A stretch of DNA of 64,000 bases from Actinernus sp. WN-2022 (taxonomy: Eukaryota > Cnidaria > Anthozoa > Actiniaria > Actinernidae), in assembly GCA_030867875.1 (NCBI GenBank), contig JAOWCC010001589.1, positions 85,149,537 to 85,213,536 on the forward strand, written 5' to 3'. How positions within the stretch are numbered: the stretch's first letter is position 1; each line of letters opens with the position of its first letter. The notes beneath the pieces are model-generated. The model searched no databases. It had not been told where the DNA came from and saw only the letters and a list, made by a program, of their open reading frames with translations. Below, one piece after another: positions 1-64,000 of the stretch. The translations under genes and the position numbers were made by a program.

Positions 1-116
1 TATGCTGGGTCAGTTTTTGCTCAACATACTGCTCTAGGAATGACTGATCCAGAAATACACTTGTTACTATTGTTCTGAATGTCTTAATGATTTCTTGGTA
101 GCAGCTTGCAAAGACC
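1..116 (-). CDS. DUF445-like membrane protein, exon 3 (partial, runs off window)
   Basis: Read on the minus strand, a pyrimidine-rich tract ending in AG (plus 117-118) opens a frame that stays open to the window edge. Its first base completes the Gly codon split at the end of the exon at 862-1181, so the phases agree. The peptide continues the DUF445 pattern after the NW-x-A-x-K-x-LF segment, with an amphipathic stretch containing QEIIKTF and FLDQSFLEQYVEQ; known family members have a similar FF/FLD..FLE..Y segment here. The rest of the gene lies left of the window. Intron 2 (117-861) contains a small palindromic MITE at about 201-353. Confidence 0.62.
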
Positions 117-200
117 CTAAAACGAAATCAGAAGCAAGGATCTTAGTGAATTTTATGAGATAAATTTAATAGAACTAAGAGAAAGAAACCATTATTACAA

Positions 201-353
201 TAAACCAGTTCACTGTTAATGGACCGACATTTTGAAAGGGGTGCAAACATGGCGCAAAATAGAGTGTTTGTAAAGGAATCCGATGCCAAATAATTTCCTT
301 TAAATGTTTGCACCCCTTTCAAAATGTCGGAATTAACCATGAACTGGTCTATT
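201..353. mobile_element. Short foldback MITE, deletion derivative of the 33337-33854 family
   Basis: The arms are inverted copies sharing CCGACATTTTGAAAGGGGTG and the following TGCAAACAT. The outer ends (AACCAGTTC / GAACTGGTCT) match the ends of the 518-bp foldback at 33337-33854, but nearly all of the interior is missing. It lies in intron 2 of the DUF445-like gene. Confidence 0.65.
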
Positions 354-861
354 ATGCAACTATTTACATTTATCATGCAAAAACAATTGAAGACCTCAGT
401 GGAAAAAGGGCGTAAGTAGTATGTTTTACCGATTATTTTTGTAAGAATCATGAAGTTTTCAACTGCAGTACTCAATTTTAGTTGAGGAACACGTTTCTGT
501 GCAGGTTTTGTCATGGTATGAAAATTTCTTTAAATATTGCCCATAGTAACAGTGGCCGCATCATTCCATAACAACGACCATATAATGGCTTTCTTGAATG
601 TTTTGCTTCTTACACCCTTTTTCACCGAGGTCTTCAATTATAGTGAAACAGGGCACACTCTACAAAAAAAAAAATCAGATTAATGGGTCCTTAATGGTAC
701 TGTAGGAAAAGTGTGCAACGATCACACAATCTATATTGTGCATGTGAACATGCAATCTACAATGGTATTTCCACTCAGTTCCCATGGTAATTATTAATAA
801 TAAACCAATCAGAAAGCGACAATTTGACAAGTTGTTGCAAAATTATTTTGTCCATACTTAC

Positions 862-1181
862 CCACTTCCATACAATCCAGGTATCTTGGTAAATAATATC
901 TTAAGAGCCAGCCAGTTCGTAATCCCTCCTGCTACCCCAAGTACACCACATGATACCATATACCGTGCCACGACTCTCCATGCCGACTTTTTGTCAGTTA
1001 CTGTCAGCATAAATATCCCTATCATTGCAATGTGAAGAGTAATAAGGACTCCTAGATTGCCCTTATCAGATAACCAATGAAGTACTGTCCTGTACAGAAT
1101 GGGTAATCTGTTTCTTATTAACCAGTCTTGTTTTTTAACAATTGGATCCTCAGACTGGATATAGCTGGCACTAAGATTAAC
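862..1181 (-). CDS. DUF445-like membrane protein, exon 2
   Basis: This 320-bp minus-strand exon is bounded by a TTCAACAG acceptor (plus side 1182 onward) and a GTAAGT donor (plus 856-861). It encodes about 106 residues starting VNLSASYIQ. Two hydrophobic segments are visible: one around GVLITLHIAMIGIFML, and one around GVLGVAGGITNWLALKILF, followed by PGLYGSG. The GG-x-TNW-x-A-x-K-x-LF pattern next to a membrane helix is typical of DUF445 proteins, a widespread multi-pass membrane family of uncertain function. It starts in phase 0, matching the end of exon 1, and ends two bases into a codon, matching exon 3. The family assignment is from the motif; the exon structure is read directly from the sequence. 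The molecular role is not known. Confidence 0.72.
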
Positions 1182-1704
1182 CTGTTGAATGAAAAAAAAA
1201 ACATAAAAACATAGTGACCTTTCTCTCTATCTTATGTACAACCGGAAATACATTGGCAAGTGAAGAAATGGAGAGCAAAGCAGGTAATTTTATTATAATC
1301 AAAATTTGAATTAGCAATATTTTTTTATTGGACAAGGCTGCATGAGCAAAATATCATGATTTGTTTGTGGTGAACAGAAAATTATCATTCAACAAAATAT
1401 AACTTTACCTACAGACGTTCTAAACTGGATCTTTGAGTCACCAATGGCTGCCTTGTTTACCAAAATTAATGGAGTGGTCAACAGTGCATAATTATATAAA
1501 TTATACTCAGATCGTTATTTGCAGAACATATTGAATTATCATGACTGCACATACTCAGACCATTATTCGTAGGTGAATCAACCAATCAGAATTTGGGATG
1601 GGAGAGAGTCGATTGATAAACTTTATTTAAAGTGCTACTGCAATCAAATATTACACTTTTCCTGTTTTTGTTTTTTCAGTTTTGGAAAGTAATAGTACTA
1701 CAAA

Positions 1705-2143
1705 TACTACCATTTGCAAGCTACCGTTAAGCGTGAACCTTTTTCCGCGTTCGTTTATGTTTGAAACCTAGACGTTTGGCGGCACAAACCTTTGCAATTT
1801 AACCGCGATTGTGACAACCTTTGACATGTCTCGCCTTCACGTTTCAGCGAGTGGGATTCAGGTTTGGGAACTTTTCAGCTAGATTTTCCTAAATCATATA
1901 AATGTCGGTTCAAGTTCAAGTTCTGGATGCTCAGAATTATGAGAGATGCAAGACAATAACTGTCTCTTGGCATAATCTGAGTTGCACGACGGTAGAAGAC
2001 ATATCAAAGGTTTTCAACATTAAGGTTGAAACTAATTAGTTTGCCGACAAATTGCACAGGTTTGGCACGCCAGACGTCTAGTTTCAAACATAAACGAACG
2101 CGGAAAAAGGTTCACACTTAACGGTAGCTTGCAAATGGTAGTA
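1705..2143. mobile_element. TIR element (MITE) in intron 1 of the DUF445-like gene
   Basis: The left arm TACTACCATTTGCAAGCTAC and the right arm ending GCAAATGGTAGTA are inverted copies. The match continues through an AACCTTTTTCCGCG segment and on for about 90 bp with small differences. The interior has no ORF. A clear target duplication was not found. Confidence 0.65.
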
Positions 2144-2287
2144 CTTACCATTTCAAATCTTTTAAAAGTCAAAATTCCTACAGGAAGTCTGGTTAGTTTG
2201 GCCATAAATTTGAGCTAGACTGGCCCAACATTACTAGAAATGAGCAATCCTTTGTTTAAAGTGCCTATAATCCTTTTCCAATTTTTA

Positions 2288-2782
2288 TAGCTTATGAACC
2301 TCCAAAAAGTTTTGAGTACTTCTGTGAAGAAAGTTTTGGTTTTGAGTGAATACTTTACGTTCTACGCTTGTTTGAAATCGTGTAAATGTAACCTTTCCTG
2401 ACCCATGACTGCGTAAGTAAAAGCCTTGGTCGATACCTGTATAGACGTCATCTTGACGTCATATAATTAATTCGGCTTTGTAATCATTTGAAGAAATACT
2501 TAACATGTTGACTAAAATGACTTTTTTCTTTACCAACAACTCAAAAACTGTATATTTTCTATGCATTGATGTTGTTGTGATAAAAAGGCGCCATGGAGAA
2601 TAATGCATTAATGAGATGACATCTACCCAGGTTTTGACCCAGGCTTTTACTTATGCGGTCATGGGTCAGGAAAGGTCACATTTACACGATTTCAAACAAG
2701 CGTAGAACATTCACTATTCACTTTAAACCAAAACTTTCTTCACAGAAGTACTCACAACTTTTTGGAGGTTCATATGCTATCA
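2288..2782. mobile_element. Long foldback element (MITE) in intron 1
   Basis: Arms around 2295-2430 and 2635-2775 are inverted copies about 140 bp long, sharing GAACCTCCAAAAAGTTTTGA and TTTCCTGACCCATGACYGC. The central loop is noncoding. The ends are approximate. Confidence 0.65.
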
Positions 2783-3398
2783 AAATTACAAAAGGGTGAT
2801 ATAAGGCACTTTAACAGTCTTTTCATGGTGTCATCTATGCAACAGTTATACGACAGAGCAACTTAAGGCATTTTTTAAAGTTCAAACGTGTGTACAAGCT
2901 CTTAGCCATTAAAATTTTATATATTAAAATTAGACTAACGTAGCCATGTTTTTGCTACTACAACATCATAGTACTCCAATTCTAGTCCGAGTAATGGCAG
3001 GCAACAATCGTATATAAGCTATATATACATGTACTCCCATATACTAAAGCTATACAGGTATGTGCCACCCAAAGGGTATGGTTTTTGAGTTGATTTAGTC
3101 TGAAATAGGGTTATAAATGTTACCTTTTTAGTCTGGAATGGGGACTATGATTTTTGACTTCAATAATTTCTCTTTATAGTTTCTTGTTATTTTGACATTG
3201 ATCTTCAAAATAAATTGAGAAAGAGAACAAATCACAGTGAAAGATGTCATTGGATTAGATATATGATTTTGGCATGGGTACAGATTTTCGGGGTCACGTC
3301 TGAAAAAGGGTATGGAAAATCATAATTTTTTGTCTGAAATAGGGTATAAATATAAAGGGTGGCAGCACACCCCCACCCAAATTTCAATTTCCCACTAA

Positions 3399-3880
3399 TG
3401 CACCTATCAATGTCAACCCCCAGGGGAAGGGGGGGGGGGGGGAGGCCGGGCAGATGTGGAGCATTTGACCATTCTTGGTGTCCCCACCCTGGGGAATTTG
3501 AACAGGAGCCTGGACCCCAGGGTGGGGACATTTGACTTTTGGAAGAGAGGGACTGGTACTAAATATCGGTGCCTCATGTTTGTCGGCCATTTTGGATTCG
3601 TCTAAAAGGTAGGTTTACCATCCAGTTCACATTAAAAATATAAATTAATTTAATACTTCAACGTTTCATTCCTATTTACTATAGATCATTCCAAATACTT
3701 CTTGAATTTGTGTAAATCAATTTCATACAAGGGTGGGGGATTTGATCCGTTTTGACCCAGAATTTAGTCCCCAGGGTGGGGATTTTGACCAAAAATTCTC
3801 CCAAAAAGTTAAATGCCCCACATCTGCCTGGCCTCCCCCCCCCCCCCCCCCCCCCCCGGGGGTTGACATTGATAGGTGCA
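3399..3880. mobile_element. G/C-run-ended TIR element in intron 1
   Basis: TGCACCTATCAATGTCAACC at 3399 is repeated in inverted orientation ending at 3880, each followed inward by a G or C homopolymer run and a CAGATGTGG segment. Related sequence lies just outside (3900-4005) and again at 57165-57320. ORFs predicted across the homopolymer runs are not believable genes. Confidence 0.55.
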
Positions 3881-4199
3881 TAATTAACAACCCCCCAAGG
3901 GGAGCGGCAAACACTGATATAAAATGTACTGTCTTTGACAAATGCCCTGACGTAAATGTATGCCCCAGGGGGAGGGGGAGGATAAGGCAGGTTTGGAATT
4001 GACATATAAATATAAGTATAATTTTGTCACGTAGTTAAAATTTCGATCGCAAAAATAATATCTCTGAAGTAATAAATATCAAAATGAAGTTTTATGAAAT
4101 AATGTGAAATGTAAATAATGGCTGTATTAAATATGTATATTTGCATGCAACGCTTTTCCCTGCCCCTCTAGGCTCTGGTACACTTTAGAAATACTTTAC

Positions 4200-4310
4200 C
4201 TCACTCACTGTTTCTCTTTCATAGCTTCTTCCATCGATTGCGAATAATTCTGTTCTACTGCTCTCCGTACTTCCTTCGAAAGTACCATACCTTGAATTGC
4301 TACGGGGCAT
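4200..4310 (-). CDS. DUF445-like membrane protein, exon 1 with start codon
   Basis: The minus-strand ATG at 4310-4308 opens a 37-codon exon that ends GAG|GTAAAG. The encoded N-terminus (MPRSNSRYGTFEG...) is short, polar and serine-rich, as expected for a cytoplasmic tail before the first membrane helix of exon 2. It ends in phase 0, exactly the phase in which exon 2 begins. The intron between them (1182-4199) is about 3 kb and filled with foldback and G-run repeats. The start was chosen because it is the first ATG downstream (in gene sense) of a CpG-rich region and splices in frame. No transcript evidence is available, so the first exon is less certain than exon 2. Confidence 0.55.
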
Positions 4311-4499
4311 CGCTAAATACCTTAAATATAATAATTAATATTCACAATCGTGTTCCGTGACAGCTACTTCGTGTATAGCTTTCTATCTGGGCCTTTCTGA
4401 AAATAAATTCGAGATCATGAATCTGTGTGTTAGTTATTTTCCAATTAAATAACACAAGATCATGCCGAGTTGAAGAAAAAGAGCTATCTTGAAATAATT

Positions 4500-4670
4500 G
4501 TTGCCCAGGCTCCTAAGTGCGTGGCTCGGCCTCTTTGAATGACAAGGTCACGTTGGCCGACGTTGGCCCTCCGTTGGCCCCACGTCCACATCGCGGCAAA
4601 ACGTTACGCGCATGCGTATTTGCTATTTCTTGTCGGCGCGGCCGCCCCCAGTTTCCCGCGAAAACTGAAA
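4500..4670. promoter_or_regulatory. CpG-rich candidate promoter with NRF1- and E2F-type sites
   Basis: About 200-350 bp upstream of the minus-strand ATG at 4310 the sequence becomes GC- and CpG-rich, unlike its AT-rich surroundings. It contains GCGCATGCG (4608-4616), a match to the NRF1 core, and TTTCCCGCGAAAA (4652-4664), a near-palindromic E2F-type site. Both motifs are typical of metazoan housekeeping promoters. Direction is inferred only from the neighbouring exon; it could be bidirectional. Confidence 0.45.
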
Positions 4671-4924
4671 TGAAACAACAGGCACATACCCGTGATTTTA
4701 GAATTTCTGCTTAAAAGCATCCATTTGTGAACTGTTTTGTCAAAAAATAAGAAAACTACTTAAAAGCTAAGCCTAAGACTTTAACAGGTTGAGGTTTTCT
4801 TAATTTGTAATTCTCTGTGAGTTTACTAAGTTATAAAATTATTTACTAAAAAAGTTGAAACCCTCGGTAATTTGTATTTGATAGCAGAGCCTTCGTTCTT
4901 TTGGCCAGCGGAGCATACCGTTTT

Positions 4925-5315
4925 GCCGCGGTGTGCGTTGGCCCAGACTCGACATATATTTCCCGCTTTTTGGGTTACCTGTGGTATGTTTCATAAGGGT
5001 CTCGGAAGAGTTTATATAATTGCTCCTTGTGAATTCTCTTTTCCGATTTCTACGAAATAAATCTTCAATAATAAAAGATTTAAAAAAATAAAGATAACAA
5101 CCGTCAAAACTTCGAGGCCTAATAAACTGCTTTAGAAGTCCCAAAATCGCCCCAAAATCACTCACACAACTTCATTAAGTATCAATCTTTTATTATTGAA
5201 GATTTATTTCGTAGGAATCGGGTAAGAAAATCCACAAGGAGCAACTATATAAACTCTTCCGAGATCGCTTATGAAACATACCACAGTAACCCCAAAAGCG
5301 GGAAATATATGTCTG
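4925..5315. mobile_element. Foldback repeat with CTTCAATAATAAAAG arms
   Basis: Segments 4950-5075 and 5178-5313 are inverted, diverged copies. They share a stretch with AAAAGCGGGAAATATATGT and the AAATCTTCAATAATAAAAG end. A third partial copy sits at 35626-35695 (TCTTCCGAGATCGCTAATGA and onward), so this is a dispersed family. No coding potential is visible. Confidence 0.5.
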
Positions 5316-5553
5316 TTTGTGCTTTAAATGATAAGGGTTTGTATGAGATTTTTAACGAGTATTCGGTTGTACCGTTAGGCCAGAAAATTTCAACAGAATT
5401 CGCTTAAATTGCATACAGAGCCCAATGAAGAAAAGATAAAGACTTCAGGTATAAAGTTTTCGTTGATTTTATTTCAGTATTTCTGGCCTAACGGTACAAC
5501 CAAATACTCGTTAAAAATCTCATACAAACCCTTATCATTAAAAACACAAACAG
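5313..5553. mobile_element. Palindromic MITE abutting the previous repeat
   Basis: CTGTTTGTG at the left and CACAAACAG at the right bound inverted arms of roughly 90 bp, containing GATAAGGGTTTGTATGAGAT and GGTTGTACCGTTAGGCCAGA. The interior is noncoding. Confidence 0.6.
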
Positions 5554-5844
5554 AGCTTGGGTTTCCTGTGGTTGACCATTGAGTCCCTTGCTCCGAAGGT
5601 TTTTCTCCGGGTTCTCCGGTTTTTTCCCCTCACCATCTAAGAACATTCTTAGGTGGCAGAATGTGGCCTTGAGCCGAGGGGGATAAAAAAAACTCCTAAA
5701 AACACCCTACAATGTTTCCAAGAGAAGAAAAACCACAAAGGAACCGCCAGCATGGAAGCGAAAAGGTTGTTTATTTATACATTATACGGGCAATTTGAAA
5801 GGATTTATAAAAACCCATACATATCTTCTATTTTCAGAAGCTTC

Positions 5845-6065
5845 CTGTGCAAAAACCAACACGTAGAGCACCGGTCACTGATGAATGCGGGAGGTCGTGA
5901 GTTCGAATCCGGCTCCGACCGCGTCCTTGGGCAGGGACGTAAAAGCCGCCGGTTGGCCTTGTCTCCCAACACTTTCTCTTTTTCATAAATGGGGGACGTT
6001 AAAGACCCTGTTGTGCTACTCGTGAAGAGAAGGGGGTTGTTACCCGTTACAACAGCCCGCCCTCC
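5845..6065 (+). repeat. tRNA-derived SINE-like repeat
   Basis: GTAGAGCACCGGTC is followed by GGTCGTGAGTTCGAATCC (5893-5910). This is a good polymerase III B-box (GAGTTCGAATCC) set in a tRNA-like head. It is followed by a non-tRNA body (GACGTAAAAGCCGCCGG, GACGTTAAAGACC) that looks like a SINE tail region. The 5' part does not fold as a full tRNA, so a SINE is preferred over a tRNA gene. Confidence 0.55.
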
Positions 6066-6785
6066 TTTCAAGTACCAACCTCGGTTGTATACGCCTCAAG
6101 CTTTACCGAGTATTAAACAGAAACAGAATCTGGTTACTCCAAGGGCGAGCTTGTAGCTGCTTTGAAATTCCAGCCACCACGCTTTGCTCACATCTCCAGC
6201 TCACACATACAGTTGTGTTAGTGCTTATCGATGTGGATCTCTCCGATGAGGATCTGGTAGTGCAAAATGGAAATGGCACGGCCTTGACCGGGCCCTGTCT
6301 CATGCATAAACTGTTAAATTTGGAGATTTCAAAAAAATTGTCTTTGATTCAGTTCTAAAACATGCCTTGATTACTACTTTTTCAGGCCATTTCTGGCATC
6401 TATATTGTACTAGCTCCTCTTTTTTATTGACAAGGTCACGTGACCGCTCGGTGCAAGTCCCTGTTGTTCGTATTCTTACTCTTCATATTTCATAAAGGTA
6501 GATATAAAAAGGCTGTTTACACTCTAATCCCATGCCACTGTTAAACAATTAGAACTCGCCTTGACTGGTTTCATTATCGAATTTGCAGCAGTAACTCCTA
6601 TCTATCTATCTTCCATTACCTGACTCCATCAATATAAATGATGATTCTTTCAAGTTTGTCAGCGGTCATAGGAAATAAATATGTAAATAATTAATTAACT
6701 GCTTGAAAAGAAAATAGTTGGTCAAGTTTAAATTTAAAGGAAGATGTAGTATTAGCTGGTATTACATCAGAGGGCAGCGTATTCC

Positions 6786-6915
6786 TAGCCTGCTATGAGT
6801 CTGCTTACCTGGGCAATACATTTGCCATTGACCAATCATAGGACAGTGTTCACTGGCGCGTTACTTTTTTCTTCGAATTTATGAGAATGAAAAAATACGT
6901 CTGCATAGCAGGCTA
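6786..6915. mobile_element. 130-bp MITE with 9-bp target duplication
   Basis: The ends are TAGCCTGCTATG and CATAGCAGGCTA. The perfect direct repeat GCGTATTCC flanks them (6777-6785 and 6916-6924). It splits the LINE remnant after RAWNT. A 9-bp target duplication suits a Mutator-like or similar superfamily, but no transposase is present here. Confidence 0.75.
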
Positions 6916-7085
6916 GCGTATTCCATGCTCGTATTGTTCTTGGGGAGAAAGAGAATTTGTGATAGTCCGTCACTGAAGAAGGAACTCTGTAGGAGTATTC
7001 GTTTATGTGGCGGCTTGAACGGCCCATACGCGTTAGGCCTTATACTTCTTGCATGCAATCAAATTCGACTAGGCCATGATGTATA

Positions 7086-7591
7086 CAGTCAACTCTCCGC
7101 TAACGGACACTCTCGTAAGCGGACGGCTCTACTTACGGACGCCTTTTCAAATACCCGTTTTACCTCCCAGTCAAACTCGGTATTTACATATTCCCGTAAG
7201 CGGACACTCTCTTGTAAGCGGACGCGGACACTTTTGAAAATGAAAATTGGATTTTTCTTTTGTTTACGCTCTCTCGTAAGCGGACACCCCATGTATAATA
7301 ATTGACTCTTGGCAATGAAATTTGTTAAATATAGAAGAGTTATACTATTTTTTTTTTTTCGAGTTTTAACATTTGACATCAATAAAGAGTTTCGCTTTAT
7401 ATCTTCAGTTGCTATTTTTGTCTACCCAATAAAACATAATTAACACCCGCTAATTAACTCTCCCGTAAGCGGACATCCACCCTATTTTTCTTTGGTGTCC
7501 GCTTATGGGAATAATTCTCGTAAGCGGACAACTCTACTAACGGACACTTTTTTCAATTCCCGAGGGTGTCCGCTTACGAGAGAGTTGACTG
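7086..7591. mobile_element. 506-bp TA-flanked MITE (Tc1/mariner-pogo-like)
   Basis: The inverted ends CAGTCAACTCTC and GAGAGTTGACTG are flanked by TA on both sides (7084-7085, 7592-7593). The inner sequence repeats GTAAGCGGACA-type motifs many times in both orientations. The CAGT ends with TA duplication are typical of pogo/Tigger-type nonautonomous elements. It is inserted in the LINE remnant. Confidence 0.75.
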
Positions 7592-7983
7592 TATTATAAA
7601 GCATGATTAGCCTGTTCTTGTCTCTTCTTGTCTCAAGTGACTCCCAGGTCAGTTGTTTGAGCATTTCACTGACGCTTGATATGTTATGATACCGTTTGAG
7701 GATGAAGCGCGCTGCCCGTCTCTGTACCATTTCTATTTTGTTTATATTTTCTTTTGTGTATGGGTCCCAAACCGTGGAGGCATATTCCACTGTTGGGCGG
7801 ACCAAGCTCAGGGCTCTTATAGGCTACTGTTTTTAGAGTGGGAGGATTGATTCGGAGGTCAGTTTCTTCTCAGAAAGCCAAGTGATAAAACTTCCTATTA
7901 AACGCAAACATCTTGATCATTATTTTTCTTTTTAATTGTATAGGTTCCCTACAGAAACCAAAGTGACAATGACAGCCATATGA

Positions 7984-8098
7984 ATGCCACACAGAAGCCA
8001 CTACACACAAGCCACTACACACGAGCCACTACACACAAGCCACTACACACAAGCCACTACACACAAGCCACTACACACAAGCTACTGCACAGAAGCCG
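7984..8098 (+). repeat. 14-bp minisatellite (CCACTACACACAAG)
   Basis: About eight copies of a 14-bp unit lie in tandem, with small variants (CACGAG, CTGCACAGAAG). The ORFs read through it are repeat artefacts. Confidence 0.85.
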
Positions 8099-8515
8099 GC
8101 TCATCCAGAAAAAGTACCGAAAAAGATGGCGGCTGTACTTTTACCCACAATCCTTTGCGCGCGAAAAACTTTAAATCCGTGAAAAAGATAATGATAAAGT
8201 GTCCGAAGACTACTGCAATGCTGGTCAAATACAACGCTTGTCGAGGTTTATACGATATTTCGGCTGGCCAGTACCAGCCTTCTTCAGGTTTATTTTACAA
8301 TGGAGGTCACAAATGGATACAAGACTTATATAAATTGTTAATTACGTAACTATGAGCGGAAATTACAAAATCGATGACATATGTTTTATACAATAGTAAC
8401 ACATAAAAGGAAATTACGAAATAGGTTTGAAAAGATAGTGCAGATACGAATAACAGCCGACATTAAAAGTCAAACGGTGAAATTAATGTAATTAATGTAA
8501 TTGAACTATAATGAT

Positions 8516-8592
8516 ACGGTTTATGTACGGTTTATGTACGGTTTATGTACGGTTTATGTACGGTTTATGTACGGTTTATGTACGGTTTATGT
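8516..8592 (+). repeat. 11-bp minisatellite (GTACGGTTTAT)
   Basis: Seven near-perfect tandem copies of an 11-bp unit. No coding function is apparent. Confidence 0.9.
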
Positions 8593-8716
8593 TGATATGC
8601 CTACTCTATCAACACTACCTGCCTCGATTAGCATATGCTACCTGCGGGCTAGTATCCTTTATGTAAGCTAGCGCTAGAGGGCTAGCGCTCGAAACGTTAG
8701 CTGCTACTCAAGCATG

Positions 8717-9378
8717 TTAAGGCCTGGTTCAGGGGTCAAATTTCGGGTAAAAACTATTTTCTTTATTTCAGCACAGCCGAGTATGGTAAGTAAGTCAAGT
8801 TTCTCACGATAATAGGTATCGCTATTCTTGACTACCTTAAGTGGTTTGTGTGTAGTAAAACGTGTCACGTGGTCTGTCACGTGACTTAGAACACGAAATC
8901 AGTAAATCAAAAACGCGGCTCCGAGTTTAAAACAGCTTGGATGATGAGTGGATATGTTTAGTTAAGGTTGAAGCCTTTTACCTAAATCAACTTAGAAAAT
9001 ATGACTACAATGTTTCGTTAACGAATAATTAAGGCGAACATATGCAAAATAGGTCACCTGACTTTTTGTACCCTTAATATCTCCTTATATTTACATGATA
9101 GTCATGTTTTCTAAGCGTGATCTGAAACACTGCGGGAGGAGTAATGTTTTAGCAGGGTTACTTTATATTCATATGTTACGTCGTAGCCGCATTTCACTTA
9201 AACGATTTTATATAATTATGACGTCATCGATCACGTGATACGACAACCACCCACTTAACAAATTTAAGTAAGTTGATATTAGTATTACGGTGTAATTAGC
9301 TTTTGTTTAAACTGTTATTTCTGTCAGAAAACATTTTTTAACGTACATCTATTTTCCGTTAAATGAACCAGGCCTTAA
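8717..9378. mobile_element. TTAA-flanked (piggyBac-like) nonautonomous element
   Basis: TTAA occurs at both ends (8717-8720, 9375-9378), with inverted ends GGCCTGGTTCA and TGAACCAGGCC. The 654-bp interior has no transposase ORF. The flanks are also inverted copies of each other for 12 bp (TACTCAAGCATG / CATGCTTGAGTA), so the pre-insertion site was a 28-bp palindrome centred on TTAA. The superfamily is inferred from the TTAA target only. Confidence 0.65.
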
Positions 9379-9583
9379 CATGCTTGAGTACTCGCTTTCC
9401 ACGGCGATTAGCATACCTCAATCGACTTTAGTTGATTACATACCAGTGTCTATCTTCCCCGCCGACGCAGACCAGTGCAACATACCAAACATTAACACCT
9501 CCAACACTATAGCTTTTACAGGAACTAGTTGCCTATCGTATATATTTAATAACTTGTCGTTGTTGTTAAAACTACAATTACTT

Positions 9584-11025
9584 TATAGCGATACTTCGTG
9601 TTGATAAACATTACAATTGTTATGCTAATGTACCAACCATGATTTCAAAAGACCGCTTTGTATCCTATTCTCATCGGTCTCACCCGTACTCATTGAGTTA
9701 CGGATATCCGGCGGCCACAGTGATCTTAGAATGCCAACGACCATAACATGGTTGTATAACCGAAACCCGCGAAGACAACCCAACACTCAAACCTAAAACT
9801 TCCGAGACCCACAGAGGACCAGAACTGAAAACGGCTCAAGGGGTCGACTTACGCTTGCGACCCTGTTGCGAACCTCCGGCGACAAAACTGTTGGGGTCCC
9901 TGAAAGTCAGCATAGACACATCCGCTAAGGCGTGGCCACTAAGCACCGAGCTGAGGAAATCCCGAGATATGTGGGTGTTACCAGTTGCCAACCCATGGGC
10001 TGCGCGTGCGTCAAGGGGGTTGCCGTCATGCCGAATCCAGGCGATAAAACGGTCGGTAAGGCGAGTCGGGTCGAACCCCTGCGTTAGTTGCCAGTATTGA
10101 AAGAGCGAGCTTGGCTTGAAACGCTTAGATGATGACTGAGAAAAGAAACAAGCGAGTAAAAAGTAGCGCAGCCCAGAGGATGACAGCCTTAAACCTCAGT
10201 AATCAGAGAGGGAACTAGACTCCCCTTTTAAAGCTGTCACTCCCGAGCGAGAAAATATAAAAGGCGTGGCGAAAGCAATTGGGGTATTCCACGAAATTGA
10301 GGAATGCGGAGTAGTATTACCAAAGGAGACTGGAGAATTAAACCAAGTACATACCACGACGTACGCGATAAAGGGGCAACGAACTGCCAAATGAAGAAAC
10401 AATGAGTCAAATTGATATACGATCTGCACGGGAAGAGCGTCGTAGAAAAATATTTAGCAAAAAGCGCTCGCATAACACATGCACTACAATAAAGCATCCA
10501 TCAATAGTCATGAGGGAACAAATAGCCAAATTAAACATATCCCATGACTAAAACAAGAAGAGCGGCGTAGAAAACTCTCACCGAGACCGCTCACAACACA
10601 TGCACTACAATAAAGCATGCCAATAACACTCATGAGGGAACAAATACCCAAACACATCTCATGACTTACACACAAGAAGCCGAGAAACGCGAGAACGGCG
10701 ACAAAATAAAGAAACACGAGCGGAAATAGTTTAACACCTGGGTTAGCTGGAGCCGGTGGAGGATCTTCGGCTTGTACTTGGGGAGCCAAGACGTTCATAA
10801 ATGGACGCTGTGGTGGGCGGAGAACTTGCTCGGCCATCATACCACAGACGAGAGGACGACTAGAAGTCGAAGGTTTGGCTACCTCGCTCAAGTGGTGAGG
10901 TGATTCTGTAGGTTGCGCCTCTTATTCGTACTTGGGTAAGACCGCTGAGAATAGTGTCAGGAACCAACGGATCTCTGGTTGGCACATTAATAACAATGGA
11001 TGGCGTGGCAGTAAGTATCGCTATA
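9584..11025. mobile_element. 1.44-kb TIR element with TATAGCGATACTT ends
   Basis: TATAGCGATAC at 9584 and GTATCGCTATA ending at 11025 are inverted. Inside the left end is TTGATAAACATTACAATTG. Two shorter family members lie at 23231-23336 and 23774-23918, and the latter is in reverse orientation. The interior contains a direct duplication of about 115 bp (10431-10545 against 10556-10665, sharing CACATGCACTACAATAAAGC). Minus-strand ORFs across 10196-11192 match nothing I recognise, and one runs past the element boundary, so none is called. Confidence 0.6.
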
Positions 11026-11719
11026 TTAATATGTTGTGAACTTAAGGTGTCTCGATCGAAACTCCGAAGCCACTTTGCGTAATTAAACAAAGTGTCATAA
11101 CTTTTAAGATTTTTTGCCTGATTCTGTTCAAATCTCAGAATGTGTAAGGAGTTCGTCAGTACAAAGACTCTATGGCCGAATGACAAGGACACTAAGTACT
11201 GCCTACTGCAGCAGAACTCCTGAGACCAAAGATCGACAATCGATTGGAGATGGAAAATAGCATTCTGCTAATAACACGTCTACCGATCTCGTACAAGTGC
11301 AGTCAGATTTGTGTTGCCATGCAGCCACGTGATTCTATTACTGCAAAGGGCCCATTCTATAGGGCGAAGTAAAGCATTATACAATTTTAAGAAAATATTT
11401 CATTTATTTTATCAATTTATTAGCTTCGCCAACAGCAATATATAGAATGAAATATAAAGGAAAGGCATACACATAAGCAAAAAAAATACATTCGGTTGGC
11501 AGGGGAACCGCAACCGAGTGAATGGCCAATTACTGCAAGCCCATGACGTTAAAAACCATAAAACGTGAATATCAATATGACGATAAGATGAAGTATGATG
11601 CAGCAATTACATACAGCAAGAAACTGGACGAGTTAGACTGCGGGAAGAATTACACTTCGGACAAATGGTTTTAAACGTGCGTGGGTTTTCACAATCATAA
11701 CAGGATGCGAGAGATGAAA

Positions 11720-11790
11720 AATAATACTTAAGCATGATAGACTTAAATGATTGCTTCATTTTTAAAGTCTATTATGCTTAAGTATTATTT
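11720..11790. repeat. Perfect-arm hairpin
   Basis: AATAATACTTAAGCATGATA and its inverted copy TATTATGCTTAAGTATTATT enclose a short loop. It is probably a small foldback element. Confidence 0.6.
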
Positions 11791-12076
11791 AGGTATTATT
11801 TAGTTGTCCATATTTAGGTTGAGTTCGTCAGCAAGAATGTTCCAAATTCTACTCGTACTAATAAAGAAGGAATTCTGATCATGATAAGATGAGGTTTTAC
11901 ATTTCCGAGTTACAAACAGTTAACTACGTTACTGGATGATGATCTACTAGGACTAGTAGTTCTAGTATTGCGAATAATAGGAATGACCGAGGAGAGTCAT
12001 ACTGACTAGGCCATTAGTGATTTTAAAGAAGAAAATCATATCTAGATATTCATGCCAATAGCAGATTGGTAAAAGA

Positions 12077-12172
12077 TAGCCTGGATTTCAAGCCGGCTCC
12101 TCCGGTTCGTTCCTCCCGAGAGAGACGATCGAGAGAGGAACGAACCAGAGGAGACGGCTGAAATTCAGGCTA
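12077..12172. mobile_element. 96-bp hairpin MITE
   Basis: TAGCCTGGATTTCAAGCCGG at the left is inverted at the right (CGGCTGAAATTCAGGCTA). The middle holds CGGTTCGTTCCTC and its complement, so almost the whole element folds on itself. Confidence 0.65.
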
Positions 12173-12949
12173 CAGTATCAGTAGAAAATGAAAGTTGTAG
12201 GGTGTACTTAGTCGCTCGCCTCTGGATACTCTCTAGTTTCATAATCTTCAACGAAGAACCAAATTGTGGATGAAAGACTTTCAATAGGCTAAATATAAAG
12301 ACCCTTATTCCCTTATTATATAGGTTCGTTTGATTGTATGAAATACTTCGTCTACATCTCCCAAAAGGGTGCCAGTATCACAGACTTCCCAAGAAAAGAG
12401 GCAAAAACCCTAAAATAAGGTAAGAATGAAAGATTGAGTCTCGGGGAAGTTTGATAAATACCAAGCCCACGCATTGTAGTCCCGCTTTTGATAAGCACCT
12501 GCGGTAGTGCTTCAACCAGAATCAGACTTTTTTTGCTTTTAAGCCGGAGTCCTCGAACAAGCACCATATAGGCATACTCTAATAAGAAATTTAGAAATGG
12601 GCTCCAAGAAATGCTCGTTCTCTCCAACGCCAAGGAGATTCTAATTAAGGACTCTTTAATTTTAATCAGATCACAGGATCATCTTCAGTTTTCATCCCAT
12701 TCCCGCTAGTTCCACAAATAAAGATTAACCGCACCGTCACTTTGTCATGCAAAGTACGTCACTTGTCCTTAAGATGCAGTTGAATACACAAGTTCATAAC
12801 TCTTTACCGTATCAACAACAATACAACTGTATGGAGTGTGTTATTGTACCGAGGTGTGCAACGACAATAGTAGATTTATTATAACGTAACTTACAAACAA
12901 ACAAGTACTATAACTTCCATAAAGAGTTCCCGCCTTTTACGTCTATAAT

Positions 12950-14955
12950 AGCCTATAATTCACGTGTGTCACAATAACTTTACACTTCGTGTTATAATAG
13001 ATTACACTTCGTGCTATAATAGCTTAGGCTTCACGTCTGTCACAATGACTTACGCTTCACGTGTGTCACAATGACTTACGCTTCACGTGTGTCACAATGA
13101 CTCAGTTACACGGACGTCCTATAATAGCTTAAAATTACAATTCACGTGTGTCACAATGACTTACACTGGGCTTACACTTCGTGCTATAATAGCTTAGGCT
13201 TCACGTCTGTCACAATGACTTACGCTTCACGTGTGTCACAATGACTTACACTGACGTGCTATAATAGCTTAACATTACAATTTACGTGTGTCACAATGAC
13301 TTACACTTCGTGCTATAATAGCTTAGGCTTCACGTCTGTCACAATGACTTACGCTTCACGTGTGTCAGAATAACTTACGCTTCACGTATGTCACAATGAT
13401 TTACACTGACGTGCTATAATAGCTTATAATTACAATTCACGTGTGTCACAATGACTTGCACTTACGTGCTATAATAGCTTACAATTACAATTCACGTGTC
13501 ACAATGACTTGCACTCACGTGCTATAATAGCTTACAATTACAATTCACGTGTGTCACAATGACTTAACACTTCACGTGTGTCACAATGACTTACACTTAC
13601 GTGCTGTAATAGCTTGCACTTCTCGTGCTATAATAGCTTACACTTCACGTGTGTCACAAAGACTTACACTTCACGTGTGTCACAGTGACTTACACTTCAC
13701 ATGTGTCAATGACTTACACTTCACGTGTATTACAACAGCTTACACTTCACGTGTGTAAAAAGACTTCAGTACACTTCACGTGTGTTAATGACTCACACTT
13801 CACGTGTGTCCTAACAGCTTTATGACGCTATTCGTGTGTCCAACGACACTTACACTTTGTGTCTATATTAGTTTAACACCTTGTGTGTCCAATGAGGGTA
13901 CATTTCATCTCGGTCTACAATAACTATGCACTTCACGTGTGTCCACAATGACTTGTCCACAATAATTTTAATTAGGTGTATGTGTATCTATAATAGCTGT
14001 ACATTTAAGTGTGAACACAAGACTTAACACATGTATGTATAATAGCTTTATAACCTTACGTAAGTCTATGCAGAATGACTGACACTTACGTATACATGTC
14101 TCGATAATAGCTGTACACAACGTGTCTACAAATACTTCACGTGTATCGAAAACAGCTTTACACTTAGAAGTGTCTAAGCACTAGGACTTACATGTGTCCA
14201 CAAAGACTTACACTCACATGGGTATATAATAGCTTTACAACGTTACGTATGTCTGTGCACAATGCCTTACGTGTCCACAAAGACTTACAATGTACACATA
14301 CCGATACATGTATAATAGCTGTACATAACGTGTGTCTACAAAGACTTGCCTAAAACAGCTTACATGTGTTTAAGCACTAGGACTTATATGTGCACTCACA
14401 TGGATATATAATAGCATAACACCTTATGTGTGTGTCTAATATGCACAATGATTTACATGTGTCCAAAATTACTTTACGCGTGTCCGCAATGAATATTACT
14501 TACGAGTACAAGTATCTACTCATAGCTGTACCCCGGCGGCTTACGTGTGTCCACAACGATTTACACACCAGGTGTATCTATAATAGCTTACCGCCTGCAT
14601 GTGTCTGTGCACAGTGACTATAAGTGTGCCACACTGACTTATATATACTGATGCATCTATAATAGCTTTACACCTTACGTGTGTGTCTATACACAATGAC
14701 TATACGTGTGTCTACAATGACTTTACGGCACTCCACATGTATCTATAGTAGCTTTACACCTTAGGTGTGTCTGCACAACGACTTAATTGTGTCGATAATG
14801 ACTTTACATGCATCACAATAGCTTACAGTATACATGTGTCCAAGATTTCACGGTTTACAGGTGAAAAATAACTTCACACGTAACTGTATAATATTAAATT
14901 TTACAGCGCTAGAGTGTCCAATGACTTAACACTAATGATTCACACTTACGTGTTT
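12950..14955. repeat. Degenerate tandem array rich in CACGTG
   Basis: About 2 kb is built from two alternating units, TTCACGTGTGTCACAATGA and CTTACGTGCTATAATAGCTTA, roughly 25 bp each. The copies are regular from 12960 to 13800 and progressively diverged towards 14950. CACGTG and ACGTG are present in most units. The predicted ORFs here (13549-13758, 14426-14617) are simple translations of the repeat. The LINE at about 15020 begins just past its decayed end. Confidence 0.85.
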
Positions 14956-15019
14956 TATACTATAATAAGTTTACATCAATATAAAGATTGTCTAAAATGG
15001 AAATAACATAATCTAAATA

Positions 15020-17310
15020 CGTGCTCCGCCCGATACAAAAAACCCAGAGATAAAAACCTTCTTTAGGCAAAAAAACTCTGGGAAACGTATTCCCCGATCG
15101 AATGCAGTAACACAAGGGAAAACTATAGAGTATCGTTCGTATAAACATTATGATAAGAACAATTTCATTCGGGATCTAAGAGGTATTGATTGGGACACTG
15201 TTGATACTATGCCTGATATTGACTCAGCAGTAAAGTGTTGGAATGATATGTTCACTACTACAGCAAATCGCCACGCTCCAATTAAACGATCCCGCGTCAA
15301 AGGTATCCAAATCCCATGGATGACTTCCGACTTGAGTCAGGCCATGCAAGACCGTGACTATTATCACCGTAAAGCAATTAAAACTCAGTCAACTTATCAA
15401 TGGAAAATGTATAGAAAATCAAGGCTCTACGTCAACAAACAAGTTCGGAAGCGAAAGTCGGAATATTATCTTGATCTGTTTGAGAAGAACAAAAGCAATC
15501 CTAGCAGTTTGTGGAATACTCTAAATGACGTCACTGGTCGGAAGAATGTCTCAAGGCCTACATGCATTGTTGCTGATGGCGTAACTAGGACTGAGCCGAA
15601 AACGATTGCAGAAACGTTGAATTTACATTTTTCTACTATTGGATTAAAATTAGCCAATCAGCTGAAGTCCAGATTAGGATGCGGCATTTCTGATCGCCAC
15701 ACTTTACCGATAACGGATAACGGGCCTGGAGCCAAGTTTGTTTTTCAATCAATTACGGAGAGTTTTGTTTTAAAGCGGCTGAAGGAACTTAAGACCAACA
15801 AAGCTATTGGGTTAGATCGGATTAGTGCAAGATTGCTTAAAGACACATCTGGAGTCATAACTACATCTCTCACACGCTTATTTAATCGCTCTCTTCTATG
15901 CGGAACCTTCCCAGATGTCTGGAAAATGGGCAAAGTTTCTGCTTTATTCAAGAGTGGTAGCCATACCGATGTAAATAATTATCGTCCGATTACCGTACTA
16001 CCAACAATAAGCAAGATTCTCGAAAAAGCAGTTCACACTCAAGTTTATGATTTCCTGAATAAGAATAACCTTTTGACGTGTAAGCAATTTGGATTTAGGG
16101 AGAAGCTATCTACTGCTGTTGCGCTTGCCCACGTCACCGATAGTATTCTGCAGAATATGGATAAGGGCCGCATAACTGGCGCAGCGTTCTTGGATTTGTC
16201 CAAGGCGTTCGACACTGTCGATCATAAACTGCTCTTTTCCAAGCTCGAATCTATTGGCCTCTCAGATCACGTCACTGATTGGTTCGACTCCTATTTGTCA
16301 AACAGACGCCAAGTCACAGTTGTCGACAACAATCATTCATCTTGTAATCACGTCCCAGTCGGGGTGCCTCAAGGAAGTATACTCGGCCCTTTGATGTTTC
16401 TTATTTACATCAATAGTTTGCCAAACTGTCTCAACTCGTGTGAAGTTTCCATGTACGCCGACGACACTGTTATATATTACTCCTCGTCATCTCCCAAGGA
16501 TATCGAAATGAAGCTAAATAGTGATTTAGCCAATGTTGCAAATTGGTTTAATGACAATCTTTTGACTCTGAACATCAAAAAGTCGAACTTTATGTTCATT
16601 GGAAGTGCTCACAAGTTAAAGTCTTGTGGTAGTGTCTCGCTTATTATAGATAGTGTCACACTTGATCGGACCAATACAATCATATATTTAGGAGTCACTA
16701 TTAATCAAACCATGACTTGGTCCGATCATGTTGACACTATTATATCAAAGGCCAATCAACGCATTGGGCTTTTAAGACGTATTAGACATTTACTACCCGG
16801 CGAGCCCGTTTAACTCTATATAATGCCATGATATTGCCAATTTTAGATTACGCTGATATCGTATGGGGGGATAAAGATAATGTTACCATCATGAATAGTC
16901 TACAAATAGTCCAGAACAAGGCTGCTAAAGTGATTTTAGACGCCTCCCCTTTCTCGTCCTCAACAGAAGCCCTCCAGACTTTGGGCTGGAAGACGCTTAG
17001 TCAACGGCGGCGAGCACACAGATGTACACTAGTTTACAAACTTATGAACAGTCAAATTGACTTTGATATTAATATTTTATTAAATAAAGATGTACATAAA
17101 ATACGAGATTCGAACTCATTAGCCAATTTTAAAGCGCATTTTACTTTTTAACTTTTTAGATTTCTTATTGTATATACAGTTTTATCATTTTTTACTTATC
17201 ATTGTTATTAATTAGTTGTAACTATTCTCTTTAAACTTTATTTTACTTTATTAGTTATGTTACGCAGGGCCCCATTGAAAAACTCCTCGGAGATATGGGC
17301 ACCCTGTCTA
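15020..17310 (+). mobile_element. 5'-truncated CR1/Jockey-like LINE
   Basis: The element starts inside ORF2 (no complete endonuclease domain) and runs through the reverse transcriptase and the C-terminal region to a noncoding 3' end with GGGCCCCATTGAAAAACTCC. 5' truncation is normal for LINE insertion by target-primed reverse transcription. Its left end meets the decayed end of the CACGTG array. No poly-A or clear target duplication was found. Confidence 0.8.
15040..17151 (+). pseudogene. LINE ORF2 reverse transcriptase, frameshifted
   Basis: The frame is open from upstream of 15040 to a stop at 16811-16813, then continues in another frame from about 16800 to 17151. Reverse transcriptase landmarks are clear. 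They are palm motif A with DLSKAFDTVDH (about 16195-16230), motif B with GVPQGSILGPLMFLIYIN (about 16360-16412), and the catalytic YADD (about 16453). The second frame carries MILPILDYADIVWG and VQNKAAKVI, the usual C-terminal landmarks. One base appears to be missing in the CCCGGCGAGCCC stretch near 16797-16808, which would explain the break. Apart from this the frame is intact, so the copy is fairly young, but it lacks the endonuclease and is not autonomous. Confidence 0.85.
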
Positions 17311-17535
17311 AACATCGTTATTACAAGGTCTCGGGGGTTAAGACCTTAAAATAATTCTCTAGTAAATAATGACAAGTTGAATAAAATTTGCCTTCCGGAC
17401 GTTGCACGAACGGCGAGAAATGAATTGCTCTCCGAAGTTGCTCGTTATTTACATGCACCATTGCATGCCGGTCTTTTGTCACCAATGACATGCCAAATAT
17501 AAACAAAACTACGACACCTTACTACAATGATGCTC

Positions 17536-18960
17536 TTAAGGTTATCGGATACCTTCAAGGTATGTTTTTGTGTAAAAAAATATTATTGATTATTTGGAAA
17601 ATTTAAGGATTGTTCTACAATTTAGAAAAAAAAATATTTCAAAAGATATAAAAGCTTGCGAGATATTTTGAAAAAACGTATTTAGAAGGAAACTAAATAA
17701 ATCACCGAGGCGTTATAATCCCTTTACGTGCCACGAGCACCCCGTGGACTTTTAGCGGGAGCTGTTATCCGAGTAATTTGCATACAGTTGTTGTAGCTTC
17801 CCGAAATAACAAACGTGCATTTAGAGTCTTTTGTCAATCGTTTGTATGGGGAAATCCAAAAGAGAAAAGCACAGTTCTTGGGTAAAACATAAAGCGAACC
17901 CTGGACCGAAAAAGTAAGGAAACCGGCGCCATAAGGAGGAATTCGGTACAACGAGGATCGAGCTCGCGGAGACATCGACAGCGACAAAGGCTCGTGGTTC
18001 GAAGAACGTGCGAAAGGCAGCGAAGAACAACCTTCAATCCAACGTATTTTAACAGGATTTTTGTCCACGGTATTTGCTTATCAGTTTTCAAATATAAGCA
18101 GCGCTAGCAGGCTTAAACTGTTGTTTGGCTTACCAGGAACAAGCAAGTCATGGCGAGTTTCATTCCTGGTCCGTTGTCAATCCTTGATTTCTCAATCGTG
18201 AGCTTGAGAGGACATCACCTTGCAGTTGAACTCTCGAACTGAGCGAAACTGTTGAATTGTTGTGAGAGCGAAAGGTTTCTTACGAAATATGACCTACCTT
18301 TCCCGCGAATTTCACTACTGCTTTGAAGCTCCAGGGGTCCTTGCGTAGTCATTGGCTAGTTGCTTCGAAGTGTTGACATTTGCTTTGATGAGGTGTGAAA
18401 TGTTCACAAAACTTTACACGCCAAATCTCCGACTAGGTTTTTCTTCGTATCCCCTCTCTTTGAATGAATTAATAGGGTATGCAAACTTGCCAGATTTTGA
18501 TAAAACTCGGCCAAAAGACAGATAAGTTACTGACAAAGAAAAGGGTGTGAGCGTTTAGCAATATTCAAAGTATTTTTCCTCGTAGAGTATCCCGCGTAAT
18601 GTGACTCGGACATTATTGAAGACTAAAACGTTAGGAATGAATTGCATTTGAATGAAGTAAAATATCAACAAATGCTCACACCCTTTTTTAGGCTGTCGTG
18701 TGCTGATTGACATTGTGCAGTTGAATTGTTTTTCAGCGTTAACGCGATGGCTGCTAATTCACTTTTATAAACCTTGTCAGTTTTGCGTTTGTTGGCTTAG
18801 CATTGCTTTACAATTAATCTTTTCTTTAACAAATCCATTCAGCGTATTCTGCACTTCATAAGCTTTACAGTGGTATATAGGTTTCTATAGTTTTCTTAAA
18901 AACAACGCGCGTACCAAATTATTAACGGGAGAGACCCGCGAAGGTATCCGGTAACCTTAA
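17536..18960. mobile_element. TTAA-flanked (piggyBac-like) nonautonomous element, 1.4 kb
   Basis: TTAAGGTTATCGGATACCTT at 17536 and an inverted copy ending TTAA at 18957-18960 (AAGGTATCCGGTAACC) form imperfect terminal repeats on TTAA targets. The interior has no recognised protein. Overlapping minus-strand ORFs at 17724-18091 match nothing I know. An inner inverted pair (GGGTGTGAGCG near 18544 and GCTCACACCC near 18674) suggests a nested foldback. Confidence 0.55.
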
Positions 18961-21478
18961 GCCGTTATGAATACGCTTTCCGACTTCACTTGTTCCGTCG
19001 GAAAGCTTCAATTAGTTGGAGTTCATCGATCAACATGAATTTCACGGATGAAGGGTTATGCAAAATCGCGACGTCACTCCCTCCGGCATAATTGAAATTC
19101 AATCCCAACCAAGCAGCCTGTTTGCAAAGACATGGTACGAAGTTTCACTTCTGCCTTTGCTTTAATTAGGGGATTTTAGGGCCGGATTTTATCTCTGTTC
19201 CTTCAGGTCGTTGGCAAATCTAATCATAAACAGCTTCTTAAAGGCGCGAGGGGTGGACAGCCAAAAATGTGGATACTTTGAAAGCCGTAATGCAGCAGAA
19301 GTTGAGAGTGATTTGACGTTCTTCGAAACCCAAAGAAGCGAAGAGGAATTGTGTAAATATTAACAGCAAACGGCAAAAATATGACCTTCGGTAAGTCTGT
19401 AATCATTGTTCCTGTATAACATGTGGGTAGACACTGCTGAATTTACCCGGCGCTATTAATATCCAATCTTATCTAATGAGAATGGATCCGTGTTGCGCTT
19501 ATAAATCACAGTATAATTTTGTCAACGTAACTCTAATACTAATCAGCTTTAAATCCTTCAGTACGGTTTATTCTTCAATGCGGAGAAGAGCTTTCTTGTC
19601 GAGGGACTTTCAAATTAAGTTTGACTTTTCAACTCCAAGAAATGACTTCAAATACAACATATCTGTTATAGTATAAAAGGACGACATTACTATACAGTCC
19701 GTCATAAATTATTTGCGATAAGATTCGGTGAGCGATTTCACCTCTCGTCGTCAAGGGATGTCAGAAAGGCAGAGCAGTAACGGTTTGGAGCTGAATATTG
19801 ACATATAAATCATCTAAATATTTGTATTTTATTTGTTTAACTTCTCCCGTTACATTTTGCGCGCCATCATAAGTAATTCGATAAGTTTCTTTTAGATTTG
19901 GCGCCTTTTCAACCCCCAAACCTGGTTTTGTGTTTCATAGCATCAAATTCCAAAGTGTCTCAGTAGACGGAAAAAGCGAGTGAGCTATTTTGTTCGAAGC
20001 AAGTGTACCTCTAGGATAGCGCTATGAAATCTGTAATTGTAATATTAATACCGTTTAACATCGGGTTAGCGATTAACCACGGGGTAGCGCTTTCTCTTGC
20101 TTCGAACAACCTGACCCATGGCCAGAAGTGCTTTGTAGAAAACGGCAAAATGTCTACTCTCGGCTCTAAAAGCTCAACATTTTTACTTTCAGAAAAGTTT
20201 GTCGAAAACCATTAAAATTCTTGTAAACGATATTTCTGCATGTTTGAATTTGAAGAAGAAAGCGAAATTCGGAAATTAACGAATTTCGAAATGAACTTTT
20301 AGTAGATTTAGATTCAGATTTTTTAAATTAAACACTATTTTAATACAAAATAATTATAAACAGAATGTTAAGTGAAGAATAATTTTAAAGAATGCGATTG
20401 TTTTGATCACGTAAAGAAGAATTCGATAATTTACAGATTTGAAAATAATTTTAGAAGCAAACATTTATTTAAAGCAATAGCCAAGAGAGAACGTCAGAAT
20501 TTAAGGACACTGAAAACTCGTCGGATATAAAACGCAAATGGCGTTTATTCGTTAAATTGCCTGTTGCTTTTCACTTTGTTTCACTTCAGATATGTTAGTT
20601 CTGCTTGATTGCTAGAGGTTGGATGTCTTTATTTACTGAATTCTTTGAAAATACCCAGACTCGTATTACAACATTTATGCACACGTTGAGAGTAAGAAAG
20701 TAGAAGAAAATGAATCAGAAATGTTCTGATCACTTGGTCGTTCAGTACGAATAACTAAAGTGGGACGAATAACTAAACAAACTCGGCGACATGCCAAGTT
20801 TCAATTATCCTTTTGTTGTTCAGCCGCAAAATAGCTCAGTCGAAATGAGTGGAACTTGTTCACCCGGCCGCTTAAAAAGGTCACCTGTTTAGAAATTTTG
20901 GTTAGAATTCACCTGAGTAATTAATCTGAAGTAAAAAAATATTTTGTTTTGTTTTACCCAAATATTTTAATATTTGAAACTTTGGGAAATTAATTATTAA
21001 TGAGCAGAGTGACTATGAATTCTAAAGTTACTCTACAGTTTACTCTACGGCGAAGTCTACAGTCACTCTTGAACTGAAATGTTCTTGCATCTTTTTAGAG
21101 AATTTGGAGCATCTTTGGGACAGGCCTAAACGTGGTCAACAACATTTTAACGTGAAAAAGTTTGGTGTTTAGTGAAAGCGCGCTAAATGTTTAGAATTTA
21201 TAGAAACCGGAAGTGAAGAAATTAACGCATGCGCAAAAGTGCCTGTTTTGTTGTCGTGAAATAGTCGCAAAACTGTTGATGCAGTAAAGTCTACAATAAT
21301 TGGTCGAACAGGATGTGCATTTTCTCCTATTTCTTCCAACAATGGCCAGTTTTTCCATGGGGCTTGGCTGAATACTCCAGTCTGCAATGAGCTATCTTGA
21401 CTGTGTGGGAACCCATTTAGCGGTAAACCGAAGAGCCAATAGAAATCGAGCTAAAATTAGACTGAGATTCAACAACTT
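18961..21478. other. Intergenic, nothing recognised
   Basis: About 2.5 kb of AT-rich sequence with only short ORFs (60-72 codons) that resemble no family I know. No clear TIRs or tandem repeats were found by eye. Confidence 0.5.
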
Positions 21479-21832
21479 TTATTTCACTGTCTCCCTTCCT
21501 CTGAGCCGTTCTCTTTGCCGTTGTCCCAACCTTGAGTACATGCCGCCCCTTGATGACTGCTGGATCATGGTTCTAGCATGGTTCATAACTCCAGACACTC
21601 CACCGAATGCTCCTGAAATTCCTATTCCACCTGGTGAAGAGGAGGCAGAGCCCGCACAAGCAGAACCAGAGTTCGTTGTGGAAGTACAGGCAGATTTAGA
21701 GGTTGTAGCCACATCTTGTTCGTTATCTAAAATGCTTGTTACTAAACCTGATGCTTGATCTAAGCAGGAAACCAACTGCCGAAGATTGTGTTCCATTTTT
21801 AAAGTAGTAGTAATAATGCATGTAGTCAACAC
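21479..21832 (-). CDS. Unrecognised serine/glycine-rich ORF (117 aa), possible transposon exon
   Basis: The minus-strand frame has two candidate starts, the second giving MEHNLRQLVS. It has a leucine-rich, possibly helical N-terminus and a Ser/Ala/Gly-rich middle (SACAGSASSSPGGIG). The C-terminus is basic (RGGMYSRLGQRQRERLRGR). The basic end resembles N-terminal exons of uncharacterised proteins often seen in repeat-rich invertebrate genomes, but I cannot name a family. The plus-strand ORF at 21387-21758 overlaps it and is less protein-like. It lies next to a minisatellite and a decayed ORF. The call is tentative. Confidence 0.25.
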   Translation of the reverse strand: MLTTCIITTTLKMEHNLRQLVSCLDQASGLVTSILDNEQDVATTSKSACTSTTNSGSACAGSASSSPGGIGISGAFGGVSGVMNHARTMIQQSSRGGMYSRLGQRQRERLRGRETVK

Positions 21833-21943
21833 TTGGCGCTTCGTTCGAAAACAAAATGGCTTCCGTCACTGCACGTGGTTTGATCGCACAGTACCAGACT
21901 GATCCTTGTTCGCGATTTATCTACAATAGGTATCCTGATTATT

Positions 21944-22322
21944 AATTTGCATTGAATTTGCATTGAATTGACATTGAATTTACTTTGAATTGACATTGAA
22001 TTTGCATTGAATTGACATTGAATTTGCATTGAATTTGCATTGAATTTGCATTGAATTTGCATTGAATTTGAATTGGCATTGAATTGACATGAATTTGCAT
22101 TGAATTGACATTGAATTTGTATTGAATTGGAGATTGAATGACATTGAATTGACATTGAATTTGACATTGAATTTGACATTGAATTTGCATTGAATTTGCA
22201 TTGAATTTGCATTGAATTTGACATTGAATTTGACATTGAATGACATTGAATTGACATTGAATGCATTGAATTGACATTGAATTTGCTTTGAATTGACATT
22301 GAATTTGTATTGATATTGAAAA
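21944..22322. repeat. Short-unit minisatellite (ATTGAATTTGC / ATTGAATTGAC)
   Basis: About 30 tandem copies of an 11-13 bp unit, ATTGAATTTGC or ATTGAATTGAC, with occasional insertions. Its complement lacks stop codons in all three minus frames, so it yields three overlapping artificial ORFs rich in Asn, Ser, Gln, Met, Ile and Cys. None is a gene. Confidence 0.9.
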
Positions 22323-22399
22323 TTGAGCTTTCTGAATATTGCTACATTCGGCTTGCCATACTGGTGTAGAATAATTACCAAACTAGACTATGTTCAGTT

Positions 22400-22930
22400 T
22401 TATTTAACAAATCGAAGAACGCTCGAGGTATTGAAAAGCGCTTTTCGATTCCAACTTCGTGCACAGTACAAAATCCAAGCAAAGGCAAAGCCAAATTTGT
22501 TTAGCGTGTTGATGACAAATGCACATGCAAAGTCCATGTCATTACCACCACAGTTCTCTGAGGAACGCCATCCACAGAAAGCCAAGTTAAAAAATGCAAT
22601 TGTCAAATGGTTGGAAACCAGTGGTGTTTGGCTTGTCACCTGACACTGTGAAACCTCTGGGATTGGTATTTGTGAATACCCTGGCTAATGCCGTGGTATA
22701 TCGACCAAAACCATACCACCCTATCAAGTCGAGGATGCCATGTACCTGATAACCTTTGTCAGTTCTCTGGGTTCCGTCATCCTGAACAGTAGAGGAAGAG
22801 GAAGCGGATTGATTCATCCTTCCTGAAGCAAGATGAGCTGAAAGAACATGGTTCTGCCCTGTACAATCTGGCTCTTGCATCCTACCTCCAAAAGGATCCA
22901 TGGACAAGTATTCGTACTGCTATTCTTTCA
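22400..22930 (+). pseudogene. Decayed unrecognised ORF
   Basis: A protein-like frame (about 22402-22640) with FRFQLRAQYKIQAKAKPN and EERHPQKAKLKNAIVKWLE runs to a stop. Protein-like sequence then continues in a second frame (TVKPLGLVFVNTLANAVVY, about 22646-22712) and a third (ALYNLALASYLQKDPWTSIR, about 22855-22914). This is the pattern of a coding sequence broken by at least two frameshifts. I do not recognise the family; in this context a transposon gene is the likeliest source. Confidence 0.35.
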
Positions 22931-23230
22931 CATAGAAAAATAAAATCTCTCTCCCAACCTGGAAAAATGGAAATGGGTGGACGCTAAACAATATTTTTTT
23001 TTTATCTGGCCTAACTGAGATGTCTTCATACTGCCTTCGGTCTCGTGCAGTGTTCATTAGTTTTCATTCATCGTACAGTCAGCGTGAGCCTGCATATATT
23101 TGTAAATAAGACCTTAAATACGACATAGGAAAACCATCGATTTGTTTTATAATATAAAATTCGATCTACGCGGTTCTGCTGCTCGAGAGTTCTTTTATAA
23201 GAAATTAATGAGTCTTTCTCCCGTAAGTAA

Positions 23231-23336
23231 TAGCGATACTTCGTGTTGATAAACATTACAATTGTTATGCTAATTTACAAACCATGTTTTCAAACGGCCG
23301 CTTTATGTCTGGTTGGCATGGCAGTAAGTATCGCTA
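23231..23336 (+). mobile_element. 106-bp MITE, TAGCGATACTT family
   Basis: The ends TAGCGATAC and GTATCGCTA, and the internal TTGATAAACATTACAATTG, match the ends of the 9584-11025 element. It is an internal-deletion derivative. Confidence 0.65.
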
Positions 23337-23368
23337 TAGATACAGTCGATACAATATGTAAGTAATAG

Positions 23369-23452
23369 ATACAGAATGAGTGGCCGTGCTTTATGGGATT
23401 TTATACAAGCGAGAGTTTGTAAATCCCATAAAGCACGGACACGAATTCTGTA
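23369..23452. repeat. Hairpin with ATACAGAAT arms
   Basis: GATACAGAATGAGTGGCCGT and its inverted copy (ACGGACACGAATTCTGTATC) flank a short loop containing CCCATAAAGCACGG and its complement. Confidence 0.6.
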
Positions 23453-23773
23453 TCTGACTTATCAAACGTCTAGGTGTATAGAGTCGTGTTTTCCGTTATT
23501 GGCGATACGACTTATTTTGGCCGAGAAAATCGAAGCAAAAGTTTATGTAAATCAGGACAAAATGTGTATCAGATTTACAGATCACTTATCGCTCAGTGAT
23601 TTCCTTTGCTTTTGTGTCATGAATTATTAATGAGTTTGATAAGTAGTGTTTACAATATGAACGACCGAACCGATACAATTCGGACATGAATATTGTAATG
23701 TACTTATGAAATGAACTGTACAAAATTGAAAAGCAATTCAGAAAATTTGATAAAAAGTGAGATGAATTGGGTG

Positions 23774-23918
23774 CTATAGCGATACTTGCGTTACTGCCAC
23801 ATTAATGTGCAAACAAGAGATCCATTGGTTCCTGACACAAAGCTTAAGCGGCCTTTTGAAATCATGGTTGGCACATTAGCGTAACAATTATGTTTATCAA
23901 CACGAAATATCGCTATAG
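23774..23918 (-). mobile_element. 145-bp MITE, TAGCGATACTT family, reverse orientation
   Basis: CTATAGCGATAC and the inverted end ATCGCTATAG bound the copy. Internal TAACAATTATGTTTATCAAC corresponds to the complement of the left end of the 9584 element. Confidence 0.6.
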
Positions 23919-24078
23919 TTTGTATCACAAACATCCACAGCCTGCACAAAAACAGGTTCCACATCGGAGAGACGGTCTGTATGCATTAATACAGGAGTTC
24001 TACTGTCTTCTCCGGCCGGGGTAGGGGAGGTCAGTGATTGCCTGTGAGAGCCTGTGAGACCTCCCACCCCTCCCCTCA

Positions 24079-25233
24079 CCAGTTTGGTGATCTCTTTGAG
24101 ATGACAGTGGTTATTTCCATGTTAGAGATCCCAGTTTGGTGATCTCTTTGAGATGACAGTGGTTATGTTCATGTTAGAGATCCCAATTTGCTGATCTCTT
24201 TGAGATGACTGTGGTTATGTTCATGTTAGAGATCCCAATTTGCTGATCTCTTTGAGATGACAGTGGTTATTTCCATGTTAGAGATCCCAGTTTGCTGATC
24301 TCTTTGAGATGACAGTGGTTATTTTCATGTTAGAGATCCCAGTTTGCTGATCTCTTTGAGATGACAGTGGTTATTTTCATGTTAGAGATCGGCCCAGTTT
24401 GGTGATCTCTTTGAGATGACAGTGGTTATTTTCATGTTAGAGATCCCAGTTTGCTGATCTCTTTGAGATGACAGTGGTTATTTCCATGTTAGAGATCCCA
24501 GTTTGCTGATCTCTTTGAGATGACAGTGGTTATTTCCATGTTAGAGATCCCAGTTTGCTGATCTCTTTGAGATGACAGTGGTTATTTCCATGTTAGAGAT
24601 CGCAGTTTGCTGATCTCTTTGAGATGACAGTGGTTATTTCCATGTTAGAGATCCCAGTTTGCTGATCTCTTTGAGATGACAGTGGTTATTTCCATGTTAG
24701 AGATCCCAGTTTACTGATCTCTTTGAGATGACAGTGGTTATTTCCATGTTAGAGATCCCAGTTTGCTGATCTCTTTGAGATGACAGTGGTTATTTCCATG
24801 TTAGAGATCACAGTTTGCTGATCTCTTTGAGATGACAGTGGTTATTTCCATGTTAGAGATCCCAGTTTACTGATCTCTTTGAGATGACAGTGGTTATTTC
24901 CATGTTAGAGATCCCAGTTTACTGATCTCTTTCAGATGACGGTGGTTATTTTCATGTTAGAGATGCCAGTTTGGTGATCTCTTTGAGATGACTGATTATT
25001 TCCATGTTAGAGATCCCAGTTTGGTGATCTCTTTGAGATGACAGTGGTTATGTTCATGTTAGAGATCCCAATTTGCTGATCTCTTTGAGATGGCAGTGGT
25101 TATCATGTTAGAGATCCCAGTTTGCTGATCTCTTTGAGATGACAGTGGTTATTTTCATGTTAGAGATCCCAGTTTGGTGATCTCTTTGAGATGGCAGTGG
25201 TTATCATGTTAGAGATCCCAGTTTGCTGATCTA
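24079..25233 (+). repeat. 52-bp tandem repeat array, about 22 copies
   Basis: The unit contains TTTGCTGATCTCTTTGAGAT, then GACAGTGGTTATTTCCATG and TTAGAGATC. Copies are nearly identical, with a few short deletions (about 24990, 25095 and 25200) and a GGC insertion near 24391. Each unit has a small hairpin (ATCTC-TTT-GAGAT). The array is flanked by unrelated sequence. Confidence 0.92.
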
Positions 25234-26640
25234 AAAAATCATCACGTGTGAATAAGGTGTATTCTAATAGAGCTTTTTAAAATAGCTGCATTTGAATCGA
25301 TCCGCTGATTTATTAGATTTCAATGTGCCATCTCGAAATTACGAGAGCTTAATAGCTTATTCAAATTAAATTCGCACTAATTAGTTCGTATGTAAAACAA
25401 GTTAAGAGTCGTTAATTTAGAAAGCGATATTTCTGACGCTCTTTATAATTGTGTTCCGGTGTAAAAGAGTCACGTGACCATTGACATATTTGTGAAAACA
25501 AATTAAAACTAACATTTAGCTTGATTATGAAAATATAATCAACTCCTCATCCCAGTACCAAGGGATTAATTATTCAATTCTTTAGCTTGTTTGGGGTCTT
25601 TTTATTCAGTGTTTTCGAGCGGTTTTGATTTCATTTCGCAGACAGTGAAAAAAATACACAAGGCTAGCAGGATAACTAGCTGATAGTTGAGCAGTCGTAG
25701 TATCACCCCAGCAACAACCAATATCAGCCAACGATGCATACTAATAAGACTTTGACAAATGAATCTGCTCCAATGTTTTGCATGTTAAATATCAGGTTCT
25801 GTTATTTTCTTGCCCACTTCGCTCGTTTTCATTTGTCATAACAAACTGAGAAGAATGAACGGTGTTATCCTAACATATCTTTACTGGTAACATCGCTACA
25901 AATGTGAAACTGAAGTTACTGGGAAAGGATGATTTTTCCTTTGGTTTCAGGTGAGATTCATCAGTGATGAGATTGAACTTGATCATATAATGATATATGG
26001 TTGAGTGTGACTTGTTCTTTAATAGTTCGAAAGACTGTTTCTTGGTTGTCTTGTCAGATCCGTTTTGTTTTGTTACCAAAATACAAACCGGCTGATTCAT
26101 GACCTATTAAAACACCGGAAGCTCAGTATGTTTCTCGTAGTCTACTGGTCTTAGCTTTTCCGTTGTCCTCGTCATTTTCCTAACGTAATTAATCGGTTAA
26201 AAACGTCAGTATGCGTTGCAAGTATATTAGAATCGTTCGCTTACCATTAGTTTGTTATCCTCGTCATATCCACTTGATCATCTTAGCTTTACTGAGTCCC
26301 ACACTATTGCTTCCTTCCTTATTTTCAAATCAGGTTTTCACACAATAAAACACCAGTTTTACTCAAGGTAAATACCACCTTTTTTAAACACTCGGATGCA
26401 GAAATCAGTCGACTGAAAACACTTAGAAAGCAAATTAAACTCATTCATATCCTGCCACCGCCCTCTTGGCGCCATTCGAAATGCTCCTGTTAGTTTCCAC
26501 AATTTCAATATATATTTTTGTCAAACCTCAGGTTCAGCCAGGGCCGGGGTTTAGAGTATAGTGATATCCAAGGGTTTTTAAATTGAGTATACAGTATTCA
26601 ATTTTGGAGTTTTCTGGTATAAAGTATACCGCATGATATT
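25234..26640. other. Intergenic, nothing recognised
   Basis: AT-rich sequence without convincing ORFs, RNA genes or repeats by eye. A 76-codon minus ORF at 25870-26100 has no recognisable features. Confidence 0.5.
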
Positions 26641-26654
26641 GACATGATTTGAAT

Positions 26655-26870
26655 GTCACAAAGTCTTCTGGAGCTCTCTCAGAAATCTTACTAATTTGGG
26701 TAATTTTTAAAAATCGATTAAAAAGGTATTTAGGTATACAGCTACCTTTTTTTATAATTCAATTTTTATTAGAAACAAAAAAACTTACAACTTACAATAA
26801 CAAGACAAACAATACGAAAAAAAGGAAAGAAAAAAGAAAAGAAAAAATTACAGTCTGTTGAAATTACTAT
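26655..26870 (+). pseudogene. LINE ORF2 3'-end scrap
   Basis: In the frame reading TGG AGC TCT, the sequence gives WSSLRNLTNLGNF, a stop, and then KSIKKVFRYT. This resembles the terminal W-x-SL...F-K-x-x-LKKYL segment of LINE ORF2 proteins. It is short and diverged. Confidence 0.35.
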
Positions 26871-27591
26871 TTAGATGTGGCTTCTATCTTACCTTACTCA
26901 TAAAACTCAGCGTACATTCACTTTTTCAATCTTACACTCTGAAGAAAACAATAAATCTATTCGGAAATTCAAGTAAACTTACATTTGCCTCTTGTAGTTT
27001 TTACTAATTATATGTTTAAGGAATAAGATAAAGTGATTCAATATTAACAGTATACACGTTACACGTAGTATACATGGCCGAGGCTGAAAACTGAATTCTA
27101 AAGTGACCTCTAGGCTACAGCTTTTATAACTCTACTTACTAATTAGTAAAATAAATCGTCAGGAAAATTAAAACCACTGTCTCCTTTTTCGAATTATATG
27201 ATTTTTCAGACCATGATATTTGGTTTATGCTAACAATTCACGCAAAAGGCGTGTTCCTGCTAAAATTATTACATAATTTATTCTATAAAATCGTTAAAAA
27301 AACATAGTTTCTAAAGTTTAGAAGAAATCGCAACGAGAGTATGAAATAAATGTCGTTAACAACATTAATTATTTAGTGAATTTATTAGTAAATTGGAGCA
27401 TATATTTCCAGTTATTTTTTTTTCTAAAATAACTTTCTCCGTTGTGCCATAATGACATGCAGATGTTCTTAGAAACCGATAAAAACCTTTGTCGCATTAG
27501 TCCTTCTGCTTTACCTTGGCTGGACAGAAATAGCTAGAGAGAGAGCTGTATCACAAAGATTAAAAAGGTTTTTAAAAAAAAGGTTTTGTTC

Positions 27592-27715
27592 AATGGCTGC
27601 GTTGCCAGCGTGGTCGTCCTGATGGTGTAGTGGTTAACACATCGGACTAGTATAGCGAGGCCGTGGGTTCGAATCCCACTCAGGGCATATTTTTCTCTTT
27701 CATCTTTATTCTGAT
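27592..27715 (+). repeat. tRNA-like sequence (AGT anticodon position) in a short repeat, copy 1
   Basis: Positions 27616-27687 fold like a tRNA. There is a 7-bp acceptor stem (GTCCTGA / TCAGGGC), a GTGT/ACAC D-stem, and a T-arm GTGGGTTCGAATCCCAC with a perfect B-box. The anticodon loop CTAGTAT would read AGT (Thr). The anticodon stem has two mismatches. The same flanks (GGCTGCGTTGCCAGCGT before, CTTTATTCTGATT after) accompany copy 2 at 28053-28177. This points to a tRNA-derived SINE or a duplicated tRNA block rather than a clean functional gene. Confidence 0.55.
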
Positions 27716-27725
27716 TGTGTATATG

Positions 27726-27965
27726 TACAGTCAATGCCAAAAAGGTTGTCCAGCAGAACATAATATAATACTATAATATCCATTGTTTTGGGCTATTGTC
27801 TAGAACAAGACAGTCAATGCCAAAAAGGTTGTCCAGCAGAACATAATATAATACTTTAATATCCATTGTTTTGGCCTATTGTCTTGTTCTAGACAATAGC
27901 CCAAAAAATGGATATTATAGTATTATATTATGTTCTGCTGGACAACCTTTTTGGCATTGACTGTG
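27726..27965. mobile_element. Palindromic MITE with CAGTCAATGCC ends and an internal direct duplication
   Basis: CAGTCAATGCCAAAAAGGTT at 27728 is inverted at the right end (CTTTTTGGCATTGACTG). The left arm is present twice in tandem (27728-27810 and 27811-27893) before the single inverted right arm. The ends resemble Tc1/mariner MITEs, but the right flank is TG rather than TA. Confidence 0.65.
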
Positions 27966-28052
27966 TATATATATATATATATATATATCTCGACCCAGAA
28001 AGAGAAAATGCCGGGAGTACCCACGGTTACGTTCCACAATGACACCATCAAC

Positions 28053-28177
28053 TGGCTGCGTTGCCAGCGTAGTTGGTCCTGATGGTGTAGTGGTAACACA
28101 GCGGACTAGTATGCCGAGGCCGTGGGTTCAAATCCCACTCAGGGCACATATTTTCTCTTTCACCTTTATTCTGATTA
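28053..28177 (+). repeat. tRNA-like repeat, copy 2
   Basis: Positions 28076-28146 repeat the tRNA-like body of copy 1, with one base lost in the D-loop (GTGGTAACAC), changes in the anticodon stem, and GTTCAAATCC in the T-arm. The shared flanks on both sides show that the whole block of about 125 bp was copied. Confidence 0.55.
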
Positions 28178-28688
28178 TATATATATATCATACTAATAAG
28201 TAATTCTGAGAAGGTTGAGAGTTTGTCATTACTTGCAGATAGTACCGTAATGACGAGATATGCCGCTTACACATTTAGCTCTGGTCATGCAAAACTCTAT
28301 AAATTAAGATTTCTATAACATAGTACCATTTGAAACTCTCCGAACCAAACTTCACAATATCACTAACGTCGGCGTACTCAGTTACAACCGATGTCAGAGT
28401 TACGTGCATAGGCGGTGTTTCAAGTTTTTGAGACAGTCATTCGGCATAATCATTAGACACTCGTTCTGTGCAAATTTCCGCTACTTCTGGACGACAATGC
28501 ATGTTGGCGAAGTCTGTCGAGTACTTGATCCATGATAAACCAGTGAGCCTGGTTGCGAAGTATGTCGAATGTTGTGTTGAATGATTGCGCTATGCACGAC
28601 TCTAAAGTGACCCCATTCAAATATGATTCACCATTTGTGCATTTATAATGTCCATAGTTAACATGTTTTCTGTGTCAATTCAATCCAG

Positions 28689-28769
28689 GTTACATCCCAG
28701 CGCTATCGTTCCTAGGCCTGATATTCCTATTATTGATAGGACTGCTGGGAATGTATTACTGCCCCCAGT
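28689..28769 (+). pseudogene. Duplicated transmembrane exon start (alternative or decoy) of the synaptotagmin-like gene
   Basis: A tandem duplication of about 160 bp copies the 3' end of the intron, the splice acceptor (CCAG at 28685-28688) and the first 26 or so codons of the exon at 28849. Spliced here in the same phase, the reading would give the same membrane segment and then stop after MYYCPQ (TGA at 28769-28771), just past the helix. The result would be a truncated protein without the C2 domain. Whether it is used is unknown. Confidence 0.55.
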
Positions 28770-28848
28770 GACCCCATTCAAATATGATTCGCCATTTGTG
28801 CATTTATAATGTCCATAGTTAAATGTTTTCTGTGTTAATTCAATGCAG

Positions 28849-29618
28849 GTTACATCCCAGCGCTATCGTTCCTAGGCCTGATATTCCTACTATTGATAGG
28901 ACTGCTGGGAATGTATTATTGCCTAACACGTGACCTGTGTCCGTGTACGCAAGCCGAGGCAGACAAGACGGGATATGAAGAGTTACAAGTAGGTGAAGAT
29001 ACAGACGAGGAACGAGCGCGCACCCCTCTACCACCTAAAAAGATTATTCCCAGCAATGTATCAGACGAGGTTCATAGTGTAGATGGCAGCGTTAAACCGT
29101 TATCCGCTTACGGAGATGTACAAACTGATACAGGGGATTTCTCGGACGCGGAAGTTGGTTCTTTTACAACTATTGATCAAGGTGGTGGTAGTGTTGGTGG
29201 AACGCCATTACTTCTAGGAAAAGTAAAACTAGCAGCGGAGTATTTTCCTGATGTTGGTCGAGTCGGGTTTTCGATCGCTGAAGCACAAAATATCCCATCA
29301 AAGGGAAAGGGCGGAGGCACGCAGGTCAGATTTCACGTGGTTCTTCTGCCAGGCAAAAAGCAGCGCTTCAAGACCAAGTCGCACAGAACGCCGAATCCCA
29401 AATTTCGAGAGACGTTTGTGTTTGATCGTCTCGTCAAGGAGGACTTGTATAGGCTAGCGGTGCGCCTAAGACTCTACGGTCAAAGTGGAGTGTCCAAAGA
29501 GAAGTTGATCGGCGAAGTCAACCTACAAATGGCAGATATCGCACAGGCTTCTGGGTACAGGTTGGAATGTTGGAGGGATATCGTACGACCGAAGCCACCG
29601 GGAACGATGCCACCTTAA
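28849..29618 (+). CDS. Synaptotagmin-14/16-like membrane protein with one C2 domain, terminal exon
   Basis: The exon opens after TTCAATGCAG, taking one base from an upstream exon not found in this window. It encodes a membrane helix (ALSFLGLIFLLLIGLLGMYYC), a cysteine-containing juxtamembrane stretch (DLCPC), an acidic linker, and a C2 domain from about GKVKLAAEYF onward. Landmarks VVLLPGKKQRFKTK, PKFRETFVFD, VRLRLYG and KEKLIGEV match the C2A pattern of Syt14/16, the calcium-independent members. The acidic calcium-binding loop residues of classical C2 domains are largely absent, which agrees. The frame ends with TAA at 29616-29618 after a single C2 domain, whereas Syt14/16 have two. It probably acts in membrane trafficking; this is inferred from the family. 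Confidence 0.78.
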
Positions 29619-29752
29619 TGGCGGGAAATTATATGACGTAACGCCGACGTTACTTCTAATGATGGGAAATTAGCTTACTAGTGAATATTTTAGCGAGAAA
29701 TAGTCCACAGTGCGCAGATTGTAAGATTGGGGAAATCATTTGGTATTATTAT

Positions 29753-30033
29753 GGGCCAATGAACCATTTAACTTCTTAGGGCGGGGGTGTTTTCAGAAAA
29801 AAATGTCCTGCAGTTGACTTTTTGCAAAAAAAATGTCTTACAAAGGAGAAAAAGCGAAAATAAATATCGTGCACGCAGCTTTGGGCAAGAAAAAAAAGGC
29901 CGAATTAAAGTGGGAAAAAATACACGTATTACCTAGGAAAAGAATCGTACCATCCGAGGGTTGAATAAATAAATTACATGCACACACTGGATCACCCACC
30001 CCTCCCCCTAAGAAGTTAAATGGTTGCCCATTA
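29753..30033. mobile_element. TIR element (MITE) with AACCATTTAACTTCTTAGGG ends
   Basis: The left arm AACCATTTAACTTCTTAGGG near 29761 is inverted near 30010-30030 (CCCTAAGAAGTTAAATGGTT), next to a G-run or C-run. The interior is purine-rich and noncoding. Confidence 0.55.
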
Positions 30034-31197
30034 AGTCGAGATAGTAGCAGTGTGTGGTACAAACTACATTGGGAGTTGGAGGGAAATTTTGTAAGTTGTT
30101 TTCAATGTCGGTCAACGTGAACCATGTCAGCACATGGATTGGGTTCACATGGACAACAATGTGCAGAACTTCAATGGCAAAAACAATTTGCGTAAAAACG
30201 TGACCCACTATTCCCTGATTTCCTATGGTAAATAGTCCTTTTTTCAAAATCACGTGATTTTTTATTACTGCTGACCAAATATAGTGAAGGCTGGTATTGG
30301 AAGGACAACGTTTTCAATATGGTGGAACCACCTTCAGTCACAAGTACGAATAAGCAGCAGTTGAAATGAAAAGGTCCATGATGACCGAGCACTTGGTCGC
30401 CGAGATCGCAGTCATATTGAAATATGTCCTTCCAGTACGAGTCATGTCACGTGATTCAGTTTGAAAAAGGCCAAGACCAACTTGCAATTTTTGAAATTAA
30501 TAGTCCGTAGTCTATTTACATTTCATATCAATTCACTGTAAAGTGATGGTGTTTAGCCGAAATATTTTTCACACCATTTTCTCTTTTCTCTCATGCACTG
30601 TCGTTTTCAATCCGAACGAAATCGAAGTACAATCTACGGGGATGTGAAACATTAGACTCTGAATTTATAGCTATATCAGACTACTACTTATAGTTAGTAG
30701 GAACTAAAAAAACGATACTGAGTTCAGTTAAATATATGTTATATTCGACTGTATCTTGAGTGGAATATTTTTTCTTAAAGTACGTCACAAACGCGTTATT
30801 TGTGATCCAGCGATCTGTGCAATCGTACAATCAGTCTTTGTGATTTGTTAAACTTTTATAGATTGCCTTGTCAAAGCACTGATACTTCGCTGGCTGGAAT
30901 ATTAATTTCGGCGGTCAGTGTTTATAATCCTTTTCTAAAGACCCGTTGTCGATTTCCTTGCTTTGACAAATAATCTATAAAATGCGTAGCAAGCGATTTT
31001 ACCACAATCCTTTGCGGATTAAGAATTGGTTACTTTTACCTTTAAGTTTATTAATAATAATAAAAACCTGCAGCCATGTTGGACAGCGGTATCGACTGTC
31101 CTGGTCACGTGACCTCGTGCTTCAAAGCCAGTAATCCAGACCAGGCCCCAATGGATTAAGGGTAATTATTGGTTTGAATTTTCAGCAATACGATATT
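30034..31197. other. Intergenic, nothing recognised
   Basis: No convincing genes. Short minus ORFs (30008-30392) partly overlap the preceding element and match nothing known. Confidence 0.45.
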
Positions 31198-31363
31198 TGC
31201 ATTATGACGTCATTTTACTACAACTACCAGAATACTTTTCGAATTCTTTTTCTCATTCAGATTTATCAACTCCTTTGATAATACCAAGACAATGGTCCAC
31301 ATTAAAGGAACAAAAGAATCCGCGCAAAGAGTTCTGGTAGTTGTAGTATGTGACGTCATCATG
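31198..31363. repeat. Inverted repeat with CTACAACTACCAGAA arms
   Basis: TGACGTCATTTTACTACAAC followed by TACCAGAA is inverted as TTCTGGTAGTTGTAGTATGT followed by GACGTCA. Both arms carry a TGACGTCA (CRE-like) palindrome. It may be the inner part of a larger foldback. Confidence 0.5.
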
Positions 31364-31445
31364 CGCGTGTCCTATTCTAGCGGCAAAGGATTATGGTAAA
31401 CTCGACAAGTCACGATCGTGTATAGCTCAATCTTGACTATGTATG

Positions 31446-31577
31446 GGTTAATGAATGTCCACTCGTGTGATATGGGATTTATCATCTTGAGTAATGCTTA
31501 ACGGCTACGAGGGCGAAGCCAGAGAGCTTTACGAGCGATGATAAATCCCATATCACACGAGTGGACATTCATTAACC
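31446..31577. mobile_element. 132-bp hairpin with 41-bp perfect arms
   Basis: GGTTAATGAATGTCCACTCG at the left end is exactly inverted at the right end, and the identity continues through GTGTGATATGGGATTTATCATC. The loop is about 50 bp. Confidence 0.7.
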
Positions 31578-32010
31578 AATTTATCTTATACCGTTTAACC
31601 CAGAGCAGGTACTAATTATCACCACTTACATACGTAATTCAGTGGGTATGGGGATTTATCCCATCACTTGCAACAAAGGATTTTGGGTGTGGCAAACGCT
31701 AATGATATACATGAATTTGTCTCGGACATCCAAGGATAAGTCTGCCAGACTGAAGGGTTACTTCACGTTAAATATATATACTTTTTTTACTTTACAATAA
31801 GGTTTAGTCGAGAGATAATTGAAACACTCGTAATTTTCCTCCTTCCACGAAGATATTGAAAATTCGTCATTTAATACGATTCAAAAATTAACAAGCAATA
31901 CCTAATTATGTAACTATAGGAATAATGTTGTACCGTCTGTTATTGGTCAACGTATATGTAATTAGCGACTGAGGCCCGATTCAAACGTCTAAAATTTCAT
32001 GCGCCGAACG

Positions 32011-32212
32011 CAATTGCCCACTTCCGAGATATATCCCTCACTTCCTACATACCAATGAATCAATACGAGGCTCCGTGCATAATGCTCAGTTGTTCACGAC
32101 AAGACAAAATCACTTCTGTAGTTTGTTACGAACGACTGAGCATTATGCACGGAGCCTCGTATTGATTTATTGGTATGTAGGAAGTGAGGCATATCTCGGA
32201 AGTGGGCCATTG
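32011..32212. mobile_element. 202-bp foldback MITE
   Basis: Arms of about 78 bp share CACTTCCGAGATAT, CTCACTTCCTACATACCAAT and GAGGCTCCGTGCATAATGCT in inverted orientation, with a short loop. The ORF called across it (32075-32338) is an artefact. Confidence 0.7.
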
Positions 32213-32629
32213 AAACAAAAGATAATTCGGCGGCTTCTTTTAATCAAAAGTTCGACGTTTGAAGCGGGCCTTATAAATTCTATTTTTTTAACTGGAATGG
32301 TTCAGTATTCTGAAGTTTGTCAAAGCAATAATAAATGAAGGAAACGAATGTGTGTTTTTTTCATGTCAATAGATAACTGATATATATAGACCCACTCGAA
32401 AAATAACGTCCAATTTCAATAAATTAAACCAGTAACAGGATCGTGCACAGTTATACAAATCCTTTGTTTATTTGGCAAATAGGTGGCCGGCCAGTTGAAA
32501 CAAAAGACATGATCTTGAAAGTAACATAACTATTGTTGAGCACTGACTAGCATACACGTGAAAACGATAAATACGGCAACGTGAATACTAGCCTAGTCAG
32601 TCCAGGCGATAGCTATTTAAATAGCTGGT

Positions 32630-32842
32630 ATTACAGTGTCGTCTACGAATAGCAGTTTCAGCGGTATTGACCCGAACGCTTTACTTCGATGTAATGAAGC
32701 GCCATCGAAAGCATCCTTCCATTGTATGACACCAACACCCTCTTAAACAAGCACGACCGAGTTTGAATAGTATTTCATTACATCGAAGTGAGGCGTTCGG
32801 GTCAATACCGCTGAAACTGCTATTCGTAGGCGCAACTGTAAT
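32630..32842. mobile_element. 213-bp foldback MITE
   Basis: Arms sharing CTACGAATAGCAGTTTCAGC and GGTATTGACCCGAACGC lie at 32643 onward and, inverted, up to 32830. No gene is present. The ORFs on both strands here are repeat artefacts. Confidence 0.65.
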
Positions 32843-33336
32843 AGCAGCTTTTCGCCGCCACTTTTCGAATGGGTCAATTTCTGCCTCTTGGCAGAACCTG
32901 TGTATGTATTTTAAGTGCCCAAGGTCTATCATTAATATCGATTCTACATCGGCAATGTGATATGTGAATAGTACAATATTTCTTGTTTTGAGTGCTGCAT
33001 CGATGACTGTTTCTAATATGCTAATGTATGACGTCATCCTAGTAGGCATAATTTATTGCTGCACAGCGAGCGGACCACCAGTTCTAATCTGTATTTGGAA
33101 GTAACGATCGAGATTCGTTCAGCCTCGATTTCATTTTACAGATAATCCTTTGTGGTAGCCTCGATTTCGTTTTAACAATCCTTTGCGCTTGCTGGGTTTG
33201 CTGTTACTGTTAGCTGCGCTTCGCCAATCGGGAAACAACTATTTCTTTATTCAGCTATTGAGATTCAGATTCAACTTGTGACATTTAAGGCAATTCATTC
33301 CTTGAATTAACTCTACTAATCTTAATTGCTGGGACG

Positions 33337-33854
33337 ATAGACCAATTCGCGGTAAATTCCGACATTTTGAAAGGGGTGCAAACATGGCGCGAAATACAGT
33401 GTTTGTATGGGAATCGATGGGAATCCGATGCCAAATAAAATCCGTAAAATCGAATTTATGAAATATTCTTCAGATACAAACTTAAGATACCAGGTAAAAG
33501 ATTAACATATCGAAATTTGAGGGATGTAGCTGTGCTGAGAAGCGTGCAGTCGTGTTTTTAGTTTTCCATACATTGTCTGTAAACTTTCACGCGGAATTTG
33601 ACTCGTTTTTACAGACAATGTATGAAAAACTGAAAACACGATTGCACGCTTCCCAGCACAGCTACATTCCTCAAATTTCGATATGTTAATCTTTTACCTG
33701 GTATATTAAGTTTGTATCTGAAGAATATTTCAGAAATTCGATTTTACGGATTTTATTTGGCATCGGATTCCCATCGATTCCCATACAAACACTGTATTTC
33801 GCGCCATGTTTGCACCCCTTTCAAAATGTCGGAATTTACCGCGAACTGGTCTAT
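33337..33854. mobile_element. 518-bp nearly complete palindromic (foldback) element
   Basis: The element folds on itself almost end to end. ATAGACCAATTCGCGGTAAA at the left is inverted at the right (TTTACCGCGAACTGGTCTAT), and matched segments run through the centre (ACAGACAATGTATG near 33611). A short derivative is at 201-353. There is no coding capacity. Confidence 0.8.
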
Positions 33855-34091
33855 TCACTTCAGTGTCGACACACGATCGTACGACGAGGTGTGAAAATAG
33901 TTCATTGTGGTGAGTTTATAACCTATAATTTGCTCGTAGGTAAAATCTATTTAGCCTACTCCGGCCTGAAATTACTTCATTTCTTGATCTTTTTCTTTTG
34001 CGTTTCATTTTGATTATCTTTTCATTTGTGTTATTTTGATGATCCCTTTCGAAATATCTCGCGCTATTGAGCCCGACATGACTCCCGTCAG

Positions 34092-34231
34092 CAGGGGTGG
34101 ATTTAGGGATTGGGTGACTAGCCCTTTGGGCTGGTAGGACCTAAATTGCAACATTTTACAGAGGCAATGCATGTTCCCGAATAAAAAATCTATGATAGCC
34201 ACCCCCTTCAAAAATCCTGGATCCGCCCCTG
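34092..34231. mobile_element. hAT-like MITE (CAGGGGYGGAT ends)
   Basis: CAGGGGTGGATTTAGGG at the left and CCTGGATCCGCCCCTG at the right are imperfect inverted repeats. They match the CAGGGGCGGATCCAGG end common in animal hAT MITEs. An 8-bp target duplication could not be fixed. Confidence 0.55.
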
Positions 34232-34817
34232 CGTCGGTCATGAGCGCTTGATCTACCTCACTCATCTAGCTAGCTAAACACAGAACCCCTTGCTAACCAC
34301 GGCTTGGTATATAACGTGTTACAAGATACAATGATACGGAGATACCAAGATACAGTGATACGGTGATACGGTGATACGAAGATATCAAATTTCCTTTAAA
34401 ATTTCAAAAATGGGGAAAAAATATTTTCCCACAGAAATGTAGTTTGGGCTAGCCCATCTGGGCTTTCACTCGGGCCACATGAGATTGAACATGAAATACA
34501 CTTTCATTTTAAAACCTCTTAGTAATAACCAAAGGGAAGAATAATTAGCTGAATTTAGCAGTCTTTAGGAGTGGCTGGTAGCGCGGTGACTTTCATTCTC
34601 TGCTCCACTATATAGTATATATGTAGTTCTTCTCGTATGTAAATTAAAGAAGTTGACCTTTTAATTTAAACACTATTTATTCATGTAACACACGTTTACA
34701 ATTTAGTCTGCTGTTCTGTTATACTGCAGGTTCCGAGTACTAATACATGATTGTCTCAAGTGTATGTTTATATTTGTACCATATAAATATTATAAGTTGT
34801 ATCCTGTCCATCCTTAT

Positions 34818-34962
34818 CCTGCGTAGCAAGCGTTTCAGTGTTTTTTTCGGAGCGTTGGAAGACTTTTTCGCTATTTGGCCGCGCGAAAAATGGGGCGAGG
34901 CCAAATAGCGAAAAAGTCTTCCTACGCTCCGAAAAAAACCACTGAAACGCTTGCTACGCAGG
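34818..34962. mobile_element. 145-bp hairpin MITE
   Basis: CCTGCGTAGCAAGCGTTTCA and its inverted copy (TGAAACGCTTGCTACGCAGG) bound arms that continue through TTCGGAGCGT and GAAGACTTTTTCGCTATTTGG. Confidence 0.75.
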
Positions 34963-36480
34963 CTAGTCCATCCTGTGATGGAGCTATGTCAATTTGTGTG
35001 CCTCTGTGTAACTTTATCTGCTGTTCTTGCTATACATGATGAGCCATTACGAGTCCATATTGGTATTTGTTGGATTAAAGATTATTAACTGATCTCTAAT
35101 TAAAAGCTTTACCCTCATTCCCAAAACTTCAGTCTGCTCATTATATTACAGAACTATAAAGGGAATTGTTGGAAGCCTTTAATTTCTCGAACCAAAACCT
35201 CGGCCGTAGTTGAATATTGCTTGCCTCATCATAAATTATTCTGTGCTGAGTGTGTTTCTGGTGTTGGCGAGCGACATGTACAGTGTTGCTCTTACAGTTC
35301 AGCAGTTCAGATGTCTTCAGACTTCGATAGAGGATAGTAACCCATAACTGCTCAACCACAGTATATATATTTGCTAGTAAATCGCTAATTTCGCTATAAA
35401 TCAGCTATTCAATATACCCGTATAAACGTACACAGAGAGATCGTACAAGATCGGTAAACCAGCCAAAAACACGGTCAAAATTATTTTAGTGTTGGCCTAC
35501 CGATCACGGTGTTTGCGCTGGTATGGATTATGACCGAGAGTAAAATAAAATGTGATGAAATGTGGCACAAAACCTACGAAACGTACCTCAAACGAGAGTT
35601 GAAGATTGCTTGGCTCATGTAAAGTCTTCCGAGATCGCTAATGAAACATACCACAGGTAACCCAAAAAGCGGGAAATATATGTCGAGTCTGGGCTGCCTG
35701 TGGTTGTGTCTTCTTTTCAATACTTTATAGCAAGGCGATCGGCAGCGAAAATCAGCGAACAGGTATCGGTGAACTCAAACGCTTAAATCTCGCTCAAAAC
35801 ATTATCCGGTGTCTTAAAACTAATGCAGACTACAGAATAATAAATAAGCTACACATTTAGCTGGTTCATTTTACAGCCAGATAACTTTATTGACCGAATT
35901 TTAGGCTGCGAATGAACAATTTTGGGATAAAAACAAACAGACTACGATAAATTCACAACCACTCTCGCGCGGCAAAGAAACCACAGGTAACCCACACGCA
36001 TAAAAACTAATGTTTCGAGCCAATCTTCCAATATTCTAGTATCGGTTAGGGACTCCCTGTGCTGCAGTGCCACTTAAAAAGATACTTGAAAACTTCGCTA
36101 AATTCTTCATTATAATTCAGGTGTATTTAGACTCGTTCTAAATGATTTTGGGTTGAATTTGTTTTATTATTTTTAATTTTGGGGGTTCCCGTTCAGTTTA
36201 GAATGTTTGAATGAAAATTTGATAAAAGGAATTATACTGAGCAAAGTGGCATTGTACTGTTATTCAACTGTCACTACATGTCAGCTATTACCTCAATTTT
36301 TATTAATTAATTAATTATTTTAACAGATGACAGAATAATACCAGCCCAGCAAGAGAGGTCATGGTGGTGCTACAGGGGATACCCCTGGAAAGCCTGTGAG
36401 CTCAAAAATCTTGAGGTCGGCTAGCGAGACAAATGAGAGCAAAGCAAGAGCTATTCACAACTTTTTTAAGCAAATAATTT
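34963..36480. other. Intergenic, only scraps of dispersed repeats
   Basis: 35626-35695 repeats part of the 4925-5315 family, and ACCACAGGTAACCC motifs recur at 35665 and 35980. Otherwise no gene, RNA or long repeat is recognised. Confidence 0.45.
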
Positions 36481-36525
36481 ATTTTCAAAATACCTTTCTT
36501 ATGCACTTATTAGCAGCTAAATCCT

Positions 36526-36822
36526 CCAGGGATAGACTCCCAGGCCGACCAGGGTGATAAGTTGCGGAATAAAAGGGGATTGAATGTAAGTTTTGCCCCT
36601 GGGTAGAGTAAAATGCTTGATTTTGTTTGAAGTTCCAAGATACGCGAGGGGGGATTTGTAAGATTATAATCTCACATAAGAGGGATTTTCTGTTTAAGGA
36701 AAACATGACCCAGGGGACTAAGTTGACTAATAACATTTCTCCACCCCTGGGGAAAATCATGAAGTTTGTTCCACCCTTTTTGCAATCCTCTTGATTGTCC
36801 CAGGGTCTATCCCTGGGGGAAG
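36526..36822. mobile_element. TIR repeat with CCAGGGATAGACTCCCAGG end; related copy at 52883-53220
   Basis: CCAGGGATAGACTCCCAGG at the left is inverted near 36800 (CCCAGGGTCTATCCCTGG). The interior shares GTTTGAAGTTCCAAG, AGGATTTTCTGTT-like and CCTGGGGAAAAT stretches with 52883-53220. Confidence 0.5.
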
Positions 36823-37094
36823 CTGCTGATAAGTGCATTAGTTGATTCTGTGCACCTACATTATACACATGTGGAAATATTTAAATTATCTAATTTAATA
36901 TAAATGGCAACAATAAAAATAATAATATTTACATGTACAATGTATGTACCGTAATTATTTCATAGGACAAATCAACCTGAATTATAGAAAAGCTAATTAA
37001 TGCTAGGGAGGCCCTTAAAATTGGGGGAAACTGGAGGGGGGGGGGGGAGATGAATTCTGAGACATTTTCATTGATCAGACTTCTCTCTTCTCTT

Positions 37095-37345
37095 CATAAC
37101 TTATATTAATGATCTCCCCTCTTGTGATCTATTCTCAGAAGTAAGGATGTATGCTGATGATACCAGCCTTACAGTAGCTGATGCAGACCCAAATGTTCTA
37201 GAGCAACAAATGAACCATGACTTGAATAAGGTGCACATATGGTATAGTAAAAAACTAAGTTTATGATAGTTGCAAATCGGCATAAAATAAGACACCTTGA
37301 ACATAATTTCATAATCAAAGTTGATCACAAATCCTTCAAAAACTC
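37095..37345 (+). pseudogene. LINE reverse transcriptase fragment
   Basis: The frame reads YINDLPSCDLFSEVRMYADD and continues through an NHDLNKVHIWYSKKLSL-like segment to a stop, then resumes with MIVANRHKI after a small break. This is the motif C region (catalytic YADD) of a LINE reverse transcriptase. Only about 80 codons remain. Confidence 0.7.
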
Positions 37346-37804
37346 ATGAATAATTAATGAGCATTTTGTCCAATCAGATGAAGCAAATCAGTCACGTGCA
37401 TGCTCTTTATACCTGATAAAATCTCATCATTCTAAAAGGCCCGCGGAGGGTTTTGAATTTTGTCCCAGGGGTAAACGGTGTTAATGATTGAGACAATGGA
37501 ATTTCTATTGATGTTTCAGCTTTCTCATTGAATTGCTAATTAGGATGAACGTTTTATATAAAGAATACTAATGAACATGAAATTTTATATAAAGTTTCAT
37601 CCTAATTAAGAATTCACTGATAAAGACCTAAAGATAGCAAAAAGTACACGGAACATAAGGTACCTAGATAAAAAAAATTGCACTAAATTTACTAATATCA
37701 GCAGACTACGGAGATACACAGATAATATTTTTAAAATGAAGTTATCCAACTACCATTACTTGTTTACCGAGCCACTGTTTAGTTCCAATTATGTAACCAA
37801 ACTC

Positions 37805-38230
37805 CCCGGGGGGGGGGGGGGGGACTCTCCATAACAGTAGACGGGGTGATCGTCCTATCCCTTAGGGTATAAAATTCTACCATCTGCTATCCCTTAGGGG
37901 TGTTCAAAGAGTCTGCTATCCCTTAGATCATCCTATCCAAAAAAAAGCCGGACTTGAAGACTGGATGACAGCACTCTCAACAGTCACCAGAAAAGAGATG
38001 CGCTCGATGGCGGTGTCTTAAGGACCGTAATAAAATTCAGGAAAACTGAAAATGTGTTTGTTTTATTGCTATCTCTTAGGGTTAAAAATTTCTTCGACCA
38101 CACCCAATGTGCTATCTCTTAGGGGTAAATTTGCTGTTGACCACACCCAATGTGCTATCCCTTACGGTTAAAATTGATTTTGCCGACGATCACCCCCGTC
38201 TACTGTTATGGAGAGTCCCCCCCCCCCGGG
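37805..38230. mobile_element. 426-bp G-run-ended MITE with 8-bp target duplication
   Basis: The ends are CCCGGGGG...ACTCTCCATAACAGTAGACGG and its inverted copy. The direct repeat CCAAACTC flanks both sides (37797-37804, 38231-38238). Internal CTATCCCTTAGGG-type motifs repeat in both orientations. It belongs with the elements at 44684-45002 and 52568-52874 by end structure and target length. Confidence 0.75.
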
Positions 38231-38559
38231 CCAAACTCAAAGCCGTAAAATAAAATGAGAGATATCTCAAAAATCAAAAGCGCTCTAAAACCGATCCAAA
38301 CTAGCCCAAAATAGCAGAGAATACCCAAGGACATAAGAAAAGGACACTTGAGGTACATTTATTGCAAAATGTTATTTCATTACCTTTATTTTACCACGAT
38401 AAGAAATCAATACAAACTCTATTAGTGAGATGACAAGGAAAATTTCTGGAGAAAACGGTGACTCTAGCGCGCGCTATCACGCAATCAATCTTGCGCAAGT
38501 GATCACGTAATCTACCGTAGGATTTGTAAGAGCCACAAATCGTGAGCTTGGGCTGCCTG

Positions 38560-38632
38560 TGGTTCATAGCGACGTTTCGTGGAGCTGGAGACGGTCGTTT
38601 GTTTCCCTTTGAATTGCTCTGTGGCGCTTTTC
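38560..38632 (-). pseudogene. Disrupted unrecognised ORF, piece left of the giant transposon
   Basis: If the 18.19-kb element and one copy of its 8-bp duplication are ignored, the minus strand reads through the target site in one frame. The frame comes from the right flank (KLFPHWDELPPTVYQE, about 56885-56838) into RETNDRLQLHE here, then stops near 38559. Further right, near 57112, lies a possible start (MANVCVFKDC). Stops and frame changes lie between, so this was probably already decayed when the element landed. The family is unknown. Confidence 0.3.
38625..38632 (+). repeat. Target site duplication of the giant transposon, left copy
   Basis: CGCTTTTC directly abuts the left TIR and is repeated exactly at 56823-56830. 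Confidence 0.9.
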
Positions 38633-38750
38633 GGTTCTTTCTCGATGTAAGAAACCCGAATTTTTCCAACATTTCCTAAATCAATATTCCTCTTTGTCAA
38701 AGACTCTGAGGACAGCACACAGGTAGTCCAATGTTTATTGCTCAAGGGCA
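38633..38750 (+). repeat. Left terminal inverted repeat (unique part, 118 bp)
   Basis: It begins GGTTCTTTCTCGATGTAAG and is identical to the complement of 56705-56822. The outer 24 bp are themselves weakly palindromic (GGTTCTTT ... GTAAGAAACC), a possible cleavage-complex hairpin. Confidence 0.9.
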
Positions 38751-41700
38751 GGTAGTCCAACATCAGCGTTTATTTCTCTAGGATATCACAGGTAGTCCAA
38801 CATCAATGTTTATACCTCTAGGACAGCTAGGACACTAGGACACTAGGACACTAGGACACTAGGACAGCACAGGTAGTCCAACATCAGCGTTTATTTCTCT
38901 AGGATATCACAGGTAGTCCAACATCAATGTTTATACCTCTAGGACAGCTAGGACACTAGGACACTAGGACACTAGGACAGCACAGGTAGTCCAACATCAA
39001 TGTTTATACCTCGAGGACAGCTAGGACAGCTAGGACACTAGGACAGCACAGGTAGTCCAACATCAGCGTTTATTTCTCTAGGATATCACAGGTAGTCCAA
39101 CATCAATGTTTATACCTCAAGGACAGCTAGGACACTAGGACACTAGGACACTAGGACAGCACAGGTAGTCCAACATCAATGTTTATTTATCTAGGATATC
39201 ACAGGTAGTCCAACATCAATGTTTATACCTCTAGGACAGCTAGGACACTAGGACACTAGGACACTAGGACACTAGAACACTAGGACACTAGGACAGCACA
39301 GGTAGTCCAACATCAGCGTTTATTTCTCTAGGATATCACAGGTAGTCCAACATCAATGTTTATACCTCTAGGACAGCTAGGACACTAGGACAGCACAGGT
39401 AGTCCAACATCAATGTTTATTTATCTAGGATATCACAGGTAGTCCAACATCAATGTTTATACCTCTAGGACAGCTAGGACACTAGGACACTAGGACACTA
39501 GGACACTAGGACAGCACAGGTAGTCCAACATCAGCGTTTATTTCTCTAGGATATCACAGGTAGTCCAACATCAATGTTTATACCTCTAGGACAGCTAGGA
39601 CACTAGGACACTAGGACACTAGGACAGCACAGGTAGTCCAACATCAGCGTTTATTTCTCTAGGATATCACAGGTAGTCCAACATCAATGTTTATACCTCT
39701 AGGACAGCTAGGACACTAGGACACTAGGACAGCATAGGTAGTCCAACATCAATGTTTATACCTCTAGGACAGCTAGGACACTAGGACACTAGGACAGCAC
39801 AGGTAGTCCAACATCAGCGTTTATTTCTCTAGGATATCACAGGTAGTCCAACATCAATGTTTATACCTCTAGGACAGCTAGGACACTAGGACACTAGGAC
39901 AGCACAGGTAGTCCAACATCAGCGTTTATTTCTCTAGGATATCACAGGTAGTCCAACATCAATGTTTACACCTCTAGGACAGCTAGGACACTAGGACACT
40001 AGGACACTAGGACACTAGGACAGCACAGGTAGTCCAACATCAGCGTTTATTTCTCTAGGATATCACAGGTAGTCCAACATCAATGTTTATACCTCTAGGA
40101 CAGCTAGGACACTAGGACACTAGGACACTAGGACAGCACAGGTAGTCCAACATCAGCGTTTATTTCTCTAGGATATCACAGGTAGTCCAACATCAATGTT
40201 TATACCTCTAGGACAGCTAGGACACTAGGACACTAGGACACTAGGACACTAGGACACTAGGACAGCACAGGTAGTCCAACATCAGCGTTTATTTCTCTAG
40301 GACAGCTAGGACACTAGGACACTAGGACACTAGGACAGCACAGGTAGTCCAACATCAGCGTTTATTTCTCTAGGATATCACAGGTAGTCCAACATCAATG
40401 TTTATACCTCTAGGACAGCTAGGACACTAGGACACTAGGACACTAGGACAGCACAGGTAGTCCAACATCAGCGTTTATTTCTCTAGGACAGCTAGGACAC
40501 TAGGACACTAGGACACTAGGACACTAGGACAGCACAGGTAGTCCAACATCAGCGTTTATTTCTCTAGGATATCACAGGTAGTCCAACATCAATGTTTATA
40601 CCTCTAGGACAGCTAGGACACTAGGACACTAGGACACTAGGACAGCACAGGTAGTCCAACATCAGCGTTTATTTCTCTAGGATATCACAGGTAGTCCAAC
40701 ATCAATGTTTATACCTCTAGGACAGCTAGGACACTAGGACACTAGGACAGCATAGGTAGTCCAACATCAATGTTTATACCTCTAGGACAGCTAGGACACT
40801 AGGACACTAGGACAGCACAGGTAGTCCAACATCAGCGTTTATTTCTCTAGGATATCACAGGTAGTCCAACATCAATGTTTATACCTCTAGGACAGCTAGG
40901 ACACTAGGACACTAGGACAGCACAGGTAGTCCAACATCAATGTTTATTTATCTAGGATATCACAGGTAGTCCAACATCAATGTTTATACCTCTAGGACAG
41001 CTAGGACACTAGGACACTAGGACAGCACAGGTAGTCCAACATCAGCGTTTATTTCTCTAGGATATCACAGGTAGTCCAACATCAATGTTTATACCTCTAG
41101 GACAGCTAGGACACTAGGACACTAGGACAGCATAGGTAGTCCAACATCAATGTTTATACCTCTAGGACAGCTAGGACACTAGGACACTAGGACAGCACAG
41201 GTAGTCCAACATCAGCGTTTATTTCTCTAGGATATCACAGGTAGTCCAACATCAATGTTTATACCTCTAGGACAGCTAGGACACTAGGACACTAGGACAC
41301 TAGGACACTAGGACAGCATAGGTAGTCCAACATCAATGTTTATACCTCGAGGACAGCTAGGACAGCTAGGACACTAGGACAGCACAGGTAGTCCAACATC
41401 AATGTTTATTTATCTAGGATATCACAGGTAGTCCAACATCAATGTTTATACCTGGACACTAGGACACTAGGACACTAGGACAGCATAGGTAGTCCAACAT
41501 CAGCGTTTATTTCTCTAGGATATCACAGGTAGTCCAACATCAATGTTTATACCTCTAGGACAGCTAGGACACTAGGACACTAGGACACTAGGACACTAGG
41601 ACAGCACAGGTAGTCCAACATCAGCGTTTATTTCTCTAGGATATCACAGGTAGTCCAACATCAATGTTTATACCTCTAGGACAGCTAGGACACTAGGACA

Positions 41701-44683
41701 CTAGGACACTAGGACAGCACAGGTAGTCCAACATCAATGTTTATACCTCGAGGACAGCTAGGACAGCTAGGACACTAGGACAGCACAGGTAGTCCAACAT
41801 CAGCGTTTATTTCTCTAGGATATCACAGGTAGTCCAACATCAATGTTTATACCTCAAGGACAGCTAGGACACTAGGACACTAGGACACTAGGACAGCACA
41901 GGTAGTCCAACATCAATGTTTATTTATCTAGGATATCACAGGTAGTCCAACATCAATGTTTATACCTCTAGGACAGCTAGGACACTAGGACACTAGGACA
42001 CTAGGACACTAGGACACTAGGACACTAGGACAGCACAGGTAGTCCAACATCAGCGTTTATTTCTCTAGGATATCACAGGTAGTCCAACATCAATGTTTAT
42101 ACCTCTAGGACAGCTAGGACACTAGGACAGCACAGGTAGTCCAACATCAATGTTTATTTATCTAGGATATCACAGGTAGTCCAACATCAATGTTTATACC
42201 TCTAGGACAGCTAGGACACTAGGACACTAGGACACTAGGACACTAGGACAGCACAGGTAGTCCAACATCAGCGTTTATTTCTCTAGGATATCACAGGTAG
42301 TCCAACATCAATGTTTATACCTCTAGGACAGCTAGGACACTAGGACACTAGGACACTAGGACAGCACAGGTAGTCCAACATCAGCGTTTATTTCTCTAGG
42401 ATATCACAGGTAGTCCAACATCAATGTTTATACCTCTAGGACAGCTAGGACACTAGGACACTAGGACAGCATAGGTAGTCCAACATCAATGTTTATACCT
42501 CTAGGACAGCTAGGACACTAGGACACTAGGACAGCACAGGTAGTCCAACATCAGCGTTTATTTCTCTAGGATATCACAGGTAGTCCAACATCAATGTTTA
42601 TACCTCTAGGACAGCTAGGACACTAGGACACTAGGACAGCACAGGTAGTCCAACATCAGCGTTTATTTCTCTAGGATATCACAGGTAGTCCAACATCAAT
42701 GTTTACACCTCTAGGACAGCTAGAACACTAGGACACTAGGACACTAGGACACTAGGACAGCACAGGTAGTCCAACATCAGCGTTTATTTCTCTAGGATAT
42801 CACAGGTAGTCCAACATCAATGTTTATACCTCTAGGACAGCTAGGACACTAGGACACTAGGACACTAGGACAGCACAGGTAGTCCAACATCAGCGTTTAT
42901 TTCTCTAGGATATCACAGGTAGTCCAACATCAATGTTTATACCTCTAGGACAGCTAGGACACTAGGACACTAGGACACTAGGACACTAGGACACTAGGAC
43001 AGCACAGGTAGTCCAACATCAGCGTTTATTTCTCTAGGACAGCTAGGACACTAGGACACTAGGACACTAGGACAGCACAGGTAGTCCAACATCAGCGTTT
43101 ATTTCTCTAGGATATCACAGGTAGTCCAACATCAATGTTTATACCTCTAGGACAGCTAGGACACTAGGACACTAGGACACTAGGACAGCACAGGTAGTCC
43201 AACATCAGCGTTTATTTCTCTAGGACAGCTAGGACACTAGGACACTAGGACACTAGGACACTAGGACAGCACAGGTAGTCCAACATCAGCGTTTATTTCT
43301 CTAGGATATCACAGGTAGTCCAACATCAATGTTTATACCTCTAGGACAGCTAGGACACTAGGACACTAGGACACTAGGACAGCACAGGTAGTCCAACATC
43401 AGCGTTTATTTCTCTAGGATATCACAGGTAGTCCAACATCAATGTTTATACCTCTAGGACAGCTAGGACACTAGGACACTAGGACAGCATAGGTAGTCCA
43501 ACATCAATGTTTATACCTCTAGGACAGCTAGGACACTAGGACACTAGGACAGCACAGGTAGTCCAACATCAGCGTTTATTTCTCTAGGATATCACAGGTA
43601 GTCCAACATCAATGTTTATACCTCTAGGACAGCTAGGACACTAGGACACTAGGACAGCACAGGTAGTCCAACATCAATGTTTATTTATCTAGGATATCAC
43701 AGGTAGTCCAACATCAATGTTTATACCTCTAGGACAGCTAGGACACTAGGACACTAGGACAGCACAGGTAGTCCAACATCAGCGTTTATTTCTCTAGGAT
43801 ATCACAGGTAGTCCAACATCAATGGTTATACCTCTAGGACAGCTAGGACACTAGGACACTAGGACAGCATAGGTAGTCCAACATCAATGTTTATACCTCT
43901 AGGACAGCTAGGACACTAGGACACTAGGACAGCACAGGTAGTCCAACATCAGCGTTTATTTCTCTAGGATATCACAGGTAGTCCAACATCAATGTTTATA
44001 CCTCTAGGACAGCTAGGACACTAGGACACTAGGACACTAGGACACTAGGACAGCATAGGTAGTCCAACATCAATGTTTATACCTCGAGGACAGCTAGGAC
44101 AGCTAGGACACTAGGACAGCACAGGTAGTCCAACATCAATGTTTATTTATCTAGGATATCACAGGTAGTCCAACATCAATGTTTATACCTGGACACTAGG
44201 ACACTAGGACACTAGGACAGCATAGGTAGTCCAACATCAGCGTTTATTTCTCTAGGATATCACAGGTAGTCCAACATCAATGTTTATACCTCTAGGACAG
44301 CTAGGACACTAGGACACTAGGACACTAGGACACTAGGACAGCACAGGTAGTCCAACATCAGCGTTTATTTCTCTAGGATATCACAGGTAGTCCAACATCA
44401 ATGTTTATACCTCTAGGACAGCTAGGACACTAGGACACTAGGACACTAGGACAGCACAGGTAGTCCAACATCAGCGTTTATTTCTCTAGGATATCACAGG
44501 TAGTCCAACATCAATGTTTATACCTCTAGGACAGCTAGGACACTAGGACACTAGGACACTAGGACACTAGGACAATACAGGTAGTCCAACATCAGCGTTT
44601 ATTTCTCTAGGATATCACAGGTAGTCCAACATCGATGTTTATACCTCTAGGACAGCACAGGTAGTCCAACATCAATGTTTATA
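38751..44683 (+). repeat. Left subterminal tandem array of the giant transposon
   Basis: About 5.9 kb is built from two alternating modules that both begin AGGTAGTCCAACATCA. One continues GCGTTTATTTCTCTAGGATATC. The other continues ATGTTTATACCTCTAGGACAGC, followed by a variable number of GACACTAG octamers. The AGGTAGTCC core occurs about every 50 bp. A higher-order period of exactly 2737 bp is visible from rare variants: CTCGAGGACAGC at 39009 and 41746, GTTTACACC at 39964 and 42701, and CCTGGACAC at 41452 and 44189. The array therefore holds about two full higher-order copies plus a partial one. The likely role is transposase binding, as inferred from position. Confidence 0.92.
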
Positions 44684-45002
44684 CCCGGGGGGGGGGGGGG
44701 ACTCCCTTATGTGAGGGGTACATGGATGCTCGTCGTACCTTTTAGGGCTCAAAATCAGGAGTTTGGTACCACTTAGGGTATCCGCCATCAAACACAGACA
44801 TTTCTATGTAAAGCGGTACCTTTTAGGGGTCGGGTGTCAATTGAACAAAAAAGCTGTTATCAATTTACATTTTTATTATCTTTTAGGGATCAAAATAAGC
44901 TCGAGCCATGACCATTTTAGTACCTCTTAGGGGTCAAATCGAAAATGTCCGACGAGCATCCCTACCCCTTTTATATGGGAGTCCCCCCCCCCCCCCCCCG
45001 GG
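44684..45002. mobile_element. 319-bp G-run-ended MITE nested in the giant transposon
   Basis: CCCGGGGGG...GACTCCC at the left and GGGAGTC...CCCCCGGG at the right, with GATGCTCGTCG and its complement just inside. The direct repeat TGTTTATA (44676-44683, 45003-45010) is the 8-bp target duplication. It was created in the last array unit, whose ATGTTTATACCTC sequence is split by the insertion. Confidence 0.8.
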
Positions 45003-46306
45003 TGTTTATACCTCCATTGATACCTTTTTATACTTTCTAGCTACATGTATTTTAGTTTTCACTGTATGCTGAAGAATAAAAATTATTTTGTAATACTACG
45101 CATAGACATTATTACGTTTTTCATTTTATTAATACTCAGTGAACTCCAGTATTACTAATCTGGGTAGTATCAATTAGATACTTACAATGTAATATTAACA
45201 CTTAGAAATGTTGGGATATGAAAGATGTGTTACCTGATCATATATACATAGATATACATGTAACTTCTACATGAATCCAAAAATCCACTACTTAATTAAA
45301 ACCATATGCAACCATGACTATTTGATCACCACAAGAGAATTGACTGATTAAATTCAGTTTTTTTTATTAATACAGAACCACTTCCAGACCTAAATTCTGA
45401 TTGGACCCATTTATCATACTGTATGTAGCTCTATTGATATTGTACTGATCATTCTAAAGTGACTTTAATTTGTATTTGTTGGGTTAATTAAAGCCAATGT
45501 CTGACTGGCTTGTTTTGAGTGGACTACATAACTCAGTCTGGCTGGGTTTTTTTTTTTGAGGTCACATTTTTATTAACTAAGTTATCATTAGCATGCTGAA
45601 GTGTTAAGGCATGGTTTGAACATGAAATTGAGGCTATAAAAAATAAAGCTATTTCATTGAATAACCTTAAAAATGCAATACAGCCCTAAATTTGATCTAC
45701 AAAAATAGTGGTTATTAATACTACTAATCTCTGAGCATTCTCAATTGTTTGAATATATTTTGTTGTGAAATGTCTATATTATAAATTATCATATGACCAA
45801 CCACATGATTACTGAAAACTGGAAATTTAGTCTCAAAATAGACATGCAGTCCCAATGCATGATTTCTTGTTTATTCTGATTACACTTCTGGTTGTTTCTA
45901 AAGCTCCTTTATTATATCCAATGGCAAAATGTCAACCATTCTAAAAAGAGCTAATTAGAACAACCAGATTAGATAATCAAGAAATCATTACTAAAAAATG
46001 CAATGTGACTGGCCCATTTTGATTTCTTTGTTCCACATGACCTTCAAAATACCAAAATACCTAACCTAAACTGTTAAGACATGTGAAAATTAATTAGCAC
46101 CTATAATTTACATGTTTTCTTGGGTAAACAGGAGTTTTAACAAAGAGCTGGAAGCTTACTGAATAACCACAGGCATTTGCTTGCAGATCACTTGACCTTT
46201 GCCCACACCCCAACCACATGCAAACAACCAATCCATTGTCGAACTAGCCCCAATGAACCAAACATGAACTCTCCCTAATCAGGAAAAATTAAATTACATG
46301 CATAAT
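45003..46306. other. Noncoding left interior of the giant transposon
   Basis: About 1.3 kb of AT-rich sequence between the array and the 3' end of the transposase gene. No ORF or repeat is recognised. Confidence 0.5.
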
Positions 46307-49123
46307 TTACTTGCTACTGAAAAGTTTTGCTATTAGTTGCTTAAACCTCTCTTGAAATCGTGCTAGTGTTTTATCATGCACTTGCATTTTGGACTTCACT
46401 TGAAGTTCTGACTTGCAACCTATTGAAAGGGGTAGTGGCAGACACCTAAGAAGCTCATTACAAATGGTGTTGAAGTGATCATATATAACTTGAGGTGTAA
46501 CTTCCATTCCAGGAGTTGACTTAATATACAATATGACTGCTTCAAATAGATAATGTTCTGATTTGGTCCATGTGCCAAGAGTGAGATGCTCATTATTTTG
46601 AACCATGAAATCCATGCCCTTTTGAATTGAATCAAGAATATCCTGGCTCCTGTGGTGGTACCTCCGTCTCTTATAGGTCTTTGTAACTGAAGGATGAGGC
46701 CTTTTTCCATTTGTATTCTCACATCCACTACATTCACACATTGCAGTACAAGCAAGCCCACTCAAATAACACTTGCATCGACAGGGATATTTTTTTCCAT
46801 CCAATGTAACACACTTTGGATAAGGTGTTTTGTGACTTCTGCCACAGGTACATGATATGTCTCTGGTATTTTGCACAGGAGTACTGCTGATTTTTTCTTT
46901 TACAATCAAAGGAACAAAAACTCCCCCTTTGACATAATGGAAAAAGAACAATGGGGAACCAGGCAATCTTATTTCTGGGAAAACTGGTATCACAGGAAAC
47001 TCATCACAGTTTGTTATTACTGAAAATACAGCTCCTACACCATTTGCCAATACCTGCATCTGTTCCTGGACCTTAACTGGAGAACTGACATAACTGGTGT
47101 GGTTTCTCTCAAATAAGATATCTTTTATTTCATCAGAACCCATTTCGTAGGTGAAACCAAGTTCTGAGATATATCCCTTGTATATGGATTGCTTACCATA
47201 GTACTTCATTTCCAGTGCAAGTGCTTCAACAAAACTGCAGTGATGCTCATCCTCTGTAAGGGGCTTAAATATGTTTTTGGACAGCAAACCTGTTGCCTTG
47301 GAGGATGACAGTGAATTGTATCCATTATTTAAGTCATCATTAAATATCACAGACAGTACTGTTGGTAGAAATGGGATATACTTGTTTTCAAAAACAAGGC
47401 AATCATCAGCAATCACATTCATTTGTTCTTCATAAAACTTCATCAACAAAAACAGTTGAGTAATCTTTTTATACAAAGAGTTCAGTTTATTTGGGTTCAT
47501 ACTTTGAATGCATGTTGCTATTGCATTTGTATCACATATTTCCTTGTTCCATGATGAATTATAGATTGAATCTTCAGATGGTGTCAGGCATCCTATGCCA
47601 AATCTTTCAATGGTATGTGGTGCCTTGTTTGGGCTTTCATATCCAGAAATAATAAAACTGTTCTTCTCCAACAGAACAGGTGGCACTGCTCCATTGCAAA
47701 CCTGCATATCCTTTTTGTTGTGAACATAAAATACTGCAGTCAAAATTGCAACAGCAGTTGCCACACCTAACTTGCAGTTTGTTACCTGGGCCTTCAAAGT
47801 CCTGTGGAGGCGCTCATTTTTACTTGTGGAAATATGTGGTGGAATGCCACTAACACAGCCTTTGTCTATGTGCTTTTGTAACTTATTGCATTCCTTGATT
47901 GCCTTTTTGTTTAAAACTTGCTGTCCTTTTCCATTTTTTGCATCCTTCCACTTGTGAACAAACAAATTTAAATTAGTCTTTATTCTCTCTTTAGAAGGTG
48001 TCTCTTCAGTACGTGTGTCACCTTGATCAGTAGCAGAACGAAATACTAATCTGAAATCTTTTACACAATCTGGTCTCAAATTATGTTTCTTTGGTATTTT
48101 TCGCGTCACACGGCTTATGGCATGGAACAGATCTAAGAGAACAATAAAGTCATCTCCATATACTCCTTGTAGCTTTTGCCGCCAGTGGCAACAGTTATCA
48201 ATACAAGCTCCTTTTAGGTTAACCCCATGTGAAACAAGTCTTGCTTTCAGAGCCAGAAGCATTTCCTCTATTTTATCAAAACTTTCACCTTTCGTCAATT
48301 TCCATGAAAGGACCTTTCCAGATTCATTTAAAACACACATGAGGGAAGAAAACTGATTGGCCCATCGGCCATCTGGATTATGTAGACCGATATTTGATGC
48401 AACTTTAAAAGTATGATCTAGGGTAATCCATTCTTCTGCAGTTTCCTGTGCCATACAGTCAGTAAAGTATACCTCATGTTCGACAAAGTATACAAGGAAG
48501 CATGATGTTATAAGATCGTTACTGGGATGACCTGTCTTCATTTCTTTAAATTCAGGAAAAGAGAAATTAACAATTTCATCTTCGAGTTTGTTGTTGGATC
48601 TCATATATACACGAACTGCAGTCCAAAAAGCATTTTCCCTCAACGCGTGTGATTGCCAGTATTTTTCCACTGTTGTACGTTCAATTTCATTAAATTTTGA
48701 GCCTGAGGTAACACTGCTGCTAATGAAATGAAATAATGTCCTTGTGACTCCAGTCTTGTGAAAGAGAATGAATGGTATTAAATCATAACTTGGCAGACTC
48801 TCCAAAATCAATGGGTGGCTTCCAGCAAATACATGTCCCTTCCTGCCACACATGTAAAAAGGCGATACAAGAAGGAGCTCTTCTTCTGTGTCGTAAATCT
48901 TTCTGGTTGAGAAACTATTTTCGAATGGCATTTGATGGAGAAAGCCGCATTTACACTTGGGACACTGCAAATGCTGCATGTGGTCTGGGAAATTTAAACT
49001 CGGGTTCCACAGCAAAAGAGTAGGTAATAAAAACCTATCTTGGACTGGTTGTTCCTTGCCTGTTATGATTACTTGTGGTGTGACTTTTATTGTAGCGTAT
49101 CCACCATGTTTTTTTAATTGCAT
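46307..49123 (-). CDS. Giant transposon transposase: DUF6729-like zinc region, DDE core, CXC cluster, Myb-like tail
   Basis: A 938-residue open frame. Residues about 45-120 hold CPKC, a YMCGRKGHVF segment and ILESLPSYDLIPF, matching the pattern of DUF6729 zinc regions. The RNase-H-like core follows. Candidate catalytic acids are D236 in LDHTFK, D309 or D331 in CIDNCCHWR and LDLFHAISR, and E437 in KNERLHR, with the H-x-x-x-R after the second acid. Residues about 758-801 form a cysteine cluster (CTCGRSH, CRCKCYLSGLACTAMCECSGC) like the tesmin/TSO1 CXC DNA-binding motif. Residues about 850-880 (TWTKSEHYLFEAVILYIKS) look Myb/SANT-like. It presumably binds the TIR or arrays and cuts and joins DNA. 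The true N-terminus is probably further upstream in another frame (to 49283). Family assignments are by motif only. Confidence 0.85.
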   Translation of the reverse strand: MQLKKHGGYATIKVTPQVIITGKEQPVQDRFLLPTLLLWNPSLNFPDHMQHLQCPKCKCGFLHQMPFENSFSTRKIYDTEEELLLVSPFYMCGRKGHVFAGSHPLILESLPSYDLIPFILFHKTGVTRTLFHFISSSVTSGSKFNEIERTTVEKYWQSHALRENAFWTAVRVYMRSNNKLEDEIVNFSFPEFKEMKTGHPSNDLITSCFLVYFVEHEVYFTDCMAQETAEEWITLDHTFKVASNIGLHNPDGRWANQFSSLMCVLNESGKVLSWKLTKGESFDKIEEMLLALKARLVSHGVNLKGACIDNCCHWRQKLQGVYGDDFIVLLDLFHAISRVTRKIPKKHNLRPDCVKDFRLVFRSATDQGDTRTEETPSKERIKTNLNLFVHKWKDAKNGKGQQVLNKKAIKECNKLQKHIDKGCVSGIPPHISTSKNERLHRTLKAQVTNCKLGVATAVAILTAVFYVHNKKDMQVCNGAVPPVLLEKNSFIISGYESPNKAPHTIERFGIGCLTPSEDSIYNSSWNKEICDTNAIATCIQSMNPNKLNSLYKKITQLFLLMKFYEEQMNVIADDCLVFENKYIPFLPTVLSVIFNDDLNNGYNSLSSSKATGLLSKNIFKPLTEDEHHCSFVEALALEMKYYGKQSIYKGYISELGFTYEMGSDEIKDILFERNHTSYVSSPVKVQEQMQVLANGVGAVFSVITNCDEFPVIPVFPEIRLPGSPLFFFHYVKGGVFVPLIVKEKISSTPVQNTRDISCTCGRSHKTPYPKCVTLDGKKYPCRCKCYLSGLACTAMCECSGCENTNGKRPHPSVTKTYKRRRYHHRSQDILDSIQKGMDFMVQNNEHLTLGTWTKSEHYLFEAVILYIKSTPGMEVTPQVIYDHFNTICNELLRCLPLPLSIGCKSELQVKSKMQVHDKTLARFQERFKQLIAKLFSSK

Positions 49124-49283
49124 CTTTCACAAACTCATTGATGCGCTCTGTTAGAACTCCTTTCCATTCTTCGAATTCATCGGTTTTTTCTTCGTCCTTA
49201 TCCGAGTCATCGTTTATGGGTAAACCCTGCAAAGGACACCTATTGAACAGGGAAGCATTTTCGTCAACATACGCTTGAGCCAT
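49095..49283 (-). CDS. Probable N-terminal segment of the transposase, out of frame by one base
   Basis: A minus-strand ATG at 49283-49281 opens MAQAYVDENASL and an acidic segment (DDSDKDEEKTDEFEEW) followed by NEFVKDAIKK. At an A7 run (plus 49109-49115) it runs out of register with the 938-residue frame, which has KKHGGYATIKV. With six As the two would be continuous. A one-base insertion in this copy, a sequencing error, or slippage at the A run would all explain it. The ATG lies 312 bp from the divergent ATG at 49596. Confidence 0.6.
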
Positions 49284-49595
49284 GTTGCAAAACGATAGAA
49301 GATCCTGGTCACGAAGTTGGACAACACTCTATCTAAGGCGATCTTAGGCTCTAGTATTACTGTAAGTATCGCGCTTCTAAACTCCGCTACTGCCGCTGAC
49401 CTTGGCTCGGTCGGTCTGGCCCCTAGGGCCTGGGTATGAAACAGACCTGAAAGGCGGGAAAAATCAATAAGGCGGGAAAAATCAATAAGGCGGGAAAAAT
49501 CAATAAGGCGGGAAAATCTTTTCACTTTGCAATTGTGTCGTGATTTATTGATCTCTCTGTTCTTTCCCGAGTTTTCGCATTTATTCCAAGTAACA
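49284..49595. promoter_or_regulatory. Shared divergent promoter with four E2F-type sites
   Basis: This 312-bp gap separates the two divergent start codons. It contains GGCGGGAAA at 49453, 49471, 49489 and 49507, an exact 18-bp period (GGCGGGAAAAATCAATAA; the fourth copy diverges after GGCGGGAAAA). TTTCCCGCC (its complement) is a standard E2F/DP binding site. A further TTTCCCG lies at 49564-49570. E2F sites drive S-phase genes in animals, so cell-cycle control of both transposon genes is inferred. No TATA box is evident. Confidence 0.75.
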
Positions 49596-50545
49596 ATGTC
49601 AACAGCTAAGAGAAGAAGGACAGTGGAGATTGAGGCTTTGTCCGTGGTAAAGCGTGCTAGAGCAGAGCGCCTAGATTTAGCGAAAGTTGCACCGATCAAT
49701 GTAAACAAGTGGATGGAAGTCATGGCGAAATCCAGAAACACTACACCAGAATTTGTACTGCTCAGTTCGTTGCCAGCAGTAGCAGCATTAATGAGTACCT
49801 CTTCGGTGGTTCAGGTAAGACCAACATACTCAGAGCCATTAAATCTCTATAGCGTGGTCCTGTCGCCGCCAGGAGCTGGGAAGTCCCAAGCATTTGAACT
49901 GACGGTGACATATCCATTTGGTCAAATCGATGACCCTGTTGCCAACAGTATCGTTGTGGGTGACCACACAAAGTCTGGCCTGACACACCACCTCGCCGAT
50001 AACCAGGGACTCGCGTTGTTAGGGAGTGACGAACTTTGCTCCTTTTTGGACAACTTATCGTCTAAGAAAAATAATGGGTTAGAAGAACGTGCCCTCCTTA
50101 ACAAGTTATACGATAGGCGTGCGGACATGGGAACATACACTTGTGAATACGGAAACAGCAAAGTCGAAATCGATTCAACGCGTGTGTGTATTGCTGGGTT
50201 TTCCCAGGACGAGGAGTTCGTTGAACAGTTTATGAGTTTAGCTGCCCGCAAGGATGGATTCCTTGACCGCCTTCTCTTTGCCGTCCCACCCCCTCAGCTT
50301 TTGATGACGAGAGAGGTTGACGCCTGGGCTGAAAAACTGAGAGAGTACCATGTAACTAATTTCTGCGCAATTTATCAAGAAATTTGGTACATACACCATG
50401 GCAGTGTATGCACTTACACATTCAGCCATGATGCATACAAGGAGTATGAGAAATTTGCTGATGACTTGATCAGGAAGCTAAATTGCCAGTTTAGAAGCAG
50501 TGAGAAGAAAGATGTGTCTTCAAAAGACGGTAGAACAGTTATAAG
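49596..50545 (+). CDS. Giant transposon DUF3987-like P-loop ATPase, exon 1
   Basis: Starts at ATG 49596 in a good context (ACAATGT). A basic N-terminus (TAKRRR, KRARAER) suggests nuclear import. Walker A is PPGAGKS at residues 91-97, and Walker B is LLGSDE at 141-146. A GFLDRLLFAVPPP segment at 221-233 matches the conserved R-bearing motif of DUF3987 proteins. DUF3987 proteins are P-loop ATPases often linked to primase/helicase-like modules in mobile elements. The exon ends ATAAG|GTACAT, one codon split, and joins exon 2 in phase. Its position back-to-back with the transposase suggests a partner ATPase in transposition or in replication of the element. The function is inferred, not shown. Confidence 0.8.
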
Positions 50546-50701
50546 GTACATATTTCTTACAAGAATTTGTCTTATTACATGAAGGGAGTGCATGTTAATC
50601 ATTTGTATGTTTGGAAGGGAGTGGTGGGGGTGCATGGGTGAGGGGCTAATCACTGTAACAAGCAAGAAACATGAAACAAATGTTTTGTGTTCAACTGACA
50701 C

Positions 50702-50847
50702 CCGACCCCGAAAAGGTACCGCTTTACATTAAAATGTCTGCGTTTGATTGTGGGTACCCTATAAGCGGTACCAAAACCTGTGATTTTGACCCCTAAAAGG
50801 TATGATGAACATCCCCGCCCCCTCACATACGGGAGCCCCCCCCCCCC
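50702..50847. mobile_element. Half-copy of the G-run-ended MITE, in intron 1 of the ATPase gene
   Basis: ACCCGACCCCGAAAAGGTAC, GTACC...GCGGTACC and the terminal ACGGGAGCCCCCC match the right half of the 52568-52874 copy. The left terminus is missing. Confidence 0.6.
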
Positions 50848-51337
50848 CATTTTTGCCTGCCTAGAGTGCAGATTGAGGATGAAGCTAATTTCATCGTAAA
50901 AAGCAATAAATATATAACCATCTACGAAATGCATTCCATGCTTCAATACAAAATGAATTCCACTGAGGCTGATAAATATAGAAAAATGCTCTGAGGAAAG
51001 TTGGCTAAAAATTGTCCCAACAATTATATATATACAGTTGCAAAATACAATCATATGAGTGCCTTCATATGTACCAATATGGCCTCAATTTAGAACTCTG
51101 ATCCATTCTGCCACAATCACTTTTGTAATACTGAAAGCTCTCTGCAAACACTTGTAGCCCAGTGACATGAACATTTATTTGGATTATTGTCTATCTCCAA
51201 ATTTAAAAAAAACTATATATCTATTAAAAAGGGGATCAGGCATGATCTGAAATAATCAAGACCTCAGAATTTGACGATGCAGCATTTAGATTTCTAAGCT
51301 TAACCTTCAGTTTTCCGTATTTCTGAACATTTCTCAG

Positions 51338-51506
51338 GCTGGCTGGCATCATGCATGTTTTGTACTGTGTGATAGAAAGTGCTTTGGTCAACCCTAACTG
51401 GTGTCAGAATCCCTTGGAAATACCAAATGAAATTTCTATGACAACATTTCATTATGCTATGGCATTAACAGAATACTACACATGCCAAAGAACTATATTT
51501 CAAGAG
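51338..51506 (+). CDS. DUF3987-like ATPase, exon 2
   Basis: The acceptor ATTTCTCAG and donor CAAGAG|GTGAGT bound a 169-bp exon. It completes the split Arg codon and reads LAGIMHVLYCVIESALVNPN to ALTEYYTCQRTIFQE. The helical LAG...A-x-x-x-AL-x-EYY pattern matches the C-terminal helical part usual after the ATPase core in this family. Confidence 0.72.
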
Positions 51507-51970
51507 GTGAGTTTAATCAATTATATTCCCGTGTAACAATTTTCCGTTTTAAGCATTCCGTTTCTAGCTAGAGAGAGAACCCCCTGAAAAGTAGTTCTGA
51601 ATCATGAATAAAACCAAATTCCCCTTTGCCTCTGGTCTTTTTCAATTCCTACAAAAATTCAATGGTTAATTCTCAAAACTTGCATTAGTCCTGATATAGT
51701 CTCTCTTTCAACTCAAAACTCCAGCTCTCTCAGTTGAGACCTTTCAGTCTATTAATTAAGCAGTTGAAATAGAGGCCAGGTCAGGGCTATATAAGGACTT
51801 AAGGATATTCCAATCCATTGTTACACCATTCATTGATTATCAGAAAGGCATTGAGTTAACAAAAAAATCACTATTTTCATTTAGTAATAATATGATCAAT
51901 ACATCCATGCTCTACATGTATGAAATAAAAATTACAACAAAAGTTGCTGTATAATTATTAATTTGTTTAG

Positions 51971-52372
51971 GCAGCACGAGGACAAGTTGGACCACAGGTA
52001 CTGGATGGAGATGCCCTTAAGTCAAGGATCCTGAATCATCCAGGCCCATTTGTCACCATCCGCAATCTAACCCGCTCAGTACCGTGCAGCCAGAGGCCTG
52101 ACTCAACTAAAGTGTTCAGTGAAATGAAAGAGATGGAGAAAGCCAAAGTAGGAGTTGTGGTGGAGGTCTCACAAATGAAGGTCTTCCTTAAGAGAAAGAG
52201 AGAAGATCTTGAACATGACAGGAATGATGTGTTCTCCACCTATATTACAGCTGATTTGTATCAGCAGGCTTTTGAGACCAAAGACCCAAACCTTACAGCT
52301 GCCAACTTCCAAAAACTTTTAGAGCTGCACCCTAACACAGAGGAGTTGCAACAAATGTTTGCAACTATATAA
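51971..52372 (+). CDS. DUF3987-like ATPase, exon 3 with stop
   Basis: The acceptor ATTTGTTTAG opens a phase-0 exon reading AARGQVGPQVLDGDALKSRI, and later VFLKRKREDLEHDR with a basic cluster, to a TAA at 52370-52372. The three exons total 1521 nt, exactly 507 codons with stop, and are all in register. This supports the gene model. The C-terminus (LLELHPNTEELQQMF) is helical. Confidence 0.72.
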   Translation, partial: AARGQVGPQVLDGDALKSRILNHPGPFVTIRNLTRSVPCSQRPDSTKVFSEMKEMEKAKVGVVVEVSQMKVFLKRKREDLEHDRNDVFSTYITADLYQQAFETKDPNLTAANFQKLLELHPNTEELQQMFATI

Positions 52373-52457
52373 CTATATAAGAATAAGATATGCTTACAAT
52401 GCTATATATGAGCCACCTGACTTCCTCAATCTCCAGTTTTTATGAGGTAATTTGTTG

Positions 52458-52460
<3 letters not shown>

Positions 52461-52501
<41 letters not shown>
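52461..52501. repeat. (TA)n microsatellite
   Basis: About 20 TA dinucleotides in a row. Confidence 0.95.
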
Positions 52502-52504
<3 letters not shown>

Positions 52505-52567
52505 GACATATGTATACAATGTAACTAATGCACATATCACTGGCTTTCCACAGGGCTACCGAGGGGT

Positions 52568-52874
52568 CCCGGCGGGGGGGTGACTCCCATATAAAAGGGG
52601 TAGGGATGCTCGTCGGACATTTTCGATTTGACCCCTAAGAGGTACTAAAATGGGCGTGGCTCAAGCTTATTTTGACCCCTAAAAGATAATAAAAATGTAA
52701 ATCGATAACAGCTTTTTTGTTCAATTGACACCCGACCCCTAAAAGGTACCGCTTTACATAGAAATGTCTGTGTTTGATGGTGGATACCCTAAGTGGTACC
52801 AAACTCCTGATTTTGACTCCTAAAAGGTACGACGAGCATCCATGTACCCCTCACATAAGGGAGTCCCCCCCGGG
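52568..52874. mobile_element. 307-bp G-run-ended MITE with 8-bp target duplication
   Basis: CCCGGCGGGGGGG...GACTCCC and the inverted GGGAGTCCCCCCCGGG are flanked by CGAGGGGT on both sides (52560-52567, 52875-52882). The interior closely matches 44684-45002 in reverse orientation. Confidence 0.78.
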
Positions 52875-52882
52875 CGAGGGGT

Positions 52883-53220
52883 ACACCCCCGGGCAGACCA
52901 GGGGGATATGTTGGGGAGTACAATTAGGGGATAGAATGCATTTTTTTTGCTAAGGTATGGGCAAGGGATAATTCTATACTTTGTTTGAAGTTCCAAGTTA
53001 GGGGAGGGGGAATTCATAACTTGATTGTATATGATCTCATATGAGGAGGATTTTCTGTTAAGGAAAATGTAACCCAGAGGACTTTCACTCGACATACAAT
53101 TTCCCCACCCTGGGGAAAATTATCAAGTTTGCTCCACCTTTTCTTACAATATATTCCCCTGGCCATTCTGGGATCTAATGACCTCTGGCCTGGGGAAGCT
53201 GGTGATATATGTGCATAATA
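52883..53220. repeat. Diverged copy of the 36526-36822 repeat
   Basis: Shares GTTTGAAGTTCCAAG, TGATCTCATATGAGGAGGAT and CCCTGGGGAAAAT with the 36.5-kb element. It sits directly beside the MITE at 52568-52874. Confidence 0.5.
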
Positions 53221-55740
53221 CATCTTACATATGGAAAGCATATGGCCTAGCTAATGGTTAACTTGATTTTTTATTTTTTTTGTATATTTTTTCACACTTT
53301 TGCTATTTATATATTTATTGCTCACGTATGTGTGGATGTAAATTATAGTTTGCAATATATATGAGGCATGTTAAGTTTCATCAGGTTACTAGACAGTACA
53401 AATTCCATGTCTGTGCTATTCAAAATACTAGACTTGAGCGAGTTGGTTACATTAATTGACCTGTGCATGAGATATATTGACTTATATTTGAGTGACCAGG
53501 TTATAATGTTTAAAGGATTGCTCTTTTCATCAATTAACAGTAATCTCCATTGTGTGCACAGGTTTAACATGGGAAAACAAATCGTGCACAACAAATTAAA
53601 GCAAAATAATAATAATCCTGCAAAGCTTCATATTCAGCCATTCCAAGACAAATTTGGGAAGTAGGCTTATTTGGGCTGTCAGAGAAGGCTAGAATCCTGA
53701 CATTTATGGATGTTCATGCAATGGTTTATGCCATATTTTAAGGAAAGAGCCAACCAGAGTTACAGAGGAATAGGTTTAATGAGCAGCATTTAAAACAAAA
53801 TGTGTCTATATATCTATGGTGATTATTTCCATAAAATCACCGTTCTCCCTCAAGTATATACGTAGGGGATGCAGTGTTTGAAGTCATGTAAAGTTACTCT
53901 AAAGAATGCATTCAATGTGCTAATTATTCAGTTCCACCCCATATGTGTAGCCCTTTGGCCATAATACTCATGCAGTCTCACTGATTCTAACAACCAGAAA
54001 TGATATTTCATTTATTGCATGCCAGGCCAGTTGCATTAATTTAAAAACAGTGTTGTTTTCTTAATTCAGATACAAACTACAGAAATGATAACAACATAAT
54101 AAACATCTATAATAATTTTTCTGGGACTTTGAATATAGTAAAAGCCCAGTATTAATAGATAATGTTTGGGTTCATGAATAAATTCTAGACAGAGTTAACT
54201 TAACAGCGGTGAACAGCTGGCGTATAATTAATTACAGCATGGATTAATTGAGCATATGACTGAGGCTATAACCGAATATGTGGTGGGTCCGGAAATAATG
54301 TCACTCACACTCACAATTAACAATCATCATTTCAAGGATGATGATTGACACAATTAAGTTCACTGGAAAAAAATCCTGCAACCAAATGTGGAGGAACAAA
54401 TTCTTACACAGATTTTATCCAGGAAAAATTTTTTTTGCACAAACTTGTTCTTTCTCTCTTTTCTTTTATTGTACTGGACTTATAATTACTTGATTACATT
54501 ACCAAATCGCCAACAACTGATTGACAAATTCCTTACATTATTTCTTGCAATTGTTAATAGTTTAACTTCCACAATGTTGTGTTATTTATAGGAATATAGA
54601 GCAGATTTCGTATGACTGAGTGCAGGGCAAACTACGGCACTCAGACTACAGCACGATTACTGTACGGCATGCTGTGACATTGAAATGGACTCCCATTGTT
54701 TTTGTCCTGCTGATCCAATCAAATAACAAAGTTACAGTACAGCACGGTTACAGTGCTCTATATATAAATCTTATGTAATTAATTTTATATAAGTTACTTG
54801 ATCATGCAGCTAGATTAGCTCTGATATTCTGATTAACTTTTTCCATCATAATGCTAGCTAGCTAGTTTATTAATATTGCATGTACGTACACGTAATTAAA
54901 TTCAGCTTTTGGTATAATAAAGTCGAGTTGTTGTTCCTAACTCTTTATACTAATTGTCAATTGTAGTCAAATAGATATCTTAATTATGCTTATCGTGCAA
55001 TTAAATATGTTTGAATGTATAATTAATGTACGTAATGGCCACATATGTCCTAGATGCATTCATTCGGACATTTATTTGCGAGAGTCGACTTACCACTAAT
55101 TTGTGTGAAATCGCGTAATGAATATAATTTATTAGTGACCGTCACATAATCAGTAAAAAGCACAATTTGAATAGGGCAAAACTCTATTTACTATATTATA
55201 AAGTACTAATATTTCATGAATATCTAAATGTGTGCATTATAACTTACCAGTTTAACACCTTTCAAAACAACAGATGCATGCTACAAATCTATGACACCAT
55301 CTGGATTTTAGGTGCGTCGATCGTCAAGTGGATTAATTTGCTCACTACACTTGTCGGGAATATTAAAGTGGCATGGACGTACGTACGTACTGTCAGTTTT
55401 TGTCCAGCTAATAATAATATACCCAAATGGACTACCGCAAAAAAATACCTTTCTGGGCAAGTAACTGCTGTAAGGAGCTTGTATCATACCGTCTTTGTGC
55501 TGTAGCTTGTATAATATTCACGATTTGCCATCATTGTAACTCGTATAATACCGGTATCATGATATGCCATAATATGCCATGTCGTTTCGCAATTCCACAG
55601 CCATTTTGTAAAGCCACAGGCATCCCAAACTCTACTGTTGTATTTCGGGTTACCTGTGGTCATTTATACCGCTTTAGGCGCGATCCGAGAAATACATAAA
55701 CAGAGTAAAGGTACCACTCATTCAACTACATAAAGTATTG
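53221..55740. other. Noncoding right interior of the giant transposon
   Basis: About 2.5 kb of AT-rich DNA with ORFs under 115 codons that lack recognisable features. A gene with small exons cannot be excluded. TTACCTGTGGT near 55650 resembles the dispersed ACCACAGGTAACCC motif elsewhere in the window. Confidence 0.45.
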
Positions 55741-56704
55741 CTCATTGATGTTGGACTACCTGTGCTGTCCTAGTGTCCTAGTGTCCTAGCTGTCCTAGAG
55801 GTATAAACATTGATGTTGGACTACTAAACATTGATGTTGGACTACCTGTGATATCCTAGAGAAATAAACGCTGATGTTGGACTACCTGTGCTGTCCTAGT
55901 GTCCTAGCTGTCCTAGCTGTCCTTGAGGTATAAACATTGATGTTGGACTACCTATGCTGTCCTAGTGTCCTAGTGTCCTAGCTGTCCTCGAGGTATAAAC
56001 ATTGATGTTGGACTACCTATGCTGTCCTAGTGTCCTAGTGTCCTAGTGTCCTAGTGTCCTAGCTGTCCTAGAGGTATAAACATTGATGTTGGACTACCTG
56101 TGATATCCTAGATAAATAAACATTGATGTTGGACTACCTGTGCTGTCCTAGTGTCCTAGCTGTCCTAGCTGTCCTTGAGGTATAAACATTGATGTTGGAC
56201 TACCTGTGATATCCTAGAGAAATAAACGCTGATGTTGGACTACCTGTGCTGTCCTAGTGTCCTAGTGTCCTAGTGTCCTAGCTGTCCTAGAGGTATAAAC
56301 ATTGATGTTGGACTACCTGTGATATCCTAGAGAAATAAACGCTGATGTTGGACTACCTGTGCTGTCCTAGTGTCCTAGTGTCCTAGTGTCCTAGCTGTCC
56401 TAGAGGTATAAACATTGATGTTGGACTACCTGTGATATCCTAGAGAAATAAACGCTGATGTTGGACTACCTGTGCTGTCCTAGTGTCCTAGTGTCCTAGT
56501 GTCCTAGCTGTCCTAGAGGTATAAACATTGATGTTGGACTACCTGTGATATCCTAGAGAAATAAACGCTGATGTTGGACTACCTGTGCTGTCCTAGTGTC
56601 CTAGTGTCCTAGTGTCCTAGTGTCCTAGCTGTCCTAGAGGTATAAACATTGATGTTGGACTACCTGTGATATCCTAGAGAAATAAACGCTGATGTTGGAC
56701 TACC
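55741..56704 (-). repeat. Right subterminal tandem array of the giant transposon
   Basis: The same two modules as the left array, in inverted orientation (TGATGTTGGACTACCT core), about 1 kb. The outermost 230 bp or so mirror the left array unit for unit, including the number of GACACTAG octamers (four, then three), before the order diverges. Confidence 0.92.
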
Positions 56705-56822
56705 TGCCCTTGAGCAATAAACATTGGACTACCTGTGTGCTGTCCTCAGAGTCTTTGACAAAGAGGAATATTGATTTAGGAAATGTTGGAAAAATTCGGG
56801 TTTCTTACATCGAGAAAGAACC
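56705..56822 (-). repeat. Right terminal inverted repeat (118 bp)
   Basis: Exact complement of 38633-38750, ending CATCGAGAAAGAACC. Confidence 0.9.
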
Positions 56823-56830
56823 CGCTTTTC
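56823..56830 (+). repeat. Target site duplication of the giant transposon, right copy
   Basis: CGCTTTTC, identical to 38625-38632. Confidence 0.9.
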
Positions 56831-57299
56831 ACACAATTCTTGATAAACTGTAGGAGGTAATTCATCCCAGTGAGGGAACAACTTGCTTTTTAATACCCGA
56901 ACAAAACGCTCTTCGACGATCGAAACAATTCAAACAGCTTTCTTAGAGATGTTCGCTCGACAGCAGCTTGTGTGAAATGAGCCGATTTTGTGAAATGGAC
57001 CAACGTGCTTTACGATCATAGTGCGAAATTTGGCAGGTTCACTCTTTCAAGCCAGGCCTCTACAAATGCGCAATCCTTATCCTGGCAGTCCTTGAAGACA
57101 CATACGTTCGCCATTTTGACGCGAGCGATGCGAATTTGTAGACAGACAGAATGTATATTTTAAACACCGATCAAATGCCCCACCCCCTACCTCCACTGTA
57201 TGTCAAATGCCCGTCCCTGAGGGCCTAGATACTCGTCAAATTCCCCACCCTCTGGAGCAAGCCTCTGATCAAATGCCCGGGGGTGGCCCGGTGGGGGGA

Positions 57300-58014
57300 T
57301 GCACGGGTTTGGAATTGACTGATACATTAGATCTGTCTTTCAGTCATCTCAACACTCAAGACTTTACGGATGCAATTGATAACTTGAAAACTAACATCAC
57401 AGAAAAAGACAAAGACAGATTGGAAAACTTAATATTTAACCCCTTTCATAGCGAAATTATAGATAGTATGAATCCAACTTGAACTATTATAACAATAATC
57501 CAATAACACCTAATAACTCGAAGTACTATTTGACTAATGACTTTATTGATCTATTTAAAGAAAAGGATACAATGAGTGAAAATCAATTTTCATTACTAAC
57601 TTTAAATATAAGAAGTCTAAGAAATAAATTTGATAAGCTATTAAATTACCTAAATCTGCTAAAACTCTCTTTTAGTATATAAATAGCCATCACAGAAACT
57701 TGGCTAGATGAAACTATAGTAATATTTCCGACTATAATATACCGGATTATAGAATGTACGAAGTTAATCGCAAATCCAAAACTGGAGGTGGAGTCTGTGT
57801 TTATGTTAAAGACAATCTAAAAGTTAAAGTAAGAAATTACATTAATAAGGAATGCTCAAGTGACAATATTGAAAGTATTTTTATTGAAATTGAAAATAAT
57901 AAAGGGAAAAATAAAATTGTGGGAGTCATGTATAGACCACCAAATGACAAATATAGTGAGTTTGAAAAAAAAATCACAGCAGCACTAATTACAGGCCAAT
58001 CTCTGTTCTTACTA
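57300..58014 (+). pseudogene. LINE endonuclease-region fragment, frameshifted and truncated
   Basis: Successive frames (57207-57482, 57479-57682, then 57754-58014) give SLLTLNIRSLRNKFDKLLNY, ITETWLDE (about 57689-57712), GGGVCVYVKDNL and IVGVMYRPPN. These are landmarks of the APE-type endonuclease at the start of LINE ORF2. At least two frameshifts are present. The sequence stops where the palindromic element at 58015 begins and does not resume after 59557. Confidence 0.7.
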
Positions 58015-59557
58015 GCCTGATTATCAGACTGTCGAGGTCGTCCGCTCACTTCCTCCCACCTCCCAGTCTGATGGACTTTGACACAAACCGTGTTCTGGTC
58101 ATTGTTTTATTTCGACCAATCAGAGAGAAGGTTTTATTTTTAGAGAACTGAGGTATGCATGGAATGTGTAGTGCAGCCTGCATGAAGGTGAAGCCAAATG
58201 GCAGACGATACAAACGGACTTGATATGGCTTTGGAGAAAGCGTGCGAAACTTTCGTCATTTCTGAACTATTTCCCGAACAGAGAAAGGCATTATTATACT
58301 TCGTTTCCCGGAAGGACCTTTGCTACCACAGCTGCATCTATAAGGCGACGACCAGGTCGAGAATCGAGAGAGGAGAAATTATGTAGTCTTTTACAACTTC
58401 TACAGATCGTCAGAATCACGGCTCTTTCATTCACTGCAGAATATGTTCTACAGCTTCAAACTTATAGAAACAGAACGTGGAGAAACATGTTGTCCTCAGA
58501 CGTGTACCGGAAAAATCTGATAGGAAGCGCTATCGATATCGCGATGTTTATGAATCTACTAGCTAAGGGCTTTGGAAAATAATTATCTTCCTCGACCGCT
58601 TTGCATTAAAATGTGATGTCTCCTAGAATGTTGGCATTTAGAAGACCAAATATTTCATGAAATGTAATGATTTTTTTACAGCAGTGAACACACATACTGA
58701 GTATGTCATGGTAATAGTTTCACGACATTTGGGCAGTTATATATGTTTGCAAAATTTTTAACATACTTTATTTTGACAATTTTGCTGTCCTGAAAGCTGA
58801 AATATCTTAGCTTTTTCGCCTTAAGAAGACTAAATCTTTCATGGAATGGCATGAAATTTTTACAAGAGTGAACACATATAGTGAATATCTCAAGGTAAAA
58901 GTTGGATTACATTTGCCTAAATATTTATGTTATCAGAATTTTGAACAGTCTTGATTTTGACAAGTACAACAAATCCGGTAGGTAGATCAGTGTTGTGACC
59001 ATGCGCTTGAAATACTGTACGGTAAATCCTATTTAATAAGTTCCTGCTGCCCAAAAAACCATAGCAGCTCAAACAGGATATGGTTAGGGTTAGTTCTGAG
59101 AAATCGACATAAGTTTGAAGCTGTAAAACATAAGAATTCTGCAGTGCAGGAAAGTGCGTGATTCTGGCGAGCCGTACTAGGCTACATAATTTCTCCTCTC
59201 TCGATTCTCTACCTGGTCGTCGCCTATAGATGCAGCTGTGATAGCCAAGGTCCTTCCGGGAAACGAGGGGTAATATTGCCTTTCGCTGTTCGGGAAATAA
59301 TTCAGAAATGCCGAAAGTTTCGCACGCTTTCTCCAAAGCCATATCAAGCCCGTTCGTATCGTCCGCCATCTAATTTGGCTTGTCCTTCATGCAGGCTCCA
59401 CTTGACATTCCACACATACCTCAGTTCTCTAAAAATAAAACCTTCGCTCTGATTGGTCGAAATGAAATGACGTCAGGAACACTGTCTTTGCCAAAGTCCA
59501 TCAGACTGGGAGGTGGGAGGAAGTGAGCGGACGACCTCGACAGTCTGATAATCAGGC
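58015..59557. mobile_element. 1.5-kb foldback element carrying mirrored helicase-like gene fragments
   Basis: GCCTGATTATCAGACTGTCG at 58015 is inverted at the right end, and the two arms of about 450 bp are diverged inverted copies. Each arm encodes, reading inward, a segment starting MADDTNGLDMALEKACETF with FPEQRKA and SRKDL (plus from 58198, minus from 59369). That segment resembles the Q-motif region at the start of RecQ-like helicases (FG...L.P.Q..AI), but the Walker A segment expected next is missing. This looks like gene-fragment capture by a nonautonomous element. A target duplication was not resolved. Confidence 0.6.
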
Positions 59558-60385
59558 CATACTCCAGGTCGAATAGTAAGCTAACGACTCACCCTTGGGT
59601 GAACATGTGATTGGAATGCTGCGTTTAGAATGGTTAGTACCCTTAATAAATTAGTAACGAAAGTATTAAAATACTGCTGATAATAACTCGGTGACATGGG
59701 TGAAGGGTTTCCATGAAATCATGTTGAGATCTATTCCGGGTATTCCGAAAAAGAAATACACCAAAATATATCACCAAACACAAAAAATATTTCCTAAAGA
59801 ACGTACTTGAAGTAGCGATTACTTTCTACATTTCACAGGACGGATATGTGTAGGATGTCGAGGTATTCTAATTTCGGGATAGCTGGAATAATCCTGTATA
59901 TTCCATGAATTCATTCATAGTACACGTTTTTGATTGGTTCAAATTGTAAAACCATTAGGGGCTTCCCCTCGCTCTGCTCACAAGGCAAAAAGGTTTCAAA
60001 GCTAATTATTTCCCGATTACAATAAATTGTTTAAACATCCATCTATCCTTACAACTTTTTATTAAACTTTTGTTTTGTTTTTTAAGATAAACGCTGAAAT
60101 ACATCACTTGCACAAAAACTGCAACGCTTCACTTTCACGACCTGATGATTAGCATTATGTCATGCAGGTCTGATGAATCACGGAAGGATTGTTTGGTGTC
60201 AAATTAAACCGGCTAACCGAGGAACCTGATTGGTCAACGAAAGTCAACAGAGCTCGATGAGGTAAACTGAGTATGAAAACATCGTTTCCGGTTTTGGTTT
60301 TTTCGCTGTGATAGCACTAGTCAATAGCAAATATGCAGTGAAAAACAGAGTGTCTCAAGGTGAATCGCTCCTGTAAGGCAAGAAA
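59558..60385. promoter_or_regulatory. Upstream region of the DnaJ/UIM gene
   Basis: About 800 bp without ORFs. The 150 bp before the ATG at 60386 contain TTTCCGGTTTTGG (ETS-like GGAA core on the complement). No TATA box or clear start site is visible, so the promoter is inferred from position only. Confidence 0.25.
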
Positions 60386-63300
60386 ATGTCAAAGACTAGA
60401 AGAGAATGTCTAGAACTACTCGGTCTACCGCCATCAGCGAGTGAAGATGATATTAAAAAAGCTTATCGACAAAAAGCGCTCGAACTCCATCCGGACAAAA
60501 ACCGTGGAGCTCCAAAGGCAACGGAAATGTTTCAGGAGATACAAGAAGCTTATCAGATCCTTCGTGGAGACAGAAGCGAAGACAGACATGGATTTTTCGA
60601 GGAAGAGGAAGGAATACCGTGTGATATTTTCTGGTTGATAATGATGATGGAAAGAGAAAGACGCCGTAAACAATTCGGCCAATTTTCGGGACTATTTGGT
60701 TCTTTTGGTCCGTTTGGCCCATGTTCTGGTGAGCGGTTTGAATTTCGAACTAGCAGTTTCTCAAATAATAGAAGTCATAATTATAGACCCCAGCAGCAAA
60801 GTCGCCCGGCGTATTCGCGGGGTCACAACGCAGAACAACATTCCAGCTATTCACATGGTGGACAGAGAACACGACCTGGTACACGGACAAGAAATGAAGG
60901 CCACTTTACTGCAGGAAGGAAAGATGAAAAGGACACACCAAAAGACAACCAAGATAAAGAAACTGTTGAAAAAGAGACTGGTCCACAACCAAAGCAGAGA
61001 CAGAAAGGGGCGAAAATCAAGAAACCAGATCCATGGAGTCGTAAAAAGAAATCGAAGAAGAAACGCAAGCCAACCTATGGTAATAGTTATAGACCAGGAA
61101 GTACAAGTGCGAGTAACAAGGAGGAGATATCTGAAGAGGAGAATGACGTTGAGGATTGTGATTCTGATATATTTAAAGGAAGAGAAGCTGCAAACACAGA
61201 CCGGGAATGTTCGAGCTCTGTTTTATCAGATTCCGAACATGAAGCCACAAGTGAGTGTGGTGCCCACGAAAAGGAATATTATGTGGGCGAAGAGACCTCA
61301 TCTGACAGGAGGAACAAAAGTTTTAAAAAGGAGGTAAATGGATGCGTCAATGAGTTAAATATAGATTACATTGATCGCGACAATGCGGTGTTCAATGTCA
61401 ACGAGGAGCGACTAGGACATGCTTCATTTCGCCGCGAGGAAAATAATAGTGGTATATCCGGTTCTGAGACTGTACATAGATTTCCAGGAATCAACGATCA
61501 CCATGGAGATGCTAAAATGAAATACGGGCACGATGGCGAGGATTTGGAAACGAGGCAACAAACTAAAGTGAAAGGAAAATTTGCTGAATCCATTCCAGGG
61601 ACATCTAGCTCATTTCCGGGGCCAAAAGGAGACAAACGAACATCCGGCGCGACAGAAGAACAAGGCCCTTCTTTAGCAACGCATTTCCCCGATGTATCTG
61701 AAAACTGTAAAACGTATGGGGAGCCAGCTTTAAACCAAGTTGATTCTAAAACGCGTTATGACAAGGTGCGAACTGAGCAAGAACTATCGATTGGAAGTGA
61801 TGGTTCTAACGAGAGGTTTTCGCCTGATTTCCCTTATCATAATATTATTAAAGAACACGGTATAACGCAACAAAACGCAAGTGAAACGAAGCAGAAGAAT
61901 TCGCAGGAAGTTCGAGAGAAAGAGAAGTTTGCGAAGAGTGATGGGAAAGGCGAGAGAAAACGAGTTGAAACAAAAACATTTATCAACACTTTTCCTACGC
62001 GATTCGATGACTTTTCTAATGATTTTAAATCCGAGGAGATTCAGAAAAAGCCAGAAAAGCACCAAAAATCAAGTCTAAACAAACAAGACTCAAAACTGAA
62101 CACTTCAAAAATAGATTGTGAGAGCACTACAAAACAAAGCAGCTCGGAAAAGGCAAAGCTCCACACTGAATATGTCGACTCTACTAAGCAGAAACAGAAG
62201 TTCGTTAGGCAAGGAAAGGATTCAGGCTTCGGAGATGCTGTTGATGATTTGAAGAAAGAGGCGGAACATAGAAGCACACACACGACAGGCCACGCGAGCA
62301 CGTGCAAAGACCTCTCCTCACGGGCAGACTGTCGGTTACCAAGAGTCGAAAAGCAGAAAGTATATTCAACGGTAGGGTCAAAGAGTGGAGCAAACGGGTC
62401 TAGACAAGCTTCGAAGGACAACAAAGAGAAGCCTGGTCAAAAGTGTACCTTGAGTGACTGGAATACAAGCATTGAAACGAAACTAGAGAAGCCAAAACTG
62501 GAGCATACCTTTGAAGAAAGTTCTGCGAAGCAGAAACAAGGGGGTGCACCTCTTAGGAAACACGGATTAATAAATGAGATGAGTTATGAAGCAAAGCTAG
62601 CTGAACGATCAACATGTGGCTCAGAACCAACTGCGTACCGAAAACCTCCTTTAGAGCATCCTCAAAACGAGAGAAAAAGAACCACGAAGAAAGGAACGAA
62701 GGGAAAGACAACTCAGACTTTGTCTGGCGGAAGATATGACTGTCTTGATACCAGAGACGGAGAAGGAGAAGAGGGATTGTGTCAAAGGCAGACTATACGA
62801 GGGGACGGGGGAGGGCAGGGAACCGAAGATGAAAATAGGGTAAAGGAGGGATTATTTGGCAGTAACACTACTATGGGGGAGGGTATAGAGAAGGAAATGA
62901 ACGGCGCGGTTGGGAATAATTCCAAGACAAGAAATAACACTTATGTAAATTGTTTTGGGGAAGCAACACAAATTCATGGTAGCCAGACTATTGGGGGTGG
63001 GGTAGGGCTGGAAAATCACCAGTATCGTAACAACGTGTACGATTCTTTTCAAAACAGCTCACTAGGTAAGGAAGGACATTGTAATCAGTATTCTAGGGAG
63101 GGGAGGGTAGGTACGGAAATGTATGGCGATCAGATAACTGTACAGGGTGGTATTGAACGGGAAACTTGTACAACCACAGGGAACTCGGCTGATCAACAAT
63201 TCCGTCAAACAGTCTATTACCCACGGAATAAAGGGGCAATGATTTCAAGGAAGAGAAGAGATCGGAGGGAAGGGCCTAGCAGTCAGCCCCCTAGGGAGGA

Positions 63301-63469
63301 GATGATAGGAGAACATGGCTCCTCGTTTACTCCAAACCGCATCGCAAAGGAGAAAGTATCCGAGCTTGAAAATCTAACACCGGTAGACGTGGAAGAAGAG
63401 TTCCGGCAGCTAGAGAGAGCAATAGCACTAAGCCTGCAGGATGGAGGAGGCTATACACTTGTTTGCTAA
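60386..63469 (+). CDS. Large DnaJ (Hsp40) protein with C-terminal ubiquitin-interacting motif
   Basis: An intronless 1027-residue frame. Residues about 6-70 are a J domain with the essential HPD at 35-37 (ALELHPDKN) and flanking YRQKALEL and IQEAYQILRG, so it should stimulate Hsp70 ATPase activity. A short F/G-rich stretch follows (FGQFSGLFGSFGPFGP, about 97-112). The next 850 or so residues are highly charged, Lys/Glu/Ser-rich and probably disordered, with basic clusters (KKKSKKKRK) that could direct nuclear import. The last 28 residues contain EEEFRQLERAIALSLQD, a canonical ubiquitin-interacting motif. J domain plus UIM recalls DNAJB2, which hands ubiquitylated clients to the proteasome, but that protein is far shorter and has two UIMs. 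The ATG context (AAAATGT) is acceptable. Lack of introns could mean a retrogene origin. Confidence 0.88.
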   Translation: MSKTRRECLELLGLPPSASEDDIKKAYRQKALELHPDKNRGAPKATEMFQEIQEAYQILRGDRSEDRHGFFEEEEGIPCDIFWLIMMMERERRRKQFGQFSGLFGSFGPFGPCSGERFEFRTSSFSNNRSHNYRPQQQSRPAYSRGHNAEQHSSYSHGGQRTRPGTRTRNEGHFTAGRKDEKDTPKDNQDKETVEKETGPQPKQRQKGAKIKKPDPWSRKKKSKKKRKPTYGNSYRPGSTSASNKEEISEEENDVEDCDSDIFKGREAANTDRECSSSVLSDSEHEATSECGAHEKEYYVGEETSSDRRNKSFKKEVNGCVNELNIDYIDRDNAVFNVNEERLGHASFRREENNSGISGSETVHRFPGINDHHGDAKMKYGHDGEDLETRQQTKVKGKFAESIPGTSSSFPGPKGDKRTSGATEEQGPSLATHFPDVSENCKTYGEPALNQVDSKTRYDKVRTEQELSIGSDGSNERFSPDFPYHNIIKEHGITQQNASETKQKNSQEVREKEKFAKSDGKGERKRVETKTFINTFPTRFDDFSNDFKSEEIQKKPEKHQKSSLNKQDSKLNTSKIDCESTTKQSSSEKAKLHTEYVDSTKQKQKFVRQGKDSGFGDAVDDLKKEAEHRSTHTTGHASTCKDLSSRADCRLPRVEKQKVYSTVGSKSGANGSRQASKDNKEKPGQKCTLSDWNTSIETKLEKPKLEHTFEESSAKQKQGGAPLRKHGLINEMSYEAKLAERSTCGSEPTAYRKPPLEHPQNERKRTTKKGTKGKTTQTLSGGRYDCLDTRDGEGEEGLCQRQTIRGDGGGQGTEDENRVKEGLFGSNTTMGEGIEKEMNGAVGNNSKTRNNTYVNCFGEATQIHGSQTIGGGVGLENHQYRNNVYDSFQNSSLGKEGHCNQYSREGRVGTEMYGDQITVQGGIERETCTTTGNSADQQFRQTVYYPRNKGAMISRKRRDRREGPSSQPPREEMIGEHGSSFTPNRIAKEKVSELENLTPVDVEEEFRQLERAIALSLQDGGGYTLVC

Positions 63470-64000
63470 TATGTTTATACTGGATATTAGACTCTTATCG
63501 AGTTTAACAGGGTACATGGATAAATGTATAGAGATCATTTCCCCCAGGGGCACTGTATAAACCCTATCGAAAATGGCATCCAATTTGAATAACTTTGTTT
63601 AGGTCTGACTTTCTCACTCACAAACACGTGAAAAACTTCTATGCAGCAACATCAGCACGAGGTTAGTCAGTCCACGACGATTCACATTTAAATTGGACGG
63701 CATTTTTCAATTGGGTCTATTGAATACCGATTTAAGCACTTCTTTTATATTTTTGTATCTCGTGCGGATTTAATTACATCTGAAAGAGACTGGGGAGAGT
63801 CTTGCTCGTCCCCAGGCGTCTTAGCGTCCGCGAGCGCAATGAGTGATGGGAAGGGAGGGAAAGAGGAAGCCTCCCTTCTCGCTCTCCATACTGATTCCTC
63901 GCGCTCCGAGCTGGTCTCAGGCGCTTCGCTTCGCAATGTAATTTTCAGACGCCTGTTCTATATCTTGGGCTGCGTTCTCGCTTATTGTGGTTTCGCGCAT
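63470..64000. other. 3' flank of the DnaJ gene, with a repeat-like segment
   Basis: 63770-63960 (GGGGAGAGTCTTGCTCGTCC, GCGCTCCGAGC) has the GC-rich look of a dispersed element end. A 63-codon minus ORF there is not convincing. No polyadenylation signal stands out. Confidence 0.35.

Follow-up and report, generated by a model that had tools for sequence, protein, structure and literature searches.

Several DDE transposases act together with a partner ATPase: Tn7, Mu, and IS21 pair the transposase with TnsC, MuB, and IstB, respectively. To our knowledge, the known eukaryotic DDE transposons mostly encode a transposase alone or a transposase accompanied by a DNA-binding helper. The element described here follows the two-gene logic of Tn7, Mu, and IS21: within a 64-kb stretch of Actinernus sp. 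WN-2022 DNA (the whole analysed sequence, hereafter the window), a DDE transposase gene and a gene for a P-loop ATPase of the DUF3987 family lie between one pair of transposon ends. Its transposase shares a predicted IS256-type fold with the IS256 family (ISCth4) and with Mutator/MULE transposases, to which the window element adds a DUF6729-like N-terminal part, OTU-like and CXC-like domains, and the DUF3987 gene. In size, cysteine richness, and 8-bp duplications it also resembles the Zisupton/KDZ elements, as characterized in the accessible part of PMC12730594.

According to the accessible part of PMC5862659, bacterial mobile elements have DUF3987 next to primases where a known helicase would otherwise stand, and it was predicted to be a helicase; the ATPase of the window belongs to the same Pfam family as the helicase-like domains of those bacterial primase proteins. 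Unlike them, the window protein has no primase domain that could be seen, and its neighbour is a DDE transposase, within a transposon of a eukaryote. In the open literature, the subjects of work on DUF3987 are bacterial, phage, or satellite, DUF6729 is named in no paper, and no transposase joined to both an OTU and a CXC domain is described; since Repbase and most subscription journals lay outside this search, the transposase family may be catalogued under another name.

We assign a probability of about 0.7 to the view that the window element is a recently mobile two-gene DNA transposon whose lineage falls, among DDE transposases, on the IS256/Mutator side. A recurrent ATPase partner, if true, would add a second enzymatic step to eukaryotic DDE transposition and would assign a function to a eukaryotic branch within an ATPase family of the bacterial replication type. 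The system was recently active (two copies differ at 1 of 6066 bp), making it one in which the role of the ATPase is testable.

Structure and boundaries of the element

The element spans positions 38633-56822 of the window (18,190 bp), beginning with GGTTCTTT and ending with AAAGAACC, and is flanked by the 8-bp target-site duplication CGCTTTTC at 38625-38632 and, in perfect match, at 56823-56830 (neither with an assigned strand). Its terminal inverted repeats, at 38633-38999 on the plus strand (starting with GGTTCTTTCTCGATGTAAG) and 56456-56822 on the minus strand, agree at every base over 367 bp, up to the first mismatch; approximately the first 118 bp of the left repeat lie outside the adjoining array. 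The left subterminal array (38752-44673, plus strand) contains 103 copies of the 13-mer GTAGTCCAACATC, and the right array (55747-56703, minus strand) contains 18 reverse-complemented copies, such that the two arrays are mutually inverted. The initial annotation, made from the sequence of the window, had placed the boundaries to the base, with a perfect 8-bp duplication, identity of the ends extending about 350 bp into subterminal arrays, and two genes inside (a transposase and a DUF3987-type ATPase); all of these features were recovered, the genes by the ORF list and Pfam matches. The same ends recur elsewhere in the host genome.

Coordinates within the left array recur at a distance of 2737 bp, revealing an internal duplication of the array. 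At its inner end lies a nested MITE-like insert of ~310 bp with G-rich inverted ends (44687-44996, no strand assigned; found by self-comparison, with the ends read by eye), flanked by 9-bp direct repeats GTTTATACC at 44677-44685 and 45004-45012, also read by eye. Self-comparison located an inverted relative of this insert at 52571-52871 (96.7%) and a partial relative at 50683-50848 (84%), both inside the element.

Transposase gene of the window copy

The two genes are arranged divergently, with the transposase on the minus strand and the DUF3987 gene on the plus strand. The transposase ORF (46307-49123, minus strand, 938 aa) was delineated from the ORF list, Pfam matches, conservation, and predicted fold. 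A DUF6729-like N-terminal part precedes a predicted RNase H-fold DDE core, for which conservation and the predicted fold point to D236, D309, and probably E437 as the catalytic residues; an OTU-like fold occupies residues 599-743, a cysteine cluster aligns with the CXC domain of relatives, and the C-terminus is helical. These features suggest that a DDE transposase is encoded between the ends. Comparison with solved structures by sequence gave no match.

The relative P0001 begins with MAQAYV, and the same start (MAQAYVDEN) occurs, in a different frame, at 49283 of the window, giving an N-terminal part at 49124-49283 on the minus strand; the 938-aa ORF is thus not the whole protein. The switch of frame falls at an A-run near 49115. 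The initial annotation had called the element intact-looking, which is accurate for its structure, whereas the transposase frame is probably interrupted near the N-terminus in this copy; an internal start might still yield a working transposase. Scans of viral contigs with the transposase alignment, and of genome contigs with P0001, gave no relative that tblastn confirmed.

DUF3987 gene and its proposed role

The DUF3987 gene was modelled with three exons encoding 506 aa, with splice sites predicted from the sequence. Exon 1 (49596-50545, plus strand) carries the Walker A motif PPGAGKS and matches PF13148 (E 3.6e-27); exon 2 (51338-51506, plus strand) is modelled from splice-like sites and frame and has matches in other copies; and exon 3 (51971-52372, plus strand) would encode a C-terminal part whose relatives occur in families B and C, described below. 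Among named DUF3987 proteins, those of Exaiptasia are closest (57-58% identity), and the lowest-scoring matches (P0163-P0166) are bacterial by their look.

In the mechanism that we propose, the transposase would bind the ends and the array repeats, excise the element, and insert it into target DNA through cuts staggered by 8 bp. An ATP-driven helper role would fall to the DUF3987 protein, with its P-loop ATPase and recurrent C-terminal part: it would remodel or unwind the DNA of the array-bearing ends, or else govern how the complex assembles or which target is chosen. That the ATPase works on DNA is suggested by analogy with bacterial elements in which DUF3987 substitutes for helicases next to primases, as reported in the accessible part of PMC5862659. 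Its likeness in role to TnsC, MuB, or IstB is conjectural.

The ATPase could instead serve survival in the host, through anti-silencing or replication-linked amplification, rather than the transposition reaction. We consider this unlikely while giving it some weight, as DUF3987 is linked with primases in bacterial replicons (PMC5862659, accessible part) and other transposons carry helpers, such as the TET/JBP dioxygenases in fungi (PMC12730594, accessible part). Against it, inspection of the ORF lists by eye brought up no third gene inside the element, and hence no primase or methylation gene.

Recurrence of the transposase-DUF3987 pair

The surroundings of 42 listed transposase loci, from 49 of 301 candidates scored, were compared with the DUF3987 matches in the host. 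PF13148 gave 131 matches in the host, which were clustered to 91 DUF3987 clusters. A DUF3987 match lies within 25 kb at 24 of the 42 listed transposase loci, with ~0.1 expected by chance (0.003 per locus). Eighteen of these 24 have only 38-43% identity to the window protein, and their genes are divergent at 13 loci, convergent at four, and tandem at one, with gaps of 14-19 kb between the genes at five; several paired loci with the same gaps look like mutual copies, so not all are independent. At the other 18 listed loci, no DUF3987 match comes within 25 kb (four of these loci are decayed fragments of family A, the family of the window copy), and 67 of the 91 DUF3987 clusters have no transposase relative among the matches listed.

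Both genes were found between the same ends in all 10 gene-bearing copies traced, comprising six of family A, two of family B, and two of family C. The family-B copies, whose ends were located by comparing copies, lie at C1706:66913123-66922169 (duplication ACAAAGGT) and C635:47691779-47700816 (duplication CCCACAAC); those of family C lie at C1312:170348755-170361075 (duplication AAAATATC) and C888:47408364-47418589 (duplication GATTAACG), such that all four copies checked have 8-bp duplications. Families A, B, and C share a terminal motif consisting of GG at the tip and CTYGRTGTA at positions 9-17, and a search for TTTCTYGRTGTA with at most one mismatch gave no match in the family-B and family-D loci. 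The arrays of families A and C are inverted between the two ends, and family B has repeat-rich stretches inside both ends. The family-B transposase has an open frame of 1126 codons in C1706, and that of family C is in pieces in both copies.

These results bear on the possibility that the DUF3987 gene is a passenger, or a host gene caught between the ends, without a role in transposition. Such a gene would be in keeping with the 18 listed transposase loci that have no DUF3987 nearby, with one host locus (L031) whose Walker A motif is degenerate as read by eye, and with the occurrence of DUF3987 beside another type of transposase (see below). However, the same pair persists in three gene arrangements while the transposases have diverged to 35.3% (family B) and 34.8% (family C) identity to family A over ~500 residues and the DUF3987 proteins of other families to 24-34% identity to that of the window, and long open DUF3987 frames with a Walker A motif are present in families A, B, C, and D. 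We therefore consider a passenger improbable and favour a helper of the transposase. The initial annotation had termed DUF3987 a fixed partner; a recurrent partner is what families A, B, and C and the 24 of 42 loci indicate, and "fixed" is too strong given the 18 loci without it.

Four-taxon trees of both proteins gave the grouping BD|AC (bootstrap 99 and 100), although two such trees would coincide by chance in one case out of three. When the DUF3987 tree was enlarged, two proteins of bacterial appearance branched off between the BD and AC sides (support 86), a position compatible with a root at that point and also with two separate captures. Outside this genome, a transposase (P0002) and a DUF3987 protein (P0145) are each encoded on a contig of 49,229 bp, probably one and the same.

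The other transposase type was seen at C1312:92.086 Mb, at a DUF3987 cluster without a listed transposase. On the opposite strand, ~3.4 to 4.9 kb off, lie a FLYWCH domain (E 3.5e-5) and part of a MULE domain (E 2e-4, short of the Pfam cut-off), and the 6 kb on each side have no match to families A-D or to seven other relatives. DUF3987 is thus not exclusive to the window lineage and may partner more than one Mutator-type lineage. A bolder proposal can be offered only tentatively, and we rate it as doubtful: that animals harbour an undescribed, superfamily-level DDE lineage needing a dedicated ATPase in the manner of Tn7, Mu, and IS21, and that DUF3987, being present also in FLYWCH-MULE elements, is a general, overlooked subunit of Mutator-type transposons, possibly timed to S phase.

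Placement of the transposase

Among the matches listed, the best solved match to the modelled transposase is the ISCth4 transposase, which has an IS256-type fold; that a family is missing from this listing does not count against it. In Pfam searches of 40 family members (E <= 1), the commonest matches were OTU, CXC, ISL3, and DUF6729 (best 25 of 38 families), with PF01610 (ISL3) in six of the 40 and PF00872 (Transposase_mut) in two. The window protein itself gave no match to a MULE or Transposase_mut profile. In our reading, the element represents a new lineage, on the IS256/Mutator side, in which an ATPase partner recurs.

Kinship with KDZ/Zisupton, put forward in the initial annotation, was rejected on both profile and predicted fold. 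It had drawn on the large size, the cysteine-rich protein, and the 8-bp duplications, which Zisupton likewise makes (PMC12730594, accessible part). An 8-bp duplication is also made by unrelated groups and does not by itself single out Zisupton. Zisupton/KDZ elements carry the PF18758 domain, whereas seven proteins of the window family gave no match to PF18758 at E <= 10, in a search in which the HMMER filters drop most weak matches, and PF18758 is not among the best 25 of 38 Pfam families for the 40 members. Together with the Pfam matches to other domains (Mutator in two members) and a fold nearest to ISCth4, these results make a KDZ/Zisupton-type element very improbable.

Copies of the element in the host genome

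In the host assembly (1.39 Gb), the 368-bp end used as a query gave at least 409 matches and the transposase at least 62; twelve copies were compared, namely that of the window and 11 others. At least six long copies are present in the host, and the six examined (16.2 to 22.2 kb) all contain both genes and agree in the outermost 24 bp at either end. The duplication is a perfect 8 bp in five of them (CGCTTTTC, CAAAAGTA, TTTTATCT, CATATTGA, and CAGACTTT) and 7 bp in the sixth, C540. Such further copies were what the initial annotation had named as support, and terminal inverted repeats inside target-site duplications at several sites are what characterizes a cut-and-paste DNA transposon. Five other long copies with both genes, the same ends, and their own target duplications exclude chance.

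Over the ~6-kb core with both genes, the five other long copies differ from the window copy at 1/6066, 5/6063, 10/6005, 16/5877, and 13/5878 aligned bases (0.02-0.27%), which shows that the family moved recently. That the six copies are segmental duplications or assembly artefacts, as core identity over 99.7% might suggest, is very unlikely, given that each of the six sites has its own, different duplication immediately flanking the ends and that array lengths vary between copies (GTAGTCCAACATC counts of 19, 47, 49, 70, and 100 on the corresponding side of the other five).

The length of the A-run in the transposase gene is the same in the window copy and C1615, and the other four long copies have another. 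An uninterrupted transposase frame of 1006 codons is present in C888 and in C635:127.35 Mb; in C540 and C813, which share a 3.7-kb insertion in the transposase, the frame is interrupted further on. C540 and C813 occupy different sites, and the window copy and C1615 lie in different duplications, suggesting that copies with a damaged transposase frame were probably moved in trans. Part of the damage might also be later than insertion.

The remaining six of the 11 other copies are short, with neither gene in the stretch read. Both ends are present in three: two of these lie in perfect 8-bp duplications, and the third, whose left end is mutated, has no duplication. The other three were read over stretches short of both ends. 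The interiors of the short copies do not match the autonomous core, and they look like non-autonomous relatives.

Intergenic region and E2F-like sites

The divergent intergenic region (49284-49595, no strand assigned) contains 3.7 tandem copies of the 18-bp unit AAGGCGGGAAAAATCAAT at 49451-49516 (likewise unstranded). Four sites in this repeat, at 49454, 49472, 49490, and 49508 (minus strand TTTCCCGC), resemble what we take to be the E2F consensus; the entire 64-kb window has 22 matches to it. The six family-A long copies have 4, 4, 4, and 3 of the 18-bp units in four and none in two, the promoter repeats being absent from C540 and C813. In these four copies, one divergent promoter with E2F-like sites (four in the window) would tie both genes to S phase, a hypothesis that we extend to family A only. 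An E2F-like promoter as a lineage-wide feature was rejected, the cluster being present only in four of the six family-A long copies: families B, C, and D have no such cluster, and no E2F-like site was found upstream of the transposase in families B and D. Isolated sites do occur, with two within 1.77 kb upstream of the transposase in each family-C copy and one near the start of the DUF3987 frame in family B.

Copies of the element in the host assembly

In two long copies of the element in the host assembly, at 21.79 Mb of contig C540 and 18.19 Mb of contig C813 (loci L018-L023), the transposase is interrupted by the same 3.7-kb insertion, whose ends read CCCTTAC...GTAAGGG. The promoter repeats (18-bp tandem units with E2F-like sites between the two genes) are absent from both. 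That these two copies nevertheless occupy different sites suggests that damaged copies have spread. The element itself contains three related MITE-like repeats (window 44687-44996, 50683-50848, and 52571-52871), one of them with apparent 9-bp direct repeats. A short copy (L024, C1312:95864805-95873939) has the same ends as the element, and its interior contains pieces resembling, by eye, retroelement reverse transcriptase and RNase H.

DUF3987 genes in other contexts

Elsewhere on C1312 (92080000-92096599, L045-L047), a DUF3987 gene is adjoined by a FLYWCH and MULE-type transposase on the opposite strand, and on its other side, away from this transposase, by a tandem repeat recognized by eye. 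This DUF3987 gene is apparently one of eight copies, judging from a 505-codon frame and equal PF13148 scores in the host search. The locus is possibly a second transposon lineage with the same ATPase. Separately, the sequence of the Exaiptasia DUF3987 relative P0123 continues into tandemly repeated GRCQVDVRSMS, which resembles what a gene model extending into a subterminal array would give.

Other features of the window

Outside the element, a 534-aa ORF (15209-16813) resembles a non-LTR reverse transcriptase by eye and contains a YADDT motif, which we take to be a mark of such enzymes; the start of a 1027-aa ORF (60386-63469) likewise resembles a DnaJ domain by eye. The window also carries a tandem array of 22 copies of a 52-bp unit (24079-25232; 94% matches), as well as two tRNA matches approximately 460 bp apart in a repeated stretch (27616-27687 and 28076-28146).
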